Source of the DNA: a virus
Length of the DNA: 35,542 bases
Reading direction: 5' to 3' (one strand)
Virus record (IMG/VR): IMGVR_UViG_3300010334_002550
Span: 1-35,542 of that record
The position numbers were made by a program, and so were the translations under genes. This document shows positions 1-35,542 of the stretch, piece by piece. Positions within the stretch are counted from its first letter, which is position 1, and every line of letters begins with the position of its first letter. The notes below the pieces were generated by a model that saw only the letters and a list, made by a program, of their open reading frames with translations, ran no database searches and was not told the DNA's origin.

Positions 1-621
1 AAAGATATTGCTACGGCAATAGGTTTTTACACGGATCCTGCAGGAATAAGTGGTGGTATTTCATCGGGGTTTAAAGGATACACGTTGTGGACTGGTTCAG
101 CATCCAAACCAGACATGAATGTATTTAAACCATATGATATGTATTTTACAAATCCGGATACCGAATGCGATTCAATCCAAAGTAGATTCCCGGACGGTGA
201 TGAATGGCTTGGATGTCTTTGGGGCACCCCAGAAGCACCATATAGTTGTACTTGCCCAGACGTTCAACCAAAATATGAGGCTTATATAAAATTAAGATTG
301 AATGTTGCTTCTTTTTGGAATACTCCAGTAGAAACTCCAGTAAAAAGAGCTGAATTTGCAGATGCTCTTCAATATGGAAGAAAAATAGATGTTACTGTAG
401 CAGGAGATTTCAATTTAAAACTTGGACAGGTTGTACGTTTGAGATTAGATGGTATAAGTGGTTATCCATATTCCAAAACTTCAAATTATTTAAATGATGT
501 ATATTATATTACAGGAATAAAACACGTATTCACAAGTTCTGGTACACACGAAACTGCATTGGCTTTATCAAAAATTGCAGGAGATTATACCGGGATTGCA
601 AACGCACCATATTATCCTTGA
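1..621 (+). CDS. Baseplate hub-like protein, C-terminal part (5' end outside window)
   Basis: The reading frame is open from base 1 and stops at 619-621, so at least 206 C-terminal residues are present and the start lies upstream. The last ~80 residues read as a beta-rich domain: V-x-G-D-F-N-L-K-L-G-Q-V-V-R-L, then YYITGIKHVFTSSGTHETAL. This is the pattern of the gp27/protein-D type tail hub family, in which a barrel domain forms the ring that carries the spike. The first half, with four Cys and many aromatic residues, is not recognised. Position directly before gp25 and gp6 supports a baseplate role. An alternative is another baseplate protein containing the same domain. The family call is moderate because only part of the gene is visible. 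Confidence 0.5.
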   Translation, partial: KDIATAIGFYTDPAGISGGISSGFKGYTLWTGSASKPDMNVFKPYDMYFTNPDTECDSIQSRFPDGDEWLGCLWGTPEAPYSCTCPDVQPKYEAYIKLRLNVASFWNTPVETPVKRAEFADALQYGRKIDVTVAGDFNLKLGQVVRLRLDGISGYPYSKTSNYLNDVYYITGIKHVFTSSGTHETALALSKIAGDYTGIANAPYYP

Positions 622-634
622 ACTAAATATTAAG

Positions 635-1015
635 ATGCCGATTAAAGATTTTTCAATTCTTCTTGAAAAAATAAGTTCAACAACAACCAAAAAGGATGTT
701 GGTTTGGTTAGCGGTTTCAATGCATACGCTCAATATATAGAAGTTGTTTGTAAAACACAAAAAGGTGAGTTGGTTTCAAACATGAATTTGGGATCAAATT
801 ATTTTTCTTATATATTCTCTGGTCAGGCTGATCTTCCAGCAATGCAAACATCCATGGCTGCTTATATACAATCAGCAATTCCACACATTTATAATGTGAG
901 GGTATTTACACAATATACATCTCAGACTATGTTTCAGTTTATGATAATATATTCTGTTAGTGATGGTTTATCATCACAAATGAATTCCACCACCTTTGTA
1001 GAGGTTGAAATATAA
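635..1015 (+). CDS. 25: Baseplate wedge subunit gp25-like
   Basis: Encodes 126 residues, close to T4 gp25 (132). gp25-family proteins are wedge components of the contractile-tail baseplate that join gp6 and help nucleate the sheath. The protein shows the family layout: a lead segment (KKDVGLVSGFNAYAQYI), a G-x-N-Y-F-S-Y-I-F stretch corresponding to the FG-x-L-x-x-x-L-F motif, a helix with PAMQTSMAAYIQSAIPHIYNV matching the T4 stretch ending in YEPRIDKLAV, and a final beta segment. The ATG at 635 is preferred over the in-frame ATG at 575 because the upstream one would overlap the hub gene by 47 bases and add an unrelated N-terminus. The stop overlaps the next start (TAATG), indicating coupled translation. 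Confidence 0.72.
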   Translation: MPIKDFSILLEKISSTTTKKDVGLVSGFNAYAQYIEVVCKTQKGELVSNMNLGSNYFSYIFSGQADLPAMQTSMAAYIQSAIPHIYNVRVFTQYTSQTMFQFMIIYSVSDGLSSQMNSTTFVEVEI

Positions 1016-2094
1016 TGACTTATCAATTAAAAAATCTTAATGTTGCTTCTTTGGATTTTGATGACATAAAATCATCTTTAATTTCTTTTTTATCAGCACA
1101 ACCAGAATTATCTGATTTAGATTTTACAAATACAGCAAGCACAACAAATCTTTTAATAAACATTTTAGCAACAGTTACTGCGTATAATGGAATCTATGCA
1201 CAATTTGGTTATGTAAATTCATTTGCAACAACTACAACTTTGATGCAAAGTTTATTAGGTATTGCAGCAAATAATTCAATTTTAATTGCACCAATACAGA
1301 GTGCTACCACAACTAGGACTGTCACACCAATTGGTGCTACTTTGTATGATTACACCAGTTTTCAAGCAACTTCCAGCAGAAATGCAAGTTCATTTTTCTT
1401 CAATATTGATACCGTACCAACGAGCACAAGCACTAGCATAACTTTATATGCCGGAACCCAAGTACTAAGTTTTACCAACTACGACTACAAAACTCAATCT
1501 TGCGAACTACCATATAGCATAGATCCCAGAACGGTTACTTTTTATGAAACGGTTACAAATTCCGGTACAGTAAACAAATGGACTAGAGTTGACAAAACTT
1601 CAACCGGACTTGCTGGAAATCAAAAAACCTTCACTGTCATAAATGGACCAAAAGGATATATTGTTACAAACAATTTTCCAACAGCGCAAACTCTTACCAC
1701 ATCAAGCACGGTTTTGATAAAAGCAATAAGTTCTGATGGTTCAAATGGAAATAATGCTTCTATAACTCCCAGAACTGACGTTCAATTCAATACAAGTGAA
1801 ATACCTGCTGGTGGTTATGACGAGATTTCTGTATCTCAGGCAAGATATAAATTGCTTTTCAATGCAACTGGGCAGGATCGTTGTACAACAATTTCTGATT
1901 TTGTTAATGCAATATTAGGATCTGGTATTAGCGGAACATCCGATCCAACATTAATAACTGTAAAAAATGATTGTTGTTTGCCCGGTGTGGTAAATATATA
2001 CGTCAGTGGTTTGTCTTCGGACAGCCAAACGTCGTTGATGAGTTATTTGAATGCTAGAACTGTTGCGGGAATTAGATTAGTTTATACTCCATGA
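1015..2094 (+). CDS. 6: Baseplate wedge protein gp6-like (short form)
   Basis: Encodes 359 residues. The N-terminus has the gp6 (J-type baseplate) signature: a short lead, then L-D-F-D-D-I-K-S-S-L-I-S-F-L, a segment of the form SDLDFTNTASTTNLLINILA, and T-A-Y-N-G-I-Y-A-Q-F for the helix that makes the inter-wedge contacts. gp6 forms the dimeric inner ring that ties the six wedges around the hub. T4 gp6 has 660 residues, so this version is little over half size and lacks much of the middle. The C-terminal ~100 residues (YKLLFNATGQDRCTTISDF through VNIYVSGL) match the region where this family carries its conserved late-assembly domain. It overlaps gp25 by one base and the next gene by four. Confidence 0.72.
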   Translation: MTYQLKNLNVASLDFDDIKSSLISFLSAQPELSDLDFTNTASTTNLLINILATVTAYNGIYAQFGYVNSFATTTTLMQSLLGIAANNSILIAPIQSATTTRTVTPIGATLYDYTSFQATSSRNASSFFFNIDTVPTSTSTSITLYAGTQVLSFTNYDYKTQSCELPYSIDPRTVTFYETVTNSGTVNKWTRVDKTSTGLAGNQKTFTVINGPKGYIVTNNFPTAQTLTTSSTVLIKAISSDGSNGNNASITPRTDVQFNTSEIPAGGYDEISVSQARYKLLFNATGQDRCTTISDFVNAILGSGISGTSDPTLITVKNDCCLPGVVNIYVSGLSSDSQTSLMSYLNARTVAGIRLVYTP

Positions 2095-2726
2095 TAACGT
2101 TATTAAATAATCAATTAATTGCACTTAACACCAAGATGATTTTGATGTCGGAGCAGGCTTCGTCAAATCTTGGTAGCGATTACTATGGCCCTATATCACA
2201 ACCTTGGTTGGCAGATGAATTGACTGTCCAATCATTGTTTCCGCAGTGGATAATTAAAGCATATCAATCCAATCCAAATAATGTTGCAATCGTTCCATTA
2301 ATTAAAAATTACATGAGATGGTTGTTAAGCCAAGATTATGGATATGGTGCACAATTGAACTGGGAAAACATTCGTGTTCCTTTGTTTACCAATACCGTAT
2401 TTTTGGAAGCCTTGGCAGATTTTTATTTTCCTGATGCAGATTTTAGTGGTGCCGTTTTAAATCCAATACTACCAAATATACGAAGATTTTTAATAAAATC
2501 TGATTCCAATTATTTTAATATAAAAGGTACACCACAAGCAATCAAATATTTGATATGTTCACTATTAGGATTTGCTTGGACCGATGTTATAGTCAACAGT
2601 GGTACATACTGCACAATTGAAATTAAAATAGCATCAGCATCTTCAACCAATTTTGCAAATTATAAACCATTTTTAGAAAAATATGTTGTTCCTGCAGGTA
2701 TGAGCGTTAATTATACTACTTTTTAA
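2091..2726 (+). CDS. Tail protein I / gp7-like baseplate wedge protein
   Basis: Encodes 211 residues. Residues ~130-205 carry the pattern seen in P2 tail protein I and in wedge proteins of T4-like phages: YFNIKGTPQAIKYLICSLLG, a short beta stretch, then YKPFLEKYVVPAGMSVNY at the C-terminus. In contractile tails this family pairs with the gp6/J protein to build the baseplate wedge, and the gene sits immediately after gp6 with a 4-base ATGA overlap, as I follows J in P2. It is far shorter than T4 gp7 (over 1,000 residues), so a simple P2-like wedge is more likely than a true gp7. The central N-terminal part (residues 1-120) is not recognised. Exact gene identity is uncertain; the baseplate role is well supported by context. 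Confidence 0.55.
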   Translation: MITLLNNQLIALNTKMILMSEQASSNLGSDYYGPISQPWLADELTVQSLFPQWIIKAYQSNPNNVAIVPLIKNYMRWLLSQDYGYGAQLNWENIRVPLFTNTVFLEALADFYFPDADFSGAVLNPILPNIRRFLIKSDSNYFNIKGTPQAIKYLICSLLGFAWTDVIVNSGTYCTIEIKIASASSTNFANYKPFLEKYVVPAGMSVNYTTF

Positions 2727-2732
2727 TTTATT

Positions 2733-3185
2733 ATGTTTCAAAAAATGATCATGTTCGCCGCTTCTCTAGCATCTAGGGGATTAGGCAATAATAAAACGGA
2801 TATTCCAACAAAACAATTGAGAGTTTTGTCTTGTTTTGGTGGTGCTGGTTTAGAAACATCATGCCCATTTTTAAGAAGAAGCGATGTAGATAAGTCTAAA
2901 CATTATTGTGGAAAATGTGGATGTGGAGACAAGAACCATACTTGGCTGATTGCTTCCGGTAATGAATATTCCAAATTAGACTATCCCGTTTTAAATTGCC
3001 CATTAAAAATGCCGGGATTCAGCAACTACGATCCAAATTACAAACCAATTGAAATTGCAGCAAGAAAAGAAAAAATAGAATCTATGGATCCAGAATCCAT
3101 AAACCTTATTCAGGTTACTATTGGCCACAGTGAGGAAAAAGAAAGATTAATTTCTCAAGTAAATAAAATTGTTGAGAATTCATAA
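2733..3185 (+). CDS. Cysteine-rich, probable zinc-binding protein of unknown function
   Basis: Encodes 150 residues. Six cysteines are placed at 34, 44, 59, 62, 64 and 89, with the core HYCGKCGCGDKNHTWL (CxxCxC) and a downstream L-N-C-P-L-K-M-P-G-F block, which together look like a metal-binding fold rather than disulfides. The last 50 residues are charged and helical. Function is not known; I have the impression of having seen similar cysteine blocks in T4-like marine phages but cannot name a family. It sits alone between the baseplate genes and neck gene gp13, 6 bases after the former and 8 before the latter, so it is probably expressed with them. It might be a structural or assembly protein, but no direct evidence supports either. 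Confidence 0.7.
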   Translation: MFQKMIMFAASLASRGLGNNKTDIPTKQLRVLSCFGGAGLETSCPFLRRSDVDKSKHYCGKCGCGDKNHTWLIASGNEYSKLDYPVLNCPLKMPGFSNYDPNYKPIEIAARKEKIESMDPESINLIQVTIGHSEEKERLISQVNKIVENS

Positions 3186-3188
3186 ATA
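3182..3188 (+). promoter_or_regulatory. Late-promoter-like ATAAATA before gp13
   Basis: ATAAATA overlaps the stop of the cysteine-rich gene and ends 5 bases before the gp13 ATG. It matches the T4 late -10 element TATAAATA in seven of eight positions. No Shine-Dalgarno fits in the 5-base gap, so a transcript started here would be leaderless or nearly so; alternatively gp13 is translated from read-through message. Confidence 0.45.
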
Positions 3189-3193
3189 TTTGT

Positions 3194-4021
3194 ATGGCCA
3201 TCAGTACAAGACAAGATTTCATTGATTTTACTTATAGAAAACTGGGTGCACCAGTTATTCAAATAAACGTAGATGCCGAACAAGCCCAAGATCGTCTAGA
3301 TGAATCTTTGGAGTATATGTTTGAGCGTCATTTTAATTTTAATGAACGATGCCAATTTATAGTTCCAGTAACCCCAGAAACTTTAGTAAACAAATATTTT
3401 GATGTTACTAAATTTGGATATGCTATGGGTGCACAATTAGTCACTTCTTCGGAAACTGGGATGACTGCTTATTGGCCTACAGCTAATGATATAAGAACAA
3501 TATCACAGGTATATAGACCAGGTAATTTGGTTGGCGATTACATGTTTGATTTGAGATATCAAATGACTTTGTTTGATTTCTTTGGTTTATATTTCAATCA
3601 AGGTGGTTTGGCACAAGGACCTCTGGCTACTTACATGGAAGCCATGACATATCTTTCAACAATCGACGACCTTTTTAATTATCCTAGTGCCTTTACGTAT
3701 ACAAGCACGACACAAAGACTGTTTATAGAAACAGAAACATCAATATTTCAAACTGCATATTTAATGGTTGAAGCATATGTTCGTATTAATCCCGAATATT
3801 ATCCAAAAGTCTGGGATGATCGTATATTTCAACGCCATTATGCCGCATTGTTGAAAAAACAATGGGCACAAAATTTGATGAAGTTTGCTGGTATACCACT
3901 TCCCGGTGGAGCCCAAATTAATGCTGGTGCAATGATGCAGGATGCCGTAAGAGAATTGGAAGCAATAGAAGCGATGTTGCTCAAGACGCAAGAACTGCCA
4001 GTCGATATGCAAATAGGTTAA
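3194..4021 (+). CDS. 13: Neck protein gp13-like (head completion)
   Basis: Encodes 275 residues (T4 gp13 is 309). The N-terminus TRQDFIDFTYRKLGAPVIQ followed by I-N-V-D-A-E-Q-A-Q-D-R-L-D-E-S-L is the hallmark of gp13 in T4-like phages. gp13 closes the filled head at the portal vertex together with gp14 and forms the site where the tail docks. The rest is helical with aromatic-rich stretches, and ends in a long helix with MMQDAVRELEAIEAMLLK. It is followed after one base by gp14, the conserved partner. The start ATG at 3194 has no visible Shine-Dalgarno and lies just behind an ATAAATA box. Confidence 0.85.
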   Translation: MAISTRQDFIDFTYRKLGAPVIQINVDAEQAQDRLDESLEYMFERHFNFNERCQFIVPVTPETLVNKYFDVTKFGYAMGAQLVTSSETGMTAYWPTANDIRTISQVYRPGNLVGDYMFDLRYQMTLFDFFGLYFNQGGLAQGPLATYMEAMTYLSTIDDLFNYPSAFTYTSTTQRLFIETETSIFQTAYLMVEAYVRINPEYYPKVWDDRIFQRHYAALLKKQWAQNLMKFAGIPLPGGAQINAGAMMQDAVRELEAIEAMLLKTQELPVDMQIG

Positions 4022-4022
4022 C

Positions 4023-4700
4023 ATGGCAACAAATCCTTATATCAATTTAACTAGTTTTGGTCCAGAACAAAGGCTTGTGGAAGATATCACTGTTGAATTG
4101 ATTCAGGGTATGGGTCAAGATTGTTATTATGTTCCCAGAATATATTTTCATATTGACAAATTGTTCGGTGAAGATCCCGCTACATCTTTTGAAAAAACTT
4201 ATAAGATTGAAATGTATATTCAGTCATATAAAGGGTTTGAAGGAACTGATGTTATTTCACAATTTGGCCTCGAAATAAAAGATAAAATTTCTTTGTTAAT
4301 GGCCAGACGAAGATTCAAAGAACAGGTAACAGTTTACGATAAAACTTTAATAAGACCCCGTGAAGGTGATTTAATTTATTTTCCATTATCAAAATCACTT
4401 TTTGAAATTAACTTCGTAGAACACGAAAATCCTTTGTATCCTTTGGGCCGTTTATATTCATATCAAATAACTGCAGAATTGTTCACTTACAGTTATGAAA
4501 AGATCGATACAATCAATACTGACATAAACGTGCCATATACATCTACAAGGGGAATGTCTGGGTCTACTGTAATACCACTTTATAATATACTTGGTACTAC
4601 AATGGGCATAAACGATGATCTAAAACAAGAAGGAAACAGTTACGGTTTCGATCCGGATAATCCGTTCAATGAATGTGCATCAGATACAAGTTGTAACTAA
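4023..4700 (+). CDS. 14: Neck protein gp14-like
   Basis: Encodes 225 residues (T4 gp14 is 256). The N-terminus NPYINLTSFGPEQRLVEDIT and then the Y-Y-V-P-R...D-K-L-F-G-E-D motif and M-Y-I-Q-S-Y-K-G-F-E-G segment are characteristic of gp14. It works with gp13 as the connector between portal and tail, in the assembled neck. The C-terminus is rich in Gly, Asn and Asp (GFDPDNPFNECAS) and probably flexible. It begins one base after gp13 and is followed after 11 bases by gp15, whose start has an AAGGA Shine-Dalgarno; all fit one neck operon. Confidence 0.85.
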   Translation: MATNPYINLTSFGPEQRLVEDITVELIQGMGQDCYYVPRIYFHIDKLFGEDPATSFEKTYKIEMYIQSYKGFEGTDVISQFGLEIKDKISLLMARRRFKEQVTVYDKTLIRPREGDLIYFPLSKSLFEINFVEHENPLYPLGRLYSYQITAELFTYSYEKIDTINTDINVPYTSTRGMSGSTVIPLYNILGTTMGINDDLKQEGNSYGFDPDNPFNECASDTSCN

Positions 4701-4711
4701 AAAGGAAATAA

Positions 4712-5374
4712 ATGTTTGGCTATTTTTACAATCACAATTTAAGAAAACTGGTTGTGGGTTTCGGTTCGCTTTTTAGCAACATAGAAATTGCACACACAGA
4801 TCCAGACACGGGAAATCCATTTAATATACGTGTTCCTATTCATTATGCTCCACAAGAAAAATTTATACAAAGATTATTGCAACCTTCATCAATAACAGAA
4901 GGAACGCGCATAGAAATTCAAGTTCCTATCATTAGTTTTATAATGAATAGTGTCGCACCAGATCCATCCAGAAGACTTGGAAGATTTACTCCAGTAATAA
5001 ATCAAAGCGACGGTAATGGAAATTGTCAGGCTAATGGCAGTAAAATTAAATCTCAGATACCTGTAAACGTATCTTTTAATTTATCCGCATACACCAGACA
5101 CACAGACGATCTTCTTCAAATAATGGAACAGATAATGCCATACTTTGTTCCAGAACATATCATAAAATTGGACATGAATGAAGTCGAATCTGATGTACAA
5201 ATTCCAATTGTTATGATTAGTAATAATATAACAGAAAAATATGAAGGTGATTTTTCTTCTAGAAGACTAAACATAGTCTCTTTTCAATTTTTGGCCAAGG
5301 CTTGGATATTTGGTGAAATACAGAATTCCACAACAATAACAAGCAGCAGTTCTAATATAATTTTTGACTTTTAA
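4712..5374 (+). CDS. 15: Tail completion and sheath stabiliser gp15-like
   Basis: Encodes 220 residues. The first seven residues, MFGYFYN, are the same as those of T4 gp15, and the following blocks (L-F-S-N-I-E-I; I-R-V-P-I-H-Y-A; Y-T-R-H-T-D-D-L-L-Q-I-M-E-Q-I-M-P-Y-F) match the T4 pattern LFSNIQI / IRVPITYA / FTRYEDDMFQIVEQILPYF. gp15 forms the hexameric cap on the finished tail tube and sheath and is what the head-neck binds. T4 gp15 has 272 residues; the missing length is mainly the acidic, proline-rich C-terminal tail. A clear Shine-Dalgarno (AAGGA) precedes the ATG at 4712. Confidence 0.9.
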   Translation: MFGYFYNHNLRKLVVGFGSLFSNIEIAHTDPDTGNPFNIRVPIHYAPQEKFIQRLLQPSSITEGTRIEIQVPIISFIMNSVAPDPSRRLGRFTPVINQSDGNGNCQANGSKIKSQIPVNVSFNLSAYTRHTDDLLQIMEQIMPYFVPEHIIKLDMNEVESDVQIPIVMISNNITEKYEGDFSSRRLNIVSFQFLAKAWIFGEIQNSTTITSSSSNIIFDF

Positions 5375-5377
5375 TAT

Positions 5378-5821
5378 ATGAATCTCAATAAAAATTTAGC
5401 AAAACTATTCGATGTCGAACCAGACAAAAGTTCTCCCACAAAAACAATTTCTGGTGGAACTTTTGATGCAAATAACTTTCAAAAAGATTATGAGTTGGTT
5501 CAATCAAATCTCAAAGATCTTATTGGAAATGGAAATGTGGCACTCGAAAGCGCTCTTAAAGTTGCAACAGAATCCGATAGCCCAAGAGCATTTGAAGTTG
5601 TAGCAATATTATTAAAAACAATGGCCGACTTAAACAATAATGTTTTAGATGTACATAAAAAAGCCAAAGATACTACTGCAACAAATACAACCAAAGTAAC
5701 TCAGAATAACAATTCCGTATTTGTTGGTTCTACTAAAGATCTCCAAAACCTCTTAAATAAAGATAGAAGCACAGAAAAGGTGATTGATGCTGAGGTTGTG
5801 AATAATGAACCAAAACAATAA
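5378..5821 (+). CDS. 16: Small terminase subunit gp16-like
   Basis: Encodes 147 residues (T4 gp16 is 164). The central helical pair, with D-Y-E-L-V-Q-S-N-L-K-D-L-I-G-N-G-N-V-A-L and S-P-R-A-F-E-V-V-A-I-L-L-K-T-M, is the conserved core of T4-type small terminases. This subunit forms a ring that recognises DNA and regulates the packaging motor. N- and C-termini are polar and probably disordered, as in the family. It starts three bases after gp15 and overlaps gp17 by 17 bases, the usual arrangement for the two subunits. Confidence 0.85.
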   Translation: MNLNKNLAKLFDVEPDKSSPTKTISGGTFDANNFQKDYELVQSNLKDLIGNGNVALESALKVATESDSPRAFEVVAILLKTMADLNNNVLDVHKKAKDTTATNTTKVTQNNNSVFVGSTKDLQNLLNKDRSTEKVIDAEVVNNEPKQ

Positions 5822-7457
5822 TCTAGGTTATAGAAATAATCCAAAATTAAAACCTCCCGGAGTCAATCTTCAATACACAAGAGAAGAACTAGAGGAGTAT
5901 ATTAAGTGTGCAAATGATCCGGTATATTTTTGCAGCAAATATGTAAAAGTAAAAACTCTTGATAAAGGCGTTATGCCCTTCAAGTTGTACGATTATCAAG
6001 AAAAATTTGTGAAAGAAATTCACAAAAATAGATTTGTTATTTCTAAATGGCCCAGACAGTCAGGAAAGTCTACATCAGTAATTGGGTATATTTGCCATTA
6101 TGTCACATTCAATCAGAGTGTAAATGTAGCAATCTTGGCAAATAAATTGAAAACCGCAAAAGATGAATTGTTTGCCAAACTTCAATTGGCTTATGAAAAT
6201 TTACCACAGTTTCTACAACAAGGAGTTGTAGAATGGAATAAGACGAGTTTTAAATTAGAAAATGGGTCCAGAGTAGTTTGCGATGCAACATCGTCCTCAG
6301 CAATCCGTGGTGGCTCCTACAACTTACTTCTATTGGACGAATACGCCTTCTTGCCATCCCACATAGCAGAAGAATTCTATTCATCAACATATCCAACCAT
6401 TTCGGCTGGTATGACGACAAAATTAATAATAGTTTCCACGCCAAATGGAATGAATCATTTTCATAAATTATGGATTGATGCAAATAGACCAGAAGGACAT
6501 AAACAAAAGAATAAATTCGTACCGATTGAAGTAAGTTGGCGGGATGTTCCTATTACCCCAGGTGGACCTAAACGAGATGATGTTTGGGCGGAAGAACAGA
6601 TTGCCAATACGAGTCCAGAACAATTTGAACAAGAATATGGTTGTAGTTTTTTAGGATCTTCTAATACTTTAATATCAACCAGTAAATTAAATGTTTTGGC
6701 TGGCGAAGAACCTATTTCCGAAAATGCAGAAGGACATAGAATTTTTGAAACTCCACAAAAAGATAAAACATACTTTCTTCAGGCCGACGTTTCACGTGGT
6801 CAAGGAGCAGATTATTCTGCATTTACCATAATAGATGCAACATCTACTCCCTATAAAGTAGTTGCCACATATAGAAATAACGTAATAAGTCCATTTCATT
6901 TTCCAACAGTAATACATTCTTATGCCAAATCATACAATAATGCATTCGTATTAATAGAGACAAATGATCTTGGTGGACAGGTTTCTGGGATATTACACAC
7001 TGATTTAGAATATGATAACGTATTGATGACCAAAGTTTTGGGAAGAAAAGGACAAGTTTTGTCCCAAGGGTTTGGTGGTATTGGCAAGAATGAAATGGGA
7101 ATCAGAACAACGGCACAAACCAAAAAAATTGGTTGTGCTATTTTGAAAAGATTAATCGAAGAAGATAAAATTTTATTGAATGATGAAAGAATTATTTCCG
7201 AATTGATGTCATTTGTATCGAAGTCCAATACATTTAAGGCCGAAGATGGCCACCACGATGATTTGGCAATGACTCTGGTATTTTTTGCTTGGTTAACTCG
7301 CCAAGATTACTTTGCAGATTTGATAGAACAGTCAAAATTTAATTATGAAGAAGCAATAAAACCGGAAGATGACAATATTTTGATAATGCCGCAGGAAAAA
7401 AATGGAGATGACGGAGAGGAGTTTGTACAGGGTGGTGTTGTCTGGTATCCTGCATAA
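5805..7457 (+). CDS. 17: Large terminase subunit gp17-like (packaging ATPase/nuclease)
   Basis: Encodes 550 residues (T4 gp17 is 610). The N-terminal ATPase has the Walker A variant WPRQSGKS (82-89), and Walker B LLLLDEYAF (174-182) with D178 and catalytic E179, then coupling motif STPNGMNHF (211-219). The C-terminal RNase H-fold nuclease has acidic residues in ADVSRGQGADYS (D328), LIETND (E385) and GHHDDLAMT (D485/D486), matching the T4 catalytic triad layout. The protein pumps DNA into the prohead through the portal and cuts the concatemer. All key residues are present, so it is probably active. The start ATG at 5805 lies inside gp16. It is the most reliable phylogenetic marker in the window together with gp20 and gp23. 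Confidence 0.95.
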   Translation: MNQNNNLGYRNNPKLKPPGVNLQYTREELEEYIKCANDPVYFCSKYVKVKTLDKGVMPFKLYDYQEKFVKEIHKNRFVISKWPRQSGKSTSVIGYICHYVTFNQSVNVAILANKLKTAKDELFAKLQLAYENLPQFLQQGVVEWNKTSFKLENGSRVVCDATSSSAIRGGSYNLLLLDEYAFLPSHIAEEFYSSTYPTISAGMTTKLIIVSTPNGMNHFHKLWIDANRPEGHKQKNKFVPIEVSWRDVPITPGGPKRDDVWAEEQIANTSPEQFEQEYGCSFLGSSNTLISTSKLNVLAGEEPISENAEGHRIFETPQKDKTYFLQADVSRGQGADYSAFTIIDATSTPYKVVATYRNNVISPFHFPTVIHSYAKSYNNAFVLIETNDLGGQVSGILHTDLEYDNVLMTKVLGRKGQVLSQGFGGIGKNEMGIRTTAQTKKIGCAILKRLIEEDKILLNDERIISELMSFVSKSNTFKAEDGHHDDLAMTLVFFAWLTRQDYFADLIEQSKFNYEEAIKPEDDNILIMPQEKNGDDGEEFVQGGVVWYPA

Positions 7458-7462
7458 GAATG

Positions 7463-7469
7463 CTAAATA
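7463..7469 (+). promoter_or_regulatory. Late promoter CTAAATA before gp18
   Basis: CTAAATA is followed by TTTCAAAATACC and an AAGGA Shine-Dalgarno, with the gp18 ATG 23 bases after the box. The same layout (CTAAATATTT, spacer, ACAAGGATT) recurs before gp22, which makes a shared late promoter the best reading. Confidence 0.65.
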
Positions 7470-7492
7470 TTTCAAAATACCAAGGATTTTAA

Positions 7493-8797
7493 ATGCCATC
7501 ACTTAGCTCCTTTATCAACTCAAGTCAATATTCATCAGAAAGCACAACAAACAAATTGTTGGCGGGCATGGATTTAGGCTCTGCATATGCCGGAATAACC
7601 TTTAACGGGGCATCAGGATCGGCAGGAAATGACCCCGGTGGCCTTTTTGGTTGGTTGATTTATTCTAGAAGATACAAATACACACCACAAAAAGGAAATA
7701 CTTACGATCCATATATTGTTTATACTAACCCACAAGATTTGGTTGGAGATTTAAATAAACTTGGTGGGATAACATATGCATTGGTTGGAACATCGGGTGG
7801 AGGTGGCACATATAGTCTATTCTTGAATACCGGTACCGTAAATAATGTTGTAAGATTGGCACCAACATCAATAGGAACAGATTTCTTACATGCTATAAAT
7901 TATTTGGCTTACGGTGGTACTCTTGTTGTGGCTCCAGATACAACGGGATTTGATTTATATCAAAATATCACAACAAATAAGTTAGATGTAATCATAGGAC
8001 AACAAGGGACAACTGCATTAGCACAATGGCTAATCAATCAAAAATATAGTGTAGGCATTTTCCCATCTGGCGCCGATAGCGCGGGTGTAACCGGAAATGG
8101 TTACACCATGGCAGATTATGCAACATTGTTTGGCGACAGCACTTTAGTATCAGGAACAACAGTAGCGAATAGAATTTTTAATGTGTATGGAATAAAAACT
8201 GTAACAAACCTAGATACAACTACTTTAGTAAGTGGAAGCAAACTTACCTACAGTATCCCTGCTGTAGGAGATGTTGGTGGCTTCTTTGCTAGATCTAAAA
8301 ACAGAAACCTTTTATACCTAAGTGTAGCCGGTTTAAATCTTTCAACCATATTGAATGGAACGATCAGTAACTCCATAGAGTGGAGTAATTCAATAAAAAC
8401 TGCTCTGAGAACAAACAGAGTAAACTTCTTTGTAAATCCAACGGCTTTACCACAATTTTTAGGTGCTGATTTAACAGGTGCAACAGCAAATTCCACAATT
8501 GTCCAAGAAGATAGAATTGGCGTTTCAAAACTTAAATCAGCAATCAACAACGATCTGACTACAATTGGATTGAAATATCTTTTCCAACCAAATGATGCTA
8601 CGACAAGATCGCATGTAACATCTGAAATTAAAACTGCTATAAGCAAATATTCACAATTTATATTTACACAAAATACACAAATAATTTGTGATAGCACTAA
8701 TAACACAGATCAAAGCAGCGTACTGGTTATGACTGTAGTTGTTCAACCAATACTCAGTTTGGATAGTTTTGAAGTAACAGTAACCGTCTCACAATAA
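7493..8797 (+). CDS. 18: Tail sheath protein gp18-like
   Basis: Encodes 434 residues. The conserved C-terminal sheath domain is clear: a segment starting GVSKLKSAINNDL, then LFQPNDATTRSHVTSEI, SKYSQFIFTQNTQIICDSTNN and a final beta hairpin V-V-V-Q-P-I-L-S-L-D-S-F-E-V-T-V. These strands form the handshake between subunits that lets the sheath contract. T4 gp18 has 659 residues; this version lacks much of the surface-exposed domains inserted in the middle and is therefore a compact sheath. It starts after a CTAAATA late promoter with a good Shine-Dalgarno and runs with a one-base stop/start overlap into gp19. Confidence 0.88.
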   Translation: MPSLSSFINSSQYSSESTTNKLLAGMDLGSAYAGITFNGASGSAGNDPGGLFGWLIYSRRYKYTPQKGNTYDPYIVYTNPQDLVGDLNKLGGITYALVGTSGGGGTYSLFLNTGTVNNVVRLAPTSIGTDFLHAINYLAYGGTLVVAPDTTGFDLYQNITTNKLDVIIGQQGTTALAQWLINQKYSVGIFPSGADSAGVTGNGYTMADYATLFGDSTLVSGTTVANRIFNVYGIKTVTNLDTTTLVSGSKLTYSIPAVGDVGGFFARSKNRNLLYLSVAGLNLSTILNGTISNSIEWSNSIKTALRTNRVNFFVNPTALPQFLGADLTGATANSTIVQEDRIGVSKLKSAINNDLTTIGLKYLFQPNDATTRSHVTSEIKTAISKYSQFIFTQNTQIICDSTNNTDQSSVLVMTVVVQPILSLDSFEVTVTVSQ

Positions 8798-9339
8798 TGG
8801 CAAATACAAACTCAATAATTAATTTTAAGAATGGGTTTAATGGCGGTACAAGAGCCAACAGATTTATCGTTGTTCCAGAATGGCCTAGTAAAGTGCCCCA
8901 TACACAGAATGATGCTTCATTCAAAATGGTTTCTGCTTCGTTGCCTGCTGTTCAAATAAACACAATTATAGTTCCATATAGAGGAAGAAATGTAACTTTT
9001 CCAGGTGATCGTCAATATAGTACTTGGGCTGTTGGTATGTATGATGACAACAACTCCACAAATTTGTGGAAGTCAATGCAGACTTGGACTGAATTGATGG
9101 ATGGTAGCATAAACCATACTGTTGATAATGATGATTATTCTTTTACCAAGTTGCAAACAACTTGGTTGGTAAAACAATTAGATTCAAACGGAAACATTTT
9201 AAAGACAATTACATTATATAAATGTTGGCCATCTGTTGTCGGTGAAATAAATTTGAGCATGACTGAGTTGGGATTTGTTGGATTCAGCACAACCCTTACT
9301 TTTGATTATATCAAAATTCAAGATAACTATAATAGTTAA
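8797..9339 (+). CDS. 19: Tail tube protein gp19-like, copy 1
   Basis: Encodes 180 residues; T4 gp19 is 163. The T4 tube layout is visible: an N-terminal G-G-T-R-A-N-R-F strand, the V-S-A-S-L-P-A-V segment, P-Y-R-G-R-N-V-T-F-P-G-D-R then Y-S-T-W-A-V-G, an exposed loop, LDSNGNILKTITLYKCWPS and a closing strand T-L-T-F-D-Y-I-K-I. gp19 stacks as hexamers forming the inner tube through which DNA leaves. It directly follows the sheath gene with a one-base overlap (TAATG). It is closely related to the next gene; this copy has the more gp19-like position, so it is the more likely main tube protein. Confidence 0.85.
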   Translation: MANTNSIINFKNGFNGGTRANRFIVVPEWPSKVPHTQNDASFKMVSASLPAVQINTIIVPYRGRNVTFPGDRQYSTWAVGMYDDNNSTNLWKSMQTWTELMDGSINHTVDNDDYSFTKLQTTWLVKQLDSNGNILKTITLYKCWPSVVGEINLSMTELGFVGFSTTLTFDYIKIQDNYNS

Positions 9340-9344
9340 TTACC

Positions 9345-9863
9345 ATGCTTAATGATTTCAAGAACAATTTCTTTGGTGGAACAAGAGCCAATAGATTTAG
9401 AATTACAGGAACTTTTCCCACCGGAGGTCAATTTACTGACTTTCATGTAAGAGCAGCAACAATTCCAAACACAGCATCCAAAACAATTTCATATGATTAT
9501 TTTGGAAGAAAATTTCATTATCCCGGTGAACGTGATTATGGAACTTGGTCTTTTACTGCATGGGATGATACGGGAAGCAATAATATCTGGGGACAGTTGC
9601 AGAAATGGCATGATAATATAAACAATCATGATACAAATATTAGCAATTTGGATGCCAGAAACTATAAAGCAGACAATTGGAAAATACAACATTTAGATCT
9701 AAATGGAAATGTAGACCCATTAAAAGAATTTGTTTTACATGGTTGTTGGCCGGCTGGAATTCAACAAATAACCCTAAATATGGGTAATCCAAATACGTTA
9801 AATAGTTTTAACGTTATTGTGGTTTTTGATTATGTCGAAATAACGAATATTACTAAACGATAA
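9345..9863 (+). CDS. Tail tube protein gp19-like, copy 2
   Basis: Encodes 172 residues and is plainly a paralogue of the preceding gene. Shared positions include N-G/F-F-G-G-T-R-A-N-R-F at the N-terminus, G-R-K-F-H-Y-P-G-E-R-D-Y-G-T-W-S in the middle, LDLNGN, G-C-W-P, and F-D-Y-V-E-I at the end. The surface loop (residues ~75-105, rich in His, Asn and Asp) differs most. Either the tail tube is built from two kinds of subunit, or this copy makes a special ring such as the tube start or tip. It lies five bases after copy 1 and eight before the portal gene, and is transcribed with them. Confidence 0.8.
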   Translation: MLNDFKNNFFGGTRANRFRITGTFPTGGQFTDFHVRAATIPNTASKTISYDYFGRKFHYPGERDYGTWSFTAWDDTGSNNIWGQLQKWHDNINNHDTNISNLDARNYKADNWKIQHLDLNGNVDPLKEFVLHGCWPAGIQQITLNMGNPNTLNSFNVIVVFDYVEITNITKR

Positions 9864-9871
9864 GGTGAAAA

Positions 9872-11443
9872 ATGGAATTAGATTTATTTGGATTTCAATT
9901 TGGAAAGAAAAAAACCGAGAAGGTAAATCAACAGGAAGTTTCGGTACAAGCATTTACCGCTCCTGAAGTTTATGATGGTACAATTACCATCGAGGCAGGT
10001 GGTTTCTTTGGAACTGCGCTAGATTATGGCGCAATGATGCGTGATGAAACGCAATCAATCATTCAATACAGAAATATGTCTGTATATCCCGAACTTGATA
10101 ATGCAATCGATGAGATTGTCAACGCAGCAATCGTACCGGGAACAGACCATAAGCCAGTAAAATTGGATTTATCTAATTGTCCAGTTTCAGATAATATCAA
10201 AACAAAAATATACAAAGAGTTTGAAACCATTTTGCATTTATTGGATTTCAATCACAAATCATATGAAATTTTTAGACGTTGGTACATAGATTCTAAAATT
10301 TATTATAACATAGTAATAAATAAAGATCTTCCAAGTGAAGGAATTCAAGATATCATTCCAATTGATCCTCTCAAGATCAAAAAGGTAAGAAAAGTAAATA
10401 AAGAACACAATAAGGGCAACAGCAATCAAGTGTTGCAAGTTGTAAAAGACATAGAAGAATACTATGTTTATACAAATACCGATAAAGAATCATATGTAAT
10501 GACTGGACCTCAGGGTCTCCATCTATCTTTGGATAGCGTTGTATATGTCCCCTCGGGATTGGTAGATTTAAATAGCAAAAGAGTTTTAGGATATTTGCAC
10601 AAAGCCATTCGTCCACTAAACATGTTGAGACAGATGGAAGATGCTTTGTTGGTTTATAGAATTGCTCGTGCACCAGAACGCCGCGTATTTTACGTTGATG
10701 TTGGCCAATTACCAAAACAAAAAGCCGAACAATATATGCGTGATATGATGAGCAGATTCCGCACAAAACTCACATATAACCAAGATACAGGTGAAGTTCG
10801 TGATGAACGAAAATATCTTTCAGTTTTGGAAGATTATTGGTTGCCTCGCCGTGAAGGTTCAAGAGGAACCGAAATCACAACCTTACCCGGCGCACAATCT
10901 CTTTCGCAAATTGAAGATGCGGAATATTTCAAGAAAAAATTATATGGAAGTTTGAATGTTCCATTGAGTCGTTTGCAACCAGAAACAAATGGTTTCAATA
11001 TGGGACGGTCAACAGAAATAACAAGAGAAGAAATTAAATTCTATAAATTCATTGACAGATTGAGATATCAATTTTCCAGACTTTTCTTGGATGCTTTGCG
11101 CGTTCAGTTGTTGTTGAAAGGCGTGATGACCGATGAAGACTGGATCCATCTCAGATCAGATATCAAGTTTGTATTCAATACAGACAATTATTTCTGGGAT
11201 TTGAAAGAATCTGAAATTTTGGCTGAACGCCTAAAGATGCTTGGTTATGTAGAACCATACATCGGTAAATATTTTTCAACTGAATATGTTAAGAAAAATA
11301 TTCTCAAATATCCACCAGAAGACTTGCAAGAACTTGAAAAACAAATGGCTACTGATCGTCAACGAATTGCACAAGAGCAGGCTGCTGCGGCGGCGCAACA
11401 GGCTGCACAAGCAGGTCAAGGTGGCCAACAACAAACAGGTTAA
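9872..11443 (+). CDS. 20: Portal protein gp20-like
   Basis: Encodes 523 residues, almost the same as T4 gp20 (524). The conserved core reads YWLPRREGSRGTEITTLPG, then a run of A-Q-S-L-S-Q-I-E-D-A-E-Y-F-K-K-K-L-Y and N-V-P-L-S-R-L. Portal dodecamers sit at one head vertex, initiate prohead assembly and pass DNA. An N-terminal lead is followed by G-G-F-F-G-T-A-L-D-Y and Y-P-E-L-D-N-A-I-D-E-I-V-N. The C-terminus is an Ala/Gln/Gly-rich tail of about 30 residues, likely disordered. AAGGTG just before the ATG serves as Shine-Dalgarno. Confidence 0.95.
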   Translation: MELDLFGFQFGKKKTEKVNQQEVSVQAFTAPEVYDGTITIEAGGFFGTALDYGAMMRDETQSIIQYRNMSVYPELDNAIDEIVNAAIVPGTDHKPVKLDLSNCPVSDNIKTKIYKEFETILHLLDFNHKSYEIFRRWYIDSKIYYNIVINKDLPSEGIQDIIPIDPLKIKKVRKVNKEHNKGNSNQVLQVVKDIEEYYVYTNTDKESYVMTGPQGLHLSLDSVVYVPSGLVDLNSKRVLGYLHKAIRPLNMLRQMEDALLVYRIARAPERRVFYVDVGQLPKQKAEQYMRDMMSRFRTKLTYNQDTGEVRDERKYLSVLEDYWLPRREGSRGTEITTLPGAQSLSQIEDAEYFKKKLYGSLNVPLSRLQPETNGFNMGRSTEITREEIKFYKFIDRLRYQFSRLFLDALRVQLLLKGVMTDEDWIHLRSDIKFVFNTDNYFWDLKESEILAERLKMLGYVEPYIGKYFSTEYVKKNILKYPPEDLQELEKQMATDRQRIAQEQAAAAAQQAAQAGQGGQQQTG

Positions 11444-11445
11444 TC

Positions 11446-11859
11446 ATGAAATATATCACAGAAGTATTGCTAAAACATGGAATAAAAGGATTATTGTCTG
11501 AAAATGGAGAATTTTTCAAACAAAATATAACCCAAGCATTGGCAATCAAACTAGATGAAACTGTGAAGGAAACCAGATTAGAAATCAATAAGAAACTATT
11601 GTTTAGAGAACAATATACACAAGATACCCCAGAGGTAGCGGATTTCATCAATTTTATAAAAACATTTAATCCGGGAACTTATACCTTTAAAAATGGATCT
11701 AATATAAATATTACAGAATCTGAGATAAAGTTATTGACAAAATTGTTTGAATCTTTAAATCCAACAAATAGACAGAAAATGGTTTCCGAGATTCTAACAG
11801 ATGGCGGCATATTTAAGGAACACATCTCATTCTCAAAGAAAGTAACGAATTTACTATGA
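11446..11859 (+). CDS. Putative prohead core protein (gp67/gp68 position)
   Basis: Encodes 137 residues between portal and protease, where T4 has the small core genes 67 and 68. I cannot match it by sequence. The protein is charged and largely helical. It has L/I-x-E sites near the N-terminus (YITE at residues 3-6, LLSE at 16-19), which fit the T4 protease cleavage rule (Leu/Ile-x-Glu), as expected of an internal core protein. Its stop overlaps the next small gene (ATGA). Function as a scaffold-core component is inferred from location and these sites; T4 gp68 is 141 residues, similar in length. Confidence 0.55.
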   Translation: MKYITEVLLKHGIKGLLSENGEFFKQNITQALAIKLDETVKETRLEINKKLLFREQYTQDTPEVADFINFIKTFNPGTYTFKNGSNINITESEIKLLTKLFESLNPTNRQKMVSEILTDGGIFKEHISFSKKVTNLL

Positions 11860-12020
11860 AAAATAACATCCGTCAAATGATTAAGCAAGTAATCGAAGAA
11901 AACGCCGTCAACTTCAAGGATAACACCTCCAAAGTTCTATACGGAAAAGTTGCACAACGTCTTCAAGAACAATACAAGACTGTTGCCAGTTCCATTATGT
12001 CCAAGAAAGAACAAAAATGA
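11856..12020 (+). CDS. Small prohead core-like protein, 54 residues
   Basis: A short gene of 54 codons plus stop fills the space between the previous gene and gp21, joined to both by overlaps (ATGA at each end). The product is highly basic and helical: it begins MKNNIRQMIKQVIEENAV and continues with K-V-L-Y-G-K-V-A-Q-R-L-Q-E-Q-Y-K-T-V-A and a Lys-rich end. Two small core genes between portal and protease is the T4 arrangement (67 and 68), which supports a core or internal protein role. A codon-phase-preserving fit at both ends and the absence of any alternative frame make the gene real; the function is inferred. Confidence 0.65.
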   Translation: MKNNIRQMIKQVIEENAVNFKDNTSKVLYGKVAQRLQEQYKTVASSIMSKKEQK

Positions 12021-12661
12021 AGCTGATCACTGAGTTAACAGAAGATATAAAGTACATCAAAGAGAATGTCGGCAACGGTGAAAAAGCATATTTCATCGAA
12101 GGTGTCTTTATGCAAGCCAGCGTAAAGAACCGCAACGGAAGAGTATATCCTCAAGGTATTCTTATAAATGAATGCAAAAGATATATCAGAGAGTATGTTG
12201 ATAAAGGTCGCGCTCTTGGTGAATTGAACCATCCAACTGGACCGACAGTTAATCTTGATCGTGTTTCTCACATTATCAAAGAACTACATGAAGACGGTAA
12301 CACCATTTTTGGTAAAGCCAAAATTATGGATACACCAATGGGTAAAATTGTAAAAAACCTTATTGAAGAAGGTGCACAATTAGGAGTATCTACCCGTGGT
12401 ATGGGTTCACTGAAATCCAAGAATGGTTATCAAGAAGTTCAAGAAGACTTCATGCTTGCTGCCGTAGATATCGTTGCAGATCCATCTGCTCCAAATGCAT
12501 TCGTAAACGGAATAATGGAAGGTAGAGAATGGATGTTCGTAGAAGGAACATGGCAAGAACGTGAAGCAGCAGCAGCCAGAAGACTTATACACAATTCTTC
12601 AAAAAGAGATCTCAACAAGAATATCGTTAAAGTATTTAACGATTACTTCAGAAAAATTTGA
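12017..12661 (+). CDS. 21: Prohead core protease gp21-like
   Basis: Encodes 214 residues, like T4 gp21 (212). Motifs of the herpesvirus/T4 protease fold are visible: I-E-G-V-F-M-Q-A-S-V-K-N-R-N-G-R-V-Y-P near residues 28-45, GELNHP (H72) and L-G-V-S-T-R-G-M-G-S (S125), which supply the His and Ser of the catalytic centre, then A-A-V-D-I-V-A-D-P-S-A-P-N. The enzyme trims scaffold and capsid proteins after prohead assembly at Leu/Ile-x-Glu sites. Its own N-terminus has two such sites (LITE, LTE), consistent with self-processing. It is coupled to the small core gene upstream. Confidence 0.92.
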   Translation: MKLITELTEDIKYIKENVGNGEKAYFIEGVFMQASVKNRNGRVYPQGILINECKRYIREYVDKGRALGELNHPTGPTVNLDRVSHIIKELHEDGNTIFGKAKIMDTPMGKIVKNLIEEGAQLGVSTRGMGSLKSKNGYQEVQEDFMLAAVDIVADPSAPNAFVNGIMEGREWMFVEGTWQEREAAAARRLIHNSSKRDLNKNIVKVFNDYFRKI

Positions 12662-13332
12662 TAAATCAGATGCTACTTCCACACACAAAAAATTACTTGA
12701 TTGAATCTTTGAATAAACATTCAACTTCGGATGTTAATTCGGAATTCTATAAAGAAGTTGTTGGATTGATGGAAGCGGGTGGTGGTGCTGGAACCGGAAT
12801 GGATGCAAGTAATCCATCAAAAAAGAAAAAACCAAATGAAGAGGAATCTCCAATAGAAACCGATCCAACCAGTTATGCGGCTATGTACGCAGCCGGAAAG
12901 GGTTTGGGGGCTTTGGCTGATACTGTAGATTCTCTTGGTGTGGCCGGAAATTTGGCAGGGTATGCTGGTGCAAAACTTTTAAAACATATTCCCGGAATTG
13001 AAAATGTTCCTATTTTAGGTGATGCTGCCAAACTAGTTGCTTCTGGTGCCGTAACTCCATTCCCCAATTTGATGGGGGCCGCTTTAAGAAATTTGTCTGA
13101 TGTCTCTGGAGCCAATTGGTTCGATGCAAACTTTAAAAATATTGGACATGCTCAAAATGCTTTGGCTGCACAGGGTGCTGGTAAGCCATTTACACCATTG
13201 ATTGTTCCTCAGAGAGAAGAACCAAATCCAACTGATTTTAGTTTGCAAAGCAAACAAAACAAAGCAATACAAGCAGCCAAAACTGCAGAAACAGCAAAGA
13301 GATATCGTAGCATGGGCTACAATATTCCTTAA
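12658..13332 (+). CDS. Unknown Ala/Gly-rich protein between protease and scaffold, probable head protein
   Basis: Encodes 224 residues if a TTG overlapping the gp21 stop (TTGA) is used, or 220 from the ATG at 12670. I do not recognise it. It contains N-terminal sites of the protease type (YLIE, residues 13-16, and GLMEAGGG with the expected cut after E39), a Lys/Glu-rich linker, then a Gly/Ala-rich hydrophobic region (residues ~70-150) with alternating short helices, and a polar C-terminus. The position between gp21 and gp22 and the cleavable-looking N-terminus argue for a packaged internal or core protein. T4 has no gene at this place. Whether the hydrophobic region inserts into a membrane (for example as an ejected protein) cannot be told. 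Confidence 0.65.
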   Translation: MINQMLLPHTKNYLIESLNKHSTSDVNSEFYKEVVGLMEAGGGAGTGMDASNPSKKKKPNEEESPIETDPTSYAAMYAAGKGLGALADTVDSLGVAGNLAGYAGAKLLKHIPGIENVPILGDAAKLVASGAVTPFPNLMGAALRNLSDVSGANWFDANFKNIGHAQNALAAQGAGKPFTPLIVPQREEPNPTDFSLQSKQNKAIQAAKTAETAKRYRSMGYNIP

Positions 13333-13344
13333 TTTTAAAAACTA

Positions 13345-13351
13345 CTAAATA
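13345..13351 (+). promoter_or_regulatory. Late promoter CTAAATA before gp22
   Basis: CTAAATATTTTACAAGGATT precedes the gp22 ATG: the box is followed at a short distance by an AAGGA Shine-Dalgarno (13358-13362) and the ATG at 13373. It is nearly identical to the arrangement before gp18. It lies in a 40-base gap with no other signal. Confidence 0.65.
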
Positions 13352-13372
13352 TTTTACAAGGATTCCTTTAAT

Positions 13373-14425
13373 ATGAAAAATACAAAAAAGAATATGATTT
13401 CAGAGACCCAACAAATGGGCGGACAACTAAAATCCCCAGTTGATGCAACTGGAAAGGGTGTTTATGACATGACTGGTAAAACGTCATTCATTCCAGCCCC
13501 ATACGATACAACTCAAGTTCCAAGTGTACAATCTTCTCTTAATGCACAAGGAGTTCCAGTGACACAAAGAACTGCTCCGGGTGCAGCAGCAACATCTGCA
13601 TATAAAGATACTGCCGAGGGTGAAGGTGTAGACCAAGCAACTTTACACAATGCCGCTGAAGGTGGCGAAGCAGAAGAACATGAAGAAGAATTAGAAGAAG
13701 CCCGAGAAGAATTTAGAAACGCTCTAGTTTCTCTTCTAGGTGAAAATGTAGACCCTTCTTTGGTCAGCCAACTAGAAGCCATCTTTGAGGCTGCTGTTAC
13801 TGATCGTGTAAATAATACTGTTGCAACAATCGTAGAAGGCGTTGATTCCAACGTCAAGACCTATCTCGACAATGTTACCGAATCTTTGGTAGAAAAGGTT
13901 GATGACTATCTAGACTATGTTGTCGAAGAATGGATGACCGACAATGCAGTAGCAGTCGAACAAGGAATCAAGACTCAAATCGCTGAAAACTTCATCAGCG
14001 GATTGAAGAACCTTTTTGAGAATCACTACATTGATGTTCCTGCAGAGAAGTATAATGTTCTAGATGAACTTTATGCCCAAAACAGAGAGCTTGAAACCAA
14101 ATTAAACGAATCCTTCAAGCAAAACATGGAACTTCGCAAAGAAGTTTCCTTGACAGAGTGCGCAGGCATCTTTGTAGCTGAAACACGTGATCTCGCTGAT
14201 ACACAAGTTTCCAAGTTGCAAAACTTGATGGAAAATGTTAATTTTGGAAGCCCCGAGGAATACCGCGAAAAACTCGTTGCTATTCGTGAAAATTACCTCA
14301 GAAACCGTCCAACTCAAACTCGCGTTGTCGAGCCCGAACAAACATTCTCACCCGTAAAACAAGTTCCAACTACCCTCGTAGAGGGATATGCTGGAGCCTT
14401 AGGTAGACTAAACAAAAAAGTCTAA
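13373..14425 (+). CDS. 22: Prohead scaffold protein gp22-like
   Basis: Encodes 350 residues (T4 gp22 is 269). After a Thr/Gln/Ser-rich disordered N-terminus comes a very acidic stretch (E-E-H-E-E-E-L-E-E-A-R-E-E) and then a long helical region, typical of the main core protein of the T4 prohead. The helices are spaced with regular hydrophobic residues, consistent with coiled coils. Possible protease sites are ISE at 9-11 near the start and LVE close to the C-terminus, where the scaffold would be destroyed after assembly. It sits immediately before gp23 under its own late promoter. Base composition here is less AT-biased than in the sugar region. Confidence 0.88.
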   Translation: MKNTKKNMISETQQMGGQLKSPVDATGKGVYDMTGKTSFIPAPYDTTQVPSVQSSLNAQGVPVTQRTAPGAAATSAYKDTAEGEGVDQATLHNAAEGGEAEEHEEELEEAREEFRNALVSLLGENVDPSLVSQLEAIFEAAVTDRVNNTVATIVEGVDSNVKTYLDNVTESLVEKVDDYLDYVVEEWMTDNAVAVEQGIKTQIAENFISGLKNLFENHYIDVPAEKYNVLDELYAQNRELETKLNESFKQNMELRKEVSLTECAGIFVAETRDLADTQVSKLQNLMENVNFGSPEEYREKLVAIRENYLRNRPTQTRVVEPEQTFSPVKQVPTTLVEGYAGALGRLNKKV

Positions 14426-14437
14426 AAATTCACTTTA

Positions 14438-14444
14438 CTAAATA
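14438..14444 (+). promoter_or_regulatory. Late promoter CTAAATA before gp23
   Basis: CTAAATA is followed by ATTTTAACTCAT and a strong AGGAGA Shine-Dalgarno (14458-14463), with the ATG at 14474. The combination of a late box with the best ribosome site in the window fits the need for thousands of copies of the capsid protein. Confidence 0.7.
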
Positions 14445-14473
14445 ATTTTAACTCATTAGGAGATATAACTACA

Positions 14474-15913
14474 ATGCAATTTCAAGACAATACGCCATAT
14501 GATATTTTGACTGAGAAGTGGAATCCCGTACTAGATCACGAGGCTCTCCCTTCCATCAAAGACGATTACCGTAAGAAGGTTACTGCCGTTCTTCTCGAGA
14601 ACCAAGAGCAAGCCCTTCGTCAACAACACCTCTACGAAGATATGGGTGGTAACAGCAACCTCGGTGGTCCAGCCACCTCAACCGGTTACAACACTGGCCA
14701 AGTTTCTGGTTACGATCCAGTCCTCATCTCATTGATTCGCCGTTCTATGCCAAATCTAATGGCATATGATATTTGCGGCGTTCAACCAATGACTGCCCCC
14801 ACTGGTCTAATTTTCGCCATGCGTGCTAACTACGGCTTCTCTGGTGCAAATGGTTCTTATTCGAGCAATGCTTATACCGAAGCCATGTTCCAAGAGCCAC
14901 AAGCCGCCTTCGGTGGTTGCGGTTGGACCTTGGGCGCATTCGGTGGAATCACTGCTGGCTGGGGTAACTCTGCTGGTTGGAACTATACATCAGGTGTAAC
15001 ATCTACCGCTGCACAATTGGGTGCTCTTCGCGGTATTCTCACCAACTACGGTGAAGGTATCGGTAGTGCTGCAGGTGCAGGTGGTGCAGCTTATGCATCA
15101 TGGAACCAAATGAACTTCAGCATTGACCGTGTTGCAGTTCAAGCCCGTACACGCGCACTGGCCAGCAACTATACAGTTGAACTTGCTCAAGACCTCAAGG
15201 CCGTTCACGGTCTCGATGCCGAAGCAGAGTTGGCTAACCTACTTAGCACTGAAATTCTTGCCGAAATCAATCGTGAAATCGTTAAGACCATTTATTACGT
15301 TGCTAAGTCTGGTTCACAACAAAAAGATTTGGCTGGTGCAGGTAATGGTAACTATGACGTAGATCTCGACACCGATGGTCGTTGGTCTGCCGAACGTTTC
15401 CGTGGTCTTAGCTTCCAAATTGAACGTGAATGCAATGCAATCGCCAAGGAAACTCGTCGTGGTAAGGGTAACTTCATCATCTGCGATAGCGATACCGCAG
15501 CAGCCCTCGCCATGTCTGGTTTCATGAGTCTCAGCCCAGCAATTGCTCCACAATTGAACGCTGATGATACTCAAAGCAACTTTGCAGGTATCTTGAGTGG
15601 CAAGATCAAGGTCTACATCGATCCATATTCACCACTAGGCGTCAACTTCTTCGTTGCTGGCTATAAGGGTGAATCACCATACGATGCTGGTCTCTTCTAC
15701 TGCCCATACGTTCCGCTACAAATGGTACGTGCAGTTGATCCCAACACTTTCCAACCCCGTATTGCGTTCAAGACCCGTTATGGTGTAGTTGCTAACCCCT
15801 TCGTTCTCAACAACACTACTAAGGCTCCAGATGCAGATAACTTGACTGCTGGTTTGAACCAATACTACCGTTTGACCAACTTGCAGAACCTCCACGGTAA
15901 CACTGCTTTCTGA
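14474..15913 (+). CDS. 23: Major capsid protein gp23-like
   Basis: Encodes 479 residues (T4 gp23 is 521). It has the HK97-type capsid sequence of T4-like phages: Y-D-P-V-L-I-S-L-I-R-R-S-M-P-N-L-M-A-Y-D-I-C-G-V-Q-P-M, then Y-G-E-G-I-G in the insertion region, a long helical spine (residues ~235-275), RRGKGNFIICDSDTAAALA and a C-terminal A-F-K-T-R-Y-G-V-V-A-N-P-F. Residues 53-55 (LYE, followed by DMGG) are a good gp21 cleavage site for removing the N-terminal propeptide. Codons ending in C are clearly more frequent here than elsewhere in the window, as expected of a very highly expressed gene. It ends just before a strong terminator. Confidence 0.96.
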   Translation: MQFQDNTPYDILTEKWNPVLDHEALPSIKDDYRKKVTAVLLENQEQALRQQHLYEDMGGNSNLGGPATSTGYNTGQVSGYDPVLISLIRRSMPNLMAYDICGVQPMTAPTGLIFAMRANYGFSGANGSYSSNAYTEAMFQEPQAAFGGCGWTLGAFGGITAGWGNSAGWNYTSGVTSTAAQLGALRGILTNYGEGIGSAAGAGGAAYASWNQMNFSIDRVAVQARTRALASNYTVELAQDLKAVHGLDAEAELANLLSTEILAEINREIVKTIYYVAKSGSQQKDLAGAGNGNYDVDLDTDGRWSAERFRGLSFQIERECNAIAKETRRGKGNFIICDSDTAAALAMSGFMSLSPAIAPQLNADDTQSNFAGILSGKIKVYIDPYSPLGVNFFVAGYKGESPYDAGLFYCPYVPLQMVRAVDPNTFQPRIAFKTRYGVVANPFVLNNTTKAPDADNLTAGLNQYYRLTNLQNLHGNTAF

Positions 15914-15938
15914 TCTTACGGAAAGTAAGCAACAATTC

Positions 15939-15975
15939 AAAGACCTCCCCAGAAATGGGGAGGTCTTTCGTTTTG
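15939..15975 (+). terminator. Intrinsic terminator after gp23
   Basis: AAAGACCTCCCC (15939-15950) and GGGGAGGTCTTT (15957-15968) form a perfect 12-bp stem with a 6-base loop (AGAAAT), followed by CGTTTT. It lies 25 bases after the gp23 stop and is the strongest hairpin in the window, so it should end the head-gene transcript. Confidence 0.9.
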
Positions 15976-15976
15976 G

Positions 15977-15983
15977 ATAAATA
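15977..15983 (+). promoter_or_regulatory. Late-promoter-like ATAAATA immediately after the gp23 terminator
   Basis: GGATAAATA begins just behind the terminator's T run and ends 5 bases before the ATG at 15989. Because the terminator would stop read-through, a separate promoter here is expected for the next gene. The spacing to the ATG is the same 5 bases as at gp13. Confidence 0.5.
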
Positions 15984-15988
15984 ATTTT

Positions 15989-16513
15989 ATGAGCTGTACT
16001 TCAAATATAAATCCCCTGTACAACAGTTATTTTACTTTGTTCTTTGGAAGAGGAACAAATCAATTTGAATTAAATTGCCAGAAAGCAAATTTACCTGGTT
16101 GCACAGTACCCGATGTAAATCAGCCAACAATCTTTGGTACAACAATCCCGGTGCCAACATTACAATTCAACTATGAAACTTTGAATGTTGAATTTATTGT
16201 AGATTCAAATTTAGAAAACTGGAAAAGCATATACTCATGGATGAGAAATATGGCAAATATTGATACTGATACTGAATATAATCTGGATTACCAAGATTGG
16301 CATCATCAAGCGACATTAAACATTTATGATCCTACTACACAGTGCCCATCAAACAAAATTTTATTCCATTATATTCTTCCAATGAAACTTAGTGGAATTC
16401 AATTCCAATCAGACAGCGCAGATGCTATATTGCAAAAAGCAACTTGCCAATTTAAATATTCATATTATACATTCTGCCCCGATGCTCCAAATGATCTGAA
16501 AAACACTTATTAA
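15989..16513 (+). CDS. Tail-tube-fold protein, possibly the gp3-type tail completion protein
   Basis: Encodes 174 residues. The pattern FGRGTNQFELNCQKANLPGC, then V-P-T-L-Q-F-N-Y-E-T-L-N-V-E-F-I-V-D, N-W-K-S-I-Y-S-W-M-R-N-M and alternating C-terminal strands resembles the tail-tube fold (gp19/gp54 type), although identity to the two gp19 copies is low. Aquatic T4-like phages carry gene 3 (tail-terminator, about 176 residues in T4) at exactly this place, between gp23 and uvsW. Length and place therefore suggest gp3, but a minor tube protein is possible. Its last four bases overlap the convergent gene's stop (TTAA), and no terminator lies between them. There is no Shine-Dalgarno before the ATG. 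Confidence 0.6.
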   Translation: MSCTSNINPLYNSYFTLFFGRGTNQFELNCQKANLPGCTVPDVNQPTIFGTTIPVPTLQFNYETLNVEFIVDSNLENWKSIYSWMRNMANIDTDTEYNLDYQDWHHQATLNIYDPTTQCPSNKILFHYILPMKLSGIQFQSDSADAILQKATCQFKYSYYTFCPDAPNDLKNTY

Positions 16514-17187
16514 AGATAATCTTGAGGGTTATCAGACCATCCTTCTGCTGAATTTGGATTAGCATCAGGATTAAAAGGCATTTCATTAGTTTCTGGTTTC
16601 ATTCTGGAGCGTTTCTTGCGTTTTGGTGGCTTGGGAGCCTCTTCAGGTTCAAGATCGCTTATAGAGGATTCTGACAAAAGATTTTGAATATTTTCTTCAT
16701 CTTCTTCATCCAGAATTTCATTTATTGCTGCTTCTCCCTCGAATGAATCAATAAGATCGTTAACAAAATTTACAAAATCTTCATTATTGAATAATTCATT
16801 TAACATCTGCAATCCTGCTTCTGGACCAACTACTTCTTCTGGTGAATTTGGTTGTCTTAATGATTCTGGATTTGTTTTCATTGTATAGAAGAATGTTTCA
16901 TACATTTTTTCCAATTCTTTTATTGGATGACCTATATAAAGAACGGCATTTCGATTTAATGTAATTTCTTCATTGTCTATATTGATAGCATAATTCATCA
17001 ATTTAATGTATTCGACAAATACACTATTTTCATCTTTGGTGTATGCTGTCTCAACTTTGGCAGGAAGAAGCATTGTTATTTTGTCTGAAGTAACATCACG
17101 AACTATTCCTAACAGTTCTTCGCCATTCATAAGTTTAACAACTCGTATCATCCCTTTGAAAGGATTCTCGGGTACTAAGTCAGACAT
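16510..17187 (-). CDS. Hypothetical acidic protein with Sm-like N-terminal region
   Basis: Encodes 225 residues, leftward. The first ~90 residues have the strand pattern of a small barrel of the Sm/LSm kind: R-V-V-K-L-M-N-G-E-E-L-L-G-I-V, K-I-T-M-L-L-P-A-K-V-E, then L-N-R-N-A-V-L-Y-I. The central part (residues ~110-180) is acidic and helical (D-E-E-D-E-E-N-I). A basic patch PPKRKKRSRMK lies near the C-terminus, which ends in an Asn/Pro-rich tail. I cannot name it; a nucleic-acid or protein-binding adaptor is possible. It follows uvsW by 15 bases with a good GGAGGG Shine-Dalgarno, so it belongs to the uvsY-uvsW unit. Its stop overlaps that of the convergent tail gene. Confidence 0.65.
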   Translation of the reverse strand: MSDLVPENPFKGMIRVVKLMNGEELLGIVRDVTSDKITMLLPAKVETAYTKDENSVFVEYIKLMNYAINIDNEEITLNRNAVLYIGHPIKELEKMYETFFYTMKTNPESLRQPNSPEEVVGPEAGLQMLNELFNNEDFVNFVNDLIDSFEGEAAINEILDEEDEENIQNLLSESSISDLEPEEAPKPPKRKKRSRMKPETNEMPFNPDANPNSAEGWSDNPQDYL

Positions 17188-17202
17188 AGCAGCCCTCCTA
17201 CA

Positions 17203-18711
17203 TTATTTATCTTTAGTGGGTTGCTCAAAAGGCATGCTGACTATTTTATAGTCAAACTTTTCTTTTTTGTATATTTTTAATCGTTCTTCAAAGTGTCTAT
17301 ACACATGATTCTTATATGACTTGTAGCAAAGATCATCTACAATGTCAAAAACTTTCAGTGTTTTCTTTTTTGAAGATACACGAAGTCCCCGACCAATACT
17401 TTGAAGAAGACGAATTATAGATTTAGTAGGAGAAGCAAATATAATATTATCGATGTTAACAATGTTAATCCCAGTGCTAGTGGTACCAAAACTCGCCACA
17501 AGAATTGCATTGCTTTCTTTGTCCACAACCTTGCGTATTCGTTCTCTTGTATCAGCCTCTGTTTTTCCAGAGATAAAATATACCGGTCTATTGCCTCTTG
17601 ATGCCTGTATGACATCGTGGAGTGGCTTGCCATGGATCTCAACGTAGTTGAAGAGGATGAGCGTATTTCCTTTTGTTGAGATGGCGAGGTTTTTGATGAA
17701 TTCGTTTCTTTTTTCATTCGCAACGATCCATTTCAATTCATCAGGGTATCTTTGTTTATTTAGTGATTGCTTTTCTTCTTCTGAGTATTTCAACAGTATG
17801 CAATCAATACCTAGGGTTGCAAGCAACCCTTTATTCATTAGGTTTTTTGTTTGTATGAACTGAACTGCCGGCCCAAGAATGCCTTCAATGCTCAAACGAT
17901 GTGCTTGTGCTTGATCCAACGTTCCTGTTGTACCGATTCTGAACCATGCTTTAGTCATCTTTTGGCCAATCAGATTGATTGATTCGGCTTTTGCTTGGTG
18001 GCATTCATCAAAGATAACTGCATCAAACTGATCAAACCATATTCTCGAAAGTTTATAAACTGATTGCCAAGTAGAAACTATTATTTGTTTACTTGTATCT
18101 TTATCTGCCCCGGCACTTATTTTGTGAATATATTTTTTGCATGACCACGATGTATCTGATTTCGAGTAATCAAAAAAATCAGAGTCCATCTGATTTACTA
18201 AGCCAACCGTGGGAACCAATATCAATATTTTTCTGTCTGATTTTAACACGGATTGGAGAAAGCGGAGCAAGACGTATATTATCAAACTTTTTCCAGAGCC
18301 TGTCGGAGATATGATTACACACCTTTGATTGTTTATAGCGTGTACGATTGCCTGAGATTGGTGAGGATGCATATCCACGGCCTGCTTCTTGACCGAGACC
18401 TTTAAAGTTTTGTAGTATTCCTGAAGTTGTTCCGGGGTTATACATAACTTTTTCTCACTTTCTTTTATGGATATACTGTACTTGCGGTCATCTGCAAATT
18501 TTTGAAGATATGTTTTCAATCCACGTGGTAGGGTGGATGATAGAATATCAAACAAACGAATTTTACCGTCCCAAATACGCCGTTTGAACATAGGCATATA
18601 CTGGGCACCGGGTACCATGAACGAGAAGTAATCTCGTAATTCTTGCTTGATTCCTTTTTCTGCTTTGATGTAGTAACGAACTTCATCTACAGATTCAACG
18701 TCTATATCCAC
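17203..18711 (-). CDS. uvsW: DNA helicase UvsW-like (branch migration, late recombination)
   Basis: Encodes 502 residues, the length of T4 UvsW (503). The N-terminal domain aligns with T4 (MDIDVESVDEVRYYI...F-K-R-R-I-W-D-G-K-I-R-L). The helicase motifs are Walker A SPTGSGKS (135-142), DECH (235-238), TGT (262-264) and motif VI QSIGRGLR (437-444). UvsW unwinds R-loops and branched DNA and helps move replication from origin-dependent to recombination-dependent mode. The start is GTG at 18711, fitting the T4 N-terminus, and it lies within an inverted repeat that also holds a CTAAATA box. It follows uvsY by 15 bases. Confidence 0.93.
   Translation of the reverse strand: MDIDVESVDEVRYYIKAEKGIKQELRDYFSFMVPGAQYMPMFKRRIWDGKIRLFDILSSTLPRGLKTYLQKFADDRKYSISIKESEKKLCITPEQLQEYYKTLKVSVKKQAVDMHPHQSQAIVHAINNQRCVIISPTGSGKSLIIYVLLRFLQSVLKSDRKILILVPTVGLVNQMDSDFFDYSKSDTSWSCKKYIHKISAGADKDTSKQIIVSTWQSVYKLSRIWFDQFDAVIFDECHQAKAESINLIGQKMTKAWFRIGTTGTLDQAQAHRLSIEGILGPAVQFIQTKNLMNKGLLATLGIDCILLKYSEEEKQSLNKQRYPDELKWIVANEKRNEFIKNLAISTKGNTLILFNYVEIHGKPLHDVIQASRGNRPVYFISGKTEADTRERIRKVVDKESNAILVASFGTTSTGINIVNIDNIIFASPTKSIIRLLQSIGRGLRVSSKKKTLKVFDIVDDLCYKSYKNHVYRHFEERLKIYKKEKFDYKIVSMPFEQPTKDK
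17204..17210 (-). promoter_or_regulatory. Leftward ATAAATA across the uvsW stop codon
   Basis: On the minus strand ATAAATA spans the uvsW TAA, 16 bases before the ATG at 17187, with GGAGGG in between. It could give the Sm-like gene its own late transcript. Being partly coding, it may be coincidental. Confidence 0.3.
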
Positions 18712-18726
18712 CTAATATTTAGGTGG
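18708..18726 (-). promoter_or_regulatory. Inverted repeat over the uvsY-uvsW junction and uvsW start codon
   Basis: CCACCTAATATTTAGGTGG is an 8-bp perfect inverted repeat with a 3-base centre that fills the whole 15-base intergenic gap and includes the GTG start of uvsW. In uvsY read-through mRNA it would form a hairpin hiding the GTG. The minus strand reads CTAAATA at 18722-18716, a late-promoter match ending four bases before the GTG; a transcript from it would omit the left arm and free the start. Both readings could be true together. Confidence 0.55.
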
Positions 18727-19164
18727 TTAGACAATACCCTGACTCATTTTGAACCAGTCAATAGCAGACTTGATGATAAAATTTCTGTTATTCAAAGCCT
18801 TGATAAATTCTTCTACCATTTTAAGTTTGGTCTCGTTCAAAAGAATTTTAGATTTAAGTTCGATGATCTTTGGATCAGCCTCTATGAACTTCTCTACATC
18901 GGTTTTAAGCAAAGTATAATCAGAAGCCTCTTCACCCCACGCCTCCAATTCTTCTTGGCTGGCTTTGCCTGTATAGATTTTCCACATACGAAGTTTCATG
19001 ATAGCCAAATCATTTTGTTGCTTACCAAGCATCAATTTGATATCAGCAAGGATGTTAAGATACTTACCATGCAGTTGAGGGGTTTTGGTAGCCTCTTTGC
19101 CCAGTTCAGTATCATCTACTTGAGAATCTTTTGTAATGTGGTTTTTTAAATCTTCTAGATTCAT
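18727..19164 (-). CDS. uvsY: Recombination mediator UvsY-like
   Basis: Encodes 145 residues (T4 UvsY is 137). The N-terminus MNLEDLKNHITKDSQVDDTEL corresponds to T4 MRLEDLQEELKKDVFIDSTKL, and the remainder is a charged all-helical protein as in the family. UvsY forms heptamers that load the UvsX recombinase on gp32-coated single-stranded DNA. Being adjacent to uvsW is the T4 arrangement. The start ATG at 19164 lies 8 bases after a TTGACT-16-TATAAT promoter. No recognisable Shine-Dalgarno is seen in that gap. Confidence 0.9.
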   Translation of the reverse strand: MNLEDLKNHITKDSQVDDTELGKEATKTPQLHGKYLNILADIKLMLGKQQNDLAIMKLRMWKIYTGKASQEELEAWGEEASDYTLLKTDVEKFIEADPKIIELKSKILLNETKLKMVEEFIKALNNRNFIIKSAIDWFKMSQGIV

Positions 19165-19172
19165 TTGTTTTC

Positions 19173-19200
19173 ATTATAGAATACTATGAAAAAAAGTCAA
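19173..19200 (-). promoter_or_regulatory. Sigma70-type promoter for uvsY
   Basis: On the minus strand TTGACT (19200-19195), 16 bases, then TATAAT (19178-19173). The predicted RNA start would lie within a base or two of the uvsY ATG at 19164. The -35 box is one arm of the inverted repeat at 19196-19214. Confidence 0.7.
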
Positions 19201-19214
19201 CTAAATAAGTTGAC
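19196..19214. promoter_or_regulatory. Inverted repeat formed by back-to-back -35 boxes, with CTAAATA in the centre
   Basis: GTCAACTAAATAAGTTGAC is a 7-bp perfect inverted repeat with centre AAATA. Each arm is TTGAC reading outward, so the symmetry results from two divergent promoters (uvsY left, sugar array right) sharing the site. CTAAATA at 19201-19207 on the plus strand is a late-promoter match. The palindrome could also be an operator for a dimeric regulator. Confidence 0.6.
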
Positions 19215-19237
19215 AACTTTATTTTTATGAATATATT
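19210..19237 (+). promoter_or_regulatory. Sigma70-type promoter for the sugar array
   Basis: TTGACA (19210-19215), 16 bases, TATATT (19232-19237). The RNA would start near 19244, where a GAGG Shine-Dalgarno (19244-19247) and the ATG at 19252 follow, giving a very short leader. Confidence 0.6.
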
Positions 19238-19251
19238 TATTACGAGGTCTT

Positions 19252-19902
19252 ATGATTATTGATTTAAGAGAAATACCGGTTGTTTGGATTAATTTAGATA
19301 AAGATACCGAAAATGCTAAAAAAATGGTAGATCAATTTGAACGTTATGGTTTTAAAAATCATATTCGTTTTTCTGGATTGACACCAGATAAGATAGATCC
19401 TCCTATAGAAAAAAATTGGTATGGTTTTGGTTGTGGTATGTCTCATGTAAAAATTTTAGAAACATACAAAGATATTCCACTTTTAATTCTAGAAGATGAT
19501 GCTAAAATAACAGAAGATTTTGATCCGATATTAGAAGTCTCAGAAGAAATAGATGGTGTATATGTGGGAACATCTTCCGGCAATCCTTATTATATGACTA
19601 AAAGATATAATAAGGATTTTTTCCGTATTGGTAATATTTTAAGCACACACGCTGTTCTTTATTTAAAAGATCAATTTAAACAAAATGTAGCAAATGTTAC
19701 CAAATTGTTTGTTTATCATTATAAACAACCAGTAGATATTGGTGTTGCTAGCATTCTTCAACATCATAAAGTTTTGGCTCCCAATAAACCTTTCTTTGTT
19801 CAAGCAGATGACAGAGAAAGCAATAATAAATGGGAATCAATTACTGCTAGACCGTTGATAGATAAAAATAGTATATTTCCAGACGAGGTTATATCTATAT
19901 GA
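19252..19902 (+). CDS. Glycosyltransferase, GT25-like
   Basis: Encodes 216 residues, the first gene of the sugar array. GT25 features are seen: an N-terminal V-V-W-I-N-L-D-K-D segment for nucleotide binding, F-G-C-G-M-S-H-V-K-I-L (residues 59-69; the family pattern is G-x-x-G-C-x-x-S-H) and L-L-I-L-E-D-D-A (77-84), the acidic motif that binds metal and sugar-nucleotide. GT25 enzymes add galactose or related sugars to lipooligosaccharide or proteins. Donor and acceptor cannot be deduced. It has a GAGG ribosome site and its own upstream promoter, and overlaps the next gene by four bases. No transmembrane segment is visible. Confidence 0.75.
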   Translation: MIIDLREIPVVWINLDKDTENAKKMVDQFERYGFKNHIRFSGLTPDKIDPPIEKNWYGFGCGMSHVKILETYKDIPLLILEDDAKITEDFDPILEVSEEIDGVYVGTSSGNPYYMTKRYNKDFFRIGNILSTHAVLYLKDQFKQNVANVTKLFVYHYKQPVDIGVASILQHHKVLAPNKPFFVQADDRESNNKWESITARPLIDKNSIFPDEVISI

Positions 19903-20837
19903 TTACAGTAAAATGTCCTGTTAGAATTTCTTTAATTGGTGGATCTAGTGATCTTGATTCCTATATTCAAAAACATAAAAAAGGTTCTGTAATATCTTTT
20001 ACGCCAAAAATTTATACTTATGTTTCTATATATAAAGATTTAATAGGTAAAAACACATTAGAACAAAAATATATTGTAAATTATTCAGTAAGAGAAGAAG
20101 TTTCTTCTATTTCTGAAATAAAAAATTCATTAGTCAAAATATTTTTTGAAAAAGAAAACGTGACTCCTTGCTCAATTCATCTTACCAGTGATGTGTTTTC
20201 ACATGGATCTGGATTGGCTACATCTTCGTCTTATGCATGTGCAATATCAAAAGCAATATCTGAATTTAAAAATGATCCTATTTCAGATATTGAATGTGGA
20301 GTTAGATCGCATTATTTGGAAAAAATAGCAAATCCATTATTAGGCCAACAAGATGTATTCGGTTGTTGTATCGGTGGTTTTAAAAAGATTGAATTTACAC
20401 AATCAGGATTACCAAAATATACTTTTTTGCCAACAAAGTTTTTTGATTATTTTACTCCATATTTGATGTTTACTGGATTAACAAGAAATTCTACTGAAGT
20501 ATTGAAATCGGTTTCAACTCCAGATGATGATGTTTTTAATCCTTTGGTAGATGAATCTGAAAAATATATTTTAAATGGTTCGTATGAAAAATTTTTATCC
20601 ATTTTATCACGAGGATGGGAAGAAAAGAAAAAATCATCTAAAGATGTTTTAAAAGATCAATTAATAAAAGATATGGATGAATATTTAAAAAATTATCCAA
20701 ACTGTATATCTCACAAGTTATGCGGAGCAGGTAATGGTGGATTCTTTTTATGTTTTTTCCCTAATGATAAATTACCCACAGATACTAGATTTTTTAAACT
20801 AACACTGAGTACAACAGGAGTTCAAAGAGTTATATGA
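19899..20837 (+). CDS. GHMP sugar kinase, HddA-like (heptose-7-phosphate kinase family)
   Basis: Encodes 312 residues. GHMP motifs: N-terminal P-V-R-I-S-L-I-G-G-S-S-D (7-18), the phosphate loop H-G-S-G-L-A-T-S-S-S (102-111), and the C-terminal C-G-A-G-N-G-G-F-F-L (about 275-284). The N-terminal R-I-S-x-x-G-G-x-x-D form is the one of D-glycero-D-manno-heptose 7-phosphate 1-kinase (HddA) and of related fucokinase-type enzymes. The next gene encodes a GmhA-like isomerase that would supply its heptose-7-phosphate substrate, which favours HddA. The usual partner HddC is not recognised nearby. ATGA overlaps join it to both neighbours. Confidence 0.8.
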   Translation: MITVKCPVRISLIGGSSDLDSYIQKHKKGSVISFTPKIYTYVSIYKDLIGKNTLEQKYIVNYSVREEVSSISEIKNSLVKIFFEKENVTPCSIHLTSDVFSHGSGLATSSSYACAISKAISEFKNDPISDIECGVRSHYLEKIANPLLGQQDVFGCCIGGFKKIEFTQSGLPKYTFLPTKFFDYFTPYLMFTGLTRNSTEVLKSVSTPDDDVFNPLVDESEKYILNGSYEKFLSILSRGWEEKKKSSKDVLKDQLIKDMDEYLKNYPNCISHKLCGAGNGGFFLCFFPNDKLPTDTRFFKLTLSTTGVQRVI

Positions 20838-21343
20838 ATAATTTTATATCACAAATAAACGATGCTTTGCATAATTTAAATTCAGATAATTTAGATTATT
20901 TAAAAAAAATTGTATTAAGAAATAATTCAGAAATTATAATTTTAGGAAACGGCGGAAGTAATGCTATTTCTGCTCATATTGCCGAAGATTATACAAAAGC
21001 ATTAAAGAAAAAAGGAATTGCTTTTACAGATGGCGCCAGATTGACGTGCTATGCAAATGATTATGGATATGAGAATGCATTTTCTCAATATCTTTCAGAA
21101 TTTTCAACAACAAATAGCTTGGTTATTTTAATAAGTTCATCTGGCAATTCTAAAAATATTTTAAATTGTGCTTTATATTGTAAAGATAATGATATAGATT
21201 ATATTATTTTGTTTGGTTTTAGCCCAAATAACCAACTAAGAACAGTTTATAAAGATAAAGCCCTTATAGATTTTTGGGTAGATTCTACGGATTATGGTGT
21301 TGTTGAATGTGTTCATGAAATTATTTTACACTCGGTGATCTAA
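20834..21343 (+). CDS. gmhA: Sedoheptulose-7-phosphate isomerase, GmhA-like (SIS domain)
   Basis: Encodes 169 residues (E. coli GmhA is 192). Motifs are G-N-G-G-S-N-A-I-S-A-H-I-A-E-D (38-52; H48 and E51 match the zinc ligands of the family), T-C-Y-A-N-D-Y-G-Y-E-N (71-81), the SIS phosphate loop S-S-S-G-N-S-K-N-I (101-109) and a C-terminal E-C-V-H-E-I-I-L-H in which Glu stands where E. coli has zinc-ligand Gln. The reaction is sedoheptulose 7-phosphate to D-glycero-D-manno-heptose 7-phosphate, the first committed step to nucleotide-activated heptose. The gene is four bases into hddA's end and one base shared with the next gene. Confidence 0.85.
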   Translation: MNNFISQINDALHNLNSDNLDYLKKIVLRNNSEIIILGNGGSNAISAHIAEDYTKALKKKGIAFTDGARLTCYANDYGYENAFSQYLSEFSTTNSLVILISSSGNSKNILNCALYCKDNDIDYIILFGFSPNNQLRTVYKDKALIDFWVDSTDYGVVECVHEIILHSVI

Positions 21344-22059
21344 TGATTTATTGTTTTGATCTTGACGAAACTCTTTGTACAAAAGCCATAAATGGAGATT
21401 ATGCTACAGCAAAACCAATTAAAGAAGCCATTGAAAGAGTCAATAATCTTTGGTTATTGCGCCATAAAATATTAATATTTACTGGAAGAGGATCTAGTAG
21501 CGGAAAAGACTGGACTGAATTGACAAAACAACAACTAAAAGAATGGAATGTTTATCATGATGAACTTATAATGAATCGTAAACCAACTTATGATGTAATT
21601 ATTGACGATAAGGCTATAAATGCTCTTGAATGGAGAAACACTTTCTGCAAAACACGTGGAGTAGTTGCAGGGGCTTTTGATCTAATTCATCCCGGATATT
21701 GCAAACTATTTAAATTCTGCAAAGAACAATGTACACATCTTACTGTTTTATTGCATGATGATCCATCATGCGAACGAAATAAAATGAAACCAGTTCATTC
21801 GTTGGAAGAAAGAATGGAAATCTTAAAGTCTATTCGTTATGTTGATGATGTCATACCTTACACGGATGAACACAATCTTGCTATAAAATTGGAATTGGGT
21901 TGGTATGATGTTAGATTTTTGGGTGATGATTATAGAGATAAAAAATTTACAGCAGATTACCTCCCTGTAAAGGTTATATATACTGATAGATCACATGGTT
22001 ATTCGACCACAGATCTTAAAAAGAAAGTTGCATATTCTTATTCGGAGTTTATGAAATGA
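21343..22059 (+). CDS. HAD phosphatase fused to an HxGH-type nucleotidyltransferase
   Basis: Encodes 238 residues in two domains. Residues 1-100 are a small HAD phosphatase: D-L-D-E-T (6-10), F-T-G-R-G (46-50) and I-I-D-D-K-A (86-91), of the type found in capsule clusters (D-W-T-E-L-T-K-x-Q-L-K-E-W). Residues 105-238 form a cytidylyltransferase-like domain: G-A-F-D-L-I-H-P-G-Y (110-119), then R-S-H-G-Y-S-T-T-D-L-K-K-K (216-228). The second His of HxGH is Tyr here, a departure at an ATP/CTP-contact position. In the heptose route, phosphatase (GmhB) and nucleotidyl transfer (HldE C-domain) follow kinase action, so this one protein could do both. Nucleotide specificity cannot be told. Confidence 0.75.
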   Translation: MIYCFDLDETLCTKAINGDYATAKPIKEAIERVNNLWLLRHKILIFTGRGSSSGKDWTELTKQQLKEWNVYHDELIMNRKPTYDVIIDDKAINALEWRNTFCKTRGVVAGAFDLIHPGYCKLFKFCKEQCTHLTVLLHDDPSCERNKMKPVHSLEERMEILKSIRYVDDVIPYTDEHNLAIKLELGWYDVRFLGDDYRDKKFTADYLPVKVIYTDRSHGYSTTDLKKKVAYSYSEFMK

Positions 22060-22955
22060 AAATATTAGTTACAGGTGGTTGTGGTTTTATTGGTAGCCAT
22101 TTAGTAGATGCTTTAGTCGAATTACAGCACGATGTTATTGTTGTAGATGATTGTTCTGCAAATAATGAAAAATTTTATTTTAATAATAAAGCAACCTATC
22201 ACAAGGTTAGCATTTGTGATAGAGAAAAACTTATTGATATATCTAAGGGATGTGAGTTCTGTTTTCATTTGGCTGCAGAATCACGTTTACAAAATGCTAT
22301 TGAAAATCCTACCAGAGCAATTGATGTCAATGTTGGTGGAACATTAAATTTATTAGAAGTTTGTAAAACCAATAATATAGATGGTTTAGTTTTTTCATCA
22401 ACATCTTCTATATATGGATTGTCAAAATCATTTCCCATCACAGAAGAAAACAAAGAAAATTGTTTAAATCCATATGCATCTACAAAATACTGTGCGGAAC
22501 TTTTGTTAAAAAATTATTATGATATGTATGGTATCAAATCTTGTATTTTGAGATATTTTAATGTATTTGGAGAAAGAGCACCAACTAAAGGACAATATGC
22601 ACTGGTTACCGGAATTTTTTTAAGACAAAAATTAAATAAAGAATCTCTTACTGTTGTAGGTAATGGATTACAGGAGAGAGATTTTATATATGTAAAAGAT
22701 ATTATTAATGCAAATATAGAATGTATGCGTTCATGGAAAAGTAAATATTCTTTAACAAAAGCAGATGTATTTAATATAGGTTATGGAAAAACTGTTAAAG
22801 TAATAGATTTAGCTAAATCAATTGATAATAATATTATTTTTATTGAAGAGCGAAAAGGAGAGGCTGTAAATAATCTATCTTCATATGCTAAATTTTGTAA
22901 ACTAACTGGTTGGGCTCCAACAACACATATTTTAGATTGGATTAAAACACAATGA
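22056..22955 (+). CDS. NAD-dependent sugar epimerase/dehydratase (extended SDR)
   Basis: Encodes 299 residues. It has the Rossmann motif T-G-G-C-G-F-I-G (6-13), the catalytic S-S-T-S-S-I-Y-G segment (114-121) and Y140-x-x-x-K144 in N-P-Y-A-S-T-K, followed by L-R-Y-F-N-V-F-G. These are the features of UDP-glucose 4-epimerase-type enzymes that act on nucleotide sugars. The substrate might be the activated sugar made by the preceding genes, or a hexose. It overlaps its neighbours by ATGA at both ends. Confidence 0.82.
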   Translation: MKILVTGGCGFIGSHLVDALVELQHDVIVVDDCSANNEKFYFNNKATYHKVSICDREKLIDISKGCEFCFHLAAESRLQNAIENPTRAIDVNVGGTLNLLEVCKTNNIDGLVFSSTSSIYGLSKSFPITEENKENCLNPYASTKYCAELLLKNYYDMYGIKSCILRYFNVFGERAPTKGQYALVTGIFLRQKLNKESLTVVGNGLQERDFIYVKDIINANIECMRSWKSKYSLTKADVFNIGYGKTVKVIDLAKSIDNNIIFIEERKGEAVNNLSSYAKFCKLTGWAPTTHILDWIKTQ

Positions 22956-23743
22956 TAACATATCAATACATGGGCCGTAGAGGTAGACTTGGAAATCAGA
23001 TGTTTCAATATGCAACTCTATATTCAATAGCTAAATATAATAATTACGAATTTGGAATACCATTTTCTTGCAGAAATGCAGAAGATGATTATCGTGATTT
23101 ATGTTTACAAGATTGTTTTCCAAATTTAACAGCTAAAGATTCTACAGGATTTATTCCAGTATCACAGGTACAAGAACAGACTAATCTTTTTGTTCCAGAA
23201 TTTTTTAATATAAAAGATAATAAAGATCTATATGGATATTTTCAAACTGAAAAATATTTTAAACAATACAAAGATGATATTTTAAAAGAATTTACATTTA
23301 ACAATTCTATTAAAGAAAAATGTAAAAATTTAAAACAATCATTGAATAATGAAATTATTTCAATACATATGAGATTTGGTGATTATGAAAGATTTTCTGA
23401 TGTTTATCCCAGACCAACTCCGGAATATTATTTAACTGCACTTGATATACTACCAAAAGATGCAACCATCGTATTATTCAGTGATGATTTAAATAAAGCA
23501 TCTTTATTTTTTAAACAAGTTGGAAAAGATTTTAAAATGTTTGAAAATCTTAATAAATTTGAAGACATGTGTTTGATGACTTTATGTGACTACCATATAA
23601 TGGCAAACAGCTCTTTTAGTTGGTGGGGAGCATGGTTAAGCAATTCAAATAAAGTAATTGCTCCAAAAAATTGGTATGGATCTGCACCCGGAGCACCTAC
23701 TGTGTGGTATGATACATATTGTGATAATTGGGAAATAATTTAA
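22952..23743 (+). CDS. Glycosyltransferase family 11 (alpha-1,2-fucosyltransferase-like)
   Basis: Encodes 263 residues. GT11 motifs: G-R-L-G-N-Q-M-F-Q-Y-A (11-21), H-M-R-F-G-D-Y (139-145, corresponding to HxRRxDY for GDP-fucose binding, with Phe replacing the second Arg), F-S-D-D, and M-A-N-S-S-F-S-W-W-G-A-W-L (217-229). Such enzymes transfer fucose to galactose in O-antigens and host-mimicking glycans. A GDP-mannose 4,6-dehydratase that could lead to GDP-fucose is encoded at the right end of the window. The Arg change weakens the assignment of exact donor. Confidence 0.85.
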   Translation: MITYQYMGRRGRLGNQMFQYATLYSIAKYNNYEFGIPFSCRNAEDDYRDLCLQDCFPNLTAKDSTGFIPVSQVQEQTNLFVPEFFNIKDNKDLYGYFQTEKYFKQYKDDILKEFTFNNSIKEKCKNLKQSLNNEIISIHMRFGDYERFSDVYPRPTPEYYLTALDILPKDATIVLFSDDLNKASLFFKQVGKDFKMFENLNKFEDMCLMTLCDYHIMANSSFSWWGAWLSNSNKVIAPKNWYGSAPGAPTVWYDTYCDNWEII

Positions 23744-24540
23744 TGGTAAATATATTTTGCGACACTGATGATTGGTCTCCAACTTTAAAGGCAATTCTTG
23801 AAAATAATACACATTTCAATAATATGAGTATTCACATTTCAATAAATTGTGCATCGTATGATCCATTAAAAAAATATAATATTTTAATTTTACAAGAAAG
23901 CCCAGCCGTTCTGAAATATAGAAATGTTTTATCTTTTTTATCTGATGAAAACAATCGTAAAAAATATTACAAAATTTATTCATGTATACCAGAATTAACT
24001 GAAAAATATGATATAGAATATATGCATCCTTCAAATATATCATGGATTTTAAATCCAATTTTTTTACCAAAAAAAACAAAATTAGTTAGCATGATATCAT
24101 CTAATAATAAATTTTTAGATGGACATAAATTTAGACTTAACATATTAGAATCTGTTAAAAATTTTGTTGATGTATATGGAAGAGGATTTAATCCTATTGA
24201 AAAAAAAGATTTAGGTTTAGTGGATTATTACTATTCAATAGCAGTTGAAAATGATGATACCAATAATTATTTTTCAGAAAAAATACTTGATTGTTTTATG
24301 ACATGCACTTTACCAATTTATTGGGGTTCTGAACATGTTTACAACATATTTAATCCAAAAGGTATAATAAATTTAAAAAATATAAATTTTGATGAAATTA
24401 AAAATTTAACAAAAGATTATTATATTAATAATTTAGATGCTATAATAGAAAATTATTTTATAGCACAAAAAGAAAATCGGTACGTGAATCACGCAATTCA
24501 AATAATATTGACAAAATTATATAATGAAAAGTACAATTAA
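23743..24540 (+). CDS. Glycosyltransferase family 10 (alpha-1,3-fucosyltransferase-like)
   Basis: Encodes 265 residues from the ATG at 23743, which shares one base with the stop of the GT11 gene (TAATG); this start is preferred over 23728, which would extend into that gene. The GT10 donor motif is seen at residues 166-195: I-A-V-E-N-D-D-T-N-N-Y-F-S-E-K-I, then C-T-L-P-I-Y-W-G-S. This corresponds to the FxFEN...YxTEK...PIYWG pattern of alpha-1,3/1,4-fucosyltransferases. Pairing with a GT11 suggests di-fucosylated or branched structures. It is AT-rich with many Asn/Lys/Ile codons, like its neighbours. Confidence 0.82.
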   Translation: MVNIFCDTDDWSPTLKAILENNTHFNNMSIHISINCASYDPLKKYNILILQESPAVLKYRNVLSFLSDENNRKKYYKIYSCIPELTEKYDIEYMHPSNISWILNPIFLPKKTKLVSMISSNNKFLDGHKFRLNILESVKNFVDVYGRGFNPIEKKDLGLVDYYYSIAVENDDTNNYFSEKILDCFMTCTLPIYWGSEHVYNIFNPKGIINLKNINFDEIKNLTKDYYINNLDAIIENYFIAQKENRYVNHAIQIILTKLYNEKYN

Positions 24541-25510
24541 TAAAAATATCGTATTGGTTGGACCAGGATTATTACAAATTCCCATTTCAGGAAAAAATGG
24601 ATGGGGTGGAATAGAAAACACTTTAACACATATAATCAAGGAATTTAAAATAAGAAATCAAGAATTTACTTTAGTAAATGATTCTATAAATTATAATAAT
24701 ATAGTCCGAGATATAACAAAAAATAATGATTGCATAGTACATGTACACTATGATGAATATGCGGAAGATTTATACAAAAATAAAAATTATTCTTTAGTAT
24801 CAACTTCACATTCTCCATATCATCCATATACAAGTATGTGGTTAGAACATACAAAAAATCATTTTAATCGTTTATTCACAAATATAGATGCATATTTTGG
24901 ACAAGCTCATATATCAAATATGCACGCAAAACAAATAAATCCAAACTTATTTTTAGGTTTATGTAGATGTGGAATATCTGAAAATGAATTTATAAATTTT
25001 AGAAAAAATAAAGGAAATAAAAAATCTTTGGTAATTGGAAAAATAGAAGGTAGAAAAAATCAAGCATTATTACAACAAACATTTTCTAATGATTTATATA
25101 TTGATTTTGTAGGACAAAATATTGATCCAAATTTTAAAGAAATGGATGTAGGAAAAACAAAATATCTTGGAAGTTGGTCTAGAGAGCAAGTTTATTCAAA
25201 AATGACAGAATATAGTACAATAATATTATTATCATCATTTGAAGGAGATGTTGGTGTTATAAAAGAAGCAATTGCTTCAGGTTGTAGTGTGGTTGTATCA
25301 AAGAATGCTTCTTTAAATTTGGATATTGATTTGCCATTCATTAAAGTATATGATACAATACAAGATAAAAATATTTTTATAAACGATATAAATATAATGA
25401 ACGAAGAGAATGAAAAATACAGACCTTTTATTTTTGAATATTTTAAAAATAAATTTGATGTATCCGTGACTGTAGATGAATATATTAATTCTTTGAATAA
25501 TTTATGTTAA
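24524..25510 (+). CDS. Glycosyltransferase, GT4-like (GT-B fold)
   Basis: Encodes 328 residues. A GT-B layout is visible: a Gly-rich loop G-K-N-G-W-G-G-I-E (23-31) near the start, the central hinge, V-I-G-K-I-E-G-R-K-N-Q, and the EX7E motif E-G-D-V-G-V-I-K-E-A-I-A-S-G (about 242-255) that binds the donor. This is a retaining family such as GT4. Sugar specificity is unknown. It overlaps the preceding gene by 17 bases and the next by 7. No signal peptide or membrane helix is seen, so it is probably soluble or peripheral. Confidence 0.75.
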   Translation: MKSTINKNIVLVGPGLLQIPISGKNGWGGIENTLTHIIKEFKIRNQEFTLVNDSINYNNIVRDITKNNDCIVHVHYDEYAEDLYKNKNYSLVSTSHSPYHPYTSMWLEHTKNHFNRLFTNIDAYFGQAHISNMHAKQINPNLFLGLCRCGISENEFINFRKNKGNKKSLVIGKIEGRKNQALLQQTFSNDLYIDFVGQNIDPNFKEMDVGKTKYLGSWSREQVYSKMTEYSTIILLSSFEGDVGVIKEAIASGCSVVVSKNASLNLDIDLPFIKVYDTIQDKNIFINDINIMNEENEKYRPFIFEYFKNKFDVSVTVDEYINSLNNLC

Positions 25511-26268
25511 AAACTACTTTAATAATACCTGTTAAAATTGATAGTGTAGAAAGAAAAAATAATGTTGAAACAACATTAAAATATATTTTTAAAAATACTG
25601 ATTGTAAAATTATTATAAAAGAGAGTGATTTAGAACAAAAACTTTTTGTAGATTCTAATAATCGTATTAGATATTTTTTTGAAAAAAATAATACTGGTAT
25701 ATTTCACAGAACCAAATTACTGAATGAGATGTTACACTTAGTAGACACTCCCGTAGTTGCAAACTATGATGCGGATATCATTCTTTATCCAGAGACATAT
25801 AGACAAGCTGAACAGTTAATTTTGGAACAAAATTATGATTTAATTTATCCATATAGGTTTGAACAAATGGATCAGATTAAGATATTTCCAAATGCATACG
25901 ATACTATAAATTTTTATAATTCATTAGATTTGAATGATATTCATATAACACATTTAAATAAATATTTTTGTCGTTATGGTCATGTTCAATTTTTTAAAAC
26001 CGATTCATATAGATCTGGATTTATGGAAAATGAAAACTATATTGATTGGGGTCCAGAAGATGAGGAAAGAGGTCTTCGTTTTGTTAAATTGGGGTACAAA
26101 GTATCATGGATTAAAGGATTAGTCTTTCATCAAGAACATCCTCCAAGTATAAGAAAAGAACAATTCAATAAAAATGAAGAATTGCATTCAAAAATTAAAC
26201 AAATGAATAAACAAGATTTAGTTGAATATTATAGCAAACAAGATTACCTAAAAAAATATAAAAAATGA
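25504..26268 (+). CDS. GT-A glycosyltransferase, galactosyltransferase C-terminal (GT7/GT2-like)
   Basis: Encodes 254 residues. The start is T-T-L-I-I-P-V-K as in GT2 enzymes. D-A-D (89-91) within V-V-A-N-Y-D-A-D-I is the metal-binding DXD. The segment S-G-F-M-E-N-E-N-Y-I-D-W-G-P-E-D-E-E (171-188) followed by R-F-V-K-L-G-Y-K-V and F-H-Q-E-H (208-212) is the Glyco_transf_7C pattern, where W-G-x-E-D supplies the catalytic acid. Galactose or N-acetyl-hexosamine transfer is common in the family, but the donor cannot be fixed. The C-terminal ~35 residues are Lys-rich. It overlaps the next gene by ATGA. Confidence 0.78.
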   Translation: MLKTTLIIPVKIDSVERKNNVETTLKYIFKNTDCKIIIKESDLEQKLFVDSNNRIRYFFEKNNTGIFHRTKLLNEMLHLVDTPVVANYDADIILYPETYRQAEQLILEQNYDLIYPYRFEQMDQIKIFPNAYDTINFYNSLDLNDIHITHLNKYFCRYGHVQFFKTDSYRSGFMENENYIDWGPEDEERGLRFVKLGYKVSWIKGLVFHQEHPPSIRKEQFNKNEELHSKIKQMNKQDLVEYYSKQDYLKKYKK

Positions 26269-26888
26269 AAAAATTACTATTTTACACTTTTCATAGACAT
26301 TTGGATGAAATATATTATTCATCTTTATTTTTTAATAAAAGCGAGTTTTTAAAAAATAATTTTGAAATTATATTACATTGTAATAATACAAATACATCTT
26401 TAGATGATATTAAAAAAAGAAGTTTATTTGATACAAAAGTAGAAATTATATTAACTACAAAAAACGAAGGTGGATACGATTATGGTATTCCAGAAGCACA
26501 ATCTGACATGTATAACATGTGGAAAAATTATGAATATGTTTTATTTTCTCAACTAGATTGTTATATTGTAAATGATGAATACTTTAAAAATGTTTTTGAT
26601 ACCGATTTTGATGCCTTTGTATCACCTATAAATCATATTGGAAGAAACTGTTATATTGGTGATTTTTTTATGATAAAACCAAAAAGTAATATATTTGCTT
26701 ATTGGAAACAGGATAGGCAAAATAGAAATCCACATGTACATGAACATTATCTTGCTGATTGTATTGATTCAGAATATAATAAAATTAAAACATGTGAACG
26801 AATAGGACACCAACAAAGACAGATAGATAGTTACGGACTTTGGCACGAGCACAATAATCATAATGTAAGGAGCGTATTAGAACTATGA
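26265..26888 (+). CDS. Putative GT-A-like glycosyltransferase, family not recognised
   Basis: Encodes 207 residues. A segment N-E-G-G-Y-D-Y-G-I-P (68-76) followed after a helix by Y-V-L-F-S-Q-L-D-C-Y-I-V (91-102) resembles the donor-binding half of GT-A enzymes, with LDC-Y at the position of the DXD motif. Downstream are F-F-M-I-K-P-K-S-N, common in polysaccharide transferases, and a His-rich C-terminus (H-Q-Q-R-Q-I-D, W-H-E-H-N-N-H). I cannot name the family. Context, flanked by GT7C and a methyltransferase and coupled to both by ATGA overlaps, strongly suggests work on the same glycan. Confidence 0.55.
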   Translation: MKKLLFYTFHRHLDEIYYSSLFFNKSEFLKNNFEIILHCNNTNTSLDDIKKRSLFDTKVEIILTTKNEGGYDYGIPEAQSDMYNMWKNYEYVLFSQLDCYIVNDEYFKNVFDTDFDAFVSPINHIGRNCYIGDFFMIKPKSNIFAYWKQDRQNRNPHVHEHYLADCIDSEYNKIKTCERIGHQQRQIDSYGLWHEHNNHNVRSVLEL

Positions 26889-27496
26889 GCAATTTAGATC
26901 ATTTAGGTGGATTTTCTACACAAGAAAATATAGGAGATAATGCAACATATCATCCAATTTTATGGAAATATGTAATAGACAAATATAATATTAAAAGTGT
27001 ATTAGATGTTGGATGTGGTATGGGAATATCAACAAAGTTTTTTCATGATAATGAATGTAATGTTCAGGGAATTGAAGGACATCCTTTTTGTATAGAAAAT
27101 AGTAAAATGAAAGATTATATGCTTCATCATGATTATGCCCATGGCGAAAGCAATCTTTCCGATACATTTGATTTTTGTTGGTCATGTGAATTTGTTGAAC
27201 ATGTCGAAGAACAATATTCTAACAATTTTATTAAAGATTTTGCAAAAGCAAAAATTGTTATGATTACGCATGCAACTCCCGGACAAGGTGGTTGGCATCA
27301 TGTAAATTGTCAACCAGCATCATATTGGATAGAAAAATTAGCAAAACATGGTTTAATATATGATGAAAAGATGACAGAAGAAACTAGAAAAATTGCTGAG
27401 AGTGATTGGAAATTATATAGTCCTGGATATAAAAGCCACTATGTGGATAAAGGTTTAGTCTTTAAAAATAAACAACATGATGTATATATTCATTAA
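26885..27496 (+). CDS. SAM-dependent methyltransferase (class I)
   Basis: Encodes 203 residues. Motif I is V-L-D-V-G-C-G-M-G (39-47), followed by G-I-E-G-H-P as the acidic/ribose-binding strand and F-D-F-C-W-S-C-E-F-V-E-H-V (post-motif region), a form typical of methyltransferases in surface polysaccharide clusters. Downstream T-H-A-T-P-G-Q-G-G-W-H-H-V-N and P-A-S-Y-W-I are the pattern of small sugar O-methyltransferases. It would cap or modify a sugar hydroxyl. It joins the preceding gene by ATGA, and a three-base gap separates it from the next gene. Confidence 0.8.
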   Translation: MSNLDHLGGFSTQENIGDNATYHPILWKYVIDKYNIKSVLDVGCGMGISTKFFHDNECNVQGIEGHPFCIENSKMKDYMLHHDYAHGESNLSDTFDFCWSCEFVEHVEEQYSNNFIKDFAKAKIVMITHATPGQGGWHHVNCQPASYWIEKLAKHGLIYDEKMTEETRKIAESDWKLYSPGYKSHYVDKGLVFKNKQHDVYIH

Positions 27497-27499
27497 GAA

Positions 27500-28156
27500 A
27501 TGATAAAAAATATGAAAATTGGAATATCTATAGTTGGAATTTCCCATTTAGATGGAGAAAAAGCAAATTCTAGAGATAGAGTTGGAAGAATTGGAAGAGT
27601 AAGAAAATTTGATTGTTGTCCACCAAATGTCAATCAAAATTTAATTGAACCATTTAAAAAAGATCATGATGTTTCTATTTACTTGACAACATACCCCCAT
27701 GAATATCTGAATCAATTAATAGAAATGTACAATCCAACCAAATGCTCCACAAAAGATTTTGGTAATTCATTCATGCAACAAACCTATGCTGAGTCATTAA
27801 ATCAACTGGTGGATGAAGACTTAGATTTTATTATCAGTACAAGATTTGATATTTTATTTTCACAAGATATGTCAAAATTGTCTTATGATTTTAATAAAAT
27901 GAATGTTTTATTTAGAGAAAAAGATTGCAATCATTTAAATTATACTTGTGATAATTTTTATGCATTCCCTAAAAAATATTTAATTGATTTTGCAAACTCA
28001 ATAGGTGAACTATATCATGGCGGGGAAAGAAATGGAATGCATGGCACACTTCACCAGCTATCAAAAAAAATTAGTTATGATAATATCAAAATACTTGATG
28101 ATGTAGATCAACTAGGACACAACAACAATTACTATTACCTACCACACTCAGCATGA
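27500..28156 (+). CDS. Unknown protein in sugar array, possible glycosyltransferase
   Basis: Encodes 218 residues (or 214 if the ATG at 27512 is used). It contains D-F-I-I-S-T-R-F-D-I-L-F (about 113-124), reminiscent of the T-R-F-D form of the DXD site in some poorly characterised GT-A transferases, preceded by a helix E-S-L-N-Q-L-V-D-E-D-L. The N-terminus K-I-G-I-S-I-V-G-I-S is a plausible first beta-strand. The C-terminal half has F-Y-A-F-P-K-K-Y-L-I-D-F and a Gly/His-rich segment. No family name can be given; the context supports a role in glycan assembly. Confidence 0.5.
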   Translation: MIKNMKIGISIVGISHLDGEKANSRDRVGRIGRVRKFDCCPPNVNQNLIEPFKKDHDVSIYLTTYPHEYLNQLIEMYNPTKCSTKDFGNSFMQQTYAESLNQLVDEDLDFIISTRFDILFSQDMSKLSYDFNKMNVLFREKDCNHLNYTCDNFYAFPKKYLIDFANSIGELYHGGERNGMHGTLHQLSKKISYDNIKILDDVDQLGHNNNYYYLPHSA

Positions 28157-28779
28157 AAAAACTTGAAGCCATATTATTTGATTTGGATGGTGTTTTAGTA
28201 GATGCCTGCGATTGGCATTATAAAGCTTTAAATGCAGCTTTAGAAGATTGTGGCTACGATGCCATAACAAAAGAAGATCATTTAAAAAAATTTAATGGCT
28301 TGCCAACACGTGTAAAACTTAACATGTTAGATATAAATGAAAAACATGCATCAAGAATTAATAAATTAAAACAAAAATATACATTAAAAATTATAAAAAA
28401 CAATTCTAAAATAATGTTTGAAAAAATAGAATTGCACGAGTATTTGAAGTCGTGTGGATATAAAATAGGATGTGTTACGAATTCAATAAAAGAAACGGCA
28501 GTGGAGATGTTAAAAGCCACAGGACAGCTAGATTATATTGATATTCTTGTTACTAACGAAGATGTTTTGAACAACAAACCAAATCCAGAATGTTATAATT
28601 TTGCCATAAACAAATTAAATGTAAATCCCAAGAGCACTCTCTGTGTTGAAGATTCTGATATTGGATTGAGGGCAGCGTTTCTTTCAAGTGCATCTAACGT
28701 TTTACCAGTAAAAAATACCAATTACGTAAATCTTTCATATATAAAAACAATGATTGAAGATCTGGAGGCCAAGCTATGA
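28153..28779 (+). CDS. HAD hydrolase, beta-phosphoglucomutase/phosphatase type
   Basis: Encodes 208 residues. HAD motifs: D-L-D-G-V (10-14), T-N-S (109-111), K142 in N-K-P-N-P, and V-E-D-S-D-I-G (165-171). A helical cap lies between motifs I and II, as in subclass I beta-phosphoglucomutase-like enzymes. A sugar-phosphate phosphatase or mutase acting before the nucleotidyltransferase encoded by the next gene is likely. This is the second HAD in the array (the first is fused at 21343), so the two could serve different sugars. It overlaps both neighbours by ATGA. Confidence 0.85.
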   Translation: MKKLEAILFDLDGVLVDACDWHYKALNAALEDCGYDAITKEDHLKKFNGLPTRVKLNMLDINEKHASRINKLKQKYTLKIIKNNSKIMFEKIELHEYLKSCGYKIGCVTNSIKETAVEMLKATGQLDYIDILVTNEDVLNNKPNPECYNFAINKLNVNPKSTLCVEDSDIGLRAAFLSSASNVLPVKNTNYVNLSYIKTMIEDLEAKL

Positions 28780-29489
28780 AAATATTAATTCCTATGGCCG
28801 GAGAAGGCAGTAGATTTTCATCTGAGGGTTATACGTTTCCCAAACCACTTATTGATGTATTGGGTAAACCGATGATCCAACAAGTTGTTGAAAATTTAAA
28901 TTTTGATGCAGAATATATTTTTTTAGTAAGAAAAGAACATATTATAAAATACTCAGGTTTAAAAGAAACTTTAAATAAAATAACAAATGGAAAATACAAA
29001 ATAGTTGAAGTAGATCGTTTGACAGAAGGTGCGGCATGCACAGCGCTATTAGCCAAAGAATTCATAAATGACGATGACGATTTGTTGATAGCTAATTCGG
29101 ATCAAATTATAGAATATAGCAAAGATAATTTTTTATCTATTAAAAATCTTACAAACGTAGATGGTATAGTTTTCACATTCAATGCTCTACACCCAAAATG
29201 GTCATTTGTAAAAACAAATAAAAATGGATTTGTAACTGAAGTTGCAGAAAAAAATCCAATTTCTAATATTGCAACTTGTGGTATATATTGGTATCGTAAA
29301 GGTAAAGATTTTGTAGATTGTGCAGAAAAAATGATAAACAAAAACATAAGAGTAAATAATGAATTTTATATTGCTCCTGTATACAATGAATTTATTAAAA
29401 ATAAAAAATCTTTAATACCTTTTTTTGTGCATAAAATGCATGGAATTGGTACACCAGAAGATTTAAATATATATTTACAATCAATATGA
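28776..29489 (+). CDS. Sugar-1-phosphate nucleotidyltransferase (NTP_transferase family)
   Basis: Encodes 237 residues. The nucleotide-binding signature M-A-G-E-G-S-R-F (7-14), P-K-P-L-I-D-V-L-G-K-P-M-I (22-34), E-G-A-A-C-T-A-L (84-91) and the metal site A-N-S-D-Q (106-110) are all present. The enzyme would activate a sugar or polyol phosphate as an NDP derivative; the I-P-M-A-G-x-G-S-R-F form is common in capsule clusters but does not tell the base. It lies between the HAD gene and a phosphodiesterase-like gene, with 4-base overlaps. The HAD product could be its substrate. Confidence 0.85.
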   Translation: MKILIPMAGEGSRFSSEGYTFPKPLIDVLGKPMIQQVVENLNFDAEYIFLVRKEHIIKYSGLKETLNKITNGKYKIVEVDRLTEGAACTALLAKEFINDDDDLLIANSDQIIEYSKDNFLSIKNLTNVDGIVFTFNALHPKWSFVKTNKNGFVTEVAEKNPISNIATCGIYWYRKGKDFVDCAEKMINKNIRVNNEFYIAPVYNEFIKNKKSLIPFFVHKMHGIGTPEDLNIYLQSI

Positions 29490-29932
29490 AAATAATAGCA
29501 CACAGAGGAAATTTATATGGGCCAAATCCAGAATTTGAAAATCACCCCGACTATCTTGTTGCTTGTGTTAAAAATGGATTTGATATTGAAGTGGATGTGT
29601 GGCGAGTAAATAATAAATATTTTTTGGGACACGATATTCCTTTATACGAAACATCTGTAAATTTTTTAAATTCTTTGCCGGGTTGGTTTCATGCAAAAAA
29701 TATAGAAGCTATGGAACAATTGAAAGCAGATGGTCTTCATTATTTTTGGCACCAAAATGATTATTACACATTGACCAGCAAAGGAATTCCATGGTGTTAT
29801 CCAAAATACAAAAACAAATATGGCATATCTGTTGTTTTAGATAAAACAAATATAAATATAAATGAAATAAATTGTTTAGGTATTTGTACAGATTATGCTT
29901 TTTTTTATAAGAATGAAATAAATGGAAAGTAA
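29486..29932 (+). CDS. Glycerophosphodiester phosphodiesterase-like protein, short form
   Basis: Encodes 148 residues. GDPD signature residues are present: H-R-G (6-8) and P-E near residue 16, E-V-D-V (35-38) for metal binding and L-G-H-D (47-50) with the catalytic His. Typical GDPD proteins exceed 230 residues, so this is a shortened barrel. The rest (F-H-A-K-N-I-E-A-M, Y-F-W-H-Q-N-D-Y) follows the family up to about two-thirds of its usual course. It may act on a glycerol-phosphate or other phosphodiester substituent, or bind such a ligand without hydrolysis. The gene is in the NTase/HAD group and overlaps the next gene by 11 bases. Confidence 0.7.
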   Translation: MKIIAHRGNLYGPNPEFENHPDYLVACVKNGFDIEVDVWRVNNKYFLGHDIPLYETSVNFLNSLPGWFHAKNIEAMEQLKADGLHYFWHQNDYYTLTSKGIPWCYPKYKNKYGISVVLDKTNININEINCLGICTDYAFFYKNEINGK

Positions 29933-30872
29933 AAAAATATTAATAATTGGTGGTTGTGGCTATATTGGAAGTAAACTTTTTGTTTATTTAAACAGCAATC
30001 CTTTATATAAAGTAGATACTGTTGATTTAGAATGGTATGGAAATGTTGTTAATCCAAATAATTTTATAATTGATTTTAAAAATTTAACAAAAGAATTCAT
30101 AGAAAAATATGATATAGTAATATTATTGGCTGGCCATTCATCAACAGCAATGGCTATCAATAGTATTAAAAATTCTGCTATTAAAAATAATTTGGATAAT
30201 TTTACAAATTTAATATTAAAATTAAATTCAAAACAAAAATTTATTTACGCTAGTAGTTCAAGTGTTTATAATGGAATTAAAGATGATGAAGTTACAGAAG
30301 ATCATATTCTTTTAAGTCCAAAAAATGTTTATGATTTTACTAAAAAAAGTATAGATGAAGTGATGTCACTTCACCCAGACATAGAATTTTATGGGTTAAG
30401 ATTTGCTACAGTAAACGGATACTCAGACAATCTAAGAGAAGACATAATGTTCAACATGATGGTTAAGACTGCAGTTTTGGAAAATGAAATAAAATTGTTA
30501 AACCCTAAAATTAGACGACCTATTTTGTATCTTAATGATTTGATACAAGCTATTGAATTGATTATAGAAAATAAAACTAACCGGAAAGGGTATTATAATT
30601 TATCTTCATTTAATGGTACAGTAGAAGAATATGCAAATATTGTATCAGATTTGACTGGAGCAAAAATAAATGTAACAGATGAAACATATTTTTCAAAAAT
30701 TATGGGAGGAAAATTGGGAAATGCTCTTGATTTTTCCATAAATTCTGATAAATTTAAAAATGTTTTTAATTATAATTTTGTTGGTACACCAAAATTAATT
30801 ACTAAAGAAGTATCTGAAATTGTAGAAAAGGTTAAAAAATCCAAACGCTCGGATGGAAAAAATTATGAATAA
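29922..30872 (+). CDS. NAD-dependent epimerase/dehydratase, second SDR
   Basis: Encodes 316 residues. It carries I-G-G-C-G-Y-I-G (9-16), S-S-S-S-V-Y-N-G (111-118) and Y137-x-x-x-K141 (V-Y-D-F-T-K), the SDR active site. L-R-F-A-T-V-N-G, R-R-P-I-L-Y-L-N-D and the C-terminal sugar-binding part follow the UDP/dTDP-sugar 4-epimerase scheme. Substrate is not deducible. It precedes the C-methyltransferase and a 3,5-epimerase-like gene, a combination used for branched or deoxy-sugars. It starts inside the GDPD-like gene. Confidence 0.8.
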   Translation: MESKKILIIGGCGYIGSKLFVYLNSNPLYKVDTVDLEWYGNVVNPNNFIIDFKNLTKEFIEKYDIVILLAGHSSTAMAINSIKNSAIKNNLDNFTNLILKLNSKQKFIYASSSSVYNGIKDDEVTEDHILLSPKNVYDFTKKSIDEVMSLHPDIEFYGLRFATVNGYSDNLREDIMFNMMVKTAVLENEIKLLNPKIRRPILYLNDLIQAIELIIENKTNRKGYYNLSSFNGTVEEYANIVSDLTGAKINVTDETYFSKIMGGKLGNALDFSINSDKFKNVFNYNFVGTPKLITKEVSEIVEKVKKSKRSDGKNYE

Positions 30873-32091
30873 ATATGATAAAATAAATAATTGTCGTTGC
30901 TGCGGAAAAGAAATTGTTGAGTATTTAAATTTAGGCGACCAACCTCTTGCAAATAATTACCACGATAATACATCTGTTTTAGATGTATATCCTTTAAGTT
31001 TATGTGTATGCCCGATATGCTTTCACAATCAACTAAGTATAGTTGTTAATCCAGATGAAATGTTTAAAACATATTCATATGTCAGTGGCACTTCCAAAAC
31101 TTTAGATGAATATTTTTCTTGGTTTGCTGATTTTGTTTTAAAAAATAAAAATAAAAATAATATTAATGTGCTGGACATTGCTTGCAATGATGGATCACAA
31201 TTAAAGCATTTTTTAAAAAGAAAGTGCCAAGTATGGGGAGTAGATCCCGCAGAAAATATCACACCTTATGCAATAACAAATGGTATCAATGTTAAAGTTT
31301 CTTACTGGAATGATAAAGTTGCAAATGAGTTGCTTGATGAAATTAAAAAACCTTTTGATATTATAATTGCCCAAAATGTTTTTGCTCATACAAATGATAT
31401 TTTAAAATTTTTAAATTCATGTAAAATTGTAATGGATGAAAATACTGATTTGTATATACAAACATCACAAGCAAATATGATAGAAGAAAATCAATTTGAT
31501 ACTGCTTATCATGAACATCTTTCTTTTTTTAATACAAATTCAATAAAAATTATTGTTGAAAAAGCAGGGTTACATTTAAATGATGTTCATATTGTTCCCA
31601 TACATGGAAATAGTTATGTCTTTAAAATTAATTTAATAAAAAATGAATCAATTTCCGTTGCAGAACAGTTAAAGAAAGAAACTAATAAAAATCTTTATTC
31701 TATGATTAAATATGAAGAATTTAGAAAAAATGCAATTAATATTGTTGATAATTTAAGAAATGGATTACAACAATTAAAGAATGAAGGATATAAAATAATT
31801 GGATATGGTGCTGCAGCTAAGGGAATGACTGTTTTAAATTTTGCAAATATAAAATATCCTTTAGTTGAATATATAATAGATGATAATCCACTAAAACATG
31901 GAAAATTTACTCCGGGATCAAATATTCCGATTACATCCGTAAAAATATTAGAAAATGAAAAAGAAAAAATAGTAATAATACCTTTGGCTTGGAATTTTTT
32001 TGATGAAATAAAAAATAAAATTAAAAATCACTGCATTGCAACTGATATTGTTTATGTAAAATATTTTCCAAAATATGAATTACAATATTGA
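30853..32091 (+). CDS. Sugar C-methyltransferase (zinc N-domain, SAM domain, C-terminal domain)
   Basis: Encodes 412 residues (408 from the ATG at 30865). The order is that of NDP-sugar C-3 methyltransferases: an N-terminal zinc knuckle C-x-x-C (C14, C17) with C-P-I-C (53-56); SAM motif V-L-D-I-A-C-N-D-G-S (106-115); Y-H-E-H-L-S-F-F (219-226), which matches the YxHEH catalytic region; and a C-terminal Rossmann-like half with I-G-Y-G-A-A-A-K-G-M-T (about 314-324). These enzymes put a methyl group on C-3 of a 4-keto sugar nucleotide after dehydration. It pairs with the RmlC-like epimerase just downstream (17-base overlap). Confidence 0.85.
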   Translation: MEKIMNKYDKINNCRCCGKEIVEYLNLGDQPLANNYHDNTSVLDVYPLSLCVCPICFHNQLSIVVNPDEMFKTYSYVSGTSKTLDEYFSWFADFVLKNKNKNNINVLDIACNDGSQLKHFLKRKCQVWGVDPAENITPYAITNGINVKVSYWNDKVANELLDEIKKPFDIIIAQNVFAHTNDILKFLNSCKIVMDENTDLYIQTSQANMIEENQFDTAYHEHLSFFNTNSIKIIVEKAGLHLNDVHIVPIHGNSYVFKINLIKNESISVAEQLKKETNKNLYSMIKYEEFRKNAINIVDNLRNGLQQLKNEGYKIIGYGAAAKGMTVLNFANIKYPLVEYIIDDNPLKHGKFTPGSNIPITSVKILENEKEKIVIIPLAWNFFDEIKNKIKNHCIATDIVYVKYFPKYELQY

Positions 32092-32662
32092 TTATTTTAT
32101 TTTTTCCAAACCAATCTATAAAGATAATAGAGGATTTTTTATAGAAAAATTTAATGTAACTACTAATAATTTTAAATTTGATATTAAACAAGTAAGCACT
32201 TCATTTTCAAAAAAATATACATTTCGTGGATTTCATTTTGAAGTGTATAATAAAATGAATAAAATTGTTCATGTTAAAGATGGCCATGTTGTATTTTTTT
32301 TATTAGATTTGAGATTAAAGAAACCATCAATACATAAAATTGAAATTAAATCGGCAAATAAAAAAGATGATGAATTAAAATTTTTATATGTTCCATGGTA
32401 TTATGCAATTGGATTTTTGACTTTTAAAAAAAGCACAGTAGAATATTTTCACGATTCAAATCGTAGTATAAATAATAGGTCAATAAACATAAAATCATTT
32501 AAAAATTTAAAAACTTTTTATAAAAAAATAAAACACATTAGTAAAAATGATTTTAATGCTCAGTCTTGGAAAGAATGGAAAAAAAATATGAATGAAACAA
32601 AATTTTTTAATCGTAATTTAGATATGTTGAAAAGATGTTTAAATACTGCACAAAAACTATGA
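32075..32662 (+). CDS. RmlC-like sugar 3,5-epimerase
   Basis: Encodes 195 residues. It has the cupin-type RmlC signature: D-N-R-G-F-F-I-E (17-24), T-F-R-G-F-H-F-E (49-56; the family pattern is LRGLHYQ with the catalytic His, here H54) and V-K-D-G-H-V-V-F-F-L-L-D-L-R. The A-H-G-F motif reads A-I-G-F here and Glu replaces Gln in RGxHxQ, so the active site has diverged. RmlC-type enzymes epimerise 4-keto-6-deoxy sugars at C3 and C5, or only one position. It overlaps the C-methyltransferase and shares ATGA with the next gene. Confidence 0.75.
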   Translation: MNYNIDYFIFSKPIYKDNRGFFIEKFNVTTNNFKFDIKQVSTSFSKKYTFRGFHFEVYNKMNKIVHVKDGHVVFFLLDLRLKKPSIHKIEIKSANKKDDELKFLYVPWYYAIGFLTFKKSTVEYFHDSNRSINNRSINIKSFKNLKTFYKKIKHISKNDFNAQSWKEWKKNMNETKFFNRNLDMLKRCLNTAQKL

Positions 32663-33549
32663 CTGAAAAAGTAATTTTAGCCACTGTTTCTGATGACAGA
32701 TATGGAAGAAAAGGTGGCAAATATTCCCAAACACAAGATTTTATATTAAATCTTTTTTTACAAAATTCTCAATTTGGAATACGTGATTTTTCATTTTGGA
32801 AATGGGAAGATATTTTAAAGACTACTTTTTATAAAGATAATAAAAAATTATTAGATAATCCAGATCCAGCAATTAACGGAAGATGTTATAAACCATTTAT
32901 TATTTGTGAAGCATTGAAAGTAGCAAATGAAGGCGACTATGTAATTTATAATGATGTATCTCCAGAATGGTGGATTAACAAAAAAATTGATTATAATTTG
33001 TATAACTTAGATGTTATTAAACAGATGTGCACGTATAATGGTGGTATTTTATCATCTTCTGCTTTATGGGTGTGCAATAATGAATGGATTGGCGATCATA
33101 CCCATGAAAATTTTACATTAGAACAATGTATGAATAAAATGAATATGAAAGAATACAAATATAGCCTACAGCATGCATCCGGAATGATTGTTTTACAAAA
33201 AAATAAAAAATCTATTGAATTTGCCGAAGAATGGAAATATTGGAATTGTATTGAAGAGTGTGCTGGATTGGGATCGTGGGACTATGAAGTAAACGAATAT
33301 GGTAAAATTGGCCACCGCCATGACCAATCTATCTCAGGTTTACTTATTAATAAAATGAATAATAGATTAGTAGATGCTAGAGATGATCCATTCAATCATC
33401 CAACAACCAATGGAAATTATTGTTTTTTAAGTTTTTGTATTCCTCAACGCTCATATCATTTTATAGAAAGTAATCAGCCAGCTGGTGAATACAAATACAA
33501 AAATGTATTTAATGGAACTGAATGGGAACATGTTAGATTAATAAGATAA
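32659..33549 (+). CDS. Putative GT-A-like glycosyltransferase, family not recognised
   Basis: Encodes 296 residues from the ATG at 32659, which overlaps the preceding stop (ATGA); the alternative ATG at 32635 lies deeper in that gene. The sequence Y-K-P-F-I-I-C-E-A-L, then G-D-Y-V-I-Y-N-D-V-S (acidic site) resembles transferases in which Y-x-D-x-D follows a helix that grips the donor. Downstream are A-S-G-M-I-V-L-Q-K-N-K, E-E-W-K-Y-W-N and H-R-H-D-Q-S-I-S-G-L-L, a pattern common in sugar transferases of the galactosyl or mannosyl kind. No family name is secure. It is the last sugar gene before the gp55 promoter. Confidence 0.55.
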   Translation: MTEKVILATVSDDRYGRKGGKYSQTQDFILNLFLQNSQFGIRDFSFWKWEDILKTTFYKDNKKLLDNPDPAINGRCYKPFIICEALKVANEGDYVIYNDVSPEWWINKKIDYNLYNLDVIKQMCTYNGGILSSSALWVCNNEWIGDHTHENFTLEQCMNKMNMKEYKYSLQHASGMIVLQKNKKSIEFAEEWKYWNCIEECAGLGSWDYEVNEYGKIGHRHDQSISGLLINKMNNRLVDARDDPFNHPTTNGNYCFLSFCIPQRSYHFIESNQPAGEYKYKNVFNGTEWEHVRLIR

Positions 33550-33552
33550 TAC

Positions 33553-33580
33553 TTGCATATGTTAAAAATCTGGCTATAAT
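33553..33580 (+). promoter_or_regulatory. Sigma70-type promoter for gene 55
   Basis: TTGCAT (33553-33558), 16 bases, TATAAT (33575-33580). The gene-55 GTG starts six bases after the -10, so RNA would begin at about the start codon. It occupies the 37-base gap between two sugar-array genes and contains no ribosome site. Confidence 0.75.
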
Positions 33581-33586
33581 ATTAGT

Positions 33587-34159
33587 GTGAAACAACCTAA
33601 AAAGAAAAAGAAAGCATCCGATGCAGATTACGTAAGTAATCAAGAGTTATATGATGCTTTAGTAGAATATCGTAAAAAACGTGATGATGCCGAAAATGCA
33701 GGAAAAAAACAACCAAAGCTTCCCGATTTTATAGGGGAATGTATTCTTAAAATTGCTTCACGTTTATCATACCGACCAAATTTTGCAAATTACCCCTATA
33801 GAGAAGAAATGGTATCAGATGCAGTATTAAATTGCATAACTTATATTAATAATTTTGATCCCAGCAAATCTACTAGTCCTTTTGGCTATCTAACGCAGAT
33901 TTGCTGGTTTTCTTTTGTGCGAATAATAAACAAAGAAAAGAAAGAAAAATATGTTCAATACAAGTTTGCAGAACAGCAGAACGATAAGGATTTTCATAAT
34001 TGGTTTAATGAAACCTATGCCGGAATTGATATTGGACGCAGAGATTTCTTTGGTTTGACAGATCTTGACATGAAACGCTTTGATGATATGCTTAATCCAC
34101 CCAAAAAAGATACAGTTAATAGAAAAAGAAAACCAAAAGGAGATACATTAGATATATGA
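33587..34159 (+). CDS. 55: Late sigma factor gp55-like
   Basis: Encodes 190 residues (T4 gp55 is 185). The region from Y-V-S-N-Q-E-L-Y to R-P-N-F-A-N-Y-P-Y-R-E-E-M (15-72) and N-N-F-D-P-S-K-S-T-S-P-F-G-Y-L-T-Q-I-C-W-F-S-F (83-105) is the sigma region-2-like core that recognises the TATAAATA late -10 sequence. R-I-I-N-K-E-K-K follows, as in T4. The start is GTG at 33587, and no internal Met is positioned to replace it. The C-terminal tail ends K-G-D-T-L-D-I, without the S-L-D-F-L-Y-type clamp-binding motif of T4 gp55. It sits inside the sugar array and overlaps the next gene by four bases. Confidence 0.9.
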   Translation: MKQPKKKKKASDADYVSNQELYDALVEYRKKRDDAENAGKKQPKLPDFIGECILKIASRLSYRPNFANYPYREEMVSDAVLNCITYINNFDPSKSTSPFGYLTQICWFSFVRIINKEKKEKYVQYKFAEQQNDKDFHNWFNETYAGIDIGRRDFFGLTDLDMKRFDDMLNPPKKDTVNRKRKPKGDTLDI

Positions 34160-34800
34160 AAAATTTATTAATTCCTCAAAAAATAATATTTGAAAAACAA
34201 AGATTTGGCAATAATCATGATGGTGGTTATGTTTTTGCAAAGACACCAATAAAAAATCAAAAAATTTATGGATTTGGTGTAGATAATGATATATCTTGTG
34301 AAATAGATTTGCAAAAGTATTTTTCTGGTACAGTTGATTTGTTTGATGGCACATGCGAATTTAATAGTAATTTACCTTTAGGTTTTACTTACAATAAATT
34401 AAATATTACGAAAGAAAATATTAATAGTATTTTAAATTTAACTTCTCCTATAATTTTAAAAATGGATATAGAAGGGTATGAATTTGAATGTTTAAGTTCT
34501 ATAGAAGAGAATGTATTACAAAATATTGAGCAATTAATTGTAGAATTTCATTTACATAATTTTAATATTGATTATTTTTATAATATAGTTTTTAATTTAA
34601 ATAAAACTCATAAAATATTCCATATTCATGGAAATAACTGTTGTGGTTTATTAAATGAAATACCTGCAGTAGTCGAATTATCATTTATTAATAAAAAATT
34701 GTGTAATTTAACAGAAAATGATAATAATTTATATCCAGATCCAAAATTAGATTTTAAAAATCTTAATGACAGAGATGAATTATTTTTTAAATGGTGGTAA
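34156..34800 (+). CDS. FkbM-like methyltransferase
   Basis: Encodes 214 residues. The family's features are seen: an N-terminal [11 protein letters not shown], a nucleotide-binding segment [13 protein letters not shown] (37-49), and [11 protein letters not shown] (about 98-108), the hallmark of FkbM-type O-methyltransferases. The C-terminus is short and Asn-rich. It would methylate a sugar or small metabolite used by the array. It is coupled to gene 55 by ATGA, so it may be expressed from the gene-55 promoter. Confidence 0.7.
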
Positions 34801-34807
34801 TTTATAT

Positions 34808-35542
34808 ATGAAAAAAATAGCATTTATAACCGGTATTTCAGGACAAGATGGAAGTTATTTGGCTGATTTTTTGTTGTCCAAGGGATACATTGTCCATGGA
34901 TTAATAAGAAGAAGTTCTTCTTTTAATACATCTCGGTTAGAACATCACATCAATAATCCAGAAGTTTATAATAAAACATTTTTTCTTCATTATGGTGATT
35001 TGAGTGATTATAATAGTATATATCAAATGATAGAAAAATCTCAACCAAATGAGATTTATAATTTGGGTGCACAAAGCCATGTAAGAGTTTCTTTTGACAT
35101 GCCTGTATACACAGGCACAATAGATGGTATTGGTACTTTGCATGTTCTTGAAGCGGTAAAATGCTATCAAGAAAAATATGGAAAACAAATAAAGTATTAC
35201 CAAGCATCCAGCAGCGAAATGTATGGTAAGGTTCAGGAAGTTCCACAGAAAGAAACTACTCCTTTCTATCCGCGTTCTCCATATGGATGTGCAAAAGTAT
35301 ATGCACATCATTTGACTGTAAATTACCGCGAAAGTTACGGATTACATGCTTCTTGTGGAATTTTGTTTAATCACGAGAGTCCACGCAGAGGTGAAACCTT
35401 CGTAACCAGAAAGATTACCAGAGCAGTAGGTAGAATTTATCAAGGATTGCAGAAAGAATTGTATCTAGGAAATCTTGATTCTCTTAGAGATTGGGGTTAT
35501 GCTGGAGATTATGTTGAGGCCATGTGGCTCATGTTGCAGCAA
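34808..35542 (+). CDS. gmd: GDP-mannose 4,6-dehydratase-like (3' end outside window)
   Basis: The frame opens with ATG at 34808 and is unbroken to the window's end, 245 codons. The motifs are [10 protein letters not shown] (9-18; family form GITGQDG), [12 protein letters not shown] (32-43), A-S-S-S-E-M-Y-G (133-140) with the catalytic Ser/Glu, Y159-x-x-x-K163 in S-P-Y-G-C-A-K, and [10 protein letters not shown] (187-196), all diagnostic of GMD. The product would be GDP-4-keto-6-deoxymannose, a precursor of GDP-fucose, rhamnose or perosamine. The related dehydratase acting on GDP-manno-heptose has the same motifs and cannot be excluded. Seven bases separate it from the FkbM-like gene. Confidence 0.9.

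Follow-up and report, generated by a model that had tools for sequence, protein, structure and literature searches.

The tube of a contractile phage tail is commonly described as a stack of rings made of one protein, with special rings capping the ends, and it is gp19 that forms the bulk tube as stacked hexamers. What, then, do two adjacent gp19-like genes make? The question is posed by a 35.5 kb stretch of virus DNA (35,542 nucleotides, hereafter the window), which bears a T4-type structural block. This block comprises a baseplate wedge, neck genes (adaptor Ad2, head closure Hc2), a sheath stabiliser and terminase subunits, together with the sheath, the two tube-like genes A and B, the gp20 portal, head maturation protease, scaffold, major head protein and a gp3-like gene (Table 1). 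A and B are two complete open reading frames, both starting with ATG. The sheath stop TAA overlaps the ATG of A (TAATG), an overlap present in 37 of 38 distinct A genes, and the spacing from A to B ranged from -1 to 12 bases over 34 distinct pairs. The nearest annotated phages were distant, at 49.6% for the portal (Pelagibacter phage Mosig) and 53% for the major head protein (cyanophages).

The sheath is short, with 434 aa against the 1980 bases spanned by T4 gp18, and very divergent: tblastn matched 683 phage records, none of them covering 80% of its length. Farther along this T4-type phage, a long same-strand gene run (19252-33549) holds many matches to sugar or glycan chemistry, including heptose kinase/adenylyltransferase-like, phosphoheptose isomerase-like and dTDP-4-dehydrorhamnose 3,5-epimerase-like genes, nucleotide-sugar epimerases, glycosyltransferases, a HAD hydrolase and weak methyltransferase matches. 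A Shine-Dalgarno-like word lay near 13 of the 36 start codons of the window (32% GC), and the host may be one with few such sites. A word scan of the + strand before 11703 found no TATAAATA, the T4 late promoter word; this says little.

Table 1. Tail, portal and terminator genes of the window, with the profile matches that identify them
Feature	Position	Strand	Evidence
Tail sheath (gp18-like), 434 aa	7493..8797	+	phrog_10581 6.4e-9, phrog_23 3.2e-7
A, gp19-family tail-tube protein, 180 aa	8797..9339	+	phrog_45 5.1e-30; profile and fold matches
B, second gp19-family tail-tube protein, 172 aa	9345..9863	+	phrog_45 1e-22; profile and fold matches
gp20 portal	9872..11443	+	PF07230 4e-168, phrog_213 1.5e-184
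gp3-like tail-tube terminator, a gene apart from A and B in a common profile family	15989..16513	+	phrog_45 6.3e-29

By sequence and predicted fold, A and B are true paralogues of the gp19 tail-tube family. They are 33% identical over 175 aa (E 4e-32, in a single comparison), both match phrog_45, both models have the tail-tube beta-sandwich fold, and both genes lie between the sheath and gp20. A sequence-only reading of this locus had placed two gp19-like genes after the sheath, and this was borne out to the exact coordinates, with the sheath upstream and gp20 downstream; the motifs it listed as shared are likewise there, with GGTRANRF and FDY in both proteins and the paired variants GRNVTFPGDRQYSTW / GRKFHYPGERDYGTW and KCWP / GCWP. 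The A-B match, together with the A-B pairs found across related loci, rules out chance resemblance or a gene-calling artefact. As a control, T4 gp19 scored 4.4e-63 against phrog_45, compared with the values for A and B in Table 1, and a Pfam-A search at E 0.001 returned no model for either protein. Profiles built from 19-sequence alignments had gp19 structures as their top structure matches, 9ev2 (2.5e-14) and 5iv5 (7.4e-13) for A and 5iv5 (5.3e-15) and 9ev2 (9.2e-15) for B. AlphaFold models were of moderate confidence (mean pLDDT 69.6 for A and 67.6 for B), and their best Foldseek matches were the Afp/PVC tubes, the KP1 tube 9ev2 and the T4 tube, with TM-scores of about 0.4-0.6. Closer structural comparison to T4 5w5f gave a VIA Z of 9.8 for A and 12.8 for B. 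In this comparison gp19 tied with T4 and KP1 baseplate-complex chains and with T4 gp3: for A, 5iv5_BG scored 10.6 against 9.8 for T4 gp19, and the leading scores for B were 13.3, 12.9, 12.9 and 12.8. Fold alone therefore cannot tell a tube protein from an initiator or terminator.

We then counted the members of this family. In T4, phrog_45 found exactly gp19, gp3 and gp54; the claim that T4 has one such gene holds for gp19, although gp3 and gp54 of T4 are members of this profile family too. Of the 17 T4-like reference records, the 14 full-size ones had three matches, two fragments had two and Campylobacter phage CPt10 had four, the identity of each match being checked for T4 and CPt10 only. 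In the window's own lineage, 11 of 20 contigs carried four matches (A, B, a gp3-like and a weaker gp54-like gene) and nine carried two or three. Five further relatives included three with all four (G021, G022, G023) and one without a gp54-like match (G024); in the fifth, G025, the fourth match was a second piece of its gp54-like gene, and this fragment had no gp3 match. T4 thus has one gp19 among three family matches, and the window lineage A plus B among four, so that the lineage has one extra tube-family gene, which by sequence is a gp19. Match counts need care here, as PHROGs groups the gp3-like terminator with gp19 and gp54 as tail tube and "tail tube" matches overstate the number of tube genes.

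Could the extra gene stand in for another family member? Many of the best phage matches of the gene at 15989-16513 were annotated as tail completion or tube terminator gp3, some as just "tail tube", and we rejected it as a third main tube subunit because these matches make it gp3-like. A gp3-like gene was present in 13 of 14 genomes compared, the window counted, the 14th being the fragment G025; replacement of an absent gp3 by A or B was rejected on this ground. Replacement of gp54 by B is less likely given a gp54-like gene, the identity of which rests on a weak match (phrog_45 2.1e-11 for the 198-aa protein of G001) and on a gp48-like gene nearby in the same genome (phrog_230, 2.7e-9 over 34 residues); in our 47-row tree a very long branch separates the gp54-like gene from T4 gp54. 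Given these separate gp3-like and weakly matching gp54-like genes, B appears to be added to T4's set. They also bear on whether B has left the tube altogether and now serves in assembly, or in some other part of the tail or neck, with its fold retained. We judge this improbable: a gp3-like and a gp54-like gene are already there, and by profile B matches T4 gp19 no less closely than A does (5.3e-15 vs 7.4e-13). The idea draws on the membership in the tube family of gp3 and gp54, which fold does not separate from gp19, and on the diverged stacking loop of B described below.

To what extent is the pair conserved? Five IMG/VR scans yielded at least 218 related loci, three of the scans contributing the best 80 of 164, 229 and 199 relatives; these loci include repeat fetches of contigs and reduce to 91 distinct A-B DNA blocks, or 57 clusters at 95% identity. 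A was followed by B in 215 of the 218 fetched loci (at least 218 being present in IMG/VR), the two sharing a strand in all 215, and the other three held B alone because their contigs end at or just before B; contig ends truncate some of the copies. Counting repeat fetches, every locus with room had the sheath directly upstream (197 of 197) and gp20 directly after the pair (201 of 201). The A-B pair is fixed in its lineage, a group of uncultured T4-like phages. No sister lineage with one gp19 was found among the IMG/VR relatives scanned (the best 80 of 164, 229 and 199 in three of the scans), and a pattern scan of genome contigs gave 42 matches with no relative among them. In tblastn against 50,697 phage records, A matched 1659 and B 954, each at one place per record, a result that misses distant second copies such as CPt10 gp150.

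The pair is also old. In the 47-row tree, A and B each formed a clade with support 100/99 and were joined with 99/98; in a reduced tree without the gp3 and gp54 rows, A+B had 100/98. The only alternative topology tested, in which A joined nine gp19s of cyanophage and pelagiphage type to the exclusion of B, was rejected (p-AU 0.0067). A and B being a single clade, one duplication preceded the radiation of the sampled lineage. With A and B 33% identical and both clades deep, a recent redundant duplication was rejected.

This history bears on the possibility that A and B are interchangeable and either can build the tube. The idea has been raised for Campylobacter phage CP220, in the virions of which gp18 and gp19 each occur in at least two types (PMC2853527). 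We consider it highly improbable here. Every fetched relative with a contig that extends over both genes has retained the two in the same order, and each gene has its own invariant residues; among interchangeable copies, loss or conversion would be expected in some lineages. The sheath tells the same way: the window's sheath had one match per genome in 7 of 7 relatives searched, as opposed to the several sheaths of CP220, although a very divergent second sheath would escape this search. With the same proviso, a second sheath as the partner of B was rejected.

A and B are both under purifying selection, the median dN/dS in close pairs being 0.051 over 66 pairs of A and 0.101 over 64 pairs of B. 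Over 13 genomes their mean pairwise identities were 0.665 and 0.669, compared with 0.568 for the sheath, 0.676 for the gp3-like gene, 0.80 for the portal and 0.825 for the major head protein. A and B distances correlated at r 0.90 in the same genomes; much of this value is explained by linkage alone, since both also correlated with the sheath and the portal (0.78-0.83). Equal conservation and correlated divergence, with that reservation, would suit a two-component tube that uses both proteins along its whole length, with A and B rings alternating or with mixed A3B3 hexamers. Precedents for mixed architectures in this fold include PDB 9vne, by its title a Bacteroides fragilis T6SS Hcp2-Hcp3 heterohexamer, and T5 pb6, which has a duplicated tube domain and makes trimeric rings (PMC8718954). 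On the sequence evidence such a tube is possible though doubtful, and the loop analysis below tells against it. Codon adaptation to gp23, taken as a proxy for copy number, gave no separation of a high-copy A from a low-copy B in 13 genomes: B was below A in gp23-likeness in 11 of them, and A was above the gp3-like gene in only 6. The proxy fails because sheath, portal and gp3 were not ordered by their expected copy number.

In most described tubes, the loop between beta2 and beta3 is the main ring-to-ring contact. The sequence-only reading had A and B differing in an exposed loop, which is partly correct. Between A and B themselves, 21 positions are fixed differently and lie scattered over the fold, with enrichment in no element (loop beta2-beta3 has 4 of 24 columns, P 0.36); measured against single-copy gp19, change is concentrated in loop beta2-beta3 of B. 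The latter emerged when A and B were compared element by element with 15 reference gp19s, one of which (AG-345-D19) comes from a 26.5 kb fragment. Likeness to gp19 in the loop was 2.60 for A and 1.23 for B, so that A is closer by 1.37 BLOSUM units per column (permutation p 0.0001; six of 14 elements were permuted, alignment columns being treated as independent). The difference stayed at 1.29-1.39 whichever single reference was dropped, and a sliding-window scan with redundancy removed had its maximum in the same loop at four window sizes (p 0.0014-0.0050). A retains the ancestral loop (residues about 49-72), and B has a derived one (about residues 40-65) that includes YFGRKxHYPGE; the loop falls in a low-confidence part of both models, from which its bounds derive. 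Asymmetry in the other elements was modest (-0.73 to +0.42 BLOSUM units), the lower extreme being the alpha-loop, where A is more changed than B (-0.73, p 0.02 uncorrected; not significant in the window scan, p 0.07-0.17).

An ancestral loop in A and a derived one in B suggest that A still stacks like gp19 and that a B ring would meet a different surface. The same result weighs against the two-component tube with A and B used throughout, as continued stacking of A on A would more readily account for the ancestral loop of A. The strands forming the barrel within a ring (beta2, beta3, beta5, beta6), moreover, show little A/B asymmetry against gp19 (-0.23 to +0.13). A changed stacking loop could, for its part, also be what alternating A/B rings need.

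Homology, predicted fold, synteny, a single duplication, joint retention, purifying selection and asymmetric loop change together lead us to propose a main tube of A, with B supplying one special ring, or a few, whose stacking partner differs; we give this reading a probability of roughly 0.48. More broadly, the tail tube probably contains two kinds of subunit and not one. An old gene duplication would have given rise to two tube subunits whose roles have since divided. A, with its start overlapping the sheath stop and its ancestral loop, would assemble as stacked hexamers into the main tube in the manner of gp19. B would form a hexameric ring or rings of its own, the changed loop docking on a partner other than an A ring, and would most likely sit at one end of the tube, adjoining the gp54-like initiator or the gp3-like terminator. 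The presence of B in virions, its hexamer formation, its position and its copy number we infer from sequence and models. A tube of two subunit types and one special ring had both been suggested from the sequence; both fit the ancient paralogues, joint retention, constraint, predicted fold and one sheath gene, and the loop analysis leans to a distinct B ring or rings, with A-on-A stacking kept. An obligate two-component tube, in which A and B alternate in rings or along the tube from end to end, seems rather unlikely to us; if true, it would be a contractile phage conduit made by two genes at near-equal stoichiometry and enclosed by one sheath protein. A duplicated tube subunit kept beside a seemingly single sheath gene constitutes a natural experiment. 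It suggests that two genes can share out the specificity of ring stacking, and whether a phage tube can be zoned or heteromeric could be read simply from the ratio of A to B in virions.

Among known systems, T4 gp19 and its relatives in phrog_45 share with A and B their profile, length, predicted fold and place in the genome, with gp18 on one side and gp20 on the other. In Klebsiella phage RaK2, adjacent ORFs encode gp106 and gp107, two virion proteins that are abundant and distantly related, one of them proposed as the tube; unlike A and B they have no detectable tube homology reported (PMC3622015), and the tube assignment is putative. In SPP1, gp17.1 and its extended form make a tube of two subunit forms at 3:1, as in a two-subunit reading of A and B, but SPP1 is a siphophage, both forms come from one gene by frameshift, and virions with gp17.1 alone are viable (PMC8718954), whereas here there are two genes.

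Campylobacter phages CP220, CPt10 and IBB_35 have more than one gp19 homologue, like the window lineage. For CP220, the authors could not distinguish mixed virions from mixed populations (PMC2853527), and virion proteomics of IBB_35 recorded three gp19 genes (PMC3322345). The sequence-only reading missed these published gp19 types, along with the gp3-like gene in the family and the lineage-wide pair. In CPt10 the copies are dispersed and several sheath genes have been reported, in contrast to the tandem pair and one sheath found in the window lineage; besides gp3, its tube-family genes lie at three separate places (L144 1098-1850, L140 2498-3088, L145 841-1599). CPt10 gp057 and gp044 grouped together (99/95) apart from A and B in the 47-row tree, leaving more than one candidate for the gp54 role; in the reduced tree gp057 fell beside A+B with support 51/14, a long-branch join.

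Two tube paralogues are also a feature of Afp, and Pvc5 is a ring on the baseplate side. In PVC extracellular injection systems, the tube paralogues Pvc1 and Pvc5 occur in one contractile machine with three sheath paralogues (PMC6748792), and single deletion of Pvc1, Pvc5 or Pvc7 abolishes particle production (as cited in PMC12210884). The PVC pair is like A and B, but in a non-phage system with three sheath paralogues; as genes of one phage, A and B match the Pvc5/Afp5 type in that one machine has a main tube protein and a paralogue of it. In searches of the open PMC literature we found no description of tandem gp19 genes in the window lineage. Several gp19 types in Campylobacter phage virions and two tube paralogues in PVC are already known (PMC2853527 and PMC6748792), and what sets the present case apart is the tandem gp19 pair, its lineage-wide retention and the one sheath match in each of seven relatives.

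Follow-up and report, generated by a model that had tools for sequence, protein, structure and literature searches.

The intergenic region between uvsY and the sugar array

In the window (the whole stretch of DNA that was analysed, 35.5 kb), the recombination gene uvsY, the helicase gene uvsW and a 'methylamine utilization'-like gene (mau) lie on the minus strand, and an array of sugar genes runs away from them on the plus strand towards gp55. The neighbor assignments of the first-pass annotation hold: UvsY is recognized by both Pfam and PHROG, and gp55 by PHROG 234, although Pfam gives no match for gp55 (33587-34159). Pfam also recognizes Gp23, a GHMP kinase and a SIS-domain protein in the window. 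uvsY starts at 19164 on the minus strand and the first sugar gene at 19252 on the plus strand, which leaves an intergenic gap of 87 bases; two early promoters plus a probable late promoter fit into 65 of these. The features are as follows.

16510-17187, minus strand: mau, third gene of the inverted block (phrog_471, 3.6e-07; phrog_527, 8.9e-09)
17203-18711, minus strand: uvsW helicase (Pfam UvsW_N and ResIII; PHROG)
18716-18723, minus strand: putative late box CCTAAATA just 5' of uvsW (nearly all relatives have TAAATATT where uvsY meets uvsW)
18727-19164, minus strand: uvsY (Pfam PF11056, 1.1e-21; phrog_231, 4.4e-34)
19173-19200, minus strand: sigma70-type early promoter of uvsY, TTGACT-16-TATAAT (strict-pattern match and conservation)
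19196-19214, no strand: palindrome GTCAACTAAATAAGTTGAC, made by the two -35 boxes (sequence; inner pairs variable in relatives)
19200-19207, plus strand: probable late box ACTAAATA, T4/Aeh1-type, toward the sugar array (TAAATA orientation 78/78; predicted start ~19213)
19210-19237, plus strand: sigma70-type early promoter of the sugar array, TTGACA-16-TATATT (strict-pattern match and conservation)
19244-19247, plus strand: GAGG, Shine-Dalgarno-like, 4 nt 5' of the sugar-array ATG (sequence; GAGG or AGG in most aligned relatives)
19252-33549, plus strand: sugar/glycosyltransferase array, first gene GT25-like (Pfam, PHROG)
33553-33580, plus strand: separate sigma70-like promoter of gp55, TTGCAT-16-TATAAT (sequence; clade scores)
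33587-34159, plus strand: gp55, late sigma factor (phrog_234, 4.7e-51)

The two early promoters stand back to back. That of uvsY has its -35 box (TTGACT) at 19200-19195 and its -10 box (TATAAT) at 19178-19173 on the minus strand; that of the sugar array has TTGACA at 19210-19215 and TATATT at 19232-19237 on the plus strand. Both arms thus have what defines a sigma70-type early promoter, i.e. TTGACA-like and TATAAT-like hexamers 15-19 bp apart that are conserved 5' of a gene. The pattern TTGACW-N15-19-TATAWT matches only twice in the window, both times at 19173-19237 (0.49 matches expected); two matches anywhere were reached in 8 of 100 shuffles. The best-scoring promoter-like sites within 15-25 kb are these same two and one at 24508. 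At the usual distance from the -10 box, leftward transcription is predicted to start at ~19166, 2 nt upstream of the uvsY ATG, making the mRNA near-leaderless, and rightward early transcription at ~19244, coinciding with the GAGG.

Conservation in relatives

Related loci were collected from IMG/VR with a UvsY query (54 loci) and a UvsY-alignment query (80 loci), and conservation was counted over all distinct uvsY upstream regions. The divergent pair, TTGACT-16-TATAAT toward uvsY and TTGACA-16-TATATT toward the sugar array, is present as first annotated, and both promoters are kept in 78 distinct relatives. These relatives, all with an intact site, have GTCAA...TTGAC with TAAATA in the sugar sense; the reverse orientation occurs in none. 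The presence of both -35 boxes and TAAATA, in one orientation, in 78 relatives rules out a chance origin, and the arrangement is kept in every close relative examined; the clade consists of uncultured T4-like phages. Twelve distinct uvsY upstream regions lack the site. Nine of them have no palindrome and come from loci in which UvsY shares 29-45% identity with that of the window clade; of the other three, L031 and L088 look like cut or chimeric contig ends and L243 is from a distant phage. The L243 phage (UvsY 42% identical) has GTCAAATTTTATTTGAC 5' of uvsY, with the promoter TTGACT-16-TATAAT and without TAAATA.

Spacing is conserved too: of 51 loci, 50 have a rightward spacer of 16 and 43 a leftward spacer of 16, and the rightward value also holds in nearly all of the larger set. 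Across 70 distinct sites the TTGAC of the boxes carries ~2 bits per column and TAAATA 1.9-2.0, and the spacers mostly carry 0.1-1.3. The -10 box mostly lies 6-12 nt from the uvsY ATG, making a near-leaderless uvsY common in the clade; some relatives have a weaker uvsY -10 box (TAGAGT, TAAAGT). On the other side the promoter is mostly 35-40 nt 5' of the start codon of the first sugar gene. Behind this constant promoter the first island gene has at least three N-terminal types among the relatives (MIIDLREI..., MIPKI(I/L)HQ... and M.(R/K)L(L/I)IKFPTRNRP...). Here a promoter stays fixed while the glycan-gene island that it serves can be exchanged.

A probable late box between the -35 boxes

The centre of the site reads CTAAATA (19201-19207), and the 8-bp box to which this belongs shares base 19200 with the uvsY -35 box. 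CTAAATA is no commoner in the window than expected (10 copies against 10.07), so enrichment was rejected as evidence in itself and the meaning of the motif depends on position and conservation. These support its first-pass identification as a late-promoter core: the orientation is 78:0, and in an IMG/VR comparison scan (pattern GTCAA-N7-10-TTGACW-N16-TATAWT) TAAATA was found, among the matches listed, at only one of 102 comparable TTGAC palindromes away from uvsY. The 8-mer is ACTAAATA or AATAAATA, that is A[C/A]TAAATA, in 77 of the 78 sites and GATAAATA in one. In T4 the late box is TATAAATA, nine sites having A at -13, and in phage Aeh1 it has a/gC at -13/-12 (PMC2988020); both ACTAAATA and AATAAATA fall within the variants of the T4-type 8-bp TATA box given there. 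The phage also encodes gp55, as a T4-type late promoter demands.

Similar boxes are found in the window 5' of the sheath, scaffold, capsid, tail-tube and uvsW genes, and upstream of ORFs in the relatives (n = 318) TAAATA is in gene sense 108 times versus 42 times reversed. The bases 3' of the late box are AG, AC or TAT followed by TTGAC in relatives, a mixed composition; in the window this stretch reads AGTTGAC, with a lower AT content than typical late promoters have there. Covariation between the base that precedes TAAATA and the other late boxes of the same genome was considered and rejected, the -12 base (C/A) showing only a weak trend.

Could the centre instead be an AT-rich upstream element (UP-like or DNA-melting) that aids one or both of two sigma70 promoters, these being the only ones to act? 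AT-rich DNA upstream of the -35 box often stimulates sigma70 promoters, TAAATA is directly upstream of both -35 boxes, and the AAA adjoining the uvsY -35 box is conserved as well. Such an element, however, needs no exact, one-directional 6-mer, whereas the 78:0 orientation and the C/A at -12 match late boxes; moreover, other divergent palindromes have a different AT-rich sequence at their centres, for example GTTTTTTC or GAAAAAAC (among the matches listed). We consider this explanation unlikely, and hold with moderate confidence that the central TAAATA is a late promoter. Given the 78:0 orientation and the one occurrence in 102 similar palindromes elsewhere (among the matches listed), an early-plus-late promoter for the sugar array, with early and late boxes overlapping 5' of one gene, is well supported as a prediction. 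The first-pass idea of a later switch to gp55-driven transcription likewise gains support from a conserved late box that faces the sugar genes.

Two other late-type boxes have structured surroundings. At the uvsY/uvsW junction, TAAATATT often shares the TAA stop of uvsY, so a late uvsW mRNA may be near-leaderless. In the window CCTAAATA sits within a perfect hairpin, CCACCTAAATATTAGGTGG, adjoining the presumed GTG start of uvsW; a late box in an RNA hairpin as a general device like that of T4 e and soc was rejected since only some close relatives have the hairpin. Elsewhere, a strong terminator-like hairpin (13 bp plus a T-rich tail) follows the capsid gene at 15939-15968 (plus strand), with GATAAATA directly 3' of it, before the tail-tube gene.

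The palindrome

The -35 boxes do form the arms of GTCAACTAAATAAGTTGAC at 19196-19214, as first described, but the view of this palindrome as a device in itself is not upheld. Counting arm pairs from the outside, 43 of the 78 sites stop at 5 bp, that is, at the two TTGAC boxes, and inner changes there are uncompensated. What is conserved is therefore the -35 boxes and not a hairpin; the palindrome is a by-product of the two boxes. The site might instead be the operator of a dimeric regulator, or a terminator hairpin, and resemble -35 boxes only secondarily; this would fit the perfect 7-bp arms, which only the window has, the 8-bp arms of 32 of the 78 relatives (all with one centre sequence), and a terminator scan that flags the palindrome on both strands. 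Neither early transcript would contain the hairpin, however, and both correctly spaced -10 boxes would be left unexplained; we rejected this reading, and think it very improbable. Slightly less probable still is that replication begins here as it does at ori(uvsY) of T4, the promoter supplying primer RNA. The uvsY promoter of T4 does carry an origin, and the window combines divergent transcription with a change in GC skew at ~19 kb, but the skew shifts along with the strand of the genes and nothing else indicates an origin.

A predicted two-way promoter before gp55 in cultured phages

The comparison scan also matched regions upstream of gp55, among the matches listed in L144, L199, L223, L165, L237 and L248 (a contig end). 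In these T4-like contigs uvsW, a mau-like gene and gp55 are on one strand, as is uvsY where the contig reaches it, and the GTCAA-TTGAC site is just 5' of gp55. The mau-gp55 gap was then examined in 15 cultured or reference phages, chosen independently of the promoter pattern. The cultured phages examined (cyanophages, pelagiphages and Stenotrophomonas phage DLP6) have the gene order uvsY-(..)-uvsW-mau-gp55 on one strand. A leftward promoter matching at 10-12 of 12 positions was found in all 15 gaps, and a rightward one with 10-12 of 12 in 14, DLP6 having 8; when each gap is shuffled, 0-4.7% of the versions reach its leftward score. In 13 of the 15 the -35 boxes overlap, cross or start at most 22 bp apart; the distance is 30 bp in Mosig and 63 bp in HTVC008M (both pelagiphages). 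The leftward arm runs into mau and uvsW in antisense. The TAAATA centre is absent from the cultured gp55 gaps; P-SSM2 has one copy, outside the -35 pair. Among 80 gp55 loci taken whatever their upstream neighbors, many have opposed promoters, at varying distances.

A literature search covering few subscription papers turned up no description of a two-way promoter before gp55, so this element of cultured marine phages is apparently undescribed so far. Rfam had no match for the mau-gp55 gap in the six loci searched. Many of these gaps share a similar stretch of ~20 nt like CTGACAGTGTTATTCTAC 3' of the mau stop, in which lie the leftward -10 box and the initial bases of the predicted antisense RNA (gaps compared: Syn9, P-SSM2, P-SSM4, S-RIM2, S-CAM8, S-H35, P-TIM68, ACG-2014d/j and DSL-LC02; L337-L340, L423-L430).

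Evolutionary history

Compared with the cultured phages, the window clade has uvsY-uvsW-mau inverted, the promoter between this block and the sugar island, and gp55 beyond the island. Here gp55 has its own, one-way promoter: of 66 distinct upstream regions in the clade, 34 score at least 10 of 12 rightward and 3 do so leftward. The spacer of this gp55 promoter is mostly 16 in the window clade, versus 17 in many other T4-like phages.

The simplest history would be that the three genes were inverted next to a two-way promoter already in place, and that the sugar island was then inserted before gp55. The formerly antisense arm would thereby have become the promoter of the uvsY block, and the late box would have been gained. 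Since the cultured gp55 gaps lack the TAAATA centre (the P-SSM2 copy aside), the case for such descent is one of position and layout and not of sequence that can be aligned.

Proposed working and relation to known systems

We think it probable, with room for doubt, that the site is a compact three-promoter unit, an early pair plus a gp55 late box, derived from the two-way promoter of gp55 by inversion and insertion. The host-sigma70 promoters would fire early, the left one into uvsY-uvsW-mau as a near-leaderless mRNA and the right one into the sugar array. Once gp55 is made, the late RNA polymerase would start at ~19213 and go on transcribing the sugar array, now with a longer leader; the uvsY promoter and the rightward -35 box would lie under its footprint. 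The sequences show the elements, their conservation and the gene orders; we infer activity, timing, occlusion and history. Two early promoters and one late box would compete within 65 bp.

With 9 bp between the -35 boxes and ~78 bp between the predicted early starts, crowding of two polymerases is likely, and mutual exclusion of the recombination and sugar operons is physically plausible. At E. coli bidirectional promoters, exclusive binding often leaves expression uncoupled unless one side is strongly activated (PMC12825309). Because the backward arm of the gp55-gap layout is antisense in cultured relatives, a toggle between recombination and sugar genes cannot be its general purpose.

Overlapping early and late promoters, and divergent promoters, are already known; their combination here is a new variation. 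Cyanomyoviruses are without MotA and Asi homologues, and a combination of early and late promoters is believed to take the place of the middle mode in RB49, with a like proposal for S-PM2 and for Syn9, although Q-PCR on a few genes of S-PM2 found no middle profile (PMC2984593). Like the overlapping promoters of these phages, the window has a host-sigma70 box and a gp55 late box 5' of one gene set, but its late box is between back-to-back early promoters and serves the sugar island, uvsY having an early promoter only. The site also resembles the prokaryotic bidirectional promoters described by the Grainger group (PMC12825309) in its predicted divergent sigma70 transcription from mutually excluding or crowding binding sites. 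Those promoters are pseudo-symmetrical with starts typically 10-23 bp apart, whereas the window has back-to-back -35 boxes and predicted starts ~78 bp apart, and so falls outside that class. A third close layout, with the same neighbor genes and opposed sigma70-type promoters whose -35 boxes are adjacent or overlapping, is the mau-gp55 gap of Kyanoviridae (Syn9, P-SSM2, P-SSM4, S-RIM2, HTVC008M, Mosig) and DLP6. That gap differs from the window in having gp55 rightward, an antisense leftward arm, -35 boxes that often overlap or cross, and no conserved late box.

A wider conjecture, which we put forward tentatively and which may well prove wrong, is that T4-like marine phages have an ancient two-way early promoter at the gp55 locus that makes gp55 mRNA and antisense RNA to mau-uvsW-uvsY, simultaneously or alternately; that inversion in the window clade turned the antisense arm into an operon's promoter; and that gp55, through the late box, can switch off the early pair and gain control of the sugar island. 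For the question of how T4-like phages without MotA time their middle genes, the site is a compact and conserved test case; its likely counterpart, the two-way promoter before gp55, is directly checkable in well-studied, culturable cyanophages such as Syn9 and P-SSM4.

A further divergent site recurs in an unrelated viral contig (L150), where GTCAA-AAAATG(A/T)CC-TTGACT-N16-TATATT is present at least three times within 1.6 kb, at 5974, 6488 and 7528 (plus strand).
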